From Lachnospiraceae bacterium NE2001 (GTDB taxonomy: Bacteria > Bacillota > Clostridia > Lachnospirales > Lachnospiraceae), in NCBI GenBank assembly GCA_900110635.1, contig FOEK01000020.1, positions 1 to 64,000 of the forward strand: a stretch of DNA of 64,000 nt, given 5' to 3'. Below the pieces are notes generated by a model, which saw only the letters and a list, made by a program, of their open reading frames with translations, searched no databases and was not told where the DNA came from. Shown one piece after another: positions 1-64,000 of this stretch (the first letter of the stretch is position 1; each line of letters opens with the position of its first letter). Both the position numbers and the translations under genes were made by a program.

Positions 1-552
1 ACTGATGGTCCAATGTCTCCAGAGGTAGATCCTCTTCAGATGCAGGCTCAGCCGGATGTTCCAGAGGCTCCTATGTCTCCTGAAAAGGATGCGGCTCCAC
101 AGGAACCAAATCAGCCTGTCCAGCCACCACAGAGACCTGATGGTGAGAAGAATGATGATATATTCAGCATCGATGACATCATGAAGATGGAACCAGATGA
201 TGCTGGTAAAGAAGAGTCTTCATCGGAAGCACCTGCTCAGGCGGATATTGTGCTTCATCCACATTTTGTTAGAGAGAAGACTGGCGAGAAGATATATATT
301 GAAAAAGACGAGTTCAAGATTGGAAAGTCGAGAATTCATAGTGACTATTCAATTGAGAACAACAGCGCTATCAGCCGTGTTCACGTTATAGTTATTCGTA
401 GAAATGGTGTAAATTATCTAAAGGATAACAACTCAACTAACGGAACCTATGTTGACGGCGAGAGACTTGATCCAGGCAGAGAGATTCTCCTTAAGAATGA
501 TATGAGAATCAAGTTTGGAGATGAGGATTTCACATTCTTACTTCGCGATTAA
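1..552 (+). CDS. FHA domain protein, 5' end outside the window
   Basis: The reading frame is open from base 1, so the gene probably starts upstream; the ATG at 13 is only the first in-window candidate. The N-terminal ~80 visible residues are rich in Pro, Gln and Glu and look disordered. The last ~95 residues form a forkhead-associated domain, with the typical GKSRIHSDYSIE strand, the SRVHV segment and the DNNSTNGTYVDG motif that contact phosphothreonine. FHA domains bind pThr peptides. The neighbours are a PP2C phosphatase and a Ser/Thr kinase, so this is probably a reader of that kinase's marks. The domain call is firm; the partner is inferred. Confidence 0.9.
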   Translation, partial: TDGPMSPEVDPLQMQAQPDVPEAPMSPEKDAAPQEPNQPVQPPQRPDGEKNDDIFSIDDIMKMEPDDAGKEESSSEAPAQADIVLHPHFVREKTGEKIYIEKDEFKIGKSRIHSDYSIENNSAISRVHVIVIRRNGVNYLKDNNSTNGTYVDGERLDPGREILLKNDMRIKFGDEDFTFLLRD

Positions 553-620
553 CAAGCCTTCCCATTGAGGGGAAGATGAGGTGTGAGAAGTCTATATAAT
601 CGAGAGGAACAGAGTTAGTT

Positions 621-1391
621 ATGGAATATACCGCAACATATAATACCGACATTGGTATTAGAAAAAGCACAAATCAGGATTCGGTTGCAGTCAGAATAAT
701 CGATACACCTGACGGACAGGTTGCATTTGCAATAGTATGTGATGGAATGGGTGGACTTGCAAAGGGCGAGCTGGCATCCAAGGAGGTTATTACTTCATTT
801 TGCAGATGGTTTGATGAAGAGTTTACATCTCAGGTTGTCGAGGGAAGCTTCACGGCTCTTCGACTTAGAGATGACTGGAACAGTATCATTCAGACAGAGA
901 ACAGACTGCTTGGAATATACGGATCCGATAACAATATTATGCTGGGAACTACGGTTTCAGCAATCCTGATGTATAAGGAAGATTTCTATATAGTACACGT
1001 TGGTGATAGTCGTGTATATGAGCTGAAGGACAATGTCAGAATACTCACGAAGGATCAGACATTTGTCGCAAGAGAAGTTGCTGCAGGCAGGATGACACCT
1101 GATGAAGCAAAGGTTGATCCTAGGCGAAGTGTACTTCTTCAGTGCGTTGGCGCATCTGCCAAGGTTACGCCTGATTTCCTGAAGGGAAAGATTCAGAGAG
1201 ATGCAGTCTACTTTGTCTGCTCAGACGGATTTAGACACCAGATCTCCGAGCAGGAAATTATGGAAAAGCTTGGACCAAAGAATGTTTCTAGTATGGAAGA
1301 ATTTAAGTACGGCTGTGTATATCTTACAGAGCTGGATAAAAACCGCAAGGAATCAGATAATATAACAGTTGCGGCAATAAAAACTAACTAA
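621..1391 (+). CDS. PP2C-family Ser/Thr protein phosphatase
   Basis: 256 residues, the usual length of a stand-alone bacterial PP2C (PrpC/Stp type). The metal-binding motifs are present: the NQD near residue 18, VCDGMGG at about 39-45, the VGDSRVY motif near 128, SDGF in the C-terminal half, and DNITVAAI at the end. These enzymes are cytosolic Mn/Mg-dependent phosphatases that remove Ser/Thr phosphates. The gene lies 13 bases before the kinase gene and after the FHA gene, so it is the expected eraser of the kinase's marks in a single operon. Confidence 0.93.
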   Translation: MEYTATYNTDIGIRKSTNQDSVAVRIIDTPDGQVAFAIVCDGMGGLAKGELASKEVITSFCRWFDEEFTSQVVEGSFTALRLRDDWNSIIQTENRLLGIYGSDNNIMLGTTVSAILMYKEDFYIVHVGDSRVYELKDNVRILTKDQTFVAREVAAGRMTPDEAKVDPRRSVLLQCVGASAKVTPDFLKGKIQRDAVYFVCSDGFRHQISEQEIMEKLGPKNVSSMEEFKYGCVYLTELDKNRKESDNITVAAIKTN

Positions 1392-1404
1392 TGGGGTTTA
1401 AGGT

Positions 1405-3564
1405 ATGTTAAAAGAAGGCACAGTCTTAGATGGAAAATATGAGATCCTGAGACGAATCGGCGAAGGTGGTATGTCCACTGTTTATCTTGCGCGTAACAAC
1501 CGTATGAATATGCAGCTGGCCGTAAAGGAAATCAAGAATGATGGTTCCAAGAGTACAGAGATACTCCTGAAGGGACTTGAGCGTGAGGCAAACATCCTTA
1601 AGGATGTGGATCACCCAGTTATTCCTCGAATCATTGATATTGTAAAGCATGGCGCTACAATCTGCGTTGTTATGGACTTCGTAGAAGGTGAGAACCTTGC
1701 AGATAAACTGAAGGAGGTTGGCTGTTTCTCGCAGGAGCAGGTTATCGAGTGGGGACTCGAGCTTGCATCAGCCCTCAAGTATCTGCATTCTATGGATCCT
1801 CCTATCATATATCGTGATATGAAGCCATCCAATGTTATGCTCAAGCCAGATGGCGGAGTAAAGCTTATCGACTTTGGTACAGCAAAAACCTACGATATAG
1901 AGAATAACGCGGATACAACAGCACTCGGTACCAGAGGTTACGCAGCGCCTGAGCAGTTTGGTGATGCTCAGGGACGTGGTATCTACAAAACAGATGCCCG
2001 TACCGATATCTACAATCTTGGTGCTACGCTCTATCATATTGTAACTGGTAAGAATCCGCAGGAGCCTCCATACGAGATGGTACCTATCCGACAGGTTAAT
2101 CCTCTTCTTTCGACAGGTCTGGAGCAGATTATCCTGAAATGTACTAAGGCTAATCCTAATGAGAGATATCAGTCCTGTTCAGAGCTTATCTATGCTTTGG
2201 AGCATTATACAGAGCTTGATGACAGCTACGTTGCAGCACATAAGCGTAAGCTCACTTTGTTTGCAACATCAGTAGGACTTACAGTTCTATTTGCCATCCT
2301 TGCACTTGTTGGAAATGCTGGCAGGAATAAGTTAAATGCAGAAAATTACGCTGCATATATAGAGCAGGGAAATGATTTTAAGACAGAAGGTCTCTACTCG
2401 CAGGCAGCTTCTAAGTATCGTCAGGCATTTGAACTTAATAGTGAAGATGCTGAGGCATACACAAAGTATATTGATACATACATTGATGAGAACAATGACC
2501 TAAATAGTATTGATGATCTGGCTCTTGAGGATGGACTTAATGTAGTAGCAAACCGTATCAAGAATGGTTATTCCAAGGTTAATGAGAATAGTGAGGTTCT
2601 TTATAAGATGGGTCTCACTTACTTCAATGAGGTTGGCGACTACGGTGCAGCAGCTAAGTATTTTGGTATGGTTGACTCGAGTGATGAGAACTATGGCGAC
2701 CTTGCTGATTACTATGGTAGTATCGCACTTATCCTTTCAAGTACAAATGTTAATGTAAATGAACTTATAGATAAGGTAAATGGATTTGCTTCCTACAATT
2801 CCACAAGCCTTACAAATGATAATAGACAGAAGTTTGAGAATTACCAGATGGTTGGTAAGATCTATGTAACTTACCTGAATGTTCCAGGAGTTCCAGAGCA
2901 GGCAGAAACAGTAATGAGTAATGCTGTTAAGGATCTTGAGGGCTACACAGGTGAGGATGCGGCAGATTTCTTCTACAGCTATAATTCTAATCTGGCAGAG
3001 ATTTATTATGCTCTGGCAGAAGGAGCTGAAGAAGGTGGTGGAGAGTCCAACTACAAGCTGGCACTCAATTATTACCAGGAGGTAGTAGATCAGATACAGG
3101 GTAAGGCTGACGTGTCTGATGCAAATGCTAGTGGCTCAGCGAAGACATTTATCCAGTCTTACATAAACAATATGTGTCGTATGGCTGATATCTATGGTAA
3201 GCTTGGAAATCACGACAAGGCAGTTGAAACCTATCAGGCAGCAGAGGATGCGCTTGGCGAGGGCAACTCCAATGCAGTAAAGGTTTATTCGGAACACCTG
3301 AATTACCTCTATACATATTTTGAATCAAATCAGCAGGATCCTGGCAAGTGGTCTAACGTCCAGAAGTCAGAAATTCTTGCAGTATACGAAGCTGGTAACA
3401 AGCTTGAGGGTATAAGCAGTAATCCTAACTGGATCAAGCGTTCCTCAACAATGGATGGTCTTAGCGATGGTTCCATCGAGAAGAAGGAACAAGAGTCTAC
3501 AACAGAGGCAAAGACCGACGAACCTGAAGAAACTGGCGACGATACAGAAGAGGGAGGTGAGTAA
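1405..3564 (+). CDS. Membrane Ser/Thr protein kinase with extracellular TPR-like region
   Basis: 719 residues. The kinase domain covers about residues 10-270: glycine loop GEGGMSTV at 19-26, Lys41, Glu61, catalytic YRDMKPSN with Asp138, DFG at 156-158 and an APEQ segment at 181. A single membrane helix lies at about 283-303. The remaining ~410 residues are predicted outside the cell and look like TPR-type helical repeats, for example around residues 315-350. PrkC/Stk kinases usually carry PASTA domains instead, so the ligand is probably not muropeptide. A Glu/Thr-rich tail ends the protein. The gene is four bases from the next one and clearly in operon with the phosphatase. Confidence 0.93.
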   Translation: MLKEGTVLDGKYEILRRIGEGGMSTVYLARNNRMNMQLAVKEIKNDGSKSTEILLKGLEREANILKDVDHPVIPRIIDIVKHGATICVVMDFVEGENLADKLKEVGCFSQEQVIEWGLELASALKYLHSMDPPIIYRDMKPSNVMLKPDGGVKLIDFGTAKTYDIENNADTTALGTRGYAAPEQFGDAQGRGIYKTDARTDIYNLGATLYHIVTGKNPQEPPYEMVPIRQVNPLLSTGLEQIILKCTKANPNERYQSCSELIYALEHYTELDDSYVAAHKRKLTLFATSVGLTVLFAILALVGNAGRNKLNAENYAAYIEQGNDFKTEGLYSQAASKYRQAFELNSEDAEAYTKYIDTYIDENNDLNSIDDLALEDGLNVVANRIKNGYSKVNENSEVLYKMGLTYFNEVGDYGAAAKYFGMVDSSDENYGDLADYYGSIALILSSTNVNVNELIDKVNGFASYNSTSLTNDNRQKFENYQMVGKIYVTYLNVPGVPEQAETVMSNAVKDLEGYTGEDAADFFYSYNSNLAEIYYALAEGAEEGGGESNYKLALNYYQEVVDQIQGKADVSDANASGSAKTFIQSYINNMCRMADIYGKLGNHDKAVETYQAAEDALGEGNSNAVKVYSEHLNYLYTYFESNQQDPGKWSNVQKSEILAVYEAGNKLEGISSNPNWIKRSSTMDGLSDGSIEKKEQESTTEAKTDEPEETGDDTEEGGE

Positions 3565-3567
3565 GCT

Positions 3568-4518
3568 ATGGGATTATATAATGCATTATTCTTTGGAGGC
3601 CTCATACTTGCAATAATCTTCCTGATACTATCAGTAGTACTCTTCTTTGTACTAAAGATACCGAAAGCATTTGGCGTAGTTACAGGTCAGACTCAGCGTA
3701 AGGCTATCGAGGAGATAAGAACTGGAGGCTCTGCTGCGGTGGTTGGACGTAAGAAGAGAAGTGGCCGTATTAATCTCGGAAACATTCAGGCAAGAGATGT
3801 AGATGTGTCTGAGGCGGCAAGAACCTCAGGACTTCTTAAGAAAGAAAAAACCTCAGGACTTCTTTCCAGAGGTAAGAAAGAAGAAGAAAAGCGTAGCAGC
3901 GATGCATCGGTTGATCTTGCAAAGAAGGCTGCCGAGGATGCAAAGGCTACAACTATTAGAGATAGAGTAAATGCTATTAAGGCTCTGGATGAGGAAGATA
4001 CAGAAATCCTCACATACAAGGATATGAAGGCCCAGGGCGACAGTGAGGATACAACATCAGTTCTGGAAATGGAACAGGCAACCGACATACTTACTGCAGG
4101 CGATGATGAGTATGACGAAAGCGCCGATGCAGCAACTGATGTACTCACATCTGACGCAAAGGTTCAGATGGACGATGATTATGACGATGAGTCAACAGAC
4201 GTTCTGAGACCTAACAGTGCAGTTGATGAAAATGAGGTAACAGACGTCTTAAGGCAAACATCAGACGATGACCTCTACGACAACGATCTCGATGAGGATT
4301 ACAATCCTGAGATTGACAAGACAGATGTACTTACAATTGATGACACAACCCTCTCGGATGATGAGATATATGGAACCTATAATCCTGAGATGACAGCGGT
4401 ACTGAGAAGCGACATGGCACCTGGAGCAGATTCACTCAGAAGCGCAACAGGCGAAGAACTGCCTGGAATTACAGTCATCTACAGTGAGACAATTGTTCAC
4501 ACTGAAGAGAGTTTATAG
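3568..4518 (+). CDS. Membrane-anchored acidic protein with repeated T-x-x-L motifs
   Basis: 316 residues, family not recognised. An N-terminal hydrophobic helix (about residues 7-30) is followed by a basic stretch and then a long, acidic, probably disordered cytosolic tail. The tail carries eight short motifs of the form T-[DESA]-[VI]-L (TEIL, TSVL, TDIL, TDVL four times, TAVL), most with acidic residues next to them. Two TSGLL motifs precede them. A Thr with Leu at +3 fits one class of FHA ligand. Given the kinase, phosphatase and FHA gene in the same operon, I infer it is a multisite phosphorylation scaffold; this is untested. Confidence 0.75.
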   Translation: MGLYNALFFGGLILAIIFLILSVVLFFVLKIPKAFGVVTGQTQRKAIEEIRTGGSAAVVGRKKRSGRINLGNIQARDVDVSEAARTSGLLKKEKTSGLLSRGKKEEEKRSSDASVDLAKKAAEDAKATTIRDRVNAIKALDEEDTEILTYKDMKAQGDSEDTTSVLEMEQATDILTAGDDEYDESADAATDVLTSDAKVQMDDDYDDESTDVLRPNSAVDENEVTDVLRQTSDDDLYDNDLDEDYNPEIDKTDVLTIDDTTLSDDEIYGTYNPEMTAVLRSDMAPGADSLRSATGEELPGITVIYSETIVHTEESL

Positions 4519-4582
4519 ATCGAAGCTTATCATTAAGCAAAAATATTAATTCTATCTTTTGATAATAAGAAAGGATGATAAT

Positions 4583-7500
4583 ATGATAAATAAGAAATCG
4601 AAAGGAAAAGAGCATATTCGCCGCCCATTGCCAGTACGTGCTATTGCCATACTGCTGGCTCTTGCGATGGTGCTCTCGGTCGTGTACATCAACAACCGTC
4701 GTGATGTGGTTCAGGCTGAAGGAAAAATATCTGATGATACATTTATCACTAAAGAATTATTAGGTTTTTCTGAGTCGGTTACACAAAGAAGCATATATGT
4801 TCCTTATGATAGTACTGGAAAAGTGGTAGAGTTTTCTTTGCCATCGTATGATAGCGTTGAAGAAACCCTGGATAATTGCTATTTGATATTATCCAATTAT
4901 AGTGTGATGGATGGCGATAGCACTATTGATATATCGGCTGGATACTATTTGAATCTTCCTGCAGGAGCTTCAGCCAGCGATACAGAGCATGTTGCACCTG
5001 TGACATTAAAGAAGGAGACTGGCTATGTATGGTTTAGTGGTGAAAGTGCCGTTACAACTGTAAGTAGTGGAAGCGCTGATTCAAGTGTAACTTTAAAATA
5101 TGGCAAGGTTAGGTATAAGGACTCTAGTGACACACTTATTTTTGTTAATGATGCTCCTGCTGATACTTATACAGATGTAGGAACTCTAACAATAGTACAT
5201 GAGTCTTTATGTGATATTACCTTTGAAAATGATGCAGCTGATTCATCAAAGATAAATGCTACTGAAAAAACTGAAGATGGGAAAACACTTAACGAATCAG
5301 TTCGATCAGGAGCGGATGCTTCATATTATTATGGAAGCGTATCATATGAGGTGAGTGATGATCCTACAGAGTATCCTTCATTAAATGAACTGACAACAGC
5401 TTATAGCGGGACTGACTTTGCTGATGGTTCATATACTGTAACAAAGAAGATAACTGTAGTTTCAGGTGGCAATAAAGAGCTTTTGGCACAAAGCGAGTCA
5501 TCTTTAGAAAAAAATACAATATTTGTTAATACTGTATCTGCAAGCGCAAACGATGGCGCAGTAACAGAGACGATTAATTATTCAAATTCTAATTCAAGTA
5601 TAGCTATATCTAAAGTAAATGCAAAGCTACCAGTCGCTGTTACAATTGATACAGATATTGACTTCGGTAATGGTGGTTCTTGTACTATTTCAGACCTGAC
5701 TGGTCTAACTGGTACAGATGTAGCAGTTATTTATTCAGGAAATATAGCTACTGTAACTATTCCTGGCGGCATAATGACAGGTGGAAATAGTTATGGGTTT
5801 AAAGCAACTGTTAATAATGGAACAACAGATATAAAAATTTCTGTTGATATAGCTTGTGGCGATGGAACACCTAGCTGGACGGGTGAAGGAGCAACTAATG
5901 CTGATGGCGATTCCAGTGTAGTAAGGGATTCTATTACTTATTATAAAGGGAAAGTCAAGCTGTATGGTAATGCGGCTGTAACTGGCTCGGGTGCTCTTAT
6001 TGCCAGAGGAGATGCATTTCAAAAGGGAACGGATGGGAATTATTCAACAGAAGCCTGTGCTTCTAAGGAATATGCTGATTCAGATAAAGCAGAATCAAAG
6101 GATATTGAGATCGAGGTTCCGCTTACAACTGAAGGCCTTAATACATTTAAGTTATCAGCAACCAGTACATACGATGATTCAGCCTTTTCAAATGAAATCA
6201 ATGTATATAATGATACTACTGGCCCTGCTGCTTCTTATGTTGGAATATCACAGAAGAATAATGCTGGAGGAACATATTCTGATACTCAGGCAGGAGCTGA
6301 TGCTGTAGCATTTGCTACAAAGATTAGTAAAAAACTGCCAGCCACCATCACAATTGGTTTATATGATACAGGTTGTGGCCTTCCTGGTTCTGGAGCAGTA
6401 TATTATGGTGGAACCGCATTAACTAGGAATTCTGATGGATCCTATTCGTATACTATTCCGGCTAATACTGATACTACAGAGTTTGCATTTACATTAAAAG
6501 ATGCTTTGGGGAATGAAACTCCACTTACTGCTACTGTACAGTATTTTGATGAGGTTGTTATTATTGATTCTCCTAAGTTTGTAAGAAGTGATTCTACGGA
6601 ATACAATATGTATACAGGTAATTTTATTACTTGGACAGGAACTGCAGTAGCTGATAAGAGTCAAAGAGATTACAGAGTGATCTTTAATATTAAGTCAGAT
6701 GCTGAAATACAGATTCCGACAGGATTTTCATTAACTAATACGCAAACAGGTACTGGTACTCCATCATTCGAGTATAAAGGTATTGAAGATGGTTATTATA
6801 AGTATGTAGTTACTACATCACTGTTTTCTGGCTCGACAAGTGTTTCAAATACTATTACATTAACAGCTACAAATGTAAATGGATATTCTACTACCGCGAC
6901 CGTAGAAAACTCTGTTGTCACTGTTAATATCGATTCCGATGGTCCTAAGTTTGTATCTGTTAAGGATCAAAACAATGTAGTGCTAGGTGATGATCCAGCT
7001 GATTGGTATCAGACACTTACATTAACATTTGTTGTAAATGATAATACGGGTACTCCAACATCAGGCATTAAAGATGTAAATGCAATTTCAGGTGTTAAAA
7101 CGCTCGATAAATCTGGATTATCGACAGCGGATGCTGATGGAAATTATAGTTTTGTTGCAGAAATAAATAATTCAACCTTTGGTACACCTACTTCTGTTGA
7201 GATTCAGATGGAGGACAATGTAGGAAACCTTGCAACATACACTAATAATTTCAAGGTTGATGATGGAAAACCGGTATTAACATTAACAATTGATGACAAG
7301 AATTATGATGAAGTAAAAGGATTGGTTCTATCAGAGGATCCAATAATAAAGTATTCCTGGTCGGATGCCATAAGTGATCTTGCTTCACAAAGCATTGAGA
7401 TAACTGATGGAACAACAACCTGGACAAAGAATGATACATCATATAATAATCAGAAGCTGTCTGATATTATTGGATCTAAGGCTGATCCAGACAAGGATTA

Positions 7501-10500
7501 CTATGTTACGGTTACAGCAACAGATAATGCTAATAATACAGAACAGTATAAGACCAATTTCCGAGTAGATAATGATAGACCAGTAATAGGTGGATCTATT
7601 AATAATACTTCAAAGAAGTCTGCATATCCTATTCATTTTGCAGAGGATGTTTCTGTAACGGTTACAGTTACTGATTCAAATCTCACAAAGCTAAGTAATC
7701 TGTCGGCGACAGACAATAATGGTAATGCCTTAGATGTTTCTTGGACACAATCAGGAAAAGTTTGGACAGGAAACATTAAAGCTACAGCAGAAGGTGATTA
7801 CAAAGTAAATGTTCATGCAAAGGATGATGGTGGACTTGAAAATGATTGGTCAGTAAGTTTTACAATCGATAAGACCGCCCCTACGATCAGGACATTCCTT
7901 GATGATAAGGAATATACAGAAAAAACAGCGTACAAAGCTGAAAAAGCTACATCAAAGATGACTGTTTCTGATCCACGTAATGGTGAGGATACAGCAGATG
8001 AGAGAGTGACAGTTACTCTTACAACTCCTACTGGTGAGACAAGGACTGAAGTAAAAGAGGGTAAGGGGCCGTTCACATTTAATGAGGATGGAGTATATAC
8101 TCTTAAGTATGAGGCAATTGATAAGGCTGGAAATCCTGCAGAGAAAACCATAGGCTTCACTGTCGATGGAGCAAAACCTGTACATAATATTTATGTTTCA
8201 ACAAGTGCTGCTAAGACAGCTAAGTTCTCTAACACTTACAGCAATAAGGTTGGTAAGTTTACAGATTATAGTGATCAGGAAGAGTACACCTATGGTCAGT
8301 ACTTCAATACAGACGTATTTATCGATGTATCTTACTTCGATTACAATATGGAAACAGCAACCGTTTACGATAATGGTAATCCAATCAGCGTAAACTGGGG
8401 AAAGAAAGATGGCTATGGAAGAGGTACTATCGCTATATCAAGTGAAGGCTATCATACCATTTGGATCGAATCTATTGATAAGTCTGGAAATGTTGTAAAT
8501 GATAAGACTGACGGACATTCAGTCAGCTTCACTATTGATAAGACTTCACCAATTCTTATAACCTATCTGAATGGTGAAGGATACGTTGATACAACAGCTT
8601 ATACAAGTAGTGCAGCAGCTGAGGTTGCTGTTACTGATGATAATGATGATGCAGAGGACATCACTATCAAAGTTGAGAGACAGATACCTGGTGGCGATAC
8701 TGTAACATCAACAATATATGGTTCAAAGACTGTTAATCTTACTGAAGATGGTTACTACACAGTAACCTATACATCAGTGGATAGAGCTGGTAACCCAGCA
8801 AGTGCTTCTTACGGATTCACAGTTGATAATACTTCACCAGTACATAATATGTACGTGCTGGTTGAGAATCCATCGAAGTTCAGTTCACACAAGAATAACT
8901 ACGTTAACCCTGTTGGAGTCTTCAGTTCAAGACCTTCACAGGAAAACTATGAGTACGGACAGTACTATAACTACAATGTAAATGTTGAGTTAAATGTTTT
9001 CGATTATAACCTTGATTGGGTTTATGTAACAGATAATGATGTTGAGATTACCCCAACCTGGACTTGGAACGGAGCATACGGCACAGCAGTTGTTACACTT
9101 CAGACAGAGGGCTATCACGAACTGAAGCTTTGGTCTAAGGACCTTTCAGGAAATGAAACAAATGACACTGAGGCTGGTAAGAAGATAAGACTTTACATTG
9201 ACAAGACATCACCTACAATTACAACCTATGTAAACAGCTCGCTTTATACAGAGGGCTCAGGTATCAGATATCTTAATACAAATGCTAATGTATCCGTATC
9301 AGTTAATGATACATATAAGGATTCAAGCGATCTGGTTAGAACTGTTAGAATGACTCCTCCTGGAGGTTCAACATCAGTTACTACCGAAAATGTAAACGAG
9401 ACAACTGAGAGCTTTGCAACAGAGGCTGATTATGAGGTAACATATGTTGCTACAGATATGGCTGGCAACCAGAGTGCCACAAGAACAGTACAGTTTAGAG
9501 TTGATAAGACTCCACCTCAGCTTAGCATAGCAGATGGCGGTGGTACTTCGACAGCAAGTTCAGTAGCAGTATCATTTAACATTAAAGAAGCTTTCTACTG
9601 GGATATGAACAGCGTGAAGATATCCATCTACAAGAAGAGAGATGGCTCTGGCGAGGTTCTTGAGAAGACAATGGACTTCACTCCTAGAAGTGCAAATGAC
9701 AGCTTCAGCTATACACTTACTGAGGATGCTGAGTATAGATTTGAGTTCAGCGCTGAGGATAAATGTGGAAACAAGACAGAGGTTAAGGGACAGCTTATTA
9801 AGGATGGTACAGCTCCTATAATTCTTCTTTCAGGTGTAAGCAATTACGATAAGACTGATAAGAATGTTACACTGAATGTATCAGTAGACGAGGCTTTCTA
9901 TACATCTAACAAGGTTACCCTCACAGGTACCAGAACAGATATAGATGGCAAGACTACAAATATCGACTTCAGTCAGTTTGTTACAAACCGTACTAAGGTA
10001 TCACAGCTCGAACAGCTCTTTGATGAGGATGGTATCTATGATATCACCATTACATCAACTGATAAGGCTGGAAATACTTCATCCAAGTCGGTACATTTCA
10101 CCATCGATACTACAGATCCTGTAATCGGTGATCTGTCTAAGTATGATGGAGTTAAGGTTAACAAGTTTAGCTGGGATATCGATCTTGATGACCTTGTTAC
10201 AGACCTGACAGTTTGTGACATCTCAGTTTATATGGACGGCGCACTTTATGACGGAACTTCTGAGATATCAGATGGTTCACACGTTCTGAAGGTTGAGGCT
10301 GTTGATGAGCTGGGACATAAGTCTTTCAAAGAGGTTACATTCGTACTTGATACTAAGGGGCCAAATATCATCATTTCAAATGTTGAAAATGGCGATAAGC
10401 TGCTTGAGGCAACTGATGTAACAGTTACAGTTGAGCTTGACGAAGACGTTCTTGATACAGTATCACTGAATGACAAGGCTGTTTCAGTTAGTGACAACAA

Positions 10501-10702
10501 GGCTACTATCACAGTTAATTCAAAGGGCACATATAAGCTTACAGCTACTGCTCACGACGAGGCTGGAAATACTTCATCAACAGAGATTTCATTCTCATTT
10601 GGTAAGCAGGCAAACCTTGTTCTCATCGGTGTCATTGCAGGAATCGCAATACTCCTGCTCCTGATACTTCTGGTACTGCTCAGACGTAGACGCGAAAACT
10701 AA
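4583..10702 (+). CDS. Giant cell-surface protein with Ig-like repeats
   Basis: 2039 residues from the ATG at 4583, which has AAGGA 7 bases upstream; a TTG at 4559 would add eight residues but has no good ribosome binding site. A basic N-terminus and a hydrophobic segment (about 24-38) form a signal peptide. The body is a string of ~85-110-residue beta-sandwich repeats ending in D-K/N-T-x-P linkers, as in bacterial Ig-like domains. A C-terminal membrane helix followed by RRRREN anchors it; there is no LPXTG motif. Two adjacent ~110-residue modules starting near 8170 and 8825 (PVHNIYV and PVHNMYV) are recent-looking duplicates. Likely an adhesin or envelope stalk. Confidence 0.85.
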   Translation: MINKKSKGKEHIRRPLPVRAIAILLALAMVLSVVYINNRRDVVQAEGKISDDTFITKELLGFSESVTQRSIYVPYDSTGKVVEFSLPSYDSVEETLDNCYLILSNYSVMDGDSTIDISAGYYLNLPAGASASDTEHVAPVTLKKETGYVWFSGESAVTTVSSGSADSSVTLKYGKVRYKDSSDTLIFVNDAPADTYTDVGTLTIVHESLCDITFENDAADSSKINATEKTEDGKTLNESVRSGADASYYYGSVSYEVSDDPTEYPSLNELTTAYSGTDFADGSYTVTKKITVVSGGNKELLAQSESSLEKNTIFVNTVSASANDGAVTETINYSNSNSSIAISKVNAKLPVAVTIDTDIDFGNGGSCTISDLTGLTGTDVAVIYSGNIATVTIPGGIMTGGNSYGFKATVNNGTTDIKISVDIACGDGTPSWTGEGATNADGDSSVVRDSITYYKGKVKLYGNAAVTGSGALIARGDAFQKGTDGNYSTEACASKEYADSDKAESKDIEIEVPLTTEGLNTFKLSATSTYDDSAFSNEINVYNDTTGPAASYVGISQKNNAGGTYSDTQAGADAVAFATKISKKLPATITIGLYDTGCGLPGSGAVYYGGTALTRNSDGSYSYTIPANTDTTEFAFTLKDALGNETPLTATVQYFDEVVIIDSPKFVRSDSTEYNMYTGNFITWTGTAVADKSQRDYRVIFNIKSDAEIQIPTGFSLTNTQTGTGTPSFEYKGIEDGYYKYVVTTSLFSGSTSVSNTITLTATNVNGYSTTATVENSVVTVNIDSDGPKFVSVKDQNNVVLGDDPADWYQTLTLTFVVNDNTGTPTSGIKDVNAISGVKTLDKSGLSTADADGNYSFVAEINNSTFGTPTSVEIQMEDNVGNLATYTNNFKVDDGKPVLTLTIDDKNYDEVKGLVLSEDPIIKYSWSDAISDLASQSIEITDGTTTWTKNDTSYNNQKLSDIIGSKADPDKDYYVTVTATDNANNTEQYKTNFRVDNDRPVIGGSINNTSKKSAYPIHFAEDVSVTVTVTDSNLTKLSNLSATDNNGNALDVSWTQSGKVWTGNIKATAEGDYKVNVHAKDDGGLENDWSVSFTIDKTAPTIRTFLDDKEYTEKTAYKAEKATSKMTVSDPRNGEDTADERVTVTLTTPTGETRTEVKEGKGPFTFNEDGVYTLKYEAIDKAGNPAEKTIGFTVDGAKPVHNIYVSTSAAKTAKFSNTYSNKVGKFTDYSDQEEYTYGQYFNTDVFIDVSYFDYNMETATVYDNGNPISVNWGKKDGYGRGTIAISSEGYHTIWIESIDKSGNVVNDKTDGHSVSFTIDKTSPILITYLNGEGYVDTTAYTSSAAAEVAVTDDNDDAEDITIKVERQIPGGDTVTSTIYGSKTVNLTEDGYYTVTYTSVDRAGNPASASYGFTVDNTSPVHNMYVLVENPSKFSSHKNNYVNPVGVFSSRPSQENYEYGQYYNYNVNVELNVFDYNLDWVYVTDNDVEITPTWTWNGAYGTAVVTLQTEGYHELKLWSKDLSGNETNDTEAGKKIRLYIDKTSPTITTYVNSSLYTEGSGIRYLNTNANVSVSVNDTYKDSSDLVRTVRMTPPGGSTSVTTENVNETTESFATEADYEVTYVATDMAGNQSATRTVQFRVDKTPPQLSIADGGGTSTASSVAVSFNIKEAFYWDMNSVKISIYKKRDGSGEVLEKTMDFTPRSANDSFSYTLTEDAEYRFEFSAEDKCGNKTEVKGQLIKDGTAPIILLSGVSNYDKTDKNVTLNVSVDEAFYTSNKVTLTGTRTDIDGKTTNIDFSQFVTNRTKVSQLEQLFDEDGIYDITITSTDKAGNTSSKSVHFTIDTTDPVIGDLSKYDGVKVNKFSWDIDLDDLVTDLTVCDISVYMDGALYDGTSEISDGSHVLKVEAVDELGHKSFKEVTFVLDTKGPNIIISNVENGDKLLEATDVTVTVELDEDVLDTVSLNDKAVSVSDNKATITVNSKGTYKLTATAHDEAGNTSSTEISFSFGKQANLVLIGVIAGIAILLLLILLVLLRRRREN

Positions 10703-10710
10703 ACAACATT

Positions 10711-10752
10711 AAAATCACCAATTGGGGACAGTTCTCAATTGGTGATTTTTTG
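10711..10752 (+). terminator. Strong hairpin terminator after the Ig-repeat gene
   Basis: A perfect 14-bp stem (AAAATCACCAATTG and its complement) encloses a GGGGACAGTTCT-type loop and runs into a T tract. Almost the same stem and loop recur at 43441-43479. Confidence 0.85.
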
Positions 10753-10765
10753 TAAACATGTAACT

Positions 10766-10951
10766 GTTCAGCAGGTGGCATATATATGGGATATTTCTCG
10801 TGCAAGCTTGCTTGCTAAGAGAAATATATCATATATATGCTAGCCTTGCGGAGCAAGGTTGCTAACAATACATCGATAAAGTGTCTGCGAAGCAGACGGT
10901 AGAGCACGAAGTGCGGACTTTATCGATTGTATTGTTAGCAATCTGCTGAAC
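10766..10951. repeat. Multi-stem palindromic intergenic element
   Basis: The outer arms GTTCAGCAG and CTGCTGAAC enclose nested hairpins: a long A/T stem (10779 to ~10841), a CCTTGC/GCAAGG hairpin, and a ~22-bp stem (10861-10882 with 10917-10939, one bulge) that itself holds GTCTGC-GAA-GCAGAC and GCAC-GAA-GTGC. It encodes no protein I can recognise. Its architecture resembles blocks at 22086-22219, 30088-30137 and 51577-51682. Confidence 0.7.
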
Positions 10952-10980
10952 ATAAAATACTAATATGATAAGGGGGAAAT

Positions 10981-11640
10981 ATGCAGAGATTTAAGGCAGT
11001 CGTATTTGATATGGATGGAGTTATTCTTGACTCAGAGAAGATATACAGAAGGTTTGAGTATGTGGCCGCCGAAAAGTACGGTCTTCCAATGGATAATATA
11101 GAAGAGTTCTGCAATCGGATTGCGGGTGGAACGAAGTATACTAACAAGGTTGTGTTTCAGGAGTTCTTTAATACAGATATTGACTATATGGAGTATCGGG
11201 ATGTGGTGTCGGCTGGTGTTGAAGCCTACGCGGCTGAGCATGGTTATGAGGTGAAACCTGGGATTAAGGAACTGTTTGAGTTTCTAAAAGAGAAGGACGT
11301 TAAAATAGCATTGGCAACATCTACTGATAGAGACCGGGCTACAAGGTTTCTCGAACCTCACGGTTTGCTGCCATATTTTGATGCTATGGTTTTTGGCGAC
11401 TCAATCAAACCGGGGCGCGGTAAGCCTAATCCTGATATATATCTGGCTGCTTGTGAGAAACTGGGAACTGAACCGGCTGAAACTATTGGGGTGGAAGATT
11501 CTCGTAATGGAGTCATCTCGTCATCCCGAGGTGGTCTTTACACTGTGATGGTGCTGGACCTTATTCCTCCAGATGAAATAGTCCGCGAGTATGCCGACCA
11601 GATATACGAAAATGCCTACGAAATCACGAACCTCTTCTGA
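10981..11640 (+). CDS. HAD-superfamily phosphatase, beta-phosphoglucomutase-like
   Basis: 219 residues. Motif I is VFDMDGVILDSE with nucleophile Asp10 and Asp12. Motif II is the LATSTDR segment, motif III the Lys of KPGRGKPNPD, and motif IV GVEDSRNG. The helical cap inserted after motif I is of the PGM/phosphatase type. Members hydrolyse or isomerise small phosphorylated metabolites; the substrate cannot be told from sequence. The ribosome binding site AAGGGGG lies 4 bases before the ATG. The gene stands alone between a structured repeat and a convergent gene, overlapping the latter's 3' end by 17 bases. Confidence 0.88.
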   Translation: MQRFKAVVFDMDGVILDSEKIYRRFEYVAAEKYGLPMDNIEEFCNRIAGGTKYTNKVVFQEFFNTDIDYMEYRDVVSAGVEAYAAEHGYEVKPGIKELFEFLKEKDVKIALATSTDRDRATRFLEPHGLLPYFDAMVFGDSIKPGRGKPNPDIYLAACEKLGTEPAETIGVEDSRNGVISSSRGGLYTVMVLDLIPPDEIVREYADQIYENAYEITNLF

Positions 11641-14386
11641 AAGACAGGGGGTGGTTCTCTGTCTTATTATTAAGACGGAGAACCGTCCCCTGTCTTATTA
11701 GAACAAGGAGTAGGGTGATGAGTGTTATGATCAGTCCTGGGGTGACGCCGGCTGTATGGTACTTCATTTTCAGGGTATGATTTCCTGTCGTTATTGGAAC
11801 GCCTATTCCGCCTAGGAACCTAGTCTTTTCAACTTTTTCATCGTCAATATAGATATCCCAGGACTCGTAGTAAGGTAGTGAAATGTAGAGCATTCCTTCT
11901 TTGCTGGAGTCCAGGGTTGCTGTGATGGAATTGTTGATATAGTCTACATTTTTCAGAGAATCCGCTGCCAGAATGTCGTGAAGCTGGGCAAGAGCCTCAG
12001 TATCAAGGATGGCAACGTGTGGACTATTATTCATTTCGGCCAGCTCTTTAGCAGTATAGTTAAAGTAAACATCACGGTTGTCAGGCGTCACAAAGCCGAT
12101 AAAATAGATTTCATCTTTTGTGTAAGTATATACATTACCACACTGGCTGCCGCCTAAATGGAATAACAGGTTTCGGTATACATCTCCAGAAAATTCATAG
12201 GATTCAGGTGCTACAACGAAGAAAGATTCTTCGTCATATTCTTTGGATTCATCAAGCTCCTCGCAAGGTATATCCAGATAAATGTCATTACCTCCCAGGG
12301 CTTTGGAGATGGCGTTCTGGTATTCAAAGGGGTTCTCGTAATCGCTGACATTTCCTACTAATTCAAGTATGCTGTCATCTGATTCAGTGGAGGTTTTTGT
12401 TGCATTGATATCAATATTATCTTTAACATCGACAACAAATCCAAATCCAACATAGTTTGGATTTTCATAGATTTCGTAATCCTCAAAATCTTCCGCTTTC
12501 CCATACACTGAGTAAGGTGAAATGTCTCCTTTATCTGCGATATGGTATCGTACTCCCAACATCATATTTGACAGCGGATTTCCACCATAGTAATTTAGGT
12601 TGTTTGTTCCTACAGCAAGATTATAGAACTTCATTCGATTCATCACGTCTGCTGTATAATCCGATGCAAAATAGGATAAAGTATTAATCTCTGTCATCTC
12701 TCCAAGATTGTGGTAGTCTGGATGATCGCCCATATATTCGGTGAGAGTGTCGAACCGCTTCATCTCGGGATACTGGTCTGCGATAGAATCTATCTGTTTA
12801 GCGTCTTCAATTATTGTGGAAGTACCAGTTAGCTGTTTCGGGAAAATGTATATACAATTGACAATTATTTCGACAGCAGCTATGAAGAGCATAGCTTTGA
12901 AAAGATCGGTGCTTTCAATTCGTATAGCTTTGCATATAATAGCCCACAATATATATACAGCCAGGAAGACAAGTGATGTGATCATGGATACCTGTGGCAT
13001 ATCAAGATTAGTAATGTAAAGGACGGTCAGTATAATGCTAGGGATAACAATTGATAGCAGCACCTTCAAACTGGAAAGAGATTCAACGTGCTGGGAAACG
13101 TCTGCCAGCATGGTTACGCCCAGGAAGACAAAGAAGATAGCAAAACGATTTGGCACCATAGTCTGCATATGAAAACCGTGCATTACATAGTTTAGAAATT
13201 CGTTGTTGAATGCCAGAAATATCACAGCCATTAGGATACATCGCTTGATTCTATCTGACAGCTTTATGTCACGACACAATATAAACATAGGAAGAATGAA
13301 GAACATAAATAGGCCGGCATAAATTATGGCCTGTCCACGGTCGCTGCTGATGGCATCTATGTTGTTCATCATCCTATAATTCTTAAAGTAGTCCAGAAAA
13401 TTGTTGAAGAAACCAAGGACTGTTGGTGACGACAGGTCCTGCTCTTTATAAGCAGAGGATGTAGTCATAAGGAACACAGGGATAATATAAAATGCTGAAA
13501 TCCCCGCCGCTGCTATCGAATACAGTGCGAATCTGAGTCCCTTTAGCAGCATATCCTTTATACTGCCATAATTCAGGGTCAGGAAGTATAGTGTGATAAA
13601 CTCGCACAGAATAAATGCGTGGTAAGGACTGTGGAGCATTAGAAGAACCAGCATAACAACATAGAGAGCCTTTTTGTTTTCGTAAACGAGCCACTCCAGT
13701 CCCAGAATAATAAGTGGAAGATAGCTGGAGTATTTGAAAAGCTCATAAGAAAACATAATCAGGTTGTATGAGCAAAGGGTATAGATCAGGCTGATGGGGA
13801 TAAGCCTGATGTCTGTCTTCTCAAAACGCGAATCTTTTCTATGTGTAAGGAAGAAGATTATAGTGATAGAAGAAAGAATCAGATTGTAAAGCAGAGAAAA
13901 TGTGAAATCCAGCAGGATCAGGGATTCTGGGATAAGATAGTATTTGAGCGTGAGCCATGGAAATACTATATCATAAACTCTGTATCCGTACATGTTGAGA
14001 AAACCGCCTGTACTGAAGGTGTTGTGGTAAGGCAGTCCGTGCTTTTTTATCTCGTGGATGTTCTCCACGTGCTTTGCATATAGTTGCTCCAGACCGTCCC
14101 CTCTAATAGCTGGAAACGTACCTAAGGGGTAGCTCTTAGCAAGGGCAAGACATATAAAAAAGAGTATAGTGATGATGACGGCACTGATGAGATAAATCCG
14201 GTTATCCTTAATCAGATCTTTTAGTCGAATCTTTTTCCTGGGTGCCGCAGCCTCTGTACTCGATGAGTTATCATCGTTATCTTCATTTCTGTCGATAGAT
14301 GATTCATCAATAATTGTTCTATCGATGGTTATATTGTTAGCGTTTGCTTTATTATTTTTTTTTGGTTTATTTTTCTTCTTGCTCAT
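11624..14386 (-). CDS. YfhO-family multi-spanning membrane protein
   Basis: 920 residues. A Lys/Asn-rich cytosolic N-terminus of ~60 residues is followed by about a dozen membrane helices, a long extracytoplasmic domain (about residues 540-870), and a last helix near the C-terminus. The early loop with RGDGLEQLY and HNTFSTGGF is typical of the YfhO family, whose Bacillus and Listeria members take part in glycosylation of teichoic acids, with a GT-C-like fold. No ribosome binding site precedes the ATG; instead TATAAT ends six bases upstream. The ATG is the only Met in the N-terminal region. The last residues overlap a repeat and the HAD gene end. Confidence 0.85.
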   Translation of the reverse strand: MSKKKNKPKKNNKANANNITIDRTIIDESSIDRNEDNDDNSSSTEAAAPRKKIRLKDLIKDNRIYLISAVIITILFFICLALAKSYPLGTFPAIRGDGLEQLYAKHVENIHEIKKHGLPYHNTFSTGGFLNMYGYRVYDIVFPWLTLKYYLIPESLILLDFTFSLLYNLILSSITIIFFLTHRKDSRFEKTDIRLIPISLIYTLCSYNLIMFSYELFKYSSYLPLIILGLEWLVYENKKALYVVMLVLLMLHSPYHAFILCEFITLYFLTLNYGSIKDMLLKGLRFALYSIAAAGISAFYIIPVFLMTTSSAYKEQDLSSPTVLGFFNNFLDYFKNYRMMNNIDAISSDRGQAIIYAGLFMFFILPMFILCRDIKLSDRIKRCILMAVIFLAFNNEFLNYVMHGFHMQTMVPNRFAIFFVFLGVTMLADVSQHVESLSSLKVLLSIVIPSIILTVLYITNLDMPQVSMITSLVFLAVYILWAIICKAIRIESTDLFKAMLFIAAVEIIVNCIYIFPKQLTGTSTIIEDAKQIDSIADQYPEMKRFDTLTEYMGDHPDYHNLGEMTEINTLSYFASDYTADVMNRMKFYNLAVGTNNLNYYGGNPLSNMMLGVRYHIADKGDISPYSVYGKAEDFEDYEIYENPNYVGFGFVVDVKDNIDINATKTSTESDDSILELVGNVSDYENPFEYQNAISKALGGNDIYLDIPCEELDESKEYDEESFFVVAPESYEFSGDVYRNLLFHLGGSQCGNVYTYTKDEIYFIGFVTPDNRDVYFNYTAKELAEMNNSPHVAILDTEALAQLHDILAADSLKNVDYINNSITATLDSSKEGMLYISLPYYESWDIYIDDEKVEKTRFLGGIGVPITTGNHTLKMKYHTAGVTPGLIITLITLLLVLIRQGTVLRLNNKTENHPLSFRRGS
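11641..11697. terminator. Nested inverted repeat between convergent genes
   Basis: Two 26-27-base arms (11641-11666 and 11671-11697) are near-perfect inverted copies, and each arm can also fold on its own through AAGACAG and CTGTCTT. The core GGTTCTC/GAGAACC with GTCCCC is the repeat core seen elsewhere in the window. It sits within the 3' untranslated part of the HAD gene and inside the 3' end of the minus-strand gene, so a bidirectional terminator role is likely but would act inside coding sequence on the minus strand. Confidence 0.6.
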
Positions 14387-14457
14387 ATGGTTATTATAAC
14401 AAATATGATTATCAAGATAAAGAAGGAGACATTTTTAAAATGGGGTCTATAAAAGTT

Positions 14458-14496
14458 GGTTTACATATATGCCATTTTGATGCATTTATGTAAACC
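14458..14496. promoter_or_regulatory. 10-bp inverted repeat between divergent genes
   Basis: Perfect arms GGTTTACATA (14458-14467) and TATGTAAACC (14487-14496) lie between the divergent YfhO gene and the surface-protein gene, just upstream of a TATAAT at 14504-14509. A smaller TTTACA/TGTAAA repeat follows at 14510-14526. The position fits an operator for the downstream gene; no regulator is identified. Confidence 0.45.
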
Positions 14497-14606
14497 TTTT
14501 GTTTATAATTTACAAAAAGTGTAAAGTTTTTTGTGAATTATAGTTGAAAGTGCACGAAACGAGCGGTAAAATAATACTATCTAATTTTTATGGGGAGGTA
14601 GTGCTT

Positions 14607-17129
14607 ATGCAAAGTAAAAGAACTAAAAGTGTATGGCGCATAGTTGCAATAACGCTGGCTATTTTCCTGGCGTTTGGCATGATGAATGTGCCAAAGTTTG
14701 CTGGAACCGTTGAGGCGGCTACAGATGAAGCTATTTCTTATTCAATATCAATGGGTGGAGATAGCAGTTATAATTATCCAGATTATCCGGATGCAAATCA
14801 TGCGGCAACAATTAAAGTTACTGTAACGCCAAAGCTTCAGGATGGCGTGATGGTAAAGTTTGCTAATTGTGAGGATACTGTGAAAACTAATGGCTTGACC
14901 TGGACAGTAGGAAAGACTGTTGATTCTAAGGATGGAAGTTCATCTGAGGTTACACTTACAGGCTATTCAAATGGTTCGGGACTTACTGGCAGTACTTATC
15001 TGTATGTATATCTGTATAATTCAGATAAGAGTTATCATTATAACCCTGGACGTACTGACTATGTTTATACATATAAGTATGTAACGGTTACCAACTACAA
15101 GTATAAGGTGACATTTAATGGTAAGGGCGGTAAGACATCTGTTACTAATCCTGATACAGGTGAGTCTGAGAATGTTGATACTTATGTAGCAAATGTTGAG
15201 GAAGGAACACGCCTGAGTCAGTATTCTTATGGTAGTTATGACTATGGCTGGAGATATTTCTCTTGGCCTGGTTCTGATGACGACTATGAGTATGTTGAGG
15301 ATCATTATTCTAAAATTAAGAGATTCATGGGCTATACAATGCAAGGTGATTCAAGCGGCAAGATATATACAAGTAATGACAGTTACTTGACTTATAAGCC
15401 AGACAAGTTTGCTTCTGCTTATGAATATATAATTTTTGGTAATGTAACTCTAGATGCTGTTTGGTCTGACTATGCAATGGTTTACTTCTATTCTGATAAG
15501 GCTGCTTATGATGCAAAGGACGCTAATCATTGGAGCGTATTTAAGAATGGCTTTGATGGCTTCCGTAATGCAAATAAACCAGTAGGTTATTTCTATAAGA
15601 ATGAGCTTCAGGACGATACATATTATGATACTATAGAGTTTGATGCAGTTGCAAAGAACGAGCCTCTTGCTATTGGTGGTGCCTATATAGAGTCACCTAT
15701 AACTGATACAGCAAAGGCATTTATTGGCTGGAGATGTGTACAGGATGGAAAGCTGTATACAGCATCAAATATTAAGGAATTTGTCCCAACAGCTGACAAG
15801 ACAGCATTTATAGCTGAATATGGAGATGGCTATACTGTTAAGTTTAAGACAGGTAAGGAAGGCTACTTTGAAGGTGGCTGGGACTACAAAAAGGATGAAT
15901 ATAAGAAGGTATCTGAGGAGTCATACTATTATCATCCTGACAGATACATTTATCAGGTTCCAAGTGTTTATAAGAATGAAGGCTATGACTATTATTCAGT
16001 TGTTGGCTGGAATGATGGAAGCAAGACTTATACGAGAGAAGAACTTTACGATTATAAGGTGACTAAGAATGTAACATTTACTGCTGTATGGCAAAAGAAC
16101 GTTGCATCAACTGTAATTCTTCACTCGAATTATCCAAAACAGTGGGGATATAGAGAGGATACATCTGTAAATAAGGTTCAGGTTAACTCAGGTAGTGTAT
16201 CTCTTTATGCAAGATCTTTCAGTAGTCCTGGTGGTTATACTATAGCATCATACCATACATCAGATGGAAAGACCTATGAGACTGGAACATACTATTATCC
16301 AACATCGTCAAAGGCAGATCTCTATGCTGACTGGGTAGAGAGTAAGTATTACAAGATTATGATGCATTCTAATTATCCATCATCGTGGGGTAAAGAACAG
16401 ACTACTTTAGAGAAGAATGGTTCTACAGGAAACTATTTTTATCCATCTATGGATGGTGAGACAATCAGAGCGACAGGCAAAGAAGATTATTATATCAGTT
16501 ATTGGTTTTATTATAATGAGAATGGTGAGAAGGTTGAGGTTTCCAACAGATTTAAGCCAACCGGCAATATGGATCTTTATGCCAACTGGACAACAGATCT
16601 TCCTCACGAGCATAGTTGGGATCAGGGAACTGTTCTTAAGGAAGCTACATATGAAGAAGAGGGACGTCTTGTTCGTAAGTGTACTCATTGCAGTGAGGAA
16701 CATATAGAAGGTATTGCTAAGCTAGAGAAGCCAGCTGAGCCTTCATACTCATCTGAGTGGGTAAATGGCAAGTGGTATGAGGCTGATGGTTCACAGACAT
16801 ACGCTGGAGTAGGTAGCTGGAAGTCAGATGAAAATGGTTATTGGTTCGAGGATTCATCAGGCTGGTATCCAGTATCAACATGGCAGAAGATTGACGGAAA
16901 GTGGTATTACTTCCTGGATAATGGTTATATGGATTACAGCGAGTATCGCGATGGCTGCTGGCTTGGAGCTGATGGCGCTTGGGTTGAGTCATATTATGGC
17001 GGCAAGTGGTGTTCGGATGCAACTGGCTGGTGGTACACAGATGCAGCAGGCTGGTATCCAGTAAGTCAGTGGGTATGGATTGATGGTTCACAGTATTACT
17101 TCAATGGAAGCGGATATTGGGAACAGTAA
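14607..17129 (+). CDS. Secreted wall protein with InlB-type B repeats and choline-binding-like repeats
   Basis: 840 residues from the ATG at 14607, preceded by GGAGG 8 bases upstream; a TTG at 14544 is less likely because the signal peptide starts at the later Met. Signal peptide about residues 1-38, ending near VEAA. The middle holds Listeria-Bacteroides (Flg_new/InlB B) repeats such as the YTVKF...TFTAVW units. The C-terminal ~130 residues are aromatic wall-binding repeats (GKWYYF, SGWYPVS, GWWY). It probably sits noncovalently on the envelope as an adhesin or structural protein. The next gene ends in the same repeat type. Confidence 0.85.
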   Translation: MQSKRTKSVWRIVAITLAIFLAFGMMNVPKFAGTVEAATDEAISYSISMGGDSSYNYPDYPDANHAATIKVTVTPKLQDGVMVKFANCEDTVKTNGLTWTVGKTVDSKDGSSSEVTLTGYSNGSGLTGSTYLYVYLYNSDKSYHYNPGRTDYVYTYKYVTVTNYKYKVTFNGKGGKTSVTNPDTGESENVDTYVANVEEGTRLSQYSYGSYDYGWRYFSWPGSDDDYEYVEDHYSKIKRFMGYTMQGDSSGKIYTSNDSYLTYKPDKFASAYEYIIFGNVTLDAVWSDYAMVYFYSDKAAYDAKDANHWSVFKNGFDGFRNANKPVGYFYKNELQDDTYYDTIEFDAVAKNEPLAIGGAYIESPITDTAKAFIGWRCVQDGKLYTASNIKEFVPTADKTAFIAEYGDGYTVKFKTGKEGYFEGGWDYKKDEYKKVSEESYYYHPDRYIYQVPSVYKNEGYDYYSVVGWNDGSKTYTREELYDYKVTKNVTFTAVWQKNVASTVILHSNYPKQWGYREDTSVNKVQVNSGSVSLYARSFSSPGGYTIASYHTSDGKTYETGTYYYPTSSKADLYADWVESKYYKIMMHSNYPSSWGKEQTTLEKNGSTGNYFYPSMDGETIRATGKEDYYISYWFYYNENGEKVEVSNRFKPTGNMDLYANWTTDLPHEHSWDQGTVLKEATYEEEGRLVRKCTHCSEEHIEGIAKLEKPAEPSYSSEWVNGKWYEADGSQTYAGVGSWKSDENGYWFEDSSGWYPVSTWQKIDGKWYYFLDNGYMDYSEYRDGCWLGADGAWVESYYGGKWCSDATGWWYTDAAGWYPVSQWVWIDGSQYYFNGSGYWEQ

Positions 17130-17153
17130 TATGTAATTAAATAGAATCTATTT

Positions 17154-17200
17154 TGAGGGCGGTTCTCTAGTTAAAAGAGAACCGTTCTCTTTCTTTTTGT
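17154..17200 (+). terminator. Hairpin terminator with GGTTCTCT core
   Basis: Arms with GGCGGTTCTCT and AGAGAACCG flank a short loop, and the hairpin is followed by a pyrimidine-rich CTTTCTTTTTG run. The arms contain the same GGTTCTC core as the other repeat hairpins of this window. Confidence 0.75.
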
Positions 17201-17243
17201 TGCATTTTAAAATTTGGGGTTTACTATTCTTGACACCTTGAGG

Positions 17244-17249
17244 TATAAT
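17244..17249 (+). promoter_or_regulatory. Candidate -10 box of the NlpC/P60 gene
   Basis: TATAAT lies 44 bases before the TTG start of the hydrolase gene. A TTGACA at 17230-17235 is only 8 bases upstream, too close to act as its -35, so the -35 is unclear. Confidence 0.4.
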
Positions 17250-17292
17250 GTACTTTGCGCTTATGGGTCTTAAAGAATAGAGGAGTATTGTT

Positions 17293-19110
17293 TTGAAGAA
17301 AAAGATTGCTATGGTATTAGCACTCATTATGCTGATATCAATTATCCCCAATGCAAAGTTTAATAAGTACGTTGATGTATCAGATACCTATGCAGCTACA
17401 CAGGTGACAGGAGCGGCGGTTGTAGATATGGCCAGAAACTATATCGGCCCTATGACCTATATTCCTGGCGGAATGGATCTGACGGTTGGCTGTGATTGTT
17501 CCGGTTTTGTGTGTGCTATTTACAGATTGCTTGGAGTTGATTTCGTATCCAAAGGAGTTAGGTCCAGCTATGATATGTGGTATTATCCTGAGAAGATAAA
17601 TGCTGTAAAGATTGCAACAACAGACAAGGCTGCTATAAGAAACGGTGATCTTGTTATCACGAATGCAGGTAATCATGTTGGTATAGGAACTGATAATGGA
17701 CATATGATTCATCAGTCCAACTCACGTCTCAATGAAGTACGTGAGGTTGATCTCGATGATTATTCTTCTAGCATTGTAGCCATCATTCGTATTGATTATA
17801 CTAAATGGGGCGGTACAAATGCTACTAACCTAGATTATAACGCAAACAACAACAATCAGAATAATAATCAAAATACTGAAAAGAAGGAAGCTAAAAAGGT
17901 AGAGGATAAAGATAATCCAGGCTTCCCTTATGCAGTACCAGCTTCTGCGGTATCATTTGGAAGTAATTCCAATGCTACTATGTGGCTTCAGACTGCACTT
18001 AACAAGATAAACGCTGCAGGGCTTGAAGTGGATGGCTCCTTTGGTCGTCTGTCTGAAACTGCCGTTAAGAATTTCCAGTCAAAGTATGGAATTGAGGCAA
18101 CGGGTATTGCAGATAATACCACAATTGACAAGATGGTTGACATATACAAGGCTTTAAATGGTATCACTAAGGTGGAGATTGTCGAGCAGAAACTGTCTAA
18201 AGCAGAAGGCGAGCAGTTTACACTGACGGTTAAGATAACACCTGAAACTACCTACAATGTTCCAATTACTTGGACTTCATCCAATGGTGATGTGGGAATT
18301 GTTGATGCAAATGGTGTTGTTACTCTTCTTAATGAGGGAAATGTCGGAATTGTTGCTACTGCGCCGAATGGTGTTTCTGGAACAACTTCAATTACAGTTA
18401 CTGGCAAGAAACATTTTAATGAATGGCACAACGGCAGATGGTATGGTGCTGACGGCAAGAGTACTTATCAATACACTGGTTCCTGGAAGCAGAATACCAG
18501 TGGTTGGTGGTTTGAAGATACATCCGGCTGGTATCCAAAGAATGAGTGGATGAAGATGGATGGCAAATGGTACTACTTTGGTAGCAATGGCTATAATTAT
18601 AGAAAGGGCTGGACCAAGGTGGATGGTACCTGGTACTACTTCAAGAAGACAGGTGAGATGGCCGAAAGTGAGTGGATAGATGGTTATTGGCTGTCTGCTA
18701 ACGGTGGATGGAGTTATACCGGAGTGGCTCAGTGGAAACAGAATAGTACAGGCTGGTGGTATGAGGACAGTCTTGGCTGGTATCCAGTGAACGAGACTAT
18801 AACCATCGACGGGGTAGAGTATACATTTAACTCAGCTGGATACTGGGTTCAGAATGTAAATAAAGATACGGAAAAGAAAGAAAGTACAGATAATAAGGCT
18901 AGTACAGATAATAAGGCTAGTACAGATAACAGTAATACTAAGGTTAGTGCGGAAAATGTAGACATTTCAAATGGCACTGATAGCACTGATAATTTAGAAA
19001 TCTCAAACAGTGACAATTCAGAAAACACTGAAATTATAGACAGCACTGGAGATTCAGATGGTACTGAGGTTTTAGAGAATACGGACAGTACAGAAAATAT
19101 CGGTAACTAA
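17293..19110 (+). CDS. Secreted NlpC/P60 cell-wall hydrolase with PG-binding, Ig-like and wall-repeat domains
   Basis: 605 residues. The start is TTG at 17293, with AGAGGAG 7 bases upstream. A signal peptide (~1-35) is followed by an NlpC/P60 domain (about 40-170: catalytic Cys in DCSGF, His in NHVGI, and a second His near HMIHQS), which would cleave peptidoglycan stems. Then come an Asn-rich linker, a peptidoglycan_binding_1 domain (about 218-280), a Big_2-like domain (~290-375), and choline-binding-like aromatic repeats (~375-520). The tail is a Ser/Thr/Asp/Asn-rich stretch with an 18-base repeat coding STDNKA. It shares its wall repeats with the preceding gene. Confidence 0.9.
   Translation: MKKKIAMVLALIMLISIIPNAKFNKYVDVSDTYAATQVTGAAVVDMARNYIGPMTYIPGGMDLTVGCDCSGFVCAIYRLLGVDFVSKGVRSSYDMWYYPEKINAVKIATTDKAAIRNGDLVITNAGNHVGIGTDNGHMIHQSNSRLNEVREVDLDDYSSSIVAIIRIDYTKWGGTNATNLDYNANNNNQNNNQNTEKKEAKKVEDKDNPGFPYAVPASAVSFGSNSNATMWLQTALNKINAAGLEVDGSFGRLSETAVKNFQSKYGIEATGIADNTTIDKMVDIYKALNGITKVEIVEQKLSKAEGEQFTLTVKITPETTYNVPITWTSSNGDVGIVDANGVVTLLNEGNVGIVATAPNGVSGTTSITVTGKKHFNEWHNGRWYGADGKSTYQYTGSWKQNTSGWWFEDTSGWYPKNEWMKMDGKWYYFGSNGYNYRKGWTKVDGTWYYFKKTGEMAESEWIDGYWLSANGGWSYTGVAQWKQNSTGWWYEDSLGWYPVNETITIDGVEYTFNSAGYWVQNVNKDTEKKESTDNKASTDNKASTDNSNTKVSAENVDISNGTDSTDNLEISNSDNSENTEIIDSTGDSDGTEVLENTDSTENIGN
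18888..18935 (+). repeat. 18-base tandem repeat coding STDNKA
   Basis: Two identical 18-base units (AGTACAGATAATAAGGCT) and a partial third lie in frame near the 3' end of the hydrolase gene. Copy changes would keep the frame and only lengthen the tail. Confidence 0.8.
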
Positions 19111-19152
19111 TAGTTACGTAAGTAACAATATGATACAAGGAGACAAATTAAC

Positions 19153-21387
19153 ATGAAGAAGGCAAAGAGAAATGCAATCCTGGGTCTTATCGTGTTCCTG
19201 GCGCTGGCTGCTGGTGCAGCATATTCAGTTGTCTGTGGACTTGGTAATGACAGAGTAGGACTCGCAAAGGACATCCCACTGGGACTTGATCTTCAGGGTG
19301 GTGTCAGCGTCACCTACGAGATTCAGGAAGACAACGCATCAGACGAGGATATCAATGCAACTATTGATAAGCTGCAGCGAAGAGTTGATAATTACAGTCC
19401 TGATGCAGAGGTTTATAGACAGGGAAATAAGCGTATCACAGTTGAGATACCTCTTGACACAAGCAAGTATGATCCAAATGAGATCCTTGATATGCTTGGT
19501 CGTCCAGGAAAGCTTGAGTTCCTCGATACTACAAACTATAACCTTTTTGCCCAGGGGCAGGAGTATGAGCCATCACTTACAGGTTCTGATGTAAAGAACG
19601 CTGAGGGTGGACGTATTCAGGATCAGACCACAGGTGCAGATGAGTACATCGTATCTCTTCAGTTTACTGATGAGGGAGCTCAGAAGTTCAGTGATGTTAC
19701 TGGTGCAAATGTAGGTCAGCCTATCTATATCATATACGATAACGAAGTTCAGAGTGCTCCAACAGTACGTGAGCAGATTTCTGGTGGTAGTGCTCAGATT
19801 GATGGAATGGATGACTTTGAAGAGGCTTCAAATCTTGCAAGCACTATTAAGATCGGTGCTCTTCCACTTACACTGAAGGAACTGTCCTCACAGGTGGTTG
19901 GACCAAAGCTTGGTTCAGACGCACTTAGGACATCACTTATAGCAGGTGCAATCGGTCTCTGTATCATTTTCCTTATAATGATAATCATCTTCAGATTCCC
20001 AGGCTTCATTGCTGCTCTTGCACTTACACTTTATACAATACTTGAGCTGTTCTTCCTGAACACTCTGCACATCACACTGACACTTCCTGGTATTGCAGGT
20101 ATCATCCTGTCAATCGGTATGGCGGTTGATGCGAATGTTATCATATTCACGCGTATTAAAGAGGAACTTGGTGCTGGCAAGACAGTTAAGACTGCAGTTA
20201 AGGCCGGTTTCAACAAGGCTATGTCAGCCATCCTTGATGGAAATATCACAACAATCATTGCTGGTATTGTACTGCTCATTATGGGTACAGGTACAGTTAA
20301 GGGCTTTGCTCGTACACTTATCCTTGGTATTGTTCTCTCTATGTTCACAGCACTTGTTGTTACAAGACTCTTACTCAACATCTTTGTAGCACTTGGTGTT
20401 ACAAACAAGAAGATGTACGGAGCTGCTAAGGAGCCAAAGATTACAAGCTATTCAAAGGGCTTCAAGTATGCAATTGTATTTTCAGCATTAGTAATCATCA
20501 CAGGTCTTGCATTCCTCTTTGTTAATAAGGGAATTGGCACTCGTGGAAATACTATGAACTTCTCACTTGAGTTCAGCGGTGGTACTTCAACATCAGTTAC
20601 ATTTAATGAGGAATACACACTTCAGAAGGCTGAGTCAGATGTTCTTCCAGTATTCTCAGAGCTTGGTATAGATGGAGTTCAGATTCAGACTGTAGATGGA
20701 ACTAATCAGGTTGTCTTCAAGTCAGGACTTCTTGATGAGTCACAGCGTAGTGAGCTTGCTGATTCACTTAAGACAAAGTTTGAGCTTACAGATGACAAGA
20801 TTGATTCACAGAATATTTCAAGCACAATCAGTTCAGAGACACAGAGAGATGCTATACTTGCAGTAGTTATTGCGTCACTCCTGATGCTTATATATATCGC
20901 ATTTAGATTCAGTGATGCTCGTTTCGGTGTCAGTGCCGTACTTGCTCTGATCCACGATGTAATGTTTGTATTCTTTGCATACACCGTTCTGTACCTGTCT
21001 GTAGGTGGTACATTTATCGCTTGTATGCTTACAATAGTCGGTTACTCCATCAACTCATCTATCATCATCTTCGACCGTATCCGTGAGAACCTGAAGATAA
21101 TGAATATCGAGAAGGATGGCTATGACAAGATAGTTGATACAAGTATTTCACAGACATTTACTCGTAACATCTACACCAACTTAACCACCTTCGTAACAAT
21201 CCTGATGCTGTACATCCTTGGTGTTGCATCACTTAAAGAGTTTACACTCACACTGATGGTTGGTGTTATAGCTGGTACTTATTCATCTATCTGTATCACA
21301 GCTCCACTGTGGCTGTGGCTTCGTAAGAAGATTGGTTCTAAAGAAGAAACCACTGATACTGCAAAGAAAGCAGTAGCTAAGAAATAA
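19153..21387 (+). CDS. secDF: Fused protein-export subunit SecDF
   Basis: 744 residues, a natural SecD-SecF fusion. The SecD half starts with a membrane helix and the GLDLQGGV motif, then a periplasm-equivalent P1 domain and five helices with the GMAVDANVIIFTRIKEE signature. The SecF half begins near residue 430 and has the LEFSGGTSTSV motif and the SINSSIIIFDRIREN signature. SecDF uses the ion gradient to pull exported proteins through SecYEG. The total of 12 helices is typical. It follows secreted-protein genes but is a separate housekeeping gene. Confidence 0.97.
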   Translation: MKKAKRNAILGLIVFLALAAGAAYSVVCGLGNDRVGLAKDIPLGLDLQGGVSVTYEIQEDNASDEDINATIDKLQRRVDNYSPDAEVYRQGNKRITVEIPLDTSKYDPNEILDMLGRPGKLEFLDTTNYNLFAQGQEYEPSLTGSDVKNAEGGRIQDQTTGADEYIVSLQFTDEGAQKFSDVTGANVGQPIYIIYDNEVQSAPTVREQISGGSAQIDGMDDFEEASNLASTIKIGALPLTLKELSSQVVGPKLGSDALRTSLIAGAIGLCIIFLIMIIIFRFPGFIAALALTLYTILELFFLNTLHITLTLPGIAGIILSIGMAVDANVIIFTRIKEELGAGKTVKTAVKAGFNKAMSAILDGNITTIIAGIVLLIMGTGTVKGFARTLILGIVLSMFTALVVTRLLLNIFVALGVTNKKMYGAAKEPKITSYSKGFKYAIVFSALVIITGLAFLFVNKGIGTRGNTMNFSLEFSGGTSTSVTFNEEYTLQKAESDVLPVFSELGIDGVQIQTVDGTNQVVFKSGLLDESQRSELADSLKTKFELTDDKIDSQNISSTISSETQRDAILAVVIASLLMLIYIAFRFSDARFGVSAVLALIHDVMFVFFAYTVLYLSVGGTFIACMLTIVGYSINSSIIIFDRIRENLKIMNIEKDGYDKIVDTSISQTFTRNIYTNLTTFVTILMLYILGVASLKEFTLTLMVGVIAGTYSSICITAPLWLWLRKKIGSKEETTDTAKKAVAKK

Positions 21388-21395
21388 TAACTTTT

Positions 21396-21427
21396 TGAAA
21401 AGACAGGGGATATCCCCTGTCTTTTTT
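21396..21427 (+). terminator. Terminator of secDF
   Basis: Perfect AAAGACAGGGGA/TCCCCTGTCTTT stem with a two-base loop, followed by TTTTTT. The arms match those of the repeat at 11641-11697. Confidence 0.9.
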
Positions 21428-21433
21428 GATTAG

Positions 21434-21462
21434 TTGCCGCAGACTCAACTTTGTGGTACAAT
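21434..21462 (+). promoter_or_regulatory. Candidate sigma-A promoter of apt
   Basis: TTGCCG (21434-21439), a 17-base spacer and TACAAT (21457-21462), located ~100 bases before the apt ATG and just after the secDF terminator. Confidence 0.55.
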
Positions 21463-21478
21463 ACTCCCTATATCAATG

Positions 21479-21516
21479 AAATGTGACAGTGTTGTATGTA
21501 TACATTTGTCACATTT
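21479..21516. promoter_or_regulatory. Inverted repeat in the apt leader
   Basis: Arms AAATGTGACA and TGTCACATTT are separated by 18 bases and lie downstream of the candidate promoter, 45 bases before apt. It could be an operator or an RNA stem; it has no T tract directly after it. Confidence 0.45.
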
Positions 21517-21560
21517 TAGGTTTTTATAGGAAAATCTAATAGTATTCGGAGGTGGGGTAA

Positions 21561-22085
21561 ATGAAAACAATAGAGGATTATATCGTAACAATTCCGGATT
21601 TCCCAGAACCGGGAATTATGTTTAGAGATGTTACAGGCGTGCTTGATAGTGCCGAGGGTCTTCAGATGGCAATCGACGAGCTCTATAAGCTTCTTCAGGG
21701 CGTAGAGTATGATGTGATCGCTGGAGCAGAGGCAAGAGGTTTCCTTTTCGGTATGCCACTGGCTTACAAAGCTAACAAGCCATTTGTACCAGTAAGAAAG
21801 AAGGGCAAGCTGCCTAGAGAAACAGTAGAAAAGACTTATGATCTTGAGTATGGTACAGCAACTATTGAGATTCATAAGGATGCAATTAAGCCTGGTCAGA
21901 AGGTCGTACTTGTTGATGACCTTATCGCAACAGGTGGTACCATCAAGGCTGCAGCAGATCTCTTCCAGGAGCTTGGAGGAGAGGTTGTAAAGATGCTGTT
22001 CCTTATAGAGCTTGAGGGACTGAATGGACGAGCTAAGCTGGAAGGCTATGATGTAGCATCCGTTGTAAAATATCCTGGTAAGTAG
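21561..22085 (+). CDS. apt: Adenine phosphoribosyltransferase
   Basis: 174 residues, the usual length. It converts adenine and PRPP to AMP in purine salvage. The N-terminal FPEPGIMFRDVT segment and AGAEARGF motif bind the base; the PRPP loop is VVLVDDLIATGGT (about residues 114-126). A good GGAGGTGGGG ribosome binding site precedes the ATG. It is followed by a structured repeat and then rel, a common Firmicute pairing of purine salvage with (p)ppGpp synthesis. Confidence 0.97.
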   Translation: MKTIEDYIVTIPDFPEPGIMFRDVTGVLDSAEGLQMAIDELYKLLQGVEYDVIAGAEARGFLFGMPLAYKANKPFVPVRKKGKLPRETVEKTYDLEYGTATIEIHKDAIKPGQKVVLVDDLIATGGTIKAAADLFQELGGEVVKMLFLIELEGLNGRAKLEGYDVASVVKYPGK

Positions 22086-22219
22086 GACCAAGGTTTGCGC
22101 AGCAAACCTTGCGGAGCAAAGCGACCAGCAAGCTGCGGGTTCTGCTTGCCTAGCAGGCAAGTAGAAGCAGGCAGCGTAAAGCTAGAAGGTCAGACCAAGG
22201 TTTGCGCAGCAAACCTTGC
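22086..22219. repeat. Multi-stem palindromic element with 27-base terminal direct repeats
   Basis: The 27-base segment at 22086-22112 recurs exactly at 22193-22219; each copy is itself a hairpin (AAGGTTTGC-GCA-GCAAACCTT). Between them lie further stems, including TTGCCTAGCAGGCAA and CTGCTT/AAGCAG. The block fills most of the apt-rel gap and ends before the rel ribosome binding site. Coding is unlikely. Confidence 0.75.
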
Positions 22220-22258
22220 AATACATTTCACATTGATATATGAAAGGAGGAGTTAGCA

Positions 22259-24610
22259 ATGTCAGATAACGATAAGACAAAGGATTTAACGCAAAATGAA
22301 AATGAATCAGTAAAATCAGATCAGGCAGCGAAGACAGAAGAACGTCTTCCTATCAACAAGATAATCAACGACAGCGCTAAGACTGGCGACCTAGCTACTC
22401 CTGAAGATTTCACCGATCCAGATGATATCTACAAGGTGCTGATTGAGAAAATCAAGATATATCATCCATCAGATGATTTTTCGTTGATTGAGAAGGCATA
22501 CCATATAGCGGACGAGGCTCACAATGGTCAGAAGAGAAAGTCCGGTGAGCCATACATTATTCATCCGCTTTGCGTGGCTATTATCCTCGCAGAGCTTGAG
22601 ATGGATAAGGAGACAATTATTGCAGGTCTCCTGCACGACGTTATCGAAGATACAGAGTACACTAAAGAAGATTTGTCCAGGGAGTTTTCACCAGAGATTG
22701 CAGGTCTCGTGGATGGTGTTACAAAGCTGACACAGCTCAATCTTTCTCAGGATAAGATAGAGATTCAGGCAGAGAATCTTCGTAAAATGTTCCTGGCAAT
22801 GGCCAAGGATATTCGAGTAATAATCATCAAGCTGGCTGATAGACTTCATAATCTTCGTACCCTTCAGTATCAGACTGCTGCAAAGCAGATCGAGAAGGCT
22901 CGCGAGACCATGGATATCTATGCTCCTATCGCTAATCGTCTGGGTATATCTCGTATTCAGGTTGAGATGGATGACCTTTGCATGCAGTATCTGGAGCCAG
23001 AGGTATATGCTGACCTCAGAGCACAGATTGACGAGATCATCATAGATCGTGAAGAGTTCATCAATGATATGGTTAACGAGGTGACTGAGTACATCAAGGA
23101 AGCCGAGATAGAGGCGGAGATTGAAGGACGTGTAAAGCACCTTTTCAGCATTTACAAGAAAATGAAGACTCAGGGCAAGACTCTCGATCAGATATATGAT
23201 CTATTCGCACTTCGAATCAAGGTAGAATCTGTCAGAGACTGCTATGCTGCTCTGGGTATAATTCATGAAAAATATAAGCCAATCCCAGGTCGTTTCAAGG
23301 ATTACATAGCTATGCCAAAGCCTAATATGTATCAGTCTTTACATACGACTTTGATCGGACATGGCGGAAGACCATTTGAGATTCAGATTCGTACTTATGA
23401 TATGCACCGTACTGCTGAGTACGGAATTGCTGCTCACTGGAAGTATAAAGAGAACGGAAGTCAGAAGGTTTCTCAGGAAGAAAAGATGAACTGGCTCCGT
23501 GAGATACTTGAGTGGCAAAATGATACAAAGGACAATAAGGAGTTTATAAATGCAGTTAAAACTGACCTGGATATGTTCCAGGATCAGGTTTATGTATTTA
23601 CCCCGCAGGGTGATGTCATAACACTGCCAAGAGGCTCCAACACTATTGATTTTGCTTATGCAATTCATACTGCAGTTGGTAACAGGATGGTTGGTGCCCG
23701 TATCAATGGACGTCAGGTTCCGATTGAGACACAGCTTCACAGTGGTAACCGCGTGGAGATTATTACTTCAACTAATACCAAGGGCCCGAGTATGGACTGG
23801 CTCAACATTGTTAAGAGTACTCAGGCTAAAACTAAGATAAATCAGTGGTTCCGTCAGGAACTGAAAGAAGAAAATATCATAAAGGGAAAGTCGGCAGTTG
23901 AGAATTACTGCAAGAGCAAGAATATTCCACTTTCTGATCTTATGAAACCGGAATATGTTGCGGCAACTCTCAAGCGTTACAATTTTGGAGACTGGGATTC
24001 ACTTATGGCTGCCATTGGACATGGCGGTCTTAAGGAAGGACAGATAGTAAATCGACTGATCGAGGAACACCGCAGACTTACTGAGAAAAATATCGCTGAT
24101 ACAGATCTTGCTGATGAGATTAACCGTAAGAGTAAACATTTTGATATTCCAAAGGGAAGTATACAGGTTCACGGAGTACACGATATTGCGGTACGTTTCT
24201 CCAAATGCTGTTCACCGGTCCCTGGTGATGAGATAATTGGTTTTGTAACCAGAGGACGAGGTATTTCAATACATAGAACTGATTGCGAGAATCTTCTTAC
24301 AATGAGCGAGGAAGAGAGAGAACGTCTTATCGAGGCTGAATGGGTTGAAGAAGCTGAAGACCGCAGTGCGGAGTTCATCGCTGATATAAATGTATATGCT
24401 ATGGACCGAAATGCTTTGATCCACGATATAACCAAGGTCTTTATGGAGGCAGAGATTCCGATCAAAAAGATAGAGGGCCGTGTTAATAAGCAGGGCAAGT
24501 CCACTGTTAATGTACAATTTGGAGTTAAGTCCAAAGGTGATATGAATGCTCTGATCTCTAAGATCCGAAGCATCGAGGGAATTATTGACATAGAACGTAC
24601 CCAAGGCTAA
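22259..24610 (+). CDS. rel: Bifunctional (p)ppGpp synthetase/hydrolase
   Basis: 783 residues, RelA/SpoT family. After a ~70-residue acidic extension comes the HD hydrolase domain (HNGQKRKSGEPYIIHP, LLHDVIEDT), then the synthetase domain (about 270-400, with the RFKDYIAMPKPN loop), TGS (~430-490), a Cys-containing helical/zinc-finger region (KCCSPVPGD) and a C-terminal ACT domain (~705-783). The HD box and synthetase residues look intact, so both activities are expected. It makes and degrades the stringent-response alarmone on ribosomes. The GAAAGGAGG site 8 bases upstream supports the start. Confidence 0.96.
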   Translation: MSDNDKTKDLTQNENESVKSDQAAKTEERLPINKIINDSAKTGDLATPEDFTDPDDIYKVLIEKIKIYHPSDDFSLIEKAYHIADEAHNGQKRKSGEPYIIHPLCVAIILAELEMDKETIIAGLLHDVIEDTEYTKEDLSREFSPEIAGLVDGVTKLTQLNLSQDKIEIQAENLRKMFLAMAKDIRVIIIKLADRLHNLRTLQYQTAAKQIEKARETMDIYAPIANRLGISRIQVEMDDLCMQYLEPEVYADLRAQIDEIIIDREEFINDMVNEVTEYIKEAEIEAEIEGRVKHLFSIYKKMKTQGKTLDQIYDLFALRIKVESVRDCYAALGIIHEKYKPIPGRFKDYIAMPKPNMYQSLHTTLIGHGGRPFEIQIRTYDMHRTAEYGIAAHWKYKENGSQKVSQEEKMNWLREILEWQNDTKDNKEFINAVKTDLDMFQDQVYVFTPQGDVITLPRGSNTIDFAYAIHTAVGNRMVGARINGRQVPIETQLHSGNRVEIITSTNTKGPSMDWLNIVKSTQAKTKINQWFRQELKEENIIKGKSAVENYCKSKNIPLSDLMKPEYVAATLKRYNFGDWDSLMAAIGHGGLKEGQIVNRLIEEHRRLTEKNIADTDLADEINRKSKHFDIPKGSIQVHGVHDIAVRFSKCCSPVPGDEIIGFVTRGRGISIHRTDCENLLTMSEEERERLIEAEWVEEAEDRSAEFIADINVYAMDRNALIHDITKVFMEAEIPIKKIEGRVNKQGKSTVNVQFGVKSKGDMNALISKIRSIEGIIDIERTQG

Positions 24611-24727
24611 AGATGTTCCTGTGATAACCGCTGTTCTACCTTAGTATTCGACTACAAGTTCAATGACAACCTCTTTTCTAAGTGTTAAGATATAAATATC
24701 ATTTCATCTGGAAGAGGAGGTCTTAAA

Positions 24728-25045
24728 ATGGAGAACAGTATTAGCGTAAGAAGAACAGGTCTGCGTATAAAGAAGATGTTATCTGAGGCCGGGGTTGGTG
24801 TGAGGGACCTGCAGAAGGCTTTAGGACTGGCCTGCCCACAATCTATTTACCGATGGTTTGCGGGAACGGCGCTTCCAACCGTTGATCATTTATATACCAT
24901 TAGCCGTTTGCTTGGTGTATCGGTGGATGATCTCCTGGCGTTGGATTATACAATAGAAGTGAAGGATACGGTAGGTTATCGCTATATGAAGATATATTAT
25001 GATCATTTGTTCCGTTATCCTAATCCGGAGCATAGGAATAAGTAA
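24728..25045 (+). CDS. XRE-family helix-turn-helix regulator
   Basis: 105 residues. An XRE/Cro-type HTH covers about residues 10-70 (LRIKKMLSEAGVGVRDLQKAL, ending in the usual LGVSVDDLLAL). The last 35 residues are Tyr/His/Arg-rich and have no recognised domain. It has its own GAGGAGG ribosome binding site and terminator, so it is a single-gene unit between rel and hemZ. Its targets are unknown. Confidence 0.8.
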   Translation: MENSISVRRTGLRIKKMLSEAGVGVRDLQKALGLACPQSIYRWFAGTALPTVDHLYTISRLLGVSVDDLLALDYTIEVKDTVGYRYMKIYYDHLFRYPNPEHRNK

Positions 25046-25050
25046 AACGT

Positions 25051-25089
25051 TTGAAAGAGTCGTATCTCACAGCGGTGCGGCTCTTTTTT
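25051..25089 (+). terminator. Terminator of the XRE gene
   Basis: AAAGAGTCG pairs with CGGCTCTTT (one G-T pair) across a 15-base loop and is followed by TTTTTTG. Confidence 0.75.
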
Positions 25090-25156
25090 TGTTGTTGAAA
25101 AGAACTCGAAGTGTATATATAATAGTAGTTTAGTGAATTAGGACGAGGGGTGTGTT

Positions 25157-26647
25157 ATGATACTTCTGGTGCAAAATGATAAAGAATACGAGACTGATCT
25201 GAGGGAGATGATATCTGCCTTCTTTTCACACGAGAAGATAAATGTCTCAACCCCTTCCGAGGTTGCTTCATTTGAAAAGGAACGCTTTGGCAGATTTCGT
25301 TTTATGCTTACGGCTCTTTTTGATGAGAAGAATGCGAGTCTAAGGCTTGAGGAGAAGGGCCACGTGCTTTACTCCGCATACATTTATGGCGATTACAAGA
25401 ATCGCAAGCGTTATCGTAATAAGCTGAAGCTGGCCATATATCGTCTTCTATCTGAGTACACAAAGCGCGATCTTCCGTGGGGAAGCCTCACGGGCATGCG
25501 TCCTACCAAGATTGCAACTCAGGCACTGGCGAAGGGGAAGACGAAGGAAGAAATAGTTGATTATTACAACTATACGTATGATGCTTCTATCGAGAAGGCT
25601 CAGCTGGCGACGGATGTTGCACTTAAAGAGAAGTCAATTATAGAGTCGGTAAATCCGCTGACGGATTACTGTCTATATATTAATATTCCATTTTGCCCAA
25701 CCAAGTGTCTCTACTGCTCGTTTGCTGCTTATCCGATTACAGATTATGAACGTCACATAAGTGACTACATCGCAGCGCTGAAACAGGAGCTGCAGCATAT
25801 AGCATTTATCAATAGGAACCGAAATCTTGTTGCGGTTTATATGGGAGGCGGAACACCAACTTCGCTTAATTCGACTGAGTTGGGCAGTATTATCCAGTGT
25901 GTTAGAGAGACATTTGATATAAGCTTGCTTCGAGAGTTTACTGTTGAGGCTGGACGCCCGGACAGCATCACGCGCGAGAAGCTGGAAATGTTGAAAAAGA
26001 ACGGAGTGACACGCATCAGCATAAATCCACAGACTATGAATGCTGATACACTTAGAAAGATTGGCCGTGCCCATACACCGGCAGACATAAAGCGGGCGAT
26101 GAATGATGCAAGGAAAGCAGGTTTTAAGAATATCAATATGGATATAATAGCCGGGCTTCCAGGGGAAACCATCTTCGAGATGGAGTATACTCTTGATGAG
26201 CTGGCTGATCTCGCACCTGAATCACTTACGGTTCACAGCCTTGCAATAAAGCGTGCTGCCAACCTTAACGAAAGATATGATGAGTTTTCAGGCGAGATAA
26301 ATCATGATACAGATAAAATGCTATCACTTGTGGCAAAGCGTGCTGAGAAGGCAGGCCTGGAACCATATTATCTCTATCGCCAGAAGAATATTGCTGGCAA
26401 TCTTGAGAACGTTGGCTATTCAAAGCCTGGGCTTGAGTGTATCTACAATATTCTCATCATGGAGGAGAGTGTTGATACTTTTGCAGCAGGAGCGGGAGCG
26501 GTTACCAGACTACTTACAACTGATAACGGTAAAGTGACCCGTGTTGATCGCGTTGAAAATTGTAAAAATGTAGATGAATATATGCTACGTATCGATGAGA
26601 TGCTGGAACGCAAGAATGCGGGGGTTGCATCTAGGATGTTAACATAG
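25157..26647 (+). CDS. hemZ: Coproporphyrinogen dehydrogenase HemZ (radical SAM)
   Basis: 496 residues. An N-terminal ~165-residue domain with the SLTGMRPTKIA signature is followed by a radical SAM domain with the C-x3-C-x2-C cluster motif in PFCPTKCLYCSF. The MGGGTPT and AGRPDSI motifs and the C-terminal HemN-like part follow. HemZ-type proteins are annotated as oxygen-independent coproporphyrinogen III dehydrogenases, though their haem role in anaerobes that make little haem is uncertain. The gene is followed by hisS, a frequent order in Clostridia. Confidence 0.88.
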   Translation: MILLVQNDKEYETDLREMISAFFSHEKINVSTPSEVASFEKERFGRFRFMLTALFDEKNASLRLEEKGHVLYSAYIYGDYKNRKRYRNKLKLAIYRLLSEYTKRDLPWGSLTGMRPTKIATQALAKGKTKEEIVDYYNYTYDASIEKAQLATDVALKEKSIIESVNPLTDYCLYINIPFCPTKCLYCSFAAYPITDYERHISDYIAALKQELQHIAFINRNRNLVAVYMGGGTPTSLNSTELGSIIQCVRETFDISLLREFTVEAGRPDSITREKLEMLKKNGVTRISINPQTMNADTLRKIGRAHTPADIKRAMNDARKAGFKNINMDIIAGLPGETIFEMEYTLDELADLAPESLTVHSLAIKRAANLNERYDEFSGEINHDTDKMLSLVAKRAEKAGLEPYYLYRQKNIAGNLENVGYSKPGLECIYNILIMEESVDTFAAGAGAVTRLLTTDNGKVTRVDRVENCKNVDEYMLRIDEMLERKNAGVASRMLT

Positions 26648-26700
26648 TTTCGTACAAGAAGGGGCTGTCCCCGCTGCATATAATTTAGGAGGAAAAATAA

Positions 26701-28062
26701 TTGGCAATGAAGAAGAAGCCCGTTACGGGTATGAAGGACATACTTCCAAGGGAGATGGAGATTAGGGATTATGCCATCGGTCTTATCAAGGAAACCTATA
26801 AGACATTTGGCTTCACCTCTGTTGAGACTCCTGCTATGGAACATATAGAGAATCTCTCCAGCAATCAGGGCGGAGAAAATGAAAAACTGATCTTCAAGGT
26901 GCTGAAGCGTGGTGATAAGCTTACTTCAGCGGTTGGAAAGTTGATTGAAGGTGGTGCAGCTTCTGGTGAGGATGGCTATGAGGTGGGGACACTTACAGAC
27001 AGCGGTCTTCGCTATGACCTGACACTCCCTCTGTCAAGATATTATTCAAATAACGCAAATGATCTGCCTTCTCCATTTAAGGCACTTCAGATGGGAAATG
27101 TTTGGCGTGCTGATCGTCCTCAGAGAGGACGTTTTCGTCAGTTTATGCAGTGTGATATCGATATTCTGGGTGAACCTGGAATTATCGCTGAGATAGAACT
27201 GATCCTTGCGACCACAACGCTTCTTGGAAAACTGGATTTTAGTAATTTTACTATAAGAATAAATGACAGACGCATCCTTAAGGCAATGGCAGCATATAGC
27301 GGTTTTGCTGAAGCCGACTATGATACAGTATTTATTATCCTTGATAAAATGGATAAGATCGGTCTGGAGGGCGTTAAGGAAGAACTCCTTAAGGAGGGCT
27401 TCGCAGCAGATACAGTTGAGAAATATCTTGGTCTGTACGAGAAGCTGGTTGGCAATTCAACTGCTGATGATAATGCTGAAGCATCAGCCGTTTCTGCAAG
27501 TGATAAAGCTAGAGTCAGCATAGAAAATATTAAGTCAATTAAGGATACACTGGGAGAATTTCTGGACGAAGAGGTTTCAGATAACCTATCTACGATCATC
27601 TCCAGCGTTGAAGGAGCGAAGGCAGCTGATTTTGGTATCAGCTTTGATCCAACACTTGTTCGAGGTATGTCATACTACACAGGTCCTATATTTGAGATAT
27701 CTATGGATGAGTATGGCGGCTCAGTTGGCGGTGGTGGACGTTACGATGAAATGATCGGTAAGTTCACAGGACAGCCTACACCAGCGGTTGGTTTCTCTAT
27801 TGGTTTTGAACGAATCATTATGCTTCTGCTTGAGAGCAACTTCCAGGTTCCTGGAACTGGCGAAAGAAAGGCTTATCTTGTTGAGAAGAATATGCCTGCT
27901 GATAAGATGCAGAAGATTATGGCACTTGCTAAGGCAGAACGTGATAAGGGCGTTATCGTCAATGTGTCAATAATGAAGAAAAACAAGAAGTTCCAGAAAG
28001 AGAAGATGCAGGAAGAGGGCTATACCGACTTCACTGAGTTCTTCGCTGACCGCGATTTTTAA
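26701..28062 (+). CDS. hisS: Histidine-tRNA ligase
   Basis: 453 residues. Start is TTG at 26701, with AGGAGG 8 bases before it; the ATG at 26707 is too far from that site. Class II synthetase motifs are present: motif 2 around WRADRPQRGRFRQF, the RYDLTLPLSRY segment, HisA-like RGMSYYTGPIFE and the GGGGRYDEM motif 3 region. A C-terminal anticodon-binding domain (~355-453) ends the protein. It charges tRNA-His and sits upstream of aspS as in many Firmicutes. Confidence 0.95.
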   Translation: MAMKKKPVTGMKDILPREMEIRDYAIGLIKETYKTFGFTSVETPAMEHIENLSSNQGGENEKLIFKVLKRGDKLTSAVGKLIEGGAASGEDGYEVGTLTDSGLRYDLTLPLSRYYSNNANDLPSPFKALQMGNVWRADRPQRGRFRQFMQCDIDILGEPGIIAEIELILATTTLLGKLDFSNFTIRINDRRILKAMAAYSGFAEADYDTVFIILDKMDKIGLEGVKEELLKEGFAADTVEKYLGLYEKLVGNSTADDNAEASAVSASDKARVSIENIKSIKDTLGEFLDEEVSDNLSTIISSVEGAKAADFGISFDPTLVRGMSYYTGPIFEISMDEYGGSVGGGGRYDEMIGKFTGQPTPAVGFSIGFERIIMLLLESNFQVPGTGERKAYLVEKNMPADKMQKIMALAKAERDKGVIVNVSIMKKNKKFQKEKMQEEGYTDFTEFFADRDF

Positions 28063-28066
28063 GATA

Positions 28067-28092
28067 AAGACATGGGACGGTTCTCTGTCTTA
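28067..28092. repeat. Short GGGACGGTTCTC repeat hairpin between hisS and aspS
   Basis: AAGACA and TGTCTT arms enclose the core GGGACGGTTCTC. It lacks a T tract, so it may only be a processing site or attenuator in the hisS-aspS transcript. Confidence 0.6.
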
Positions 28093-28132
28093 GGTAGGTT
28101 AAGTTAGAAAGTCATATTTGGAGGAAAGATAA

Positions 28133-29917
28133 ATGCAGTCAAGAACCCATACTTGTGGTGAATTAAGAAAAGAAAATGTCGGCGAGAAGGTAACTATCGT
28201 CGGATGGATGGAAAATGTCAGAGAGGTTGGTGGAAATCTGGCGTTCGTTGTAATGAGGGATTTCTACGGAACAACTCAGGTGGTTGTAGAAACTGAGGAA
28301 ATGATGGCAACCATTAAGCCAATCAATAAGGAGTCAACTCTTAAGATTACTGGTACAGTTCGTGAGAGAAGCAGTATCAATAACAAGATTCCTACTGGTG
28401 AGATTGAGATAGTGCCAGATTCGATCGAGGTGCTTGGAAAGAACTATCACGCAGAGCTTCCATTTGAGATCAATCATTCAAGAGAAGCTGATGAGACCTT
28501 CCGTCTGAAGCATCGTTATCTGGATCTTCGTAATCCTGAGGTTAAGAACAATATAGTTATGAGATGCAATGTGGTTGCAGCTCTGAGAAATGCTATGATA
28601 GAGCATGGTTTCCTGGAGATAACTACTCCGATCCTTACAGCTTCATCACCTGAAGGTGCTAGAGATTACCTGGTTCCAGCCAGAAAGCATCCTGGAAAGT
28701 TCTATGCTCTTCCACAGGCTCCACAGCAGTTCAAGCAGCTTCTTATGACAGCTGGTTTCGATAGATATTTCCAGATTGCTCCTTGCTTTAGAGATGAGGA
28801 TGCAAGAGGTGACCGTTCGCCAGGAGAGTTCTATCAGCTGGATATGGAGATGGCATTTGCTTCTAAAGATGATGTATTCGAGATTATCGAGGATGTGCTT
28901 CCTCCAATCTTTGCAAAGTACGGAACCTACAATATTGCGTCAGATGCTCCATTTACCAGAATTCCATATCTTCAGGCTATGGATGAGTTTGGTACAGATA
29001 AACCAGACCTTCGTATAGATCTTAGAGTTACAGATGTAACAGATGAGTTAGAAAACTGTGGTTTTGAGCCATTTAAGGGAAATGTTATCAAGGCTGTTCC
29101 TGTTTCTGACTGCAAGCTTACAAGAAAGCAGATTGACAAGATCTGCGCTGATATTGAAGTACAGGCTGGTGCTAAGGCATATTGGTTCAAGACAGATGAG
29201 TCAGGTGCTATTGCTGGAGGAATTGCTAAGTTTGTTAATGCTGATCCAGCTACAGCTGAGGCTATTACAAAGAAGCTTGGTCTTGCTCCAAACACACTGG
29301 TTGTAGTTGGTGCAGGAAAGAAGATTCTCGCACAGAAGATATCCGGCGTTGCAGTTAAGATGCTGGGTGCAGAATGCGAAGGACATATGGATAAAGAAAG
29401 ATATGAGTTCTGCTGGATTGTAGATTTCCCTATGTACGAGATAGGTGAGGAGTCAGGACTTCTGGAGTTCTGTCACAATCCATTCTCTATGCCAATTGGT
29501 GGTAAGGAAATCCTTGAACAGGCTGAGAAGGGTGAAGTTGATCCACTTAGTATAATGGCAGATCAGTACGATCTGGTATGTAACGGAATCGAACTTTCTT
29601 CTGGTGCTGTAAGAAACCACAACCCTGAAATAATGGTTAAGGCATTTGAAATGGTACGTCTCGGTGAGGATGAGGTTAAGGCTAAGTTCCCAGCTATGTA
29701 CAATGCATTTACATATGGAGCACCTCCACACGCAGGTATTGCTCCAGGTGTTGACAGAATGATAATGCTTCTTGCTGGCGAGGAGTCAATCCGAGAGATC
29801 ATTGCATTCCCAATGAACAAGAATGCTCAGGATATAATGATGGATGCACCTTCAGCAGTTGAACCATCACAGCTTGAAGAACTCCACATTGCAATAACAA
29901 AGGAAAATGATATATAA
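28133..29917 (+). CDS. aspS: Aspartate-tRNA ligase, bacterial type
   Basis: 594 residues. An N-terminal OB-fold anticodon domain (~1-105) is followed by the class II core with motif 2 (FRDEDARGDRSPGEFYQLD) and motif 3 (GIAPGVDRMIMLL). A GAD insertion domain (~300-410) marks the bacterial form. It charges tRNA-Asp. Start ATG at 28133 with GGAGG upstream. It directly precedes tRNA-Pro. Confidence 0.96.
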   Translation: MQSRTHTCGELRKENVGEKVTIVGWMENVREVGGNLAFVVMRDFYGTTQVVVETEEMMATIKPINKESTLKITGTVRERSSINNKIPTGEIEIVPDSIEVLGKNYHAELPFEINHSREADETFRLKHRYLDLRNPEVKNNIVMRCNVVAALRNAMIEHGFLEITTPILTASSPEGARDYLVPARKHPGKFYALPQAPQQFKQLLMTAGFDRYFQIAPCFRDEDARGDRSPGEFYQLDMEMAFASKDDVFEIIEDVLPPIFAKYGTYNIASDAPFTRIPYLQAMDEFGTDKPDLRIDLRVTDVTDELENCGFEPFKGNVIKAVPVSDCKLTRKQIDKICADIEVQAGAKAYWFKTDESGAIAGGIAKFVNADPATAEAITKKLGLAPNTLVVVGAGKKILAQKISGVAVKMLGAECEGHMDKERYEFCWIVDFPMYEIGEESGLLEFCHNPFSMPIGGKEILEQAEKGEVDPLSIMADQYDLVCNGIELSSGAVRNHNPEIMVKAFEMVRLGEDEVKAKFPAMYNAFTYGAPPHAGIAPGVDRMIMLLAGEESIREIIAFPMNKNAQDIMMDAPSAVEPSQLEELHIAITKENDI

Positions 29918-29949
29918 TATATAAACCGGTTATAATTCGACACATTAAT

Positions 29950-30023
29950 CGGTGCGTGGCTCAGCTTGGTAGAGCACTGTGTTAGGGACGCAGGGGTCGC
30001 AGGTTCAAATCCTGTCGCACCGA
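29950..30023 (+). tRNA. tRNA-Pro (anticodon AGG)
   Basis: 74-base cloverleaf. The acceptor arms CGGTGCG/CGCACCG give C1-G72 with A73 as discriminator, the bacterial proline identity set. D stem GCTC/GAGC, anticodon stem CTGTG/CGCAG with loop TTAGGGA, T arm AGG-TTCAAAT-CCT. The anticodon at loop positions 34-36 is AGG with G37. CCA is not encoded. An A34 proline tRNA is uncommon in bacteria, where TGG and GGG dominate. Confidence 0.9.
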
Positions 30024-30044
30024 TTAATGTGTCGGATTTAGTAT

Positions 30045-30161
30045 TATAAGGTTTGGCTATATAGAACACAGTGTTAGGGACGCAGGGGGAAAACAGTCCA
30101 GTGGACTGTTTTCCACGAGCGTAGCGAGGGCGGGCGTCAGGTTCAAATCCTGTCGCACCGA
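30045..30161 (+). pseudogene. Decayed tRNA-Pro copy carrying an inserted palindrome
   Basis: The 18 bases at 29979-29996 recur at 30071-30088, and the 27 bases at 30000-30026 recur at 30138-30164, so this is a second copy of the tRNA from the anticodon arm to the 3' end. The variable-loop position is split by a perfect 12-bp hairpin (30088-30099 with 30103-30114) and more GC-rich sequence. The 5' half has only weak remnants and the anticodon stem has a mismatch, so it cannot fold as a functional tRNA. Confidence 0.75.
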
Positions 30162-30191
30162 TTATTCTATGGTAATATAAGAGGAAGTTAT

Positions 30192-31004
30192 ATGAATATT
30201 GCTATGACGATTGTGCTCGCAATAGTTGGGTTTATCGCATACTTATTCCTGAATATAGTGATAAGACGTATGGTCGCTGGCGTCCGCAGTCGTGAAGATT
30301 ACGACGAAGATGTGGATGGCAAGATGACCGATGAAGAAAAGAAGGCTTTTGAAGAGTCAAAGGAGATCGAAGCTGGAAAGCTGAAGATTGGTTTTAAGGA
30401 CGTGAAGGCTGAATACGGCAAACGTACTTACATTACAGCCATTCTTGGAGCGGTACTAGGTGCTTTGACAGGCTTCTTCTTTGGACTGTCTGTGGATACC
30501 ATCATTTATTTCATCTTTTTTGGCGTACTGACAGTTATAGCATTTATAGATATGGATACTATGGAGATTCCGCCAAGTCTCAACCTTATTATTCTGGGGT
30601 TGGGTATTATCTCACTGATTCTTACACTTACAGGAGTACAAGAGTCGGATGTGACTATAATCGACAGACTTATAGGTGCTGTCTGTGTAAGTGGTTTTCT
30701 GTTGATAGTGACACTTCTTGTGAAGGGGGCTTTTGGTGGTGGCGATATAAAGCTTATGGCTGCTGCGGGAGTGCTTCTTGGTTGGAAGGGGGTTGTTACT
30801 GGATTTCTGATAGGACTCTTTGTCGGTGCGGCAATCGGAATCGTCCTGATAGCTAGAAGAAAGAAGGGTGGCAAAGAGCATATGCCATTTGGTCCATCCC
30901 TTTGTATCGGACTGGTTGCAGCTGTTCTCTTTGGACAGCAGCTGGTGAACTGGTACATTGATCTCTTAAAATCAATGATGCCGAACACCTACGGAGGATA
31001 TTAA
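30192..31004 (+). CDS. Prepilin peptidase (A24 family), short N-terminus
   Basis: 270 residues, about seven to eight membrane helices. The two catalytic aspartates of the family are visible: the IDMDTMEIP segment and the FGGGDIKLM (GxGD) motif. The N-terminal part is a single helix and an acidic cytosolic stretch (~30-70) without the CxxC zinc motifs of full-length PilD-type enzymes, so it may cleave without methylating. It would process type IV/Flp pilin or pseudopilin leaders; no pilin gene is seen in this window. Confidence 0.85.
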   Translation: MNIAMTIVLAIVGFIAYLFLNIVIRRMVAGVRSREDYDEDVDGKMTDEEKKAFEESKEIEAGKLKIGFKDVKAEYGKRTYITAILGAVLGALTGFFFGLSVDTIIYFIFFGVLTVIAFIDMDTMEIPPSLNLIILGLGIISLILTLTGVQESDVTIIDRLIGAVCVSGFLLIVTLLVKGAFGGGDIKLMAAAGVLLGWKGVVTGFLIGLFVGAAIGIVLIARRKKGGKEHMPFGPSLCIGLVAAVLFGQQLVNWYIDLLKSMMPNTYGGY

Positions 31005-31046
31005 GGATAAATCTTTTGTTTTATATTGCATTTATAACGGTAGTAA

Positions 31047-31094
31047 AGTTGTCATTCTTTGAAGTTTTCTTTATCAGGAATGACAACTTTTTTA
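31047..31094 (+). terminator. Hairpin terminator after the prepilin peptidase
   Basis: AGTTGTCATTC and GAATGACAACT arms across a ~23-base loop, followed by TTTTTTAT. A related GTGACAA stem closes the restriction-gene unit at 33392-33429. Confidence 0.75.
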
Positions 31095-31103
31095 TAGTTG
31101 ATT

Positions 31104-31131
31104 TTGCTTTTGATATGCGGCATACTATAAA
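31104..31131 (+). promoter_or_regulatory. Candidate promoter of the restriction-modification pair
   Basis: TTGCTT (31104-31109), a 16-base spacer and TATAAA (31126-31131), 27 bases before the likely methylase start. Confidence 0.5.
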
Positions 31132-31158
31132 CTTAGTAGTTAAGTAATGGAGAGAAAA

Positions 31159-32283
31159 ATGAGTTTAGAGACAAATACGATATGTGGAGAGAATCCAGAT
31201 TATTTAACAGAACAGATCATCACATATCTCGGTAATAAGAGAGCGCTGCTAGATTTTATTGGCACAGGTTTAGATGTTGTAAAGGATGAGCTGGGGAAAG
31301 AAAAACTGGATGCTGTAGATGTTTTTTCTGGTTCCGGCATAGTATCCAGGTACCTAAAGAGGTACGCTAATAAACTATATACAAATGATCTGGAGGATTA
31401 TTGCCAGACCATAAACAGGTGCTATCTTGCAAATAAGGAAGATGTAGATTTAAAAGAATTAAATAAGCATTTTACTTCCATAAAGGAAAAGCTTGATTAT
31501 GAACCGTTAAGACAGGGATTTATCTCTGAAATGTATAGTCCCCAGGATGATACAGATATAAAGCTTGGAGAAAGGGTATTTTATACAACACGTAATGCTA
31601 AGTATATAGATACCGCAAGACAACTGTTAGAAGAAGTTCCTGAACCATATAAGACATACCTTCTTGCTCCTCTGATTTATGAGGCTTCCGTGCATAATAA
31701 TACCAGTGGAGTGTTCAAGGGCTTTTATAAAAACTCTAAAACAGGTATTGGACAATATGGTGGAGATGGGCGAAATGCTCTCCTCAGGATATTATCAGAT
31801 ATAGAGCTGAAACTGCCTGTTTTTAGTGAGTTTAACTGTGATGTTCAAATATATAAAGAGGATGCAAATAAACTTGCTGAATCACTTCCTCACACGGATA
31901 TAGCTTATATGGATCCGCCATATAATCAGCATCCATTTGGATCTAACTATTTTATGCTTAATCTGATAAATAATTATGAGAGGCCATCAGAGGTTAGCAA
32001 GGTGTCTGGCATTCCGGTTGGATGGAATAAATCCAAGTTCAACAAAAAGAATCTGGCGAAGGACACGATGAAGGATTTATGTGAGAAGATCGATTCAAAA
32101 TATCTGCTTATATCTTTTAGTGATGATGGCTTCATTTCAAAGGATGAAATGGTTGAGTTCCTGTCGGACCTTGGGGATGTGCGAGTGATGGACAAGGAAT
32201 ATAATACATTCAGAGGCTGCAGAAATCTAAGTGGCAGAGATATTCACGTTAAGGAATTGTTATATTTAGTAAGAAAGGAATAG
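31159..32283 (+). CDS. N6-adenine DNA methyltransferase of a type II R-M system
   Basis: 374 residues from the ATG at 31159; the ATG at 31147 lies within the GGAGAG ribosome binding site region and lacks one of its own. The LGNKRALLDFI opening and the SAM-binding DVFSGSGIVSRYL (about residues 54-66) with the catalytic DPPY motif at ~252-255 mark a D12-type (Dam-like) adenine methylase. It would protect the host from the nuclease encoded 4 bases downstream. AT content is higher than in the neighbouring genes. Confidence 0.88.
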   Translation: MSLETNTICGENPDYLTEQIITYLGNKRALLDFIGTGLDVVKDELGKEKLDAVDVFSGSGIVSRYLKRYANKLYTNDLEDYCQTINRCYLANKEDVDLKELNKHFTSIKEKLDYEPLRQGFISEMYSPQDDTDIKLGERVFYTTRNAKYIDTARQLLEEVPEPYKTYLLAPLIYEASVHNNTSGVFKGFYKNSKTGIGQYGGDGRNALLRILSDIELKLPVFSEFNCDVQIYKEDANKLAESLPHTDIAYMDPPYNQHPFGSNYFMLNLINNYERPSEVSKVSGIPVGWNKSKFNKKNLAKDTMKDLCEKIDSKYLLISFSDDGFISKDEMVEFLSDLGDVRVMDKEYNTFRGCRNLSGRDIHVKELLYLVRKE

Positions 32284-32287
32284 TGAT

Positions 32288-33376
32288 ATGTCGGAAGGAA
32301 TGACTCAATCAGATAATCTTCGAAAAACACTTGAAGGTAATGTGAAAAATGAAATATCAAAGGAAGAGGATAAACAATGCAAAGATGCAGTGCTGGAAAT
32401 AATTCCTGAGATAGAAAGAGAGTATGGAGTTGTTCTTTCCTGGGAAAAAACTCTCTATATGAAGGATATTGTTAAAGTGTTAGAGGAAAGATATCCAGGT
32501 GTTTCTTTTGCGTCACCGTCTTCTGAAAAGTCTTATATGTCCCCAGATGGAGGACTAACTTATCTGGTTGATAAGTGTGGGCGAAGATATCCCATCCTCA
32601 TTGCTGAAGTTAAACGCCAGGGAACAAATGATAAGAGAAACAAAGAGGGGAAGGAAAATCAATCTCTTGGAAATGCAATAGAGAGACTGGGGAAAAATGT
32701 AATAGGTTTAAGAACATATCTGATGAATGAAGATATATTTCCTTTTGTATGCTTTGGCGACGGCTGTGATTTTAAAGAAGGATCAACTATTCTTGATAGG
32801 GTACTCACTATTGCTATGTTTGGAGAGCTAAATGAGATTCACACGGAAAATGAGACATACACGAAGGATGACAAGAAGTATGTTTTTAACCGTGGAAGTT
32901 ACTTTTTTCGAGAAAAAGCCTGGACTTTTGCTGAAATCAAAGAAAGGTTAAAAGAAACAGTAGTATTAAGTTTAAAATACTATAAAAACAAATATGGTGA
33001 AGATATATTTGTTTTAGATGAAAAAGAAAGAAAAATTAGAGACAGTTATTGGCACTTGTTAGAGCTTTATAGACTGAATTATAACAACGTTATGAAGAAG
33101 TCTGTTAAGCAAAGCACCATTGATGAGCATGCAGAAAGACTAGAAAGTTTTTTTGAAACACATGTTCTTTTTAGTGAATCAATTGATAAAACGAGTGTGG
33201 ATGATAGCGATATTATAGAAATATATGTTAATACGGTAAAAGAGTTGGTTGATTCAAATAAAGATATAGAGAAGGACCTTATCTCAAGTCTAAATAATTT
33301 TACAAATTATTTATATAATTCTGATAATATAGATGAAGATACGTATAAAAGAATAAAGAACATAAAAAAACAATAG
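32288..33376 (+). CDS. EcoRI-family type II restriction endonuclease
   Basis: 362 residues. The core matches EcoRI in order: SPDGG with Asp87 (EcoRI Asp91), AEVK with Glu107 and Lys109 (EcoRI Glu111, Lys113), the GNAIER recognition segment at 128-133, the FPFVCFGDG strand and an ILDR segment. GNAIER is shared by EcoRI and, as I recall, MunI, which both cut around AATT, so an AATT core is likely here; the outer base is not predictable. It is longer than EcoRI (277) by a C-terminal helical ~110 residues. Tightly coupled to the methylase. Confidence 0.85.
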   Translation: MSEGMTQSDNLRKTLEGNVKNEISKEEDKQCKDAVLEIIPEIEREYGVVLSWEKTLYMKDIVKVLEERYPGVSFASPSSEKSYMSPDGGLTYLVDKCGRRYPILIAEVKRQGTNDKRNKEGKENQSLGNAIERLGKNVIGLRTYLMNEDIFPFVCFGDGCDFKEGSTILDRVLTIAMFGELNEIHTENETYTKDDKKYVFNRGSYFFREKAWTFAEIKERLKETVVLSLKYYKNKYGEDIFVLDEKERKIRDSYWHLLELYRLNYNNVMKKSVKQSTIDEHAERLESFFETHVLFSESIDKTSVDDSDIIEIYVNTVKELVDSNKDIEKDLISSLNNFTNYLYNSDNIDEDTYKRIKNIKKQ

Positions 33377-33391
33377 GATATAAGATAATAA

Positions 33392-33429
33392 AAAAAGTGA
33401 CAATTTCTGAAAGAAAATTGTCACTTTTG
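33392..33429. terminator. Bidirectional terminator between convergent genes
   Basis: AAAAGTGACAATTT and AAATTGTCACTTTT arms with a short loop; T tracts follow on both strands, serving the nuclease gene and the convergent aminotransferase gene. Confidence 0.85.
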
Positions 33430-33433
33430 TTTT

Positions 33434-34486
33434 CTAGACGATTTCAAGGATGGTGTTTACCATCAGGTCGTTCTGCTTTGGATTCATAAAGCAGATGCGT
33501 ATATATTTGTTTGATAGTCCCCTGATGTCGTCACATTTTCGGATGATAATTCCGCGTTGGTTGCAGTGTGCAGCCACATCAGAAGCGGTAACGTCGTCCT
33601 TTAGGAGCTTCACCAGCATGAAGTTTGCATCAGGCTTGATAAGACGAATGGTCTTACTGGTAGACATAGCCAGATATACCAGTGATCTCTCGGTGTGAAC
33701 TATGGACTGGGACTCTTCAATATAGGCCTGATCCTTGAACATTTCCGTAACTGCGATAGCAGTGAGGGATGCAATGTTGTTTTTTGTTGTGAAACGGTCA
33801 ATAATTTCCTTGTACTCTGGATTATTGAGAACCGCATAGGCGAATCTAAGTCCAGGCACTGCGAAGAACTTTGATACACTTCGAATAATTGCCAGATTAG
33901 AGTAGTCCTTGGTCAGCGGAACTGAGGTGTAGTCAAGGTAGTCATCGAGGAACTCGATATACATTTCATCAACAATAAGAAAAATATTCTTAGCCTTGCA
34001 GGCCTCAGTAAGTGTCTTTATATCTTCCTGGGATACCTTCTTTGAGGTTGGATTGTTCGGATTTGAGATGATCACGATATCCAGGTCATCAGTCAGTGCC
34101 TCACACAGCTTGTTAATATCAAGTGTGAAGTCATTTTCCTCTCCCAGGTCAAAATACTTTATCTCAGAATTGTACGAGGTGAATACATTTGCATACTCAC
34201 TTGGTCCAGGAGAAATAACCATTACCTTCTTTGGAAGGATAAATGCAGCAAAAAGCTTCAGTAGATCAGTCAGACCATTTCCCATAACAAGTGATTCAAG
34301 TGGAGCATCAACATAGGATGAAACTGCTGATTTAAGCTTTGTATAGTAAATATCGGGATACTTTACGATGGAGTCGATATTCTCCTTGATGGCATTCCTA
34401 ACGGAACTCGGAATTCCCTTCGGATTGAGATTCGCGTTGAAGAGAACTGTCTCGTACTGAGTTATTCTAAGCTGTGAAGGATTCAT
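33434..34486 (-). CDS. Class I/II PLP-dependent aminotransferase
   Basis: 350 residues from the Met at 34486, which has AAGGA ~9 bases upstream; a longer frame from 34564 has no support. Fold type I motifs: MGNGLTDLL near the N-terminus, SNPNNPTS, the Asp/Tyr of VDEMYIEF, and PLP-lysine in SVSKFFAVPGLRFAY. It resembles HisC and CobD (threonine-phosphate decarboxylase) proteins. No cobalamin or histidine genes are near, so the substrate is open. Confidence 0.85.
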   Translation of the reverse strand: MNPSQLRITQYETVLFNANLNPKGIPSSVRNAIKENIDSIVKYPDIYYTKLKSAVSSYVDAPLESLVMGNGLTDLLKLFAAFILPKKVMVISPGPSEYANVFTSYNSEIKYFDLGEENDFTLDINKLCEALTDDLDIVIISNPNNPTSKKVSQEDIKTLTEACKAKNIFLIVDEMYIEFLDDYLDYTSVPLTKDYSNLAIIRSVSKFFAVPGLRFAYAVLNNPEYKEIIDRFTTKNNIASLTAIAVTEMFKDQAYIEESQSIVHTERSLVYLAMSTSKTIRLIKPDANFMLVKLLKDDVTASDVAAHCNQRGIIIRKCDDIRGLSNKYIRICFMNPKQNDLMVNTILEIV

Positions 34487-34645
34487 AATACTTTTTCCTT
34501 TTAAAACAAAAACTTTTTTGATATAATAAGGTGATTTATTGTTGTTTTTTACCACGTCATACAACTTATATTTTACAACAGTTGAGACGAAAGTTGCAAG
34601 AGGTTTCTAGACAAAAGAGACATCTATATAAAGGGGTTTCTATCA

Positions 34646-37600
34646 ATGAAGGCAATAGTTGAACAATACGCAAAAGGCCAGTTCAAGGTTGACCGTCCGG
34701 AGGTTTATATCTCTGAGAGGGAATTCAGTATAAATATAGAGGCAGGAACCATTTATGAGGGAAGCTTCCAAGTTGAGAGCCGGAATGACTACCCAATTAA
34801 GGGAATGGTTTACGATAGCCGATACGTACTTCGCTTTGAAGATCACAGCTTTATAAGCAGGAACTTCACAGTGAAGTATTCTTTTGACGCTACTTGCCTT
34901 GAGGCCGGTCAGAATTTCCGTGGTCATATAAATGTTATCACAGACGGTGGAGAGTGGAGACTGCCTTATGACATTTCTATTGTTCAGCCTTGTGTAAAGC
35001 ACCACGATGAGAAGATTGATGACCTCTTCAAGTTTGCCTCCCTTGCAGAAAGAAACTGGAATGATGCAGCACGTCTGTTTGTAAATGATGATTTTCGAAG
35101 GACATTTATCGATAAAGAGATAATCCTGAAGAAGACCTACGAGAGCCTTCTGGAGAGCCGTTCAGTAAATCAGGCTATGGAGGAGTTCCTGGTTCTCGTA
35201 TCAAAGAAGAGAACAGTAACACTGTCTGTTCCGAAGGCAAAGGTTGATATTGCTATGCCTACCGAGACAGAGAGTATCACAATAGAGATATCCAAGAATA
35301 CCTGGGGGTATACTTTTTCTGAGATCCGCAGTGATTCAGAGTTTATCATACCTTCAAAGAAGACTATATCGGCTAAGGATTTCACTGGAAATGTATGCTC
35401 ACTTAAGGTGTTCATTTCACCTGAGCACGTACCAGAGGGTGAGAACTCAGGAAAGCTGATCATTGAGAATATTTACCAGAGAATCGAGGTGGATATCCAC
35501 CTGGCTAAGCCGCTTACTGCACGTCCTAATCAGGATATCAGAAGACGTAACCGTGAGTATAAGCGCAGCAGGACAGCTCTTACAAGAACCTATCTTGACT
35601 TCCGCATGGACAGGATGTCTCTGGACGAATATATCTCAAAGAATATGGAGGCGCTTAAGACTCTAAATGAGATAGAGCCTGAAGAGGATATGTATCGTCT
35701 TGCAATCATGCATATGAATATTCTCTCTGGTGAATATGCAAAGGTTGAACAGGAGTTCCTGCGTATCGAAGCCGATGTGGATAAGGAAAGCATGGGCAAG
35801 ATGCAGCTTTGCTACTACAACTATCTGAGAGCAATGGTGCTGAAGGATGATGAAGTAACAGAGAAAACTGCACATATCATTAGGAGGAATTATCGCACAC
35901 AGGAGCCGAAGATGTTTTATTTCTGGCTGCTTCTGTTTGTGGATGCTACATATAATGAGGACAAGTCCGCTCTATATCGAGAGTTGTCTCAGATGTTTGA
36001 AGAGGGCGAGAACAGTCCGATCATTTACTTTGAACTATGTAATCTCTTCAACTCCAACCCAATGATGCTGAAGAAGCTTACAGAGCTTGAAATCATTTGT
36101 ATCAAATGGGGTCTTCGTCACAAGTTTATATCAGACGAAGTTCTTCTGGAGTTTGTTAAGCTTGCTGGTCGAAACAAGGATTTCAACAAGCAGATATTTG
36201 ATGTTTTAAAGGAAATCTACGACAAGAATGAAATGGAACTGAGGGCTGAACGCCGCAAGGTTCTCGAGGAGAGAGGCGTTGAGGATAGCGAGCTCTATGA
36301 TTCCATGCCAGTTACCATGACCTCGACCTCACGTATTTCATCTATTCATGAGTATGATGATGAATCCCTGGAGGATATATCATTTGATTTTGGTAAATAT
36401 GGCGATTCGGAGTTAGGAAGTGTTCGCTTTAATGCTGAAGATAATGATACAGAGGATGACGAAGATTTCTTTATTGGAGGAATGTCTTCCCTGGATGACG
36501 ACGATGACGACTACGACGATGATGATGTAAAGGAAGATATTAGTTCAGCGGATTCAAAATCAAATGGAATCAGAGACGATAAGTTTGATGCTGCTATCCG
36601 TGCGGACGCAGCTGAGAAGCTGACTCGTAGAGAAAATGAGAATCTGGAGGTTTTGTCCAGTATCTGTTCTATGCTTATATCCGCTAACATGCTGGATCAT
36701 AAGTATCATCGGTTCTACAAAGCTGCAGTGCTTAAGAGCCTGAAGTTTATCGGTCTCAATGAGTGTTATATTCGAAGCATGAACCGTGATAAGTATGACC
36801 TTATTCCTACGTCTGTTCTTATGTATCTCAATTATAAGAACACCCTGACTGAGGATGAGCTTGCTTATCTCTATGCAAATGTTATCTTCAATAAGTCTGA
36901 GCATATGAAGATCTATCACGAGTATGCGCCTACAATGGAAGACTTTATGGAGAACATGATCATCAGGGGCAAGGTCAATGATGATCTGACAGTTATATAT
37001 GACGAGTTCCTGGAGCCGGAAAATGTCAGCTCCCTCTATGCAGGAAAGCTTATCAATATCATTTTCCGTCGTAAAATAGTATGCAACAACAAGAATGTTG
37101 CGGCTGTAATTGTTAGCCATGAGGAGCTGCAGGCAGTTCAGAGGATTCCTCTGGTTAATGGTGAGGCCTATGTCGAGATTCTTTCTGACAATGCGTCTAT
37201 CATTTTCGAGGATAAGAATGGAAACCGTTACGCTGGTTCTATTCCATATCATTTTGAACGAATTGTTGATGAGAAGGCCTATATGCCAATATGTCGTGAG
37301 TATAGCCCACGAGATTATCGAGTTCTTCTCTTTAACTATGAGAGTCTTGGACAGTTTACTTATAAGAATGCAAAAGAGGTAAATGCTGCTCGTGAGATAA
37401 TCCAGTGCGACGAGATAAGCTATGATTATAAGCAGCAGGCTTGCCTCAATATTATAGAGTATTACCATGAAAACCTGGATACAGACGTGCTTATAAAGTA
37501 TCTGAGCAGATTGGATATTGAGTTCCTGTCTCACGCAAATGCCAGAACAGTCATCACATATCTCATTGATATGAATATGTTTGATAAGGCATTTCAGGCG

Positions 37601-38617
37601 GTTAAGCTTTATGGATTTAACGAGCTGGATGTTAACGAGTTATATCGTCTTGCTGACTACGGTGTTACGGATTCAGAAGGCTTCCTGAATGAAGACCTGA
37701 TGTCAATCTGTATCAACCTGTATAAGACTGGAACGGTCAATTCCAATATCCTTGGTTATCTGGTGTCCAACTTCAAGGGAAGTATCGAAGAGCTTGCAGA
37801 TCTCTTCAAGCTGTCCAAGGACAGGGTGGCAGATATTGGTCCACTTGCTGAAAATACTCTGGCTCAAATGATGTTCTCAGACACATATATCGAGTATATC
37901 TATGATGTATTCCTTACATATTATAGTGGCAGAAGCAGAGGTCTAGTGGTAAAGGCCTTCGCCAGACTGTCGGCACATAACTATCTTGTAAGAGATGATC
38001 AGGTACCAAGCTTCATCTTCGATGCGTTGTTCCAGGAGGTAGTGAAGGGCAACATCGATGATGAGATATCCATTATGTCGCTGCTGCTTTACTTTAGTAA
38101 GCTGGAGAGATTTACAGATCTTCAGAGAAACTGGATAGTTGATAACGTAGAGAAGTTTGTGGATGCAGGAAAGATACTTCCATTCTTTAAGAACTTTGCT
38201 TCATTTATCAGACTTCCACAGGATATATTCCTCAAGACTTATCTTATCTATAAATCAGACAGACAGCGTCAGGTATATGTTAAGTACAGCTTTGATACTG
38301 GTACCAGAAATAAGCAGAAGACTGAACGCCGCCGACTGGAAGAGGTGGTCAGCGGAGTATATGTACTGGAATTTGTTGTATTCCATGGTGAGAGACTGGT
38401 TTATTCCATCGAGGATGATCCAAATGGTAACGCAAAGATTGTAGAAAGCGAGGTTCTGAAGAAGAGGTCCTTCTCTGGAAAGAGCCTCAGCCGTTTCGAA
38501 CGGATCAACTCTATGTTGGTTAAGCAGGAAATGCGTAAGGATAAGGAACTTCTCGAGGACCTGGATGTATACATCAATACCGTCCACCTCTTTGAAGAAA
38601 CTTTGAAGATCTTATAG
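34646..38617 (+). CDS. 1323-residue scaffold-like protein, DUF5717-like
   Basis: Family recognised only tentatively as DUF5717, known mainly from Lachnospiraceae. No signal peptide or membrane helix, so cytosolic. Visible parts: an N-terminal beta-rich domain (~10-110), a second beta-rich domain (~190-295), then a long alpha-helical, solenoid-like region (~310-540), an acidic, Asp-rich linker (~570-630, with up to six Asp in a row), a second helical region, a beta insertion around 820-880, and a helical C-terminus with a late beta segment near 1220. It starts an operon with a degenerate Hsp70/actin-fold protein and a TPR-like protein. No function is established. Confidence 0.7.
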   Translation: MKAIVEQYAKGQFKVDRPEVYISEREFSINIEAGTIYEGSFQVESRNDYPIKGMVYDSRYVLRFEDHSFISRNFTVKYSFDATCLEAGQNFRGHINVITDGGEWRLPYDISIVQPCVKHHDEKIDDLFKFASLAERNWNDAARLFVNDDFRRTFIDKEIILKKTYESLLESRSVNQAMEEFLVLVSKKRTVTLSVPKAKVDIAMPTETESITIEISKNTWGYTFSEIRSDSEFIIPSKKTISAKDFTGNVCSLKVFISPEHVPEGENSGKLIIENIYQRIEVDIHLAKPLTARPNQDIRRRNREYKRSRTALTRTYLDFRMDRMSLDEYISKNMEALKTLNEIEPEEDMYRLAIMHMNILSGEYAKVEQEFLRIEADVDKESMGKMQLCYYNYLRAMVLKDDEVTEKTAHIIRRNYRTQEPKMFYFWLLLFVDATYNEDKSALYRELSQMFEEGENSPIIYFELCNLFNSNPMMLKKLTELEIICIKWGLRHKFISDEVLLEFVKLAGRNKDFNKQIFDVLKEIYDKNEMELRAERRKVLEERGVEDSELYDSMPVTMTSTSRISSIHEYDDESLEDISFDFGKYGDSELGSVRFNAEDNDTEDDEDFFIGGMSSLDDDDDDYDDDDVKEDISSADSKSNGIRDDKFDAAIRADAAEKLTRRENENLEVLSSICSMLISANMLDHKYHRFYKAAVLKSLKFIGLNECYIRSMNRDKYDLIPTSVLMYLNYKNTLTEDELAYLYANVIFNKSEHMKIYHEYAPTMEDFMENMIIRGKVNDDLTVIYDEFLEPENVSSLYAGKLINIIFRRKIVCNNKNVAAVIVSHEELQAVQRIPLVNGEAYVEILSDNASIIFEDKNGNRYAGSIPYHFERIVDEKAYMPICREYSPRDYRVLLFNYESLGQFTYKNAKEVNAAREIIQCDEISYDYKQQACLNIIEYYHENLDTDVLIKYLSRLDIEFLSHANARTVITYLIDMNMFDKAFQAVKLYGFNELDVNELYRLADYGVTDSEGFLNEDLMSICINLYKTGTVNSNILGYLVSNFKGSIEELADLFKLSKDRVADIGPLAENTLAQMMFSDTYIEYIYDVFLTYYSGRSRGLVVKAFARLSAHNYLVRDDQVPSFIFDALFQEVVKGNIDDEISIMSLLLYFSKLERFTDLQRNWIVDNVEKFVDAGKILPFFKNFASFIRLPQDIFLKTYLIYKSDRQRQVYVKYSFDTGTRNKQKTERRRLEEVVSGVYVLEFVVFHGERLVYSIEDDPNGNAKIVESEVLKKRSFSGKSLSRFERINSMLVKQEMRKDKELLEDLDVYINTVHLFEETLKIL

Positions 38618-38630
38618 AAAGGCGTAAATT

Positions 38631-39884
38631 ATGGCAGATGTTTTTTACATAGGAATGGATCTCTGTTCAGATTTCACACAGTTATCCTTCTATAATGACA
38701 TCAAGCGTGAGCCTGAGTCAGTCAGCCAATTAAATAATAAAGATACCTATCTAATGCCAAATATTCTCTTCTATAGTACCGATACTGAACATTGGTATGT
38801 GGGTGGAGAGGCGTCCGAGGCGCGTTTCAATGAAAATGGTACCGTGGTCGATGGCATTTTCGAGAATATAAGAAATGATGGCAGAATTGAGATAGCTGGA
38901 AGGGAGTATTCCTATCAGGAACTCTTTATGATGATGGTGAAGCTTCACATCGATTCCTTCCTGTATCGTTATGAAGCGGCCGAGATTAAGAAGCTGGTTA
39001 TCTCTGTTGAAACCTATGATCCTGAGATTTTCAGTCTCCTCAGCGGACTTTATCAGGATATGGGTATTGAGCAGGAGTGTATCGAAATCACATCTCACCT
39101 GGATAGTGGTCTCTATTATATTTTCAATCAGCCAACAGAACTCTGGAATAACAGTGTGGCCCTTTATGATTACAGTGCTGATGGTCTTAATTACTACCGT
39201 ATTGATATTGGCAGAAATAAGGAGCCAAAGGTTATAAATGTTATCCACGAGGATTATACTGAACAGATGTCCCTTTCCAAGTTTGGAAATGATACTTACC
39301 AAATGGATATGGATTTTGCAAAGATAGCTGAATATGAGGGAAAGAAGGCTTATATTTCAGCGGTGTTCCTGACTGGCGTCGGCTTCTCCAACAAATGGAT
39401 GAAGAAGTCTACTAACGTGCTCTGTCAGGGAAGACGAGTCTTTGTGGGACAGAATATATATACAAAGGGTGCCTGCTACCGTGCAGTAGGTGGCGAGTAC
39501 AGAGGCTTCTATGATGAGTTCTTTGTGGAAACCAAGGAAAATGTACTCTCTGATATCGGAATATCTCTGGGAGATGAAGCAGATACATTTGTTCCTATTA
39601 TTAATGGCGGAAAACAGTGGTACAATACTCACGGTAAGCTGAATGTTATCCTGGACGATACAGATGTGATATCACTGGTGTACAGAGATCACAGAACTGG
39701 TGAGGAGAAACGCGAGACCGTTAGGATTCATGGACTTCCGAAGCGTCCGAATAAGACTACCAAGGTTAGTCTGGAGGTGGAGTTTGACAGCCCGAATGAG
39801 GGCGCGGTCATAGTCCGGGACCTGGGCTTTGGCAAGTTGTATCCAACTACCAACAAAATATATAGAAAGGAGTTTACTATCTGA
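38631..39884 (+). CDS. Degenerate Hsp70/actin-fold protein, DUF5716-like
   Basis: 417 residues. The order of motifs fits an Hsp70/actin ATPase: phosphate-1-like FYIGMDLCSDFTQLSFY at residues 5-21, phosphate-2-like VALYDYSADGLNYYRI near 176-191, an adenosine-type VFLTGVGFSNKWM near 243, and IYTKGACYRAVG near 276-287, which parallels the ARGAA motif of DnaK. Catalytic Gly and Thr residues of classic motifs are partly replaced, so ATP use is uncertain. A beta-rich C-terminus follows. It lies 13 bases after the giant gene and overlaps the next start by one base, so the three proteins probably act together. Confidence 0.65.
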   Translation: MADVFYIGMDLCSDFTQLSFYNDIKREPESVSQLNNKDTYLMPNILFYSTDTEHWYVGGEASEARFNENGTVVDGIFENIRNDGRIEIAGREYSYQELFMMMVKLHIDSFLYRYEAAEIKKLVISVETYDPEIFSLLSGLYQDMGIEQECIEITSHLDSGLYYIFNQPTELWNNSVALYDYSADGLNYYRIDIGRNKEPKVINVIHEDYTEQMSLSKFGNDTYQMDMDFAKIAEYEGKKAYISAVFLTGVGFSNKWMKKSTNVLCQGRRVFVGQNIYTKGACYRAVGGEYRGFYDEFFVETKENVLSDIGISLGDEADTFVPIINGGKQWYNTHGKLNVILDDTDVISLVYRDHRTGEEKRETVRIHGLPKRPNKTTKVSLEVEFDSPNEGAVIVRDLGFGKLYPTTNKIYRKEFTI

Positions 39885-40717
39885 TGGCACAGTTAATTCT
39901 ATGTACTTCAAAGGTTGCAGAGACTCCTTTTACATTTCTCAATACAAAGGTTGAGATATATACATATGAGGAGCTTTGCTTCTATATCTATAATAATACG
40001 GTGCTGATAAGTAAGTCGGCCCTTTCTGACAAGCTCTTTGATTGGATAAGAACAGAGCTTGGAATGGAGGAACTGGCTGACAGACTTGTGGGACTGACCA
40101 ACAAGACAGCATACGCTCAGGATATCCTGATCGAGATCCTCAGCGCTGGAAATTATTACACAATTGAGGAAATCAAGGATTATACCGAGGCTTGGCATAA
40201 ATATCGCAAGCTTGATCCGCTCCAGAAGGCGAAGCTGAAGGCAGATGGATATCTTGCTTATAGAAGATATATCAAAGCGGCTACATTTTATGATGATATA
40301 ATTCACGTGACGGATGATAAGACGGATCCGGTATTTCTGGGAAATATATATCATAACCGTGCTGTTGCTGCAGCTAACAATATGGATCTTGAAGAGGCAA
40401 AGAGCTTCTTTATGAAGGCTTATGAGCTGAATGATAACCCTGATTCGCTAAAGAGCTATTTCTACATCGTGGCAATTACAGGCGATACCTCATCGCTTCG
40501 TAATGAGATAAGAAATATGGGACTCCCTGATGAGTACCTTGAGGAGATAATGACTGAGATCGGTGAGTCAAAGGATGATGTTCGAGAGATGACTATCTTC
40601 GCGATGCTTCAGCGTGCGGCATATAACAAGATGAACAAGGATATGACCGATTACGATAAGCGAATGGATATTATTCTCAGCGAACTGAAGGATGACTTCC
40701 GAGAACAAGCTATCTAA
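39884..40717 (+). CDS. Small helical TPR-like protein of the scaffold operon
   Basis: 277 residues, not recognised as a named family. The N-terminal ~55 residues are beta/alpha, and residues ~95-240 are helical with TPR-like units (for example DPVFLGNIYHNRAVAAANN and MDLEEAKSFFMKAYEL). No signal peptide. The start codon overlaps the stop of the previous gene (TGATG), which implies translational coupling. Probably a partner of the Hsp70-like and giant proteins. Confidence 0.65.
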   Translation: MAQLILCTSKVAETPFTFLNTKVEIYTYEELCFYIYNNTVLISKSALSDKLFDWIRTELGMEELADRLVGLTNKTAYAQDILIEILSAGNYYTIEEIKDYTEAWHKYRKLDPLQKAKLKADGYLAYRRYIKAATFYDDIIHVTDDKTDPVFLGNIYHNRAVAAANNMDLEEAKSFFMKAYELNDNPDSLKSYFYIVAITGDTSSLRNEIRNMGLPDEYLEEIMTEIGESKDDVREMTIFAMLQRAAYNKMNKDMTDYDKRMDIILSELKDDFREQAI

Positions 40718-40774
40718 GAGCAAGATTTGCTATAAGCAAATCCTGTAATTTCAATATAATACATGGAGGAAAAC

Positions 40775-43441
40775 ATGAGTAAGGAACTTGAGAAGAATTA
40801 CAGCCCTGAACAGATAGAGGGCAGATTATATAGGAAGTGGGTTGATAATGGTTACTTCCACGCTGAGGTTGATCGAAGCAAGAAGCCATTTACCATTGTT
40901 ATGCCACCTCCAAATATTACAGGACAGCTCCACATGGGACATGCCCTGGATAATACAATGCAGGATATTCTTATCCGCATGAAGAGAATGCAGGGCTACA
41001 ATGCTCTGTGGCAGCCAGGTACTGATCACGCAGCTATTGCTACGGAGGTTAGGATCATAGCATCACTTAAGGAACAGGGCATCGACAAGAATGACCTGGG
41101 ACGCGAAGGCTTCCTGAAGAAAGCCTGGGAGTGGCGCGAGGAGTATGGCGGACGTATCGTTAACCAGCTGAAGAGAATGGGTTCTTCTGCAGACTGGGAC
41201 CGCGAACGTTTCACAATGGATGAAGGTAACAACAAGGCTGTTAATACAGTTTTCAAGAAGCTCTATGATAAGGGCTGGATCTATAAGGGCTCACGTATAG
41301 TTAACTGGTGTCCAGTTTGTAAGACAACAATTTCCGATGCTGAGGTAGAGCATGAGGAACAGGAAGGACATTTCTGGCACATCAATTATCCGGTAGTTGG
41401 AGAAGAGGGGCGCTTTGTAGAGATAGCTACTACACGTCCAGAGACTCTGCTTGGTGATACAGCTGTTGCTGTAAACCCTGATGATGAGAGATATGCTGAT
41501 ATCGTTGGAAAGACTCTACTTCTTCCACTGGTTAACAGAGAGATTCCTGTTGTTGCAGATTCATATGTAGATAAGGAGTTTGGAACAGGCTGTGTTAAGA
41601 TCACACCTGCTCACGACCCTAACGACTTTGAGGTTGGAAAGCGTCACGACCTTGAAGAGATAAATATAATGAATGATGATGCCACCATCAATTGTCCAGG
41701 TACAAGATATGATGGCATGGACAGATATGAGGCACGTAAGGCTGTTCTTGAGGATCTTGAAGCTCAGGGTCTTATGGTAAAGGTTGTTCCTCATACTCAT
41801 ATGGTAGGTACTCACGACAGATGTGGTACAACAGTTGAGCCTCTTGTAAAGCCTCAGTGGTTTGTAAAGATGAGTGATATGGCTGCTCGTGCCCGTAAGG
41901 TAGTTGAGACTGGAGAAGTAAAGCTTGTTCCTGAAAGAATGAACAAGATCTACTATAACTGGATTGATAATATGCGTGACTGGTGTATATCAAGACAGCT
42001 GTGGTGGGGACACAGAATCCCTGCATGGTACTGCCAGGATTGTGGTGAGACTATCGTAGAAATGGAAGCACCATGTGAATGTCCAAAATGTAAGAGTAAG
42101 AATCTTCAGCAGGATCCAGATACACTTGATACCTGGTTCTCATCAGCGCTCTGGCCATTCTCTACAGTTGGCTGGCCAGATACTGAGTCAGAGGATTATA
42201 AATATTTCTTCCCAACAGACGTTCTTGTAACTGGTTACGATATCATATTCTTCTGGGTAATCAGAATGATCTTCTCATCACTTGAGCAGACCGATAAGAT
42301 TCCATTCCACACAGTTCTGTTCCATGGACTTGTAAGGGATGAACAGGGACGTAAGATGAGTAAGTCTCTGGGGAATGGTATCGACCCACTGGAGATTATC
42401 GACCAGTATGGTGCTGATGCACTGAGATTTATGCTTATTACAGGAAATGCTCCTGGTAATGATATGAGATTCATCTGGGACAGGCTTACAGCAAGCCGTA
42501 ACTTTGCTAATAAGATATGGAATGCTTCTCGTTTCATCATGATGAATATGGATTCTGCTAAAGAGGCTGGAATCACAGATGAGGCAATTAATGCAGTTAC
42601 CCTTGATGACCTTACTATGGCAGATAAGTGGATAGTTGCTAAGGCCAACAGTCTGGTTCGTGATGTAACAGATAATATGGAGAAGTACGAGCTTGGCGTT
42701 GCTGCAGATAAGATTCACGACTTCCTGTGGGATGAGTTCTGTGACTGGTACATAGAGATGGTTAAGCCAAGACTTTGGGATGATAAGGATACTACAAAGG
42801 CTGCAGCTCTTTGGACACTCCGCGAGGTTCTCTCTATCGGACTTAAGTTACTTCATCCTTATATGCCATTTGTTACAGAGGAAATCTATTGTACACTTAC
42901 AGGTGATGAGTCTATAATGATAGCTCCATGGCCAGTTGCTGAGGAATCACGTGACTTTGAGACAGAAGCTAAGAATGTAGATATAATCAAGGATGCGGTT
43001 CGTGGAATTAGAACTGTAAGAACAGATATGAATGTACCACCATCAAGAAAGGCTGCTGTATATGTAGTATCTGACAAGGATGATATCCGTAAGGTATTTG
43101 ATGACAGTTCTGCATTCTTTGGAACTCTTGGCTATGCCAGCGAGGTTCATGTTCAGGCTGATAAGACTGGAATTGCTGATGACGCAGTATCTGCAGTTAT
43201 TCATAATGCAGTGATCTATATACCATTTGCTGATCTTGTTGATGTTGAGAAGGAGCTGGAGAGACTTAACAAAGAGAAGGCTCGTCTTGAAGGAGAGATT
43301 AAGCGTGGCGAGGGAATGCTCTCAAATCCTAACTTTGTTGAGAAGGCTCCGGAAGCTAAGGTTAACGCCGAGAAGGAGAAGCTTGCTAAGTATAAGGAAA
43401 CCTACGAGCAGGTGCTTGAACGCATCAATACATTAAAATAA
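40775..43441 (+). CDS. valS: Valine-tRNA ligase
   Basis: 888 residues from the ATG at 40775; the ATG at 40763 overlaps the GGAGGA ribosome binding site used by the later start. Class I motifs: PNITGQLHMGHAL (HIGH) and KMSKS in GRKMSKSLGNG. The CP1 editing domain with TTRPETLLGDTAV, Cys-based zinc clusters, the anticodon domain and a C-terminal coiled-coil arm (~815-888) are all in place. It charges tRNA-Val and edits mis-activated threonine. Confidence 0.97.
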   Translation: MSKELEKNYSPEQIEGRLYRKWVDNGYFHAEVDRSKKPFTIVMPPPNITGQLHMGHALDNTMQDILIRMKRMQGYNALWQPGTDHAAIATEVRIIASLKEQGIDKNDLGREGFLKKAWEWREEYGGRIVNQLKRMGSSADWDRERFTMDEGNNKAVNTVFKKLYDKGWIYKGSRIVNWCPVCKTTISDAEVEHEEQEGHFWHINYPVVGEEGRFVEIATTRPETLLGDTAVAVNPDDERYADIVGKTLLLPLVNREIPVVADSYVDKEFGTGCVKITPAHDPNDFEVGKRHDLEEINIMNDDATINCPGTRYDGMDRYEARKAVLEDLEAQGLMVKVVPHTHMVGTHDRCGTTVEPLVKPQWFVKMSDMAARARKVVETGEVKLVPERMNKIYYNWIDNMRDWCISRQLWWGHRIPAWYCQDCGETIVEMEAPCECPKCKSKNLQQDPDTLDTWFSSALWPFSTVGWPDTESEDYKYFFPTDVLVTGYDIIFFWVIRMIFSSLEQTDKIPFHTVLFHGLVRDEQGRKMSKSLGNGIDPLEIIDQYGADALRFMLITGNAPGNDMRFIWDRLTASRNFANKIWNASRFIMMNMDSAKEAGITDEAINAVTLDDLTMADKWIVAKANSLVRDVTDNMEKYELGVAADKIHDFLWDEFCDWYIEMVKPRLWDDKDTTKAAALWTLREVLSIGLKLLHPYMPFVTEEIYCTLTGDESIMIAPWPVAEESRDFETEAKNVDIIKDAVRGIRTVRTDMNVPPSRKAAVYVVSDKDDIRKVFDDSSAFFGTLGYASEVHVQADKTGIADDAVSAVIHNAVIYIPFADLVDVEKELERLNKEKARLEGEIKRGEGMLSNPNFVEKAPEAKVNAEKEKLAKYKETYEQVLERINTLK

Positions 43442-43479
43442 AAATCACCAAATGGGGACGGTTCTCAAATGGTGATTTT
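43441..43479 (+). repeat. GGGGACGGTTCTC hairpin after valS
   Basis: AAAATCACCA and TGGTGATTTT arms around a GGGGACGGTTCTC loop. It is nearly the same element as the terminator at 10711-10752, but the following bases (GGGAAAAG) lack a T tract. It overlaps the first codons of the longer gdpP frame, so the start at 43490 is preferred. Confidence 0.75.
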
Positions 43480-43489
43480 GGGAAAAGAT

Positions 43490-45550
43490 ATGAACAACGG
43501 AAATAAGTTAAAAAGAAGAGTACAGTTAATCATACTTCTGCCGATTCTTATGGCTCTTGGTCTTCTGGGGGCTACCATTTATTTAAATGGTATCAGCTCT
43601 CAGATGGGAGTTATTGCGGTGGCTCTTCTTATAGTGTTTATCGCAGTGGTTCTCGTGCTGTATTTTACGTTGCTGCCTGAAATCAGCTCAGTTCTGGTGG
43701 ATTATTCGCTGGAGCAGGGAAAGATACAGAAGGAACTTCTTCACGAGCTGGAGATACCGTATGCAATCCTGGATACTGATGGTCACATCATGTGGGCCAA
43801 CAACATGTTCCATGATACCATCGGCGTTGCTCATAATAAGAGGATCAAGAAGCCTGTAGATTCATATTTCTCCGAGCTTCTTCCAGAAATCATCGATGGA
43901 TCTGAAGCAGTGGATATAAATGTGGACTATAACGACAGAAAATACAAGGCGTCCATTAAACGTATCGATATGTCGAAGGTGTTTGAAGAGGATAAGGATG
44001 AGGAGGCTGATGACGATATAGTTCTGGCTCTGTATCTCTTTGATGAGACAAACCTTCGCAGGCTGGAGCAGGAGACCATAGATCAGAAGCTCTATGCCGG
44101 ACTTCTTTATCTGGATAACTACGATGAGGTTATGGATCAGCTGGAGGACGTAAAGCACAGTATTCTGACAGCTCTGGTAGAACGTAAGATCAATATGTAT
44201 CTGTCCAACATTGATGCCATAGTTAAGCATATAGAGAATGATAAATACTTCTTTGTTTTTAAGCAGAAGTATATGCAGACTCTGAGAAACGATCGTTTTT
44301 CTATTCTTGACGATGTGAAGAATATAAATGTTGGAAATGATATCGCTATGACTCTTAGTATCGGAATAGGTGCTGATCTGGATTCCGAGAAGAATGGATA
44401 TATGAGTGCCTACGAGAATGCCAGAACCGCAATTGGTATGGCTATGGGACGAGGTGGTGACCAGGCGGCTGTAAAGCTTGGTGAGCAGGTAACATACTAC
44501 GGTGGTAAGAGTGCCGGAACTGAGAAAACTACTCGTGTTAAGGCCAGAGTTAAGGCCCAGGCCTTTGAAGAACTTCTTCTGGCAAAGGAGAAGATTCTGA
44601 TCATGGCTCACAAGAGACCTGATGCAGATGCATTTGGCTCCGCAGTTGGTATATACAGGCTGGTGACAGCTATGAATAAGAAGGCATATGTTGTTCTTAA
44701 TGAAGTGACAGATGCCATAAGACCTCTGGTCAGTTCCTTTAAGGCAGCTAATATGTATGACGGTATCTTCCTTACAAGTACTGAGGCTGTGTCACAGGTG
44801 GATCAGAATACCGTAGTAGTTGTGTGTGATGTCAACAGGCCTAGCATGACTGAATGTGAGGAACTGCTTAGCCTTGTGCCGACAGTAGTTGTATTTGACC
44901 ATCATAGACAGACCAACGAGGCTATCAAGGGTGCGACTCTGTCGTATATTGAGCCTTTTGCTTCTTCAGCCTGTGAGATGATAGCTGAAATGTATCAGTA
45001 TATGTCCAAGTCTCCAAAGCTAAAGAGCCAGGAGGCTGACGCCATGTATGCAGGTATCCTTATTGATACAGATAACTTCCTTAACAAGACAGGCGTTCGT
45101 ACATTTGAAGCAGCTTCATTCCTTAGGAAGAATGGTGCTGATGTGGTGAGAGTTCGAAAGATGTTCCGAAGCTCTATGACGGAGCTTAAGGAGAGAGCAC
45201 AGGGTATCAGTAACGCTGAGATCTATATGGGACACTTTGCACTTTCTTATGTGGATGCAGATGAAAAATCCAAGGAGGCGCCTACAGTGCCTGTGGCAAA
45301 GGCTGCAAATGAGCTGTTAAATGTGGAAAATATCGATGCATCCTTTGTTGTTACCGAGGCTGAGAATGGTACGCTCTATGTATCGGCCAGATCCATTGGC
45401 GATATAAACGTACAGATAATTATGGAAAGATTTAATGGTGGTGGTCACGCCAATATTGCAGGGGCGCAGTTGGAAGGAAAGTCCAAGGACGACTTCTTTA
45501 CTGAACTAAAGGACGTCCTTAAAGAAATGACCACAGCTGGCGAAATCTAA
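43490..45550 (+). CDS. gdpP: Cyclic-di-AMP phosphodiesterase GdpP
   Basis: 686 residues from the ATG at 43490; the upstream ATG at 43469 lies inside the repeat hairpin. The site before 43490 is weak (GGGAAAAG), so the start is not certain. Two membrane helices (~10-70), a PAS-like domain, a degenerate GGDEF domain (the SIGIGAD segment), and the DHH (MAHKRPDADAFGSAV) and DHHA1 (GGGHANIAGA) phosphoesterase domains match GdpP/YybT. It lowers c-di-AMP, which controls potassium and wall homeostasis. The order gdpP-rplI-dnaB is conserved in Firmicutes. Confidence 0.94.
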   Translation: MNNGNKLKRRVQLIILLPILMALGLLGATIYLNGISSQMGVIAVALLIVFIAVVLVLYFTLLPEISSVLVDYSLEQGKIQKELLHELEIPYAILDTDGHIMWANNMFHDTIGVAHNKRIKKPVDSYFSELLPEIIDGSEAVDINVDYNDRKYKASIKRIDMSKVFEEDKDEEADDDIVLALYLFDETNLRRLEQETIDQKLYAGLLYLDNYDEVMDQLEDVKHSILTALVERKINMYLSNIDAIVKHIENDKYFFVFKQKYMQTLRNDRFSILDDVKNINVGNDIAMTLSIGIGADLDSEKNGYMSAYENARTAIGMAMGRGGDQAAVKLGEQVTYYGGKSAGTEKTTRVKARVKAQAFEELLLAKEKILIMAHKRPDADAFGSAVGIYRLVTAMNKKAYVVLNEVTDAIRPLVSSFKAANMYDGIFLTSTEAVSQVDQNTVVVVCDVNRPSMTECEELLSLVPTVVVFDHHRQTNEAIKGATLSYIEPFASSACEMIAEMYQYMSKSPKLKSQEADAMYAGILIDTDNFLNKTGVRTFEAASFLRKNGADVVRVRKMFRSSMTELKERAQGISNAEIYMGHFALSYVDADEKSKEAPTVPVAKAANELLNVENIDASFVVTEAENGTLYVSARSIGDINVQIIMERFNGGGHANIAGAQLEGKSKDDFFTELKDVLKEMTTAGEI

Positions 45551-45582
45551 AAAAGTTGTTACGTCCCCGTGACAACTTTTTA
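45549..45582 (+). repeat. Hairpin between gdpP and rplI
   Basis: AAAAAGTTGTTACG and CGTGACAACTTTTT arms with a short TCCC-type loop that carries the complement of the GGGGACG core. A T tract follows, so it can act as a terminator or attenuator. A close copy lies just after rplI. Confidence 0.75.
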
Positions 45583-45598
45583 TTACAGGAGGAAAAAT

Positions 45599-46048
45599 AT
45601 GAAAGTAATACTAATTCAGGATGTTAAGTCCCTTGGAAAGAAGGGTGAGATAGTTGAGGTGAATCAGGGCTATGCGAGAAACTTCGTGCTTCCAAAGAAG
45701 CTTGGTGTTGAGGCAACTCCAGAAAATCTCAACAATCTTAAGTTAAAGAATCAGAATGATGAAAAGGTGGCAGCTGAGAATCTTGCGGCAGCTCAGAAGC
45801 TTGCTGCAGAGCTGAAGGACAAGAAGGTTGTTGCCAGCGTAAAGGTTGGAGAAAATGGCAAGACATTTGGTTCTGTATCTACAAAGGAGATTGCCGAGCT
45901 TATCAAGACTCAGCTTGGTCTTGATGTAGATAAGAAGAAGATTGTTATGGCCGATGCTGTAAAGGCGCTGGGTGGCTATACAGTGGGTATAAAGCTTCAT
46001 CCACAGGTTACAGCTGAACTTCTCCTTGATGTTGTAGAGAAGAAATAG
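45599..46048 (+). CDS. rplI: 50S ribosomal protein L9
   Basis: 149 residues from the ATG at 45599, with AGGAGG 7 bases upstream; a longer frame to 45569 runs into the hairpin. The [20 protein letters not shown] start and the [10 protein letters not shown] signature are typical, followed by the connecting helix and the C-terminal domain. Part of the large subunit near the L1 stalk. Confidence 0.97.
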
Positions 46049-46050
46049 TG

Positions 46051-46076
46051 AAAAGTTGTCACGTCCCCGTGACAAC
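46051..46076 (+). repeat. Hairpin between rplI and dnaB
   Basis: GTTGTCACG and CGTGACAAC arms with the TCCC loop, near-copy of the hairpin at 45549-45582. No T tract follows, so it is more likely an RNA processing or stability element. Confidence 0.7.
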
Positions 46077-46090
46077 ATTGGAGAGGATTA

Positions 46091-47443
46091 ATGGCTGAGG
46101 AAAATATTATAAAGAAGATTCCGCCTCACGATAGTGATGCGGAGAAAAGTGTCATCAGCTCTATGCTGGCTGACAGAGATGCTATATCTGAAGTGAGTGC
46201 CATACTGCTAAATGAGGATTTCTATAATCCACAGTATGGTCTTATTTTTGATGCAATAGTTAAGCTCTATAATGAGGGACGCCCAGTAGATGATGTTGTG
46301 CTGGGAGATAAGCTCCGTGAGATGGGGGCTCCAGAGAGCGTCAGCAATCTGGGCTTCCTTGGTGAGATACTTGCAAGTAACGCTACGGCCGCATTTGCGG
46401 TGGATTATGCCCAAATCGTTAAGGACAAGTCCTACCTCAGAAAGCTTATAAAGTTTTCCGATAAAGTTACGGCCAATGCTTATGAGGCAAGAGAAAATGT
46501 TGACACCATTATGGATAAGGCTGAGGCTGATATATTCAGCCTGATGAATGAGAAGAACAACTCTGGTGATCAGAAGTCCATGGAAGAGATTGTGTCAAAT
46601 GTCATAATCGAAATAGAGCAGGCAACACGTAAGAAGGGCGAGATCAACGGTCTGAGAACAGGCTTTAAGAATCTGGACTACATGCTGACAGGTCTTCACG
46701 GCGGCGAGCTTATTATCATTGCTGCGAGACCCGGTATGGGAAAGACAGCATTTGTCCTAAATATTGCTCATCATGTGGCAATAAGGGAGAAGACTCCAAT
46801 AGCGCTTTTCAACCTGGAGATGACGGCAGAGCAGCTGGTAACAAGACTTATGGCCGTAGATTCTATGGTTGAGGCTGGACACCTTAAGACTGGTGATATA
46901 AATGATTCGGAGTGGGGTAAGATTCTTGAGTCAACCCAGAATCTGAACACGGCACCACTATTTATAGATGACAATTCTTCAATTACTCTGAATGAGCTTA
47001 GAACAAAGTGCAGAAAGCTGAAGCAGACCAAGAACATAGGTCTCATAGTCATCGACTATTTGCAGCTGATGAATTCTACGGGAAAGGTTGAGTCACGTCA
47101 GCTCTTTATCGCTGAGGTATCTCGTGCTCTTAAGAGTCTTGCAAAGGAATTAAATGTACCTATTATAGCTCTGTCACAGCTGAACAGAGCGGTAGATACC
47201 AGACAGGATCACCGCCCTACGCTTGCCGACCTTCGTGAGTCGGGAGCCATAGAGCAGGATGCCGATGTAGTAATGTTCATATATAGAGATGATGAGTACA
47301 ATAAAGAATCCGAGAAACCGGGTGTCGCTGAAATAATTGTAGCTAAACAGCGTAACGGTTCCACTGGTACGGTCGAACTGGTGTGGATTGGCAAATACAC
47401 CAAGTTTGCAAATATCAATTATGGAGAGACATCAGCTTCTTAA
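46091..47443 (+). CDS. dnaB: Replicative DNA helicase DnaB
   Basis: 450 residues. N-terminal helical domain with PHDSDAEKSVISSML and the RecA-like domain with Walker A ARPGMGKTAF (residues ~218-227), Walker B LIVIDYLQL, and the SQLNRAVD and DLRESGAIEQDA segments. It unwinds DNA at the replication fork as a hexamer. Its last 29 bases overlap the convergent CARF gene. Confidence 0.97.
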   Translation: MAEENIIKKIPPHDSDAEKSVISSMLADRDAISEVSAILLNEDFYNPQYGLIFDAIVKLYNEGRPVDDVVLGDKLREMGAPESVSNLGFLGEILASNATAAFAVDYAQIVKDKSYLRKLIKFSDKVTANAYEARENVDTIMDKAEADIFSLMNEKNNSGDQKSMEEIVSNVIIEIEQATRKKGEINGLRTGFKNLDYMLTGLHGGELIIIAARPGMGKTAFVLNIAHHVAIREKTPIALFNLEMTAEQLVTRLMAVDSMVEAGHLKTGDINDSEWGKILESTQNLNTAPLFIDDNSSITLNELRTKCRKLKQTKNIGLIVIDYLQLMNSTGKVESRQLFIAEVSRALKSLAKELNVPIIALSQLNRAVDTRQDHRPTLADLRESGAIEQDADVVMFIYRDDEYNKESEKPGVAEIIVAKQRNGSTGTVELVWIGKYTKFANINYGETSAS

Positions 47444-48644
47444 GAAGCTGCTCATCAGTCATAGCATACAGATTATCAATAACCCAGATGTGCATCTCCT
47501 TCGCACGTTGTTTAAAGAAGGAGGAACCACTGGAGGTAGCATCGCAAGGGAGCGCCATAACAAGGGCCTTCCTTGCGTATTTTCCACCAAAACGGTGAGT
47601 TACAGTCTCAAGCTCGTGCAGTGAGTTGCTGCTGGCCTTGCCACTCTTACAGGAAATGAATATTGGCACGCAGGCCTGCATAAGTATTACGTCTATCTCA
47701 TTTATGGTATCATAGCTTGCATTCATATACTTCTCATAGTTTGAAGCAAACTCTCTTTTTTCTTCTTCGTTTTTATCCCCGTTCCAGTCAATCATAGCGC
47801 CGATTATTTCATCGGTGAAGATATCAGGTCTTCTGGAAGCTACCTCGTAAACGTGGAGTTCCAGTATATTTCCAGTTTTTGTAACTATATGTCGTATGGC
47901 ATCAGTTTTGAATCTGAAGCGGATACGTTTGTTGTCTTCGTGGTAATCCCTGAGCATTCCCTTGGAATTCAGCTTGTAGAAAAGAATGGCAGCATCTCTG
48001 AGATTCGACTTCGGCAGAGAATAGTGGCCATTTTCGTCACAAGGGTTGGCCTTGATAACGTCCTCGATGATAGAGCAGTAGGAGTTCCATTTGTGCTGGA
48101 GGCCCCTGGCTATATCCCAGATGGTTCTTATATCTTCTTTAAATGTATCTGTAAAGTTCCAGGTTGAGAAGCTGCCGGTCTGGCGTGTAAGGGTTCCGCC
48201 GTGCAGGATGATATTCTCCTTTACACTAATGGACAGATTGTCCCGATGCTGTGTAGGAACTGAGCCTGGCAGCATATTTACCTCGATTCCTGTATATGGA
48301 TCAATGCGGAGAGTCTTAAGCTTCCTGGTAGCACTTAGGTAGCCAAATGCTATAAGAATCATTTCACCGCCGCCTGTAAGCTCGTAGAAGGCCTCGGGAT
48401 ATTTTGTGGATACCGCCTCAAGCGCTTCGATACATTCCTCCAGATTATCTCTGGGAACTTCGATAAACTCAAGCTTTGTCTTTGGTGATTTAATAATTGC
48501 AAAGTTTCTAAGACTGTCCATCTTTCTGGTAAGCATAGTGGACTTGTGTCCCAGATAGACTATCCTGTCAGGCTTATACTGAAGCAGACACATAACATTT
48601 TCCAATGCCTCATCTGAGAAAAATTCTACATATATATCTCCCAT
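47415..48644 (-). CDS. CARF-nuclease protein, Card1/Can2-like (DUF1887 type)
   Basis: 409 residues. The N-terminal half looks like a CARF ligand-binding domain, with the ELTGGGEM motif at 88-95 in the place of the N-TGGT-K/M loop of the family. The C-terminal half fits the PD-(D/E)xK nuclease of Card1/Can2 and VC1899: Glu262, the EIDV segment (Glu316, Asp318) and SCK at 331-333, where the usual acid is Ser. The middle has a winged-helix-like region. Card1-type proteins respond to cyclic oligoadenylate from type III CRISPR. No CRISPR gene or array is in this window. It lies downstream of an SDR gene, 48 bases apart. Confidence 0.75.
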   Translation of the reverse strand: MGDIYVEFFSDEALENVMCLLQYKPDRIVYLGHKSTMLTRKMDSLRNFAIIKSPKTKLEFIEVPRDNLEECIEALEAVSTKYPEAFYELTGGGEMILIAFGYLSATRKLKTLRIDPYTGIEVNMLPGSVPTQHRDNLSISVKENIILHGGTLTRQTGSFSTWNFTDTFKEDIRTIWDIARGLQHKWNSYCSIIEDVIKANPCDENGHYSLPKSNLRDAAILFYKLNSKGMLRDYHEDNKRIRFRFKTDAIRHIVTKTGNILELHVYEVASRRPDIFTDEIIGAMIDWNGDKNEEEKREFASNYEKYMNASYDTINEIDVILMQACVPIFISCKSGKASSNSLHELETVTHRFGGKYARKALVMALPCDATSSGSSFFKQRAKEMHIWVIDNLYAMTDEQLLKKLMSLHN

Positions 48645-48662
48645 AAGTAACCCCCTTATTGT

Positions 48663-48679
48663 TTCTCGCGTTGCGAGAA
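48663..48679. other. Small hairpin between SDR and CARF genes
   Basis: TTCTCGC and GCGAGAA arms with a 3-base loop in the 48-base gap of the minus-strand pair. Without a T tract, it may shape relative expression rather than stop transcription. Confidence 0.45.
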
Positions 48680-48692
48680 TTCTGCATATATT

Positions 48693-49415
48693 CTAAGTCC
48701 ATCCCCCGTCTACTGTGATTATCTGTCCTGTCAGTTCCTTTGGCATTTCCAGAACCTTCATTACAGCTTCAGCCGCTTCGCTGGTTGACATAATATGACC
48801 GGTTGGAATCTCGTCTCTTAGAGCTTCTATATCATCTGATGTGAGATGGGCGTTCATATCAGTATCAACCATTCCAAATGCTACGGCATTCACCTGTATT
48901 CCTGAAGGAGCCAGCTCCTTGGCCAGAGCTTTGGTGAAGGAGTTCACAGCCCCCTTTGATGCGCTGTATATGGTCTCACAGGAAGCTCCAACATTTCCCC
49001 AAACAGAAGATATGTTGATGATCTGACCACTGTGACGGGCAATCATTTCAGGTAAAAATGCTTTGCATATATAAAATATAGAAGAAATATTGGTGGAGAT
49101 GGTGTCATTCCACATATCCTCAGTCATATCGATAAGAGGCCCCGTGTAGGAAACAGCGGCATTATTGATGATTACATCAATCGGCCCCATCTCCTTGGCG
49201 ATGATATTAGCGTCGTCAACTGACTGTAAATCCCCCTGACCTATTGAAACCAAAAGCTCCGGATCAATCCCAAGTATCTCTTCGCGTATTTCTTCAAGCT
49301 TGTCCAGGGATTTCCTGCAGGTCAGATGCATATGATGGAAACGTCCTGTCTTAGCGGCCGCCAGGGCTATGGCTCTGCCTATGCCACGGGACGCACCAGT
49401 AATAAGTATCTTCAT
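48693..49415 (-). CDS. Short-chain dehydrogenase/reductase, FabG/YmfI-like
   Basis: 240 residues. Rossmann motif GASRGIGRA (7-15), the NNAAVSY segment, catalytic Ser in NISSVWG and YSASK with the Tyr and Lys. The length and C-terminal TGQIITVDGGWT fit FabG-like reductases. Some close relatives are the elongation factor P 5-aminopentanone reductase (YmfI). No fatty-acid synthesis genes are near, so I do not choose between them. GAGGA precedes the ATG on the minus strand. Confidence 0.85.
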   Translation of the reverse strand: MKILITGASRGIGRAIALAAAKTGRFHHMHLTCRKSLDKLEEIREEILGIDPELLVSIGQGDLQSVDDANIIAKEMGPIDVIINNAAVSYTGPLIDMTEDMWNDTISTNISSIFYICKAFLPEMIARHSGQIINISSVWGNVGASCETIYSASKGAVNSFTKALAKELAPSGIQVNAVAFGMVDTDMNAHLTSDDIEALRDEIPTGHIMSTSEAAEAVMKVLEMPKELTGQIITVDGGWT

Positions 49416-49537
49416 ATTATATCCTCATTTTATATATAGGTTCTTTGGAACCATTGACTTAGTTACATTTTACCATATATTCTTGAAATAGAAACTGCTT
49501 TTTGCTATACTTGTCTTTCGTAAATCAGTAATGTAGT

Positions 49538-49560
49538 GATTCTTTGTAAATCAAAGAATC
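49538..49560 (+). other. Leader hairpin before the LytR_C-domain gene
   Basis: GATTCTTTG and CAAAGAATC form a perfect 9-bp stem with a TAAAT loop, ending ~11 bases before the AGGAGG ribosome binding site at about 49572. Confidence 0.45.
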
Positions 49561-49584
49561 TATAGATTATCAGGAGGAATATTT

Positions 49585-50178
49585 ATGGCTAAACGTAAGA
49601 AAAAACAAACCGCCCTTGGTCTGTTTTTCTCATTTTTCTTAAAGGCCATCGTTATAATACTTGGTTTAGTAATACTTGCTATGAGTGCTTATCTTATTAA
49701 GGCTGTTTTGTCAACGAAAGCCTCTGAATCAGAGCAGACCGCAGAAACAGACGCTTTTGAGGATGATCAGAACGATGAGCTTCTTACGGCAGAAGCAACT
49801 CAGGACGATGCGGTACTCTATGAGGATGAGTCTGTAGCGGGAGAAGAGACGGCTGCTGCAACGACTGAGCTTGCCATGGATGCCAGTATAGTAGTGTTAA
49901 ATGCTACTGAAACCGCTGGTCTTGCTGCAGCTTGGAAGGATAAGCTTACAGAACAGGGCTATACAAACATTCAGACAGGAAATTACACAGGCGGTAACCT
50001 TGATACATCTAAAATAGTAGTGCTGACTGAAGGAATATCCACAAACACCATTCAGGGTCTTGTGACAAATGCTACATTTGAGGTGGGTTCTGCAGACAGT
50101 ATATCCTGTGATGTGTCCAGTGAAGGTGTTCAGGCCTATGTAATTATAGGCGGAAGTGACAATATACTGGCACAGTAA
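49585..50178 (+). CDS. Membrane-anchored LytR C-terminal domain protein
   Basis: 197 residues. A basic N-terminus, a membrane helix (~12-34), an acidic Glu/Thr/Ala-rich linker (~40-95), and a LytR_C domain (~100-195, starting IVVLNATETAGLAAAWKDKL). The LytR-CpsA-Psr catalytic part is absent, so it cannot itself transfer wall polymers. It may bind wall or a partner outside the membrane. It has its own AGGAGG site and appears to be a single-gene unit. Confidence 0.82.
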   Translation: MAKRKKKQTALGLFFSFFLKAIVIILGLVILAMSAYLIKAVLSTKASESEQTAETDAFEDDQNDELLTAEATQDDAVLYEDESVAGEETAAATTELAMDASIVVLNATETAGLAAAWKDKLTEQGYTNIQTGNYTGGNLDTSKIVVLTEGISTNTIQGLVTNATFEVGSADSISCDVSSEGVQAYVIIGGSDNILAQ

Positions 50179-50461
50179 TGTATAATCTTACCAAAAACCA
50201 CAGAAATTCAACATTTTTGTTAATAATTTTGTAATATCTTTGGTCATATTCCAACAAAACAATGTGGCAAAAACCGTAAAACGACCTGTTTTTTTGGTAA
50301 AAAGTGATAGAAATATCGAATCAATATGCAATTTTAACAAAAGTTTTTGGAATTATTTATGCAACTAACACATAGTTATATAAAAAGAAAAAAGGTATTA
50401 TATAGAAAGTTTGAAAAAATGAAATATTAAATTGTAAAAGCTATTTAGGAGGATAATAAAA
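50179..50461. other. AT-rich leader upstream of the MsmX-type ATPase gene
   Basis: 283 bases, strongly AT-rich with many A and T runs. It holds the 3' flank of the LytR_C gene and the promoter region of the ABC ATPase. I see no clear hairpin, terminator or -35/-10 pair that I would defend, and no coding frame. Confidence 0.5.
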
Positions 50462-51574
50462 ATGGCAGGATTACAGTTAAAGAACATCTACAAGATTTAC
50501 CCAAATGGCTTCAACGCTGTTAAGGACTTCAATCTTGACATCGAAGATAAGGAATTCATCATCTTCGTTGGTCCTTCAGGTTGTGGTAAATCAACAACAC
50601 TTAGAATGATCGCTGGACTTGAGGATATCAGCTCCGGTGAGCTCTGGATTGGTGACAAGCTTTGTAACGATGTAGAGCCTAAGGACAGAGATATCGCGAT
50701 GGTTTTCCAGAACTATGCTCTGTATCCACATATGTCAGTTTATGATAACATGGCATTTGGACTTAAACTTAGAAAGGTTCCAAAGGAGAAGATTGACAAG
50801 CAGGTTCATGAGGCTGCTAAGATTCTTGAGATCGAGCACCTTCTTGATCGTAAGCCAAAGGCTCTTTCAGGAGGTCAGAGACAGAGAGTTGCTATGGGAC
50901 GTGCTATCGTTCGTGAGCCTAAGGTATTCCTTATGGACGAGCCTCTTTCAAACCTTGATGCTAAGCTCCGTGTTCAGATGCGTGTAGAGATCTCTAAGCT
51001 TCATCAGAGACTTCAGACAACAATCATCTACGTTACACACGACCAGACAGAGGCTATGACTCTTGGTACTCGTATCGTAGTTATGAAGGATGGTATCATC
51101 CAGCAGGTTGATACACCTCAGAATCTTTATGATCATCCATGCAACCTCTTCGTTGCTGGTTTCATGGGTATGCCACCTATGAACTTCATCGACTGCAAGG
51201 TTGTTAAGTCAGGAGCTGACGTACTTCTTATGTTCGGTTCTCACTCAATCAAGGTTCCAGAAGCTAAGGCTAACAAGCTTATCGCTGGTGGATTCATTGA
51301 CAAGGACGTTGTTCTTGGTATCCGTCCTGAGGATATTCATGATGAGCAGCTCTTCATCGAGTCATCACCTGAGTCAGTTATTGACGCTCGTATCAATATC
51401 TACGAAATGCTCGGTGCTGAAGTTTATCTGTACTTCACAATCGATCAGTTCGATATCACAGCTAGAGTTAATGCTCGTACAACAGCTAGACCTGGCGATA
51501 CAGTACAGTTTGCATTTGACCTTTCTAAGATCCATATCTTTGATAAGGAATCAGAGGAGATCATTGTAAACTAG
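50462..51574 (+). CDS. Sugar ABC transporter ATPase, MsmX/UgpC type
   Basis: 370 residues. Walker A GPSGCGKSTT, Q loop, signature LSGGQRQRVAMGRA, Walker B VFLMDEPLSNLD, and the H loop are intact. The C-terminal OB-like regulatory domain (~235-370) with FMGMPPMNF is typical of MalK/UgpC/MsmX proteins. No permease is next to it, which fits a shared ATPase that serves several sugar importers, as MsmX does in Bacillus. Very regular codon use suggests strong expression. The AGGAGG site lies 7-8 bases upstream. Confidence 0.92.
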   Translation: MAGLQLKNIYKIYPNGFNAVKDFNLDIEDKEFIIFVGPSGCGKSTTLRMIAGLEDISSGELWIGDKLCNDVEPKDRDIAMVFQNYALYPHMSVYDNMAFGLKLRKVPKEKIDKQVHEAAKILEIEHLLDRKPKALSGGQRQRVAMGRAIVREPKVFLMDEPLSNLDAKLRVQMRVEISKLHQRLQTTIIYVTHDQTEAMTLGTRIVVMKDGIIQQVDTPQNLYDHPCNLFVAGFMGMPPMNFIDCKVVKSGADVLLMFGSHSIKVPEAKANKLIAGGFIDKDVVLGIRPEDIHDEQLFIESSPESVIDARINIYEMLGAEVYLYFTIDQFDITARVNARTTARPGDTVQFAFDLSKIHIFDKESEEIIVN

Positions 51575-51576
51575 TT

Positions 51577-51682
51577 ATCGATTAGCGCAGCTAATCGATG
51601 ACAGTAGGAAAACTCGAAGAGTTTTCCGTAGTAAGCCGCAGTGCCGTGAAGGCACTTGGGTGCCTTTACGGGCAGGCGGCGT
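51577..51682. repeat. Multi-stem palindromic element after the ABC ATPase gene
   Basis: Consecutive hairpins: ATCGATTAGC-GCA-GCTAATCGAT (51577-51599), GGAAAACTC-GAA-GAGTTTTCC, and an outer GCCGC/GCGGC stem around GTGCC-GTGAA-GGCAC. Architecture as at 10766-10951 and 22086-22219, but the stem sequences differ. Confidence 0.7.
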
Positions 51683-51699
51683 ATACTTTAGAAATAATA

Positions 51700-51736
51700 T
51701 GTGGGGAGATGTAGATTTCTACATTTCCCCTTTTTT
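51700..51736 (+). terminator. Terminator of the ABC ATPase gene
   Basis: GGGGAGATGTAGA pairs with TCTACATTTCCCC, then TTTTTTAT. Confidence 0.85.
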
Positions 51737-51842
51737 ATATGCCGGTTTTTTGGTATAATGACTCTGTGCGTGAAAAGATACTTTTTTTATGCATTTATTA
51801 TATAAAATAATATGGGGTTATAAAGAGAACAGGAGTGAGAGT

Positions 51843-52934
51843 ATGATTTCAAATCAGATTTTACAGGAAACACTTGAGGGGATCCAGGTTATTACCAAGG
51901 TGGATCTTATTGTAATGGATGTTGAGGGAAGACTTCTGGCCAAGACAGTTGAGGACGGACCTCTCGATTACGAGGATGCAGTTATAGCATTTGCAGATTC
52001 ACAGGCTGAAAGTCAGAGCTTACTGGGGTATCAGTTCTTTAAGGTAATGGATGATAAACAGCTGGAATATATCATACTGGCTAAGGGCGATTCGGATAGT
52101 ACATATATGGTTGGGAAGATGGCGTCCTTCCAGATTCAGAGTCTTCTCATTGCTTATAAGGAGAGATCTGATAAGGATAACTTCATCAAGAACCTGCTTC
52201 TCGATAATCTGCTTCTTGTTGATATCTATAACAGAGCAAAGAAACTGCACATCGATACAGATGTTAAGAGATGTGTATTTATCATAGAGACAAAGTCCGA
52301 GAAGGATAATAATGCTCTTGAGACAGTTAGAAATATCTTCTCAGTCAAAACCCACGACTTTATCACAGCCGTTGATGAGAAGAACATAATCCTGGTTAAA
52401 GAGGTTAAGTCTACAGATACCTACGAGGATCTGAATAAGACAGCCAGTATCATAGTAGATATGCTGAATACCGAGGCTATGATCTCTGTACACGTAGCAT
52501 TTGGTACTATAGTAAATGAGATTAAAGAGGTTTCACGTTCCTACAAGGAGGCTAAGATGGCTCTTGATGTAGGAAAGATCTTCTACAGTGATAAGAACAT
52601 CATTGCGTACAGCAATCTGGGAATTGGACGACTTATCTATCAGCTTCCTATTCCTCTATGTCGTATGTTCATCAAGGAAATCTTTGATGGCAAGTCACCT
52701 GATGAGTTCGATGAGGAGACACTTACAACCATCAACAAGTTCTTTGAGAACAGCCTGAATGTTTCAGAAACCTCACGTCAGCTTTATATTCATAGAAATA
52801 CACTGGTTTATCGTCTTGATAAGATCGAGAAATCAACAGGCCTTGATCTTAGAATATTTGAGGATGCCATAACATTTAAGATTGCACTTATGGTTGTAAA
52901 ATATATGAAGTATATGGAGAGCCTTGACTTCTAG
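51843..52934 (+). CDS. CdaR/PucR-type transcriptional regulator
   Basis: 363 residues from the ATG at 51843 with AGGAG 7 bases upstream; the longer frame from 51789 has no such site. The N-terminal domain (~5-125) matches the sugar-diacid-recognition part of CdaR. The C-terminal HTH_30 is clear (LNVSETSRQLYIHRNTLVYRL). Relatives control sugar-acid or carbohydrate genes. Its position after the shared sugar ATPase suggests a role in carbohydrate uptake; the ligand is unknown. A TATAAT lies ~85 bases upstream at 51754. Confidence 0.87.
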   Translation: MISNQILQETLEGIQVITKVDLIVMDVEGRLLAKTVEDGPLDYEDAVIAFADSQAESQSLLGYQFFKVMDDKQLEYIILAKGDSDSTYMVGKMASFQIQSLLIAYKERSDKDNFIKNLLLDNLLLVDIYNRAKKLHIDTDVKRCVFIIETKSEKDNNALETVRNIFSVKTHDFITAVDEKNIILVKEVKSTDTYEDLNKTASIIVDMLNTEAMISVHVAFGTIVNEIKEVSRSYKEAKMALDVGKIFYSDKNIIAYSNLGIGRLIYQLPIPLCRMFIKEIFDGKSPDEFDEETLTTINKFFENSLNVSETSRQLYIHRNTLVYRLDKIEKSTGLDLRIFEDAITFKIALMVVKYMKYMESLDF

Positions 52935-52970
52935 TTATAAAATAGATGAAAGGTAGACAAGAGGAAGATT

Positions 52971-53663
52971 ATGTCAGTAATTAAGATGGAAAATGTCACA
53001 ATGAAATATCCAACAGGCACAGTAGCCCTGAAGGATGTTAACATTGAGATAGAAAAAGGAGAGTTCGTCTTTGTTGTTGGTTCTACGGGTTCAGGTAAGA
53101 CCACATTTATCGAACTTCTTCTAAGAGAACTGGTTCCTACCAAGGGACGGATCGAGGTTGCAGGTATTGACCTGGCAAGACTTAAGAAGAACAGGATTCA
53201 CAAGGTTAGACGTAAGATAGGAGTAGTATTCCAGAACTTCCGTCTTCTGAAGGATCGTACAGTATATGAGAATGTAGCATTTGCCCAGAGAGTTATAGAG
53301 ACACCATCCAGGTACATAAAGAGACAGGTACCTGCGGTTCTGGCCCTGGTTGGTCTGGAGGACAAGTATAAGTCTTATCCAAGGCAGCTGTCAGGTGGTG
53401 AGCAGCAGAGAGTTGCACTTGCAAGAGCTCTTGTTAACAAGCCGGAGATAATTCTGGCAGATGAGCCTACAGGAAACCTTGATCCAAAGCATTCCTGGGA
53501 CGTAATGAACCTCCTGGATGAGATAAATGCAAAGGGAACTACAGTTGTGGTAGTTACACATAATAAAGAGATAGTAAATGTTATGAAGAAAAGGGTTATA
53601 ACCCTCAAGAAGGGTGTCATTGTAAGTGATGTCCAGAAGGGAGGTTATATCGATGAAGATTAG
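52971..53663 (+). CDS. ftsE: Cell division ATP-binding protein FtsE
   Basis: 230 residues. Walker A VGSTGSGKTTF, signature LSGGEQQRVALARAL, Walker B IILADEPTGNLDP. The FtsE hallmark VFQNFRLLKDRTVYENV is present. With FtsX it forms a type VII ABC complex that transmits ATP hydrolysis to an extracellular peptidoglycan hydrolase. Its stop lies 11 bases inside the ftsX start region. Confidence 0.96.
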   Translation: MSVIKMENVTMKYPTGTVALKDVNIEIEKGEFVFVVGSTGSGKTTFIELLLRELVPTKGRIEVAGIDLARLKKNRIHKVRRKIGVVFQNFRLLKDRTVYENVAFAQRVIETPSRYIKRQVPAVLALVGLEDKYKSYPRQLSGGEQQRVALARALVNKPEIILADEPTGNLDPKHSWDVMNLLDEINAKGTTVVVVTHNKEIVNVMKKRVITLKKGVIVSDVQKGGYIDED

Positions 53664-54561
53664 TTCAGTTGGTTACAGTGTAAGACAGGGTTTTAAGAAC
53701 CTGCGTAGAAATCTACTGTTCTCCCTGGCTTCAACAGGTACGATTATTGCCTGCCTCTTTGTCTTTGGACTTTTCTACTGTGTACTGGTTAACTTTAGGG
53801 GTGCTATTCACAAGATTGAGAGTAGTATATCTATAGCGGTATTTTTCAAAGAGGACTTATCTGAGGAAGCTATCAATCTGATTGGCGAGCAGATCAAGAC
53901 AAGAAAAGAAGTAAATACCATAGATTACATTTCACCAGAACAGGCCTGGGAGGATTTTTCCGAGCAGACCTATGACGATCCTGCTGCAGCAAGGGCAGCG
54001 TTTGGTGATGATAACCCACTTGCTCAGTCAGCATCTTATATGATCACGCTGAATGATTCCAGCAAGCAGGCTGATTTTGTACAGTTCCTTGAAAGTATAG
54101 AGGGAATCAGAAAGGTCAGCAGCTCCACATATACTGCAGATAGTATATCGGCTATTAATGCATTTGTGGGATATGCATCCTTTGGTATCATATTCATACT
54201 GCTCCTGGTATCCATATTCCTTATCAACAACACTATTACTATAGGTATTACTGTAAGACGTGAAGAGATCAGGATTATGAAGCTGATAGGTGCAACAAAT
54301 GGATTTATCAGAGCACCATTTATCATAGAAGGTATCATCATCGGACTGGTTGGTTCTATTGTTCCCCTGGTTCTGCTGTACTATCTTTATGACCTGGTAA
54401 TTAACTATATCGCTGGTAGGTTTACAATACTGAAGAGTCTTTTCGAGTTTACACCTCCATTTGATATGTTTAAAACTCTTATCCCGATAACACTTCTTAT
54501 CGGTATAGGAATTGGTTTCTTTGGAAGTATTATAACAACGAAGAAGCATCTGGATATATAG
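53653..54561 (+). CDS. ftsX: Cell division protein FtsX
   Basis: 302 residues from the ATG at 53653 (GGGAGG 8 bases before); the longer frame to 53626 lies in ftsE. Four membrane helices: one after the N-terminal RQGFKNLRRN segment, an extracellular domain (~50-170), then three helices with the RREEIRIMKLIGATNGFIRAP cytosolic motif. It activates the hydrolase encoded next, as FtsX does for EnvC or PcsB. Confidence 0.95.
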   Translation: MKISSVGYSVRQGFKNLRRNLLFSLASTGTIIACLFVFGLFYCVLVNFRGAIHKIESSISIAVFFKEDLSEEAINLIGEQIKTRKEVNTIDYISPEQAWEDFSEQTYDDPAAARAAFGDDNPLAQSASYMITLNDSSKQADFVQFLESIEGIRKVSSSTYTADSISAINAFVGYASFGIIFILLLVSIFLINNTITIGITVRREEIRIMKLIGATNGFIRAPFIIEGIIIGLVGSIVPLVLLYYLYDLVINYIAGRFTILKSLFEFTPPFDMFKTLIPITLLIGIGIGFFGSIITTKKHLDI

Positions 54562-54570
54562 ATTTTTTTC

Positions 54571-54595
54571 AGGACCTACGTATCCCGTAGGTCCT
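54571..54595 (+). other. Hairpin between ftsX and the M23 gene
   Basis: AGGACCTACG pairs with CGTAGGTCCT around a 5-base loop. The T run is on the 5' side, so on the coding strand it is not a classic terminator; it could be an mRNA stability or attenuation element. Confidence 0.5.
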
Positions 54596-54618
54596 AAAGT
54601 GTCTAAGAAGAATAGATT

Positions 54619-56061
54619 ATGGATAAAAGAGATATAAGGGACAACTTAATACTCGCAGTTGTTATGCTGCTTCTTATGGTGCTGGCTTGTAGATCAGCTC
54701 TAAGAGGCGGTATTGCTTATGATGTGCAGGCAGATGCGACATCAACCGATGCCACCGAGGTAACAACAGAGGGCTCTTCAGATACAACAACAGAAACGCC
54801 TACTATTACTCCGGACGGCTTCAGTGACGACGATCTTAGTAACGACTCTGATGATGATGACGATGACTCCAGCGATAGTTCCAGCAGTAGTGATAGTGAT
54901 ACAACTACATCAAATGGTGTATCTGCTGAGGAACTGGCGGCTCTTACTCAGGAGCTGACCAATACACTGCAGGAAAAGAATGATCTTCAGACTACACTTA
55001 ACGCATTGCTTGAAAGCCAGAATGATTTTATATCCAAGTTAAATGAATTAGATGATCTGATCCTTGAGTACCAGGACAAGCTGGATGAAATTGATGAAAG
55101 AACAGCTTCTGCCCAGACTATGATGGTTCAGCTGAGTTCAGAGATAGAAGAAGCACAGCAGAATCAGGATGCACAGTATGAGCTGTTGAAGACACATATT
55201 CGAGAGGAATATGAGAATGGCTCCTACAGCTTCCTTGATGCAATCTTTGATTCGGTAGATTTTATGGACATAGTCAGCAAATCAGAGTATATTCAGGCTG
55301 TTGAAGACTATGATGAGAAGGTTCTGAAGGATTATACAAATGCTAAGCAGGTGCTTGCAGATAAGAATGCACTGCTGACCATGCTTACCTCCAATATGGA
55401 TGTTCTGGCTGAAGCTTATGAGAATAAGCAGGAATCTCTGCAGATTCTTTCTGATGAGAAGGAGTCTCAGATCAATAGTTATCAGGAATCTATAGATTCT
55501 ATGGAAGCACAGGTTAAGTCTCTTGAGCAGATCGAGGCTGAGGTTCAGGCCAAGATCACTGCAGCAGAGGCCAGCTACAACGTAAGCTTTTCTGTAAATG
55601 GAAGTACAGGAAGTGCTCAGTATAACGGCGCTCAGTTCTTGTGGCCTATGCCAACCAGTACTGTCATTTCATCCTACTATGGTCCGAGAACTGCACCAAC
55701 AGCAGGAGCAACCTCATATCACAGAGGTATTGATATTCCTTGTTCCATGGGTAGTGATGTAATCGCTGTTGCCGATGGAACTGTTATCTATGTTGGATAT
55801 CTGGGAAATGGTGGAAATGCTGTAATTGTTGATCACGGCAGTGGTATATCTACCTGTTACTTCCACCTGTCCAGCTATAACTGTTCGGTTGGGGATACTG
55901 TAACTGCAGGCCAGACAATCTGCTATTCTGGTAATACCGGAGTATCTACTGGTCCTCATTTACATTTTGCTGTACGTGAAAATGGTGAGTATGTAAACCC
56001 ACTTAAGTACTACACCATGATAGAAGATAAATCATCGGTTTCCGACACTGAGGGTAACTAA
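54619..56061 (+). CDS. Secreted M23 peptidoglycan hydrolase with coiled coil (EnvC/PcsB-like role)
   Basis: 480 residues. N-terminal membrane segment (~10-25), then a Ser/Thr/Asp-rich linker with an Asp run, a long coiled coil (~100-310) and a LytM/M23 domain (~350-470). The zinc ligands are visible: HRGIDIP (His, Asp) and HLHF. Coiled-coil hydrolases next to ftsEX are the usual targets of FtsX. M23 enzymes cut peptidoglycan cross-bridges. An active zinc site suggests direct activity rather than EnvC-type activation only. Confidence 0.92.
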   Translation: MDKRDIRDNLILAVVMLLLMVLACRSALRGGIAYDVQADATSTDATEVTTEGSSDTTTETPTITPDGFSDDDLSNDSDDDDDDSSDSSSSSDSDTTTSNGVSAEELAALTQELTNTLQEKNDLQTTLNALLESQNDFISKLNELDDLILEYQDKLDEIDERTASAQTMMVQLSSEIEEAQQNQDAQYELLKTHIREEYENGSYSFLDAIFDSVDFMDIVSKSEYIQAVEDYDEKVLKDYTNAKQVLADKNALLTMLTSNMDVLAEAYENKQESLQILSDEKESQINSYQESIDSMEAQVKSLEQIEAEVQAKITAAEASYNVSFSVNGSTGSAQYNGAQFLWPMPTSTVISSYYGPRTAPTAGATSYHRGIDIPCSMGSDVIAVADGTVIYVGYLGNGGNAVIVDHGSGISTCYFHLSSYNCSVGDTVTAGQTICYSGNTGVSTGPHLHFAVRENGEYVNPLKYYTMIEDKSSVSDTEGN

Positions 56062-56118
56062 GAGATACGCGTTATCCATAACAAGGTGTAGGAATACTAT
56101 TAAGGAGAATATGATAAA

Positions 56119-57384
56119 ATGAAACTGAAGAGATATTGTTACGCAGGACTGGCATCCTTAATGCTTCTGGGAGCATTTTCCGGATGTGGTTCAGGAAATG
56201 TATCTGATAACTCTAAGGAAGAGAGCACAAGAGACGCAGAGAATATCGAAGGTGACTCTGATGATGGAGGCTTCGATGAGAATTCAAAAGAAACGAAGAA
56301 GAAAACAGCAGAGATAGAGAAGTATATTGATAATCTATACTATTTTGATATAGATGATGAGAAGCGAGAGGAAAGCTATTATGACGGAATAATGAATGGT
56401 TTGGATGATAGGTATTCCGTTTATTATACCAAAGAAGAATATGATAAAATGATGGAGGACGATTCTGGATCCTTTGAAGGAATTGGCGCCACAGTTTCCA
56501 AGAGTCTTGAAGACGGTACTATATATATAGTAAAGCCTCTTGAGGACAGTCCTGCTGAGAAGTCAGGTCTTCTTCCAGGAGATGTTATCCTTCGTGTAGA
56601 TGACATGGAGCTTACCACTGATATGGAACTGGATTATGTTGTACAGCATATCCGTGGTGAGAAGGGTACTGATGTTGAGATAGAGGTGTATAGAGAAGGA
56701 GAACCAGACTTCCTGACATTTACAGTTACCAGAGATACAATAGAAACTAAGACTGTCGCATATGAGATGCTAGACAACGATATAGGCTATATCCAGGTTG
56801 AACAGTTTATAGAGAATACACCTTCGCTCTTTAAGGATGCGGTCGACGACCTCCAGAGTCAGGGTGCAAAGGCTATAGTTTTTGATTTCCGTAGCAACCC
56901 TGGTGGTCTTGTTAAAGCAGCTGTAGAGATGCTGGATTATCTGATAGAAGATGACGCTCTTGCTGATGGTGCTGAGACAAAGGGACTTCTGCTTCAGACT
57001 AAGGATAAAGATGGCAACGTACTGGAAAACTATAAATGTGAAGATGGTCATAGTGTAGATCTTCCAATGGCACTAATAATTGATAATAATAGCGCCAGCT
57101 CTTCTGAGATATTCGCAGGTGCCTTCCAAGATTATAATCTTGGAAAGGTTGTTGGTATGACATCCTATGGTAAGGGCATCGTTCAGTCCGTTATCAAGCT
57201 TTCAGATGGCTCTGCTATTAAACTGACAATTGCGCAGTATTTCCGTCCGTCGGGTGAGGTGGTTCATGAAGTTGGTATCGAGCCTGATATTGAAGAAGAA
57301 CTGGATGATGATTTAAAGAAGAAGATTACCATCGAACATGATGAGGACAACCAGCTTCAGAAAGCTATTGAAACTTTAGATTGA
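56119..57384 (+). CDS. S41 carboxyl-terminal processing protease (CtpA-like)
   Basis: 421 residues. A signal peptide ends in LGAFSGC, a possible lipobox with Cys at residue 23, then an acidic linker. A PDZ domain (~115-200) is followed by the S41 core with the catalytic Ser in DNNSASSSE and Lys in SYGKGIV. CtpA proteases trim envelope proteins, in some species peptidoglycan hydrolases. Its place next to ftsEX and the M23 gene suggests that it controls the hydrolase. This link is inferred from position. Confidence 0.92.
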   Translation: MKLKRYCYAGLASLMLLGAFSGCGSGNVSDNSKEESTRDAENIEGDSDDGGFDENSKETKKKTAEIEKYIDNLYYFDIDDEKREESYYDGIMNGLDDRYSVYYTKEEYDKMMEDDSGSFEGIGATVSKSLEDGTIYIVKPLEDSPAEKSGLLPGDVILRVDDMELTTDMELDYVVQHIRGEKGTDVEIEVYREGEPDFLTFTVTRDTIETKTVAYEMLDNDIGYIQVEQFIENTPSLFKDAVDDLQSQGAKAIVFDFRSNPGGLVKAAVEMLDYLIEDDALADGAETKGLLLQTKDKDGNVLENYKCEDGHSVDLPMALIIDNNSASSSEIFAGAFQDYNLGKVVGMTSYGKGIVQSVIKLSDGSAIKLTIAQYFRPSGEVVHEVGIEPDIEEELDDDLKKKITIEHDEDNQLQKAIETLD

Positions 57385-57403
57385 TACATTTATATGATAT
57401 TAT

Positions 57404-57428
57404 TAGGCAGGGATTTCCGCCCTGCCTA
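57404..57428 (+). terminator. Hairpin after ctpA
   Basis: TAGGCAGGG pairs with CCCTGCCTA around a 7-base loop. The following bases are only moderately T-rich, so it is a weak terminator before guaA. Confidence 0.6.
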
Positions 57429-57457
57429 TTGTCATTCTATATTTAAGAGGTATAAAA

Positions 57458-59041
57458 ATGAACAAAGAATTAATCGTTGTCCTTGACTTTGGCGGACAGT
57501 ACAACCAGCTTATAGCCCGCCGTGTAAGAGAATGTAATGTCTATGCTGAGGTGCATCCGTACACACTTCCTCTGGAGGACCTTAAAGCCATGAACCCCAA
57601 GGGAATCATATTTACAGGTGGACCTAACAGCGTGTATCTTGAAGAATCTCCTTCATATACTAAGGAAATCTTTGAGGCTGGTATTCCAATTCTTGGTATC
57701 TGCTATGGTTCACAGCTTATGGCTCATCTTCTTGGTGGCCGTGTTGCTACAGCGCCTGTAAGCGAGTATGGAAGAACAGAGACTATTATTGATGCCGTAG
57801 AGGAGATGACCTCTTCGGGCAAGATAAAGTCCAAGCTGTTCCGCGGCATAAAGAAGAAAATCACAACCTGGATGAGTCATACAGACTATATAGCTGAGGT
57901 ACCAGAAGGCTTCACCATATCAGCTCATACAAAGGACTGCCCGGTAGCAGCTATGGAAAATGAGGAAAAGGGCTTTTATGCTACCCAGTTCCATCCAGAG
58001 GTTATGCATACAGAACAGGGAAAGGAGCTTATATATAACTTTGTATATAACGTTTGTAAGTGCAAGGGCGACTGGAAGATGGATTCCTTCGTGGAGTCAA
58101 CCGTACAGGCATTAAAAGAGAAGATTGGAAATGGCCGCGTTCTCTGCGCTCTGTCAGGTGGAGTTGATTCTTCTGTTGCAGCCGTACTTCTTGCTAAGGC
58201 TGTTGGTAAGCAGCTGACCTGTGTATTCGTAGATCACGGTCTTCTTAGAAAGAATGAAGGCGATGAGGTTGAGGCTATCTTTGGTCCAAATGGAAACTAT
58301 GAGCTGAACTTTATCAGGGTAAATGCAGCTGACAGATTCTACAGTAAGCTGGCCGGAGTAACTGAACCAGAAGAGAAGAGAAAGATAATTGGCGAAGAGT
58401 TTATCCGTGTCTTTGAGGAAGAAGCAAAGAAGATTGGAGCGGTAGATTTCCTGGCACAGGGAACCATTTATCCAGATGTAATAGAGTCTGGTCTAGGAAA
58501 GTCAGCAACAATAAAGTCTCACCATAATGTTGGCGGCCTTCCTGACTATGTAGATTTTAAAGAGATTGTTGAGCCCCTTCGTATGCTCTTCAAGGATGAG
58601 GTACGTAAGGTTGGTCTCGAGCTGGGAATTCCAGAATACCTGGTGTTCCGTCAGCCATTCCCAGGACCAGGACTTGGCGTAAGAATAATAGATGAGATAA
58701 CACCTGAGAAGGTACAGATAGTACAGGATGCAGATGCTATCTTCCGTGAGGAGATGGACAAAGCCCTTGCAAATGGCAGAATCAAGCACCTGCCTAACCA
58801 GTACTTTGCAGCACTTTCAAACATGCGTTCAGTTGGTGTTATGGGTGACTTTAGAACCTTTGATTATGCCGTAGTACTCCGTGCTGTTAACACTTCAGAC
58901 TTTATGACCGCTGACTGCACAGATATCCCATTCGAGATACTACAGAAGGTGATGAACCGAATTATCAATGAGGTTAAGGGAGTAAACCGTGTAATGTACG
59001 ACCTTACCTCAAAGCCACCTGGAACAATCGAACTCCTATAA
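57458..59041 (+). CDS. guaA: GMP synthase (glutamine-hydrolysing)
   Basis: 527 residues. Class I glutamine amidotransferase with Cys82 in GICYGSQL and a His-Glu pair in FHPEV. The ATP pyrophosphatase domain has SGGVDSS (~229) and the C-terminal dimerisation domain runs to the end. It makes GMP from XMP. The usual last residues of GuaA are PPGTIEWE or PPATIEWE; here they are PPGTIELL and stop. This difference falls where integrative elements recombine, and an element follows directly, so the end of the gene was probably rewritten by integration. Confidence 0.96.
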
Positions 59042-59143
59042 CAATAAGGCGATAAAGAATGCCCTATTTATGCGGGATTCGGGGCTTTAGTAGTTAAAAA
59101 TGACTCTACTTTGGCTCTAAAAATAAGAATAATAAACAAATTC

Positions 59144-59188
59144 GAGGCTATCATCAGTAGTTTTTACTACTTTTGATAGCCTCTTTTT
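59144..59188. terminator. Terminator between guaA and the repressor gene
   Basis: GAGGCTATCA pairs with TGATAGCCTC; an inner AGTAG/CTACT stem extends it. A T tract follows on the plus strand, and the repressor reads towards it on the minus strand. Confidence 0.7.
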
Positions 59189-59189
59189 G

Positions 59190-59768
59190 TTATTCATCTT
59201 TATTCGTTACTTTAACTACAGTTATCGGAACTATTTCACCATTAGGGGTATGAGTGATCATCGGACCGGGTGTAACAGCTTTGCTGATCAGAAGTTTGTC
59301 TTTGACATTACTAAAGTCTTCAGCCATAGCATCAATAGCTTCTTGGTGTTTTTCTTTAGAACCGAACTTGGCTTCGTTAGTGTATATATCATTTAATACA
59401 TTTTTTGTAGCAAGGTACATAGCGAGTTTTTCTTTAATGTACGGATCATTAAAAGAAATCTTAATGCTATCTGGTTCGATACATCCGGAACTATCTGTTT
59501 CGACTTCGAATGTCATTGATGTCTGTTCGTCCATTTTCATTAATAGAGAAAGGAGGTCTGATTCAGTATTGATATCGAAATCCATAAAAACAAAAATACT
59601 GACGCCAAGGGCTGTAGCTATTTTTTGTAACTGATCAGGTTTTGGATTTCTGATACCATACTCATATTTTTTTATAGTTGCACTATTTATTCCTGATAAT
59701 TCGCCAAGGTATTCCTGGGAGAACCCATTAAGTGTTCGATAGTGCTTGATTTTTTCGCCTATTGTCAT
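59190..59768 (-). CDS. XRE-family repressor of the integrative element
   Basis: 192 residues. An HTH_3 domain covers ~4-60 (IKHYRTLNGFSQEYLGELSG). The C-terminal ~120 residues are mixed alpha/beta and acidic, with no recognised protease motif, so it is not a clear LexA-type repressor. It is transcribed away from xis-int. Three palindromes with a TACACA/TGTGTA consensus lie between it and xis, as expected of a phage-type switch. Confidence 0.85.
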   Translation of the reverse strand: MTIGEKIKHYRTLNGFSQEYLGELSGINSATIKKYEYGIRNPKPDQLQKIATALGVSIFVFMDFDINTESDLLSLLMKMDEQTSMTFEVETDSSGCIEPDSIKISFNDPYIKEKLAMYLATKNVLNDIYTNEAKFGSKEKHQEAIDAMAEDFSNVKDKLLISKAVTPGPMITHTPNGEIVPITVVKVTNKDE

Positions 59769-59817
59769 TTTTGATTTACCTCTTTTTGGTATTTATGAGT
59801 GTATATTATCACAATGG

Positions 59818-59831
59818 TGCACAAATGTGTA
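59818..59831. promoter_or_regulatory. Operator-like palindrome O1
   Basis: TGCACAAATGTGTA, centre at 59824.5, nearest the repressor gene. It overlaps the region upstream of a TAATAT on the minus strand at 59803-59808, so it may control the repressor promoter. Confidence 0.6.
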
Positions 59832-59850
59832 TATTTTTTTAAAAATCGTC

Positions 59851-59879
59851 TTGACATACACAAATGTGTACTGTATTAT
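59851..59879 (+). promoter_or_regulatory. Promoter of the xis-int operon, with operator O2 in the spacer
   Basis: TTGACA (59851-59856), a 17-base spacer and TATTAT (59874-59879). The palindrome TACACAAATGTGTA (59857-59870, centre 59863.5) fills the spacer, so a bound repressor would block polymerase. Confidence 0.75.
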
Positions 59880-59894
59880 TCTGAGTAACAATAG

Positions 59895-59908
59895 GACACA
59901 TAAGTGTA
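59895..59908. promoter_or_regulatory. Operator-like palindrome O3
   Basis: GACACATAAGTGTA, centre 59901.5, just after the xis promoter. Centre-to-centre distances between the three palindromes are 39 and 38 bases. Confidence 0.55.
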
Positions 59909-59947
59909 CTAAATATACAGCGGAAGTGCAGAAGGGAGTGAGACTAA

Positions 59948-60145
59948 ATGGTTGATATGAATAAAATGTATCTTACAGCAGAAGAAATTTCTGAAATTCT
60001 TGGAGTATCCAAGGGCTTTGCTTACAGATTAATAAGAGATCTGAATGCAGAATTAAAAGCTAAAGGCTTTATTGTAGTAGCCGGAAAACTGCCTACAAAA
60101 TATTTTAAAGAAAAATTCTATGGAATGACATTACAGGAGGTATAA
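59948..60145 (+). CDS. Excisionase-like small HTH protein
   Basis: 65 residues. The single HTH (YLTAEEISEILGVSKGFAYRL) is of the MerR/AlpA-like excisionase type. It ends 2 bases before the integrase start, the usual xis-int arrangement. GGGAG lies 9 bases before the ATG. It should direct the integrase towards excision. Confidence 0.82.
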   Translation: MVDMNKMYLTAEEISEILGVSKGFAYRLIRDLNAELKAKGFIVVAGKLPTKYFKEKFYGMTLQEV

Positions 60146-60147
60146 AC

Positions 60148-61242
60148 ATGCCAGCATCAAAGGATGGAAAGATGTGGAGGTGTCAGTTCTACTATACAGA
60201 CTGGCAGGGAGTCCGCCACAAAAAGAATAAAAGAGGATTTCGAACTAAAAGTGAAGCTGAAGAATGGGAGAGAAACTTTCGTCAGCAACAGCAGAAGGAT
60301 CTCAATATGACATTTGAGAACTTTATTCAAATTTATTATGTGGATATGGAGCATCGATTAAGAAGAAGCTCATACATAAATAAGAAATACATAATAGATT
60401 TGAAGATATTGCCATATTTTAGGAATAAGATTGTATCGGAAATCACTCCGTCAGATATTCGAAAATGGCAGAACGAGCTCATGTCATATAAGGATGAAAA
60501 TGGTAAACCTTATTCACAGACATATCTGAAAACGATAAGCAATCAGATGGCAGCAATATTTAATTATGCCGAACAGTACTATGATCTTAAGAGTAATCCT
60601 TATCGTAAAGCAGGCAGCTTTGGTCGTTCCAGATCAGATGAAATGAAGATATGGACTAAAGAGGAATTTGAAAAATTTCTAAAAACTGTAGAGGATAAAC
60701 TGGATTCACGTTTAGCGTTTATGATTCTTTTCTGGACCGGAATGAGAATAGGTGAGCTCCTAGCACTCACATATAGTGATATAGATTTTGATAACAGAGT
60801 CATACATATTACCAAATCATTCCAACGTATTAAAGGAGAAGATGTTGTATCTGAACCAAAGACTGAGAGAGGTAAGAGAGATATAACACTTCCAGTATTT
60901 CTTGCTGAAGAGATAGAAGAGTATTGTAAACATCTATATGGGATTCTTCCAACAGAAAGAATGTTTACATTTACAAAGTCTTATATGGAGCATGAAATCA
61001 GAAGAGGAATAAAAGAGTCAGGTGTAAGACAGATTCATCTTCATTGTTTAAGGCATTCGCACTGTTCGATGCTAATATCTTTGGGATATCAGCCGTTAGA
61101 GATAGCCAAAAGACTTGGACATGAAAAGGTTGAGACGACATTAAACACATATTCTCATTTATATCCTAATAAACAAATGGAGATGGCTGATAAGCTTGAT
61201 CAGATTTTAAGGGAGGATAAGAAAGATGCCGGGAATCCATAA
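60148..61242 (+). CDS. int: Tyrosine site-specific integrase
   Basis: 364 residues. An N-terminal arm-DNA-binding domain (~1-50, WRCQFYYTDWQG), a SAM-like core-binding domain (~52-150), and the catalytic domain with Arg200 (TGMRIGELL), His299-x-x-Arg302 (HLHCLRH), His325 (GHEKVETT) and nucleophile Tyr335. All five key residues are present, so it should be active. Similar to Tn916-type integrases. It overlaps the next gene by 17 bases. Confidence 0.95.
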   Translation: MPASKDGKMWRCQFYYTDWQGVRHKKNKRGFRTKSEAEEWERNFRQQQQKDLNMTFENFIQIYYVDMEHRLRRSSYINKKYIIDLKILPYFRNKIVSEITPSDIRKWQNELMSYKDENGKPYSQTYLKTISNQMAAIFNYAEQYYDLKSNPYRKAGSFGRSRSDEMKIWTKEEFEKFLKTVEDKLDSRLAFMILFWTGMRIGELLALTYSDIDFDNRVIHITKSFQRIKGEDVVSEPKTERGKRDITLPVFLAEEIEEYCKHLYGILPTERMFTFTKSYMEHEIRRGIKESGVRQIHLHCLRHSHCSMLISLGYQPLEIAKRLGHEKVETTLNTYSHLYPNKQMEMADKLDQILREDKKDAGNP

Positions 61243-61630
61243 GAATCCAACAATAAGCTTCAGGATTACTGCTGCAGAAAGACAGGCTATTGAAGCAAAT
61301 ATTAAGGCAAGTGGAATGGGAAAGAAGGATTATTTTGTAAGATCCTGCATATATAATCATATATGTGTTGTTGGAAGAAAAGAAACAATATATCCACTTG
61401 TGGAAGAAATTCAAAATATGCTGAAAACACTTATAGAATTGAAAGAAAGTATTGAAGATAAAACTTTTGAGAATTCATCTGAGGATATTATTCAAATCAA
61501 ATCAGAATATGAGGATATGTTGAAGGCAATAATAAAATTGCTTGATGGTGCCAGATACTTATGGCAGCCGGATAGCAAAGCTACAGAAAAAAGAGATGCT
61601 CCTGCTGGTAACAAGAACATCTCTGAGTAG
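61226..61630 (+). CDS. Ribbon-helix-helix protein, MobC-like
   Basis: 134 residues. The N-terminal ISFRITAAERQAIEANIKASG segment is typical of RHH proteins related to MobC relaxosome factors. The rest is helical with coiled-coil potential (~65-105) and a short basic tail. If it is a MobC, the relaxase should lie further right. GGGAGG lies upstream inside int. Confidence 0.6.
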   Translation: MPGIHKNPTISFRITAAERQAIEANIKASGMGKKDYFVRSCIYNHICVVGRKETIYPLVEEIQNMLKTLIELKESIEDKTFENSSEDIIQIKSEYEDMLKAIIKLLDGARYLWQPDSKATEKRDAPAGNKNISE

Positions 61631-61721
61631 GAAACTATGGAGTCTCCAATACTCTAACTCGCAATTAGAAGTATATCAGAGGCTCTCATAAAAATAAATA
61701 TATTTTTAAGGAGCTATTGTA

Positions 61722-62423
61722 ATGACTAATATATTTAATGAGGTCAAAGACCTTGTAGCACCTAGAAGTGCTGCAGAATATTACGGGCTCAAAGTGCGCT
61801 CTAATGGAATGGCATGCTGTCCATTTCATAATGATAAGACCCCAAGCTTGAAGTTTAATAAGGAATACTATTATTGCTTCGGATGTGGTGCAAAAGGTGA
61901 TGCCATAAGCTATGTGGCGGAACTGTATGGTCTTTCCCAGTACGATGCTGCTTTAAAGCTCATAAATGATATGAATCTGTCAGTTGATATTAAGGGTGGT
62001 AGAACTATATTTACTCCGAGCGATAGACAGCGAATGCAGAGAAAGCAGAATCTTATCCGAATCCAGGATATTTTTAAGAACTGGTGTTTCTCATCAGTTA
62101 ATTCCCTATGTGAATGTAGAGATACAATTAAAGATTTAGAGGAAGAGTTCAATAAGAGATATAAGGATTCTTCTATATTTGATGTACCAGAACTGGATGT
62201 TATCTATGATGCTGAGCCTTATGTGGGCTATCTTCTTGACATCCTCTGCACCGGAACTGAAGAAGAGAAGAAAGAACTCTTCATAAAAGGACGGAAGGAG
62301 GTGGATGATATTGTCTCAAGAATTAATAACATCAGAGCAGGCTTCATGGGACGAAGTAGCGAGGATAGTGGAAGACGAATACTTCACAACGGACGATGTG
62401 TTCCAGCAGTTAGTGAAGCGTAA
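61722..62423 (+). CDS. CHC2 zinc-finger primase-like protein
   Basis: 233 residues. The N-terminal CHC2 finger is clear: CCPFHNDKTPSLKF followed by the CFGCGAKGD pair (ligands in C-P-x-H...C-x-x-C form), as in DnaG. The TOPRIM catalytic part of DnaG is absent, so primase activity would need a partner. The last ~37 residues are read from DNA that also codes the start of the next gene in another frame. AAGGAG precedes the ATG. Confidence 0.85.
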   Translation: MTNIFNEVKDLVAPRSAAEYYGLKVRSNGMACCPFHNDKTPSLKFNKEYYYCFGCGAKGDAISYVAELYGLSQYDAALKLINDMNLSVDIKGGRTIFTPSDRQRMQRKQNLIRIQDIFKNWCFSSVNSLCECRDTIKDLEEEFNKRYKDSSIFDVPELDVIYDAEPYVGYLLDILCTGTEEEKKELFIKGRKEVDDIVSRINNIRAGFMGRSSEDSGRRILHNGRCVPAVSEA

Positions 62424-63675
62424 GGATGGGACAGTAAAGCAGGGGATTGAGAATTATCATACTGTTTTTACAAAGGATCCTTTTCTGAGAGGTTGTATCA
62501 GAAGAAATGAGATGACGGGCCGAAATGATATATGCAGAGATATGGGTTGGAAGCGTGGTGCCGGAGATAGCATAGACGATGATGATCTGGATAACCTGTG
62601 TTTATATTTGGAAACCACCTATGGCCTTATGAATGAGAAAAAAATGTATAAGGCTATAAATATAGTAGCTGCAGAAAATAGTTTTCATCCAATCAAGGAA
62701 TACCTTGAAGGCTTAAAGTGGGACGGAAAATCAAGGATAGATGAGTTTCTTCCGAAATATGTGGGTGCTGATGAGTGTGAATATACTTATGAAGCTACGA
62801 AGCTTCTTCTTATGGCAGCAATCAGCAGGATATATACTCCGGGCGTAAAGTTCGATATGATGATCTGCCTTGTTGGTGGTCAGGGTATCGGAAAATCATC
62901 TTTATTCAGATTACTTGCAATAAAGGATGAATGGTTCTCGGATGATTTAAGAAGAATTGATGATGAAAATATCTTCAGGCGTTTGTATGGTCACTGGATC
63001 ATAGAAATGTCTGAAATGATTGCTACTGTAAATGCAAAAAGTATTGAAGAGATTAAATCATTCCTGAGTCGTCAGAAGGAAACTTATAAGACGCCTTATG
63101 ATAAGTTCCCGAAGGACAGACCTCGTCAGTGCATCTTTGTTGGTACAACCAACAACATGGATTTTCTTCCGATGGATAGAACCGGAAACAGAAGATTTGC
63201 ACCAATCCTAACTCATGCTGAACGTATTGAGAAGCATATTCTTGAGGATGAGGAAGAATCCAGGGCGTACATAGAACAGCTTTGGGCAGAGGCTATGGAG
63301 ATATTTAGGAGGTGTGACTTCAGTCTTAAGTTCTCCCAGAGTATTGAAGAATATCTTATGGAACTTCAGGAGAACTTCATGCCGGAGGATACAGATATCG
63401 GTCTTATCAGGGCTTGGCTTGAGGATACTGATGAATATCAGGTTTGCAGTCTTATGTTATATCATGAGGCACTTAATAAGGAAGGTGAACCGAAGAAATA
63501 TGAGATAAAAGAAATAAACCGTATCATGAATGAAAGCATAAAAGGCTGGAAGCATTCTGATAAAAAGACTCATCGTTTCAATAAATATGGTACTCAGAAA
63601 TTCTGGTATCGGGAAGATAAGGTTGATGATGATGGATTCATTAAATGTGATTCGACAGATCTTCCCTTTAAATAA
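62311..63675 (+). CDS. VapE-family ATPase (replication helicase-like)
   Basis: 454 residues from the TTG at 62311, which has AAGGAGG 9 bases upstream; the ATG at 62305 is only 3 bases from that site. The VapE core has Walker A VGGQGIGKSSLFRL (near residue 190), the HWIIEMSEM segment, and FVGTTNNMDFLPMDRTGNRRF. VapE proteins are P-loop ATPases found in phages and islands, usually next to CHC2 primase parts, and probably act in element replication. The gene starts inside the primase gene, with a 113-base overlap. Confidence 0.88.
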   Translation: MSQELITSEQASWDEVARIVEDEYFTTDDVFQQLVKRKDGTVKQGIENYHTVFTKDPFLRGCIRRNEMTGRNDICRDMGWKRGAGDSIDDDDLDNLCLYLETTYGLMNEKKMYKAINIVAAENSFHPIKEYLEGLKWDGKSRIDEFLPKYVGADECEYTYEATKLLLMAAISRIYTPGVKFDMMICLVGGQGIGKSSLFRLLAIKDEWFSDDLRRIDDENIFRRLYGHWIIEMSEMIATVNAKSIEEIKSFLSRQKETYKTPYDKFPKDRPRQCIFVGTTNNMDFLPMDRTGNRRFAPILTHAERIEKHILEDEEESRAYIEQLWAEAMEIFRRCDFSLKFSQSIEEYLMELQENFMPEDTDIGLIRAWLEDTDEYQVCSLMLYHEALNKEGEPKKYEIKEINRIMNESIKGWKHSDKKTHRFNKYGTQKFWYREDKVDDDGFIKCDSTDLPFK

Positions 63676-63694
63676 ATATAGTTTTTTTACCTTC

Positions 63695-63740
63695 GTTTAC
63701 AGTTTACGGTTTACAAGAATGTAAACGGTAAACTGTAAAC
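63695..63740. repeat. Inverted iterons of GTTTAC upstream of the ParM-like gene
   Basis: Three GTTTAC hexamers (63695, 63702, 63709) face three GTAAAC copies (63721, 63728, 63735) around a 6-base centre. The arms pair with a single mismatch. Placement 44 bases before parM fits a centromere-like (parC) or operator site; it could also end vapE transcripts. Confidence 0.7.
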
Positions 63741-63783
63741 CAACTATAAAAAAGTTTGAAAAAATAGAAAGGACAAATTCAAA

Positions 63784-64000
63784 ATGGAAAATATAAAATT
63801 CAAGGATTACGAAATCATAGGAATAGACCATGGTTTCGGTAATATAAAAACAAGAAATACAACCTTCCGGGCGGGAATAACAGTAAGCGATGCAGAGAAT
63901 GACATCGCTCCGGATGTTGTTAAGTATAAGGATAAGTATCTGATCATCGGAGAGAATCATAAAAGCTTCGAGTCAGATAAAGTAATAAATGATGATTACT
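63784..64000 (+). CDS. ParM/StbA-like actin-type protein, 3' end outside the window
   Basis: The ATG at 63784 opens a frame that runs to the window edge (72 codons). The start MENIKFKDYEIIGIDHGFG holds the phosphate-1 motif IGIDHGFGNIKT of ParM-like actins. AAAGGA lies ~11 bases before the ATG. Such proteins segregate plasmids or replicating excised elements by filament growth. The rest of the protein, including the nucleotide pocket, is not visible. Confidence 0.75.
   Translation, partial: MENIKFKDYEIIGIDHGFGNIKTRNTTFRAGITVSDAENDIAPDVVKYKDKYLIIGENHKSFESDKVINDDY

Follow-up and report, generated by a model that had tools for sequence, protein, structure and literature searches.

In Lachnospiraceae bacterium NE2001, a three-gene operon encoding a giant scaffold, a degenerate Hsp70 (DUF5716) and a TPR protein is, on balance, best explained as a conserved remainder of an Hsp70 machine that was once larger; in this organism it would act as a passive, ATP-free complex that holds clients. 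The operon lies within the window, the 64,000-nucleotide stretch of DNA that was analyzed (Table 1). A preliminary description of this DNA had placed the three genes correctly, including the 13 bases between scaffold and DUF5716 and the 1-base overlap of DUF5716 and TPR, but it overlooked that other families of the order have an eight-gene cluster with several Hsp70s, of which the operon appears to be a cut-down form.

Table 1. Operon features and flanking genes in the window, with the evidence on which each assignment draws.
Feature	Position	Strand	Evidence and remarks
Divergent class I/II aminotransferase	33434..34564	-	Upstream synteny marker, outside the complex
Scaffold, 1323 aa	34646..38617	+	PF18984 2.2e-275, PF18983 2.1e-64; N-terminal beta sandwiches, TPR/ARM-like solenoid, C-terminal beta domain
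Acidic linker of scaffold, residues about 572-631	36359..36538	+	45% D/E over 60 residues
DUF5717 C-terminal domain of scaffold, residues 1016-1317	37691..38596	+	PF18983 2.1e-64
DUF5716, 417 aa, predicted pseudo-Hsp70	38631..39884	+	PF18980 2e-97; AlphaFold2; Foldseek; motif loss
NBD-like part, about residues 1-300	38631..39530	+	Motif alignment, AlphaFold2; catalytic residues lost
SBD-beta-like part, about residues 301-417	39531..39881	+	Eight predicted strands, no alpha lid
TPR protein, 277 aa	39884..40717	+	Pfam, 30-row profile; homologue follows Hsp70-C in large clusters
valS-like (valyl-tRNA synthetase)	40763..43441	+	Downstream synteny marker; named from its sequence

The operon is widely conserved within the family. 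Its order is kept in 72 of 80 named loci, so that the genes stay together in other genomes as had been supposed; in two of these 72, the last two genes are fused, and the remaining eight include loci that end at contig ends and loci in which a simple ORF caller missed a gene. DUF5716 has a single match in each of 147/150 Lachnospiraceae genomes (146/149 genera). All three genes are under purifying selection, with pN of 0.13–0.19 against a saturated pS of 0.75–0.81 for each gene in three close relatives (pN/pS 0.16–0.26, with pS saturated). The preliminary description knew of no function for these families, and had missed that the proteins are members of named DUF5716 and DUF5717 families (PF18980, PF18984, and PF18983). 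Their Pfam entries read "family of unknown function" and give neither the Hsp70 identity nor the large cluster or its reduction.

The middle protein is, judged from its sequence and predicted structure, an Hsp70 homologue that lacks the catalytic ATPase residues. It matches DUF5716_C with 326.2 bits (cut-off 34.7), and gives no Pfam match up to E = 1 to actin, FtsA, or MreB, or to PF00012, which was not matched in the search of its own genome either. Its AlphaFold2 model (pLDDT 92.6, pTM 0.89) has DnaK (5obv) as the best Foldseek match (2.1e-20, 515 columns), and of the 348 matches at E ≤ 0.001, the best 50 are without exception Hsp70 chains or chains of Hsp70 complexes. Since TM-scores to whole chains are moderate (0.43–0.57), the arrangement of the NBD and SBD-beta parts, whose boundary was taken from predicted secondary structure, may differ from that of Hsp70 chains. 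The alpha lid is absent, as the model ends in its last beta strand (residues 410–416). Profile A1, built from 32 family-type DUF5716 rows, has six significant matches in the PDB, all of them DnaK (1.5e-5 to 2.3e-4), while profile A2, built from large-cluster DUF5716, matches DnaK at 2.1e-23 and A1 at 1.1e-56. One large-cluster copy (L041, 523 aa) matches both DUF5716_C (1.5e-26) and HSP70 (1.4e-17), passing PF00012 with 63.6 bits versus 20.6.

An alignment to the DnaK of this genome shows the motifs of the window protein in Hsp70 order, but the catalytic residues of phosphate-1 (TTN in active Hsp70s) and phosphate-2 (DLGGGT) are replaced. GACYRA (residue 280) falls opposite GACIQG of DnaK, with Gly kept in 36/36 and Ala in 34/36 copies. 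The DnaK Lys70 is retained in none of 36 family-type and none of 33 large-cluster copies, and the phosphate-2 Thr in 1/36 and 0/33, respectively; most copies have lost phosphate-1 and phosphate-2 as well as the second Gly of the adenosine motif. Ten columns are invariant across 71 DUF5716 sequences that are mostly 22–30% identical to the window protein. DUF5716 thus resembles DnaK/Hsp70 (PF00012) in fold, NBD-like and SBD-beta parts, and motif order, but has no catalytic Lys, no DLGGGT, and no alpha lid. Alignment, profiles, and model together uphold the degenerate Hsp70 that had been recognized from the letters alone. Of the two outcomes named beforehand as speaking against the preliminary description, a lack of structural similarity to the Hsp70/actin fold and a separation of the three genes elsewhere, neither was observed.

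The scaffold scores 916.3 bits for DUF5717_N and 218.1 bits for DUF5717 (cut-off 25), and its acidic linker, which had been noted before, separates two DUF5717_N-matched stretches (profile positions 1–528, then 525–872). Consistent with the solenoid protein originally proposed, the AlphaFold2 model of a 1177-aa homologue (L125; pLDDT 86.6, pTM 0.62) contains two beta sandwiches at the N-terminus followed by helical solenoids, and Foldseek relates it to Ig/PapD-like and TPR/PPR solenoid proteins. DUF5717_N was found in 11/243 genomes of a class sample and 4/249 of a phylum sample, all Lachnospiraceae except for a weak match in one genome (G391) below cut-off; the order's other families, represented among the rows listed by three genomes and one genome, respectively, had no match. 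In the TPR protein, the single window sequence reaches only 0.0007 for TPR_8, below the Pfam cut-off, whereas a 30-row profile gives clear TPR matches, so the earlier TPR-like label holds; its large-cluster homologue mostly has 383–413 aa. DUF5716–TPR gene fusions exist in some relatives, and trees place the fused genes in two spots, with a single origin not rejected (p-AU 0.40). Together with gene order, these fusions suggest that scaffold, DUF5716, and TPR protein form an intimate complex, as had been deduced from their spacing. A membrane protein, with at least two hydrophobic segments in 72/73 cases, adjoins TPR in 71 of the 116 loci that have a TPR. Tethering cannot be general, because this protein was not found in the window's genome (one genome, searched without positive control).

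Outside the Lachnospiraceae, we found a large cluster in loci of eleven other families of the order. Its genes have a fixed order: scaffold, Hsp70-A, a protein with a C-terminal GrpE domain, DUF5716, Hsp70-B, Hsp70-C ending in a VWA domain, TPR and, in some, a two-TM protein. The five inner genes occur in this order in 23 of 33 large-cluster loci, and scaffold and TPR are also present in 20/33; four further loci belong to family f22. The three Hsp70s have complete ATPase residues, with both Lys70 and the phosphate-2 Thr retained in Hsp70-A (28/28 each), Hsp70-B (29/29 each), and Hsp70-C (24/24 each), but no matched lid. By Pfam, neither the L041 cluster, with its seven proteins, nor the window trio includes a J-domain protein. 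Across the class, A2 matched in 280/291; the matches listed outside Lachnospiraceae have 107.5 bits or less and are DnaK-like in look, compared with 204–318 bits for f22 clusters. No such large cluster was seen in this search, in which the window DUF5716 itself scored only 100 bits, so a diverged relative outside the order could escape it.

By sequence, profiles, and trees, DUF5716 is the fourth, non-catalytic Hsp70 paralogue of this cluster. It branches beside Hsp70-B, in trees where some branches are long and some rows have an unusual composition, and it is degenerate already in the large clusters. When such a tree is rooted on Hsp70-B, the Lachnospiraceae copies nest within the large-cluster copies, the nearest being that of locus L045 (support 96/95; 100/100 in another tree). 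Hsp70-C is present at E ≤ 1e-150 in 59/196 genomes of the order, from ten families that do not include Lachnospiraceae. In 60 Lachnospiraceae genomes, searches with Hsp70-C gave only DnaK-level matches without the VWA part, and searches with the GrpE-domain protein gave only weak matches in its C-terminal GrpE region. From this distribution, the three Hsp70s and the GrpE-domain protein were lost in Lachnospiraceae, where scaffold, pseudo-Hsp70, and TPR protein remain. The divergent upstream aminotransferase recurs in 37 of 120 other family-type loci and 3/4 f22 loci, and valS downstream on the same strand in 14/120 and 2/4. Small and large forms may therefore occupy the same chromosomal place, a reading that comes from one family, f22, because neither flanking gene is found at the other 33 large-cluster loci (0/33 for each).

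In the full machine, the pseudo-Hsp70 would sit on the scaffold as a partner of Hsp70-B, in a structural or a regulatory role. Partners or clients would be recruited by the VWA and TPR parts, nucleotide would be exchanged by the GrpE domain, and the two-TM protein would serve as membrane tether. In the window's organism, scaffold, pseudo-Hsp70, and TPR protein may form a passive complex whose SBD-beta and solenoids hold clients without an ATP cycle of their own; clients could be passed to the housekeeping DnaK, or need no cycle. We lean towards a platform for holding and assembly that is conserved, works without ATP (or borrows DnaK), and is often membrane-tethered. A bolder and more doubtful extension is that the eight-gene cluster represents a new class of Hsp70 machine without its own J-protein, from which Lachnospiraceae discarded the motors, leaving the dead Hsp70 as core of an ATP-free assembly platform. 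The parts of such a class would, equally tentatively, be three lidless Hsp70 motors, a pseudo-Hsp70, a GrpE of its own, VWA/TPR adaptors, a giant scaffold of beta sandwiches and solenoid, and sometimes a membrane anchor. If true, a pseudoenzyme outlived the enzymes that it once regulated. On the main reading, an operon that a major gut family carries almost universally and in single copy, and that until now had only DUF labels, can be understood as the core of an Hsp70 machine whose larger version in related families is open to comparison. The loss of a chaperone complex's ATPases with retention of the pseudo-ATPase also offers a natural experiment on roles of the Hsp70 fold without ATP, and yields predictions about complex membership, the client, and membrane tethering where the two-TM protein is kept.

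It is unlikely, though worth weighing, that DUF5716 is instead a dedicated co-chaperone of the housekeeping DnaK, which like Ssz1 in the yeast ribosome-associated complex (RAC) or like Hsp110 binds DnaK or nascent chains and stimulates the chaperone or exchanges its nucleotide. The best 50 of 348 Foldseek matches include entries of RAC with Ssz1 (6sr6, 5mb9) and an Sse1–Hsp70 complex (3d2e), DUF5716 groups beside an active Hsp70 encoded adjacently in large clusters, dnaK–dnaJ lies directly upstream in L120, and htpG is upstream on the same strand in 7/120 loci. Ssz1 and Hsp110, however, retain nucleotide binding, unlike what the motif losses of DUF5716 imply, and linkage to dnaK or htpG is rare, in loci that are related. 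Ssz1 in RAC (PMC7083937) is a non-canonical Hsp70 in a heteromeric complex, which resembles the arrangement proposed here from genes; Ssz1 is paired with a J-protein, whereas none was seen in the window trio or the L041 cluster. Hsp70 NBD and actin have a common fold, and a cytoskeletal (actin/FtsA-like) machine, suggested in the preliminary description, could draw on the MreB_Mbl matches of cluster Hsp70s (up to 5.1e-17, which falls far short of the 4.5e-96 for HSP70) and on a positional role of the scaffold and membrane protein. We give this idea scarcely any credence, because the ATP site needed for actin-like dynamics is gone, SBD-beta is present, and the best 50 of 348 structural matches are Hsp70-type; Pfam likewise gave no actin-type match to the window protein up to E = 1.

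Kinship with the GAP1-N2 systems, and thus a role in stress surveillance or anti-phage defence, is very improbable. According to passages of Kaur et al (2020; PMC7159879), these systems are GTPase-centred and include Hsp70, GrpE, and TPR/DnaJ proteins, sometimes a second truncated Hsp70, and FNIII-type proteins with DnaJ or TPR; the large cluster has a similar set, with Hsp70, GrpE, a VWA domain, and beta-sandwich plus TPR proteins. It differs in having three active-type Hsp70s and one dead one; Pfam showed neither a GTPase nor an effector in L041, the one cluster of which all seven proteins were scanned, and the Lachnospiraceae operon has no motor. PADLOC matched none of the window trio and, in L041, matched two Hsp70s and the TPR protein only in part (best 8.7e-11), and near-universal single-copy presence is unlike a patchy defence system. 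The loss of motors and ATP site would also fit a decaying leftover without function, the least credible reading given the low pN/pS (pS saturated), presence in 147/150 genomes, and the invariant columns. Among known systems, the Myxococcus DnaK2–GrpE bicistron also provides a specialised DnaK paralogue with a dedicated GrpE; it has two genes only, and passages of that source (PMC11019930) mention no pseudo-Hsp70, scaffold, or VWA.

Phage- or plasmid-borne spread was considered and rejected: two scans of viral contigs found no relative, and the 290 plasmid records matching Hsp70-C are all below 60% identity, none covering 80% of it. In titles, abstract openings, and some passages of the literature, we found no paper describing these families or the cluster; DUF5716 comes up once, in a paper about curcuma and mismatch repair. 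Heat-shock control was likewise discarded. With consensus patterns for CIRCE and CtsR and up to three mismatches allowed, no CIRCE was found at the operon in the scanned loci other than L186, where the sole perfect copy stands before the upstream htpG; the CtsR scan returned two CtsR-like matches with three mismatches (L060 and L132).

Open reading frames at 34646-40717 confirmed the three coupled genes of the preliminary description exactly, in length and in spacing. The scaffold contains Pfam DUF5717_N/DUF5717 and the 417-residue protein DUF5716_C, each of unknown function in Pfam; the third protein, previously called TPR-like, has TPR matches, all of them sub-threshold in Pfam. An NCBIfam scan at E up to 1 returned nothing for the scaffold or the 417-residue protein, and a single match, far under the cut-off, for the third.

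The 417-residue protein had been taken for a degenerate Hsp70. A single-sequence search gave only a hint of this (DnaK at 0.45), and profile searches showed the homology. A profile of the three-gene, or family-type, form (31 Lachnospiraceae sequences and one from G167, a genome of another family, f8) had six significant PDB matches, every one DnaK (1.5e-5 to 2.3e-4). The profile of its relatives from a larger cluster matched DnaK at 2.1e-23, and the two DUF5716 profiles matched each other at 1.1e-56 across 420 columns. Foldseek of the AlphaFold2 model (71 sequences; pLDDT 92.6, pTM 0.89) gave 348 PDB matches at E <= 0.001, led by DnaK (2.1e-20), with moderate TM-scores against whole chains (0.43-0.57). 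By its title, each of the best 50 is an Hsp70 chain or belongs to a complex that contains Hsp70; two are titled ciliary central-pair, one of which (7n6g_6K) was named Heat shock protein 70A in the profile search. In the model, residues 307-416 form the eight strands of the substrate-binding SBD-beta, and the alpha lid is absent. The GACYRA motif, singled out earlier as ARGAA-like, aligns to the GACIQG position of DnaK.

An order-wide DUF5716 search gave matches in 142 of 295 genomes. Outside Lachnospiraceae these were mostly longer proteins with two hits per genome, because the loci there hold a large cluster. In the 33 such loci read first (L037-L071 minus L044 and L046; ten family codes), the gene order is scaffold (one or two genes), Hsp70-A, GrpE protein, DUF5716, Hsp70-B, Hsp70-C and TPR, with median lengths of 559, 604, 522, 546 and 693 aa for the five inner products. 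The GrpE domain is C-terminal in its protein and Hsp70-C carries a VWA domain; in L041 the HSP70 matches of Hsp70-A, B and C end at positions 477-514 of the 599 in the profile, leaving the lid unmatched. The five inner genes stand together in 23 of the 33 loci, joined by scaffold and TPR in 20; the remaining loci are split or ended by the contig or fetched stretch, with the order still kept, and Hsp70-C of L050 and L051 was located on a separate contig. A more diverged version is present in 7/8 genomes searched of family f22, where three of four loci read have all eight genes, including a membrane protein; in the L206 locus, an ORF without a match to the TPR profile takes the TPR position. G022 (f22) and two f2 genomes gave DnaK-like matches only. 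Hsp70-C in nine other loci across families is 69-89% identical to that of L041, and DUF5716 identity between large-cluster families is far lower (mostly 31-49%), which suggests tight constraint on the Hsp70/VWA surfaces.

Features of the window and of related loci, with Pfam matches
Locus	Coordinates	Feature	Match or remark
Window	34646-40717 (+)	Scaffold, DUF5716 and TPR genes	
Window	31147-33376	Putative EcoRI-type restriction-modification pair beside the operon	D12-class N6-adenine methyltransferase 2.6e-20; adjoining gene, EcoRI 1.4e-10
L041 (large cluster)		Hsp70-A	HSP70 5.1e-76
L041		GrpE protein	GrpE 3e-13
L041		DUF5716	HSP70 1.4e-17; DUF5716_C 1.5e-26
L041		Hsp70-B	HSP70 7.4e-63
L041	5495-7573	Hsp70-C	HSP70 4.5e-96; VWA 1.9e-10
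L041		Last protein	TPR
L045 (large cluster closest to Lachnospiraceae)	5788-6384; 4340-5824	Hsp70-C split between ORFs of 198 and 494 aa	Perhaps motor loss at an early stage, perhaps a sequencing error
L156 (Lachnospiraceae-type MAG)	9042-13883	Three tandem Hsp70-like genes (502, 527, 519 aa)	Directly 3' of TPR gene
L186	1141-3293	Perfect CIRCE operator preceding htpG	htpG ends 62 bases upstream of scaffold gene

Alignment to the window genome's own DnaK, fused DUF5716 copies excluded, located the loss of the ATP site. Lys70 and the phosphate-2 Thr are each present in all copies of Hsp70-A (28/28), Hsp70-B (29/29) and Hsp70-C (24/24). Lys70 is found in 0/33 large-cluster and 0/36 family-type DUF5716 proteins, and the Thr in 0/33 and 1/36. 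Large-cluster DUF5716 retains the phosphate-1 Asp (33/33), phosphate-1 Gly (32/33) and second adenosine Gly (31/33), for which the family-type counts are 32/36, 10/36 and 0/36. Erosion ran in two steps, the large-cluster form and then the family type, and on these residues the window protein is very unlikely to be an active ATPase.

DUF5716 was found in 147 of 150 Lachnospiraceae genomes, with no match in three. Coprococcus catus, Pseudobutyrivibrio, Roseburia, Blautia and Butyrivibrio are among the sources of the named family-type loci (the best 80 out of 587 confirmed); three of these loci are identical to loci from family genomes (L073/L113, L086/L121, L094/L191), L086 coming from G889 in the window's genus, and counts across the ~120 family-type loci include these pairs twice. 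At E <= 1e-150, 59 of the 196 order genomes searched have Hsp70-C (near full length in 57, partial in G209 and G003); they fall under codes f4, f5, f7, f11, f16, f18, f19, f22, f23 and f24, and none belongs to Lachnospiraceae. The Hsp70-like genes of L156 score 100-134 bits against the A, B and C profiles and are thus of a different kind. G167 has a Lachnospiraceae-type operon (L091, contig C40; DUF5716 3.9e-94), and the other f8 genomes listed (G008, G030) gave no DUF5716 match; transfer, contamination or misplacement would each account for it.

A tree of 62 rows gave Hsp70-A, B and C one group each and placed DUF5716 beside Hsp70-B (100/100), with the Lachnospiraceae DUF5716 copies, fused ones too, sister to L045 (100/100). 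With f22 added and the root set by us on Hsp70-B, they grouped with f22 and L045 (95/90), L045 being nearest (96/95); these trees have several long branches, and some rows drew a program warning of odd composition. DUF5716 groups with Hsp70-B, which neighbours it in no setting but the large cluster, and that cluster is carried by both of the nearest lineages; loss of the Hsp70s in Lachnospiraceae is therefore the simpler reading. Across 60 family genomes, the Hsp70-C profile reached at most 316.4 bits, with no match beyond position 538 of 692. The GrpE-protein profile gave six weak matches (E <= 1e-4; positions 511-612; frames of 206-239 aa), taken as housekeeping GrpE. An HSP70 search of the window's genome found DnaK, a further Hsp70 in a frame of 570 aa and a weaker pair of matches, the pair taken as MreB-like proteins. 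Within the family genomes sampled, the loss is genome-wide. We hold it very probable that the window protein is a pseudo-Hsp70 reduced from the larger cluster.

Constant gene order, gaps mostly <50 bases and DUF5716-TPR fusions are indirect evidence that the operon products form a complex. DUF5716 frames of 690-727 aa occur in 6/150 family genomes; the four read (L072-L075) are all such fusions. Two fused genes are in the named set (L112, L113), L113 being the same contig as L073, and the fusions have one or two origins. Behind the TPR gene, 71 of the 116 loci that have one (the window counted among the 116) carry a fourth member, mostly ~395 aa and, by visual judgement, with coiled coils. It is also present in L038, L045 and the four f22 loci; the 31 remaining loci of the first 33 with a large cluster gave no match to it, some of them stopping short of that position. 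Two or more hydrophobic segments occur in 72/73 and 6/6 copies and in 0 sequences of other components, and six copies scanned reached no Pfam cut-off. A search of the window's genome gave no match to it, so membrane tethering is apparently optional.

A divergent aminotransferase gene lies upstream of the window operon and valS downstream. The former flanks 37/120 other family-type, 3/4 f22 and 0/33 other large-cluster loci, the latter 14/120, 2/4 and 0/33, all minima because fetched flanks were short. On these flanks the f22 clusters would sit at the chromosomal position of the window operon.

The dead Hsp70 may be the base of a holding and assembly platform, a statement towards which, taken whole, we lean slightly; passive holding as the operon's function we put at about even. 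The main rival would make window DUF5716 a co-chaperone of DnaK, for which linkage is suggestive only: htpG lies upstream on the same strand in 7/120 loci (one a fragment at the locus edge) and dnaK-dnaJ directly upstream in 1/120. A scaffold homologue from Pseudobutyrivibrio xylanivorans (L125, 1177 aa) was modelled at pLDDT 86.6. In the model, two beta sandwiches lead into a helical solenoid plus beta domain, then another solenoid plus beta domain, and last the terminal helices; the pTM of 0.62 leaves the arrangement of these domains unsure. Foldseek returned ciliary central apparatus chains, a HYDIN PapD-like domain (1.5e-3) and solenoids in Ski2-3-8, Naa15/Naa10 and PPR entries; these matches, with low TM-scores, reflect fold and not homology. 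Text searches of open literature, with most subscription papers outside its range, gave no paper that describes the DUF5716/DUF5717 families or the cluster. The nearest published parts list is that of the GAP1-N2 group (Kaur et al, 2020; PMC7159879), which differs in being described there as GTPase-centred.
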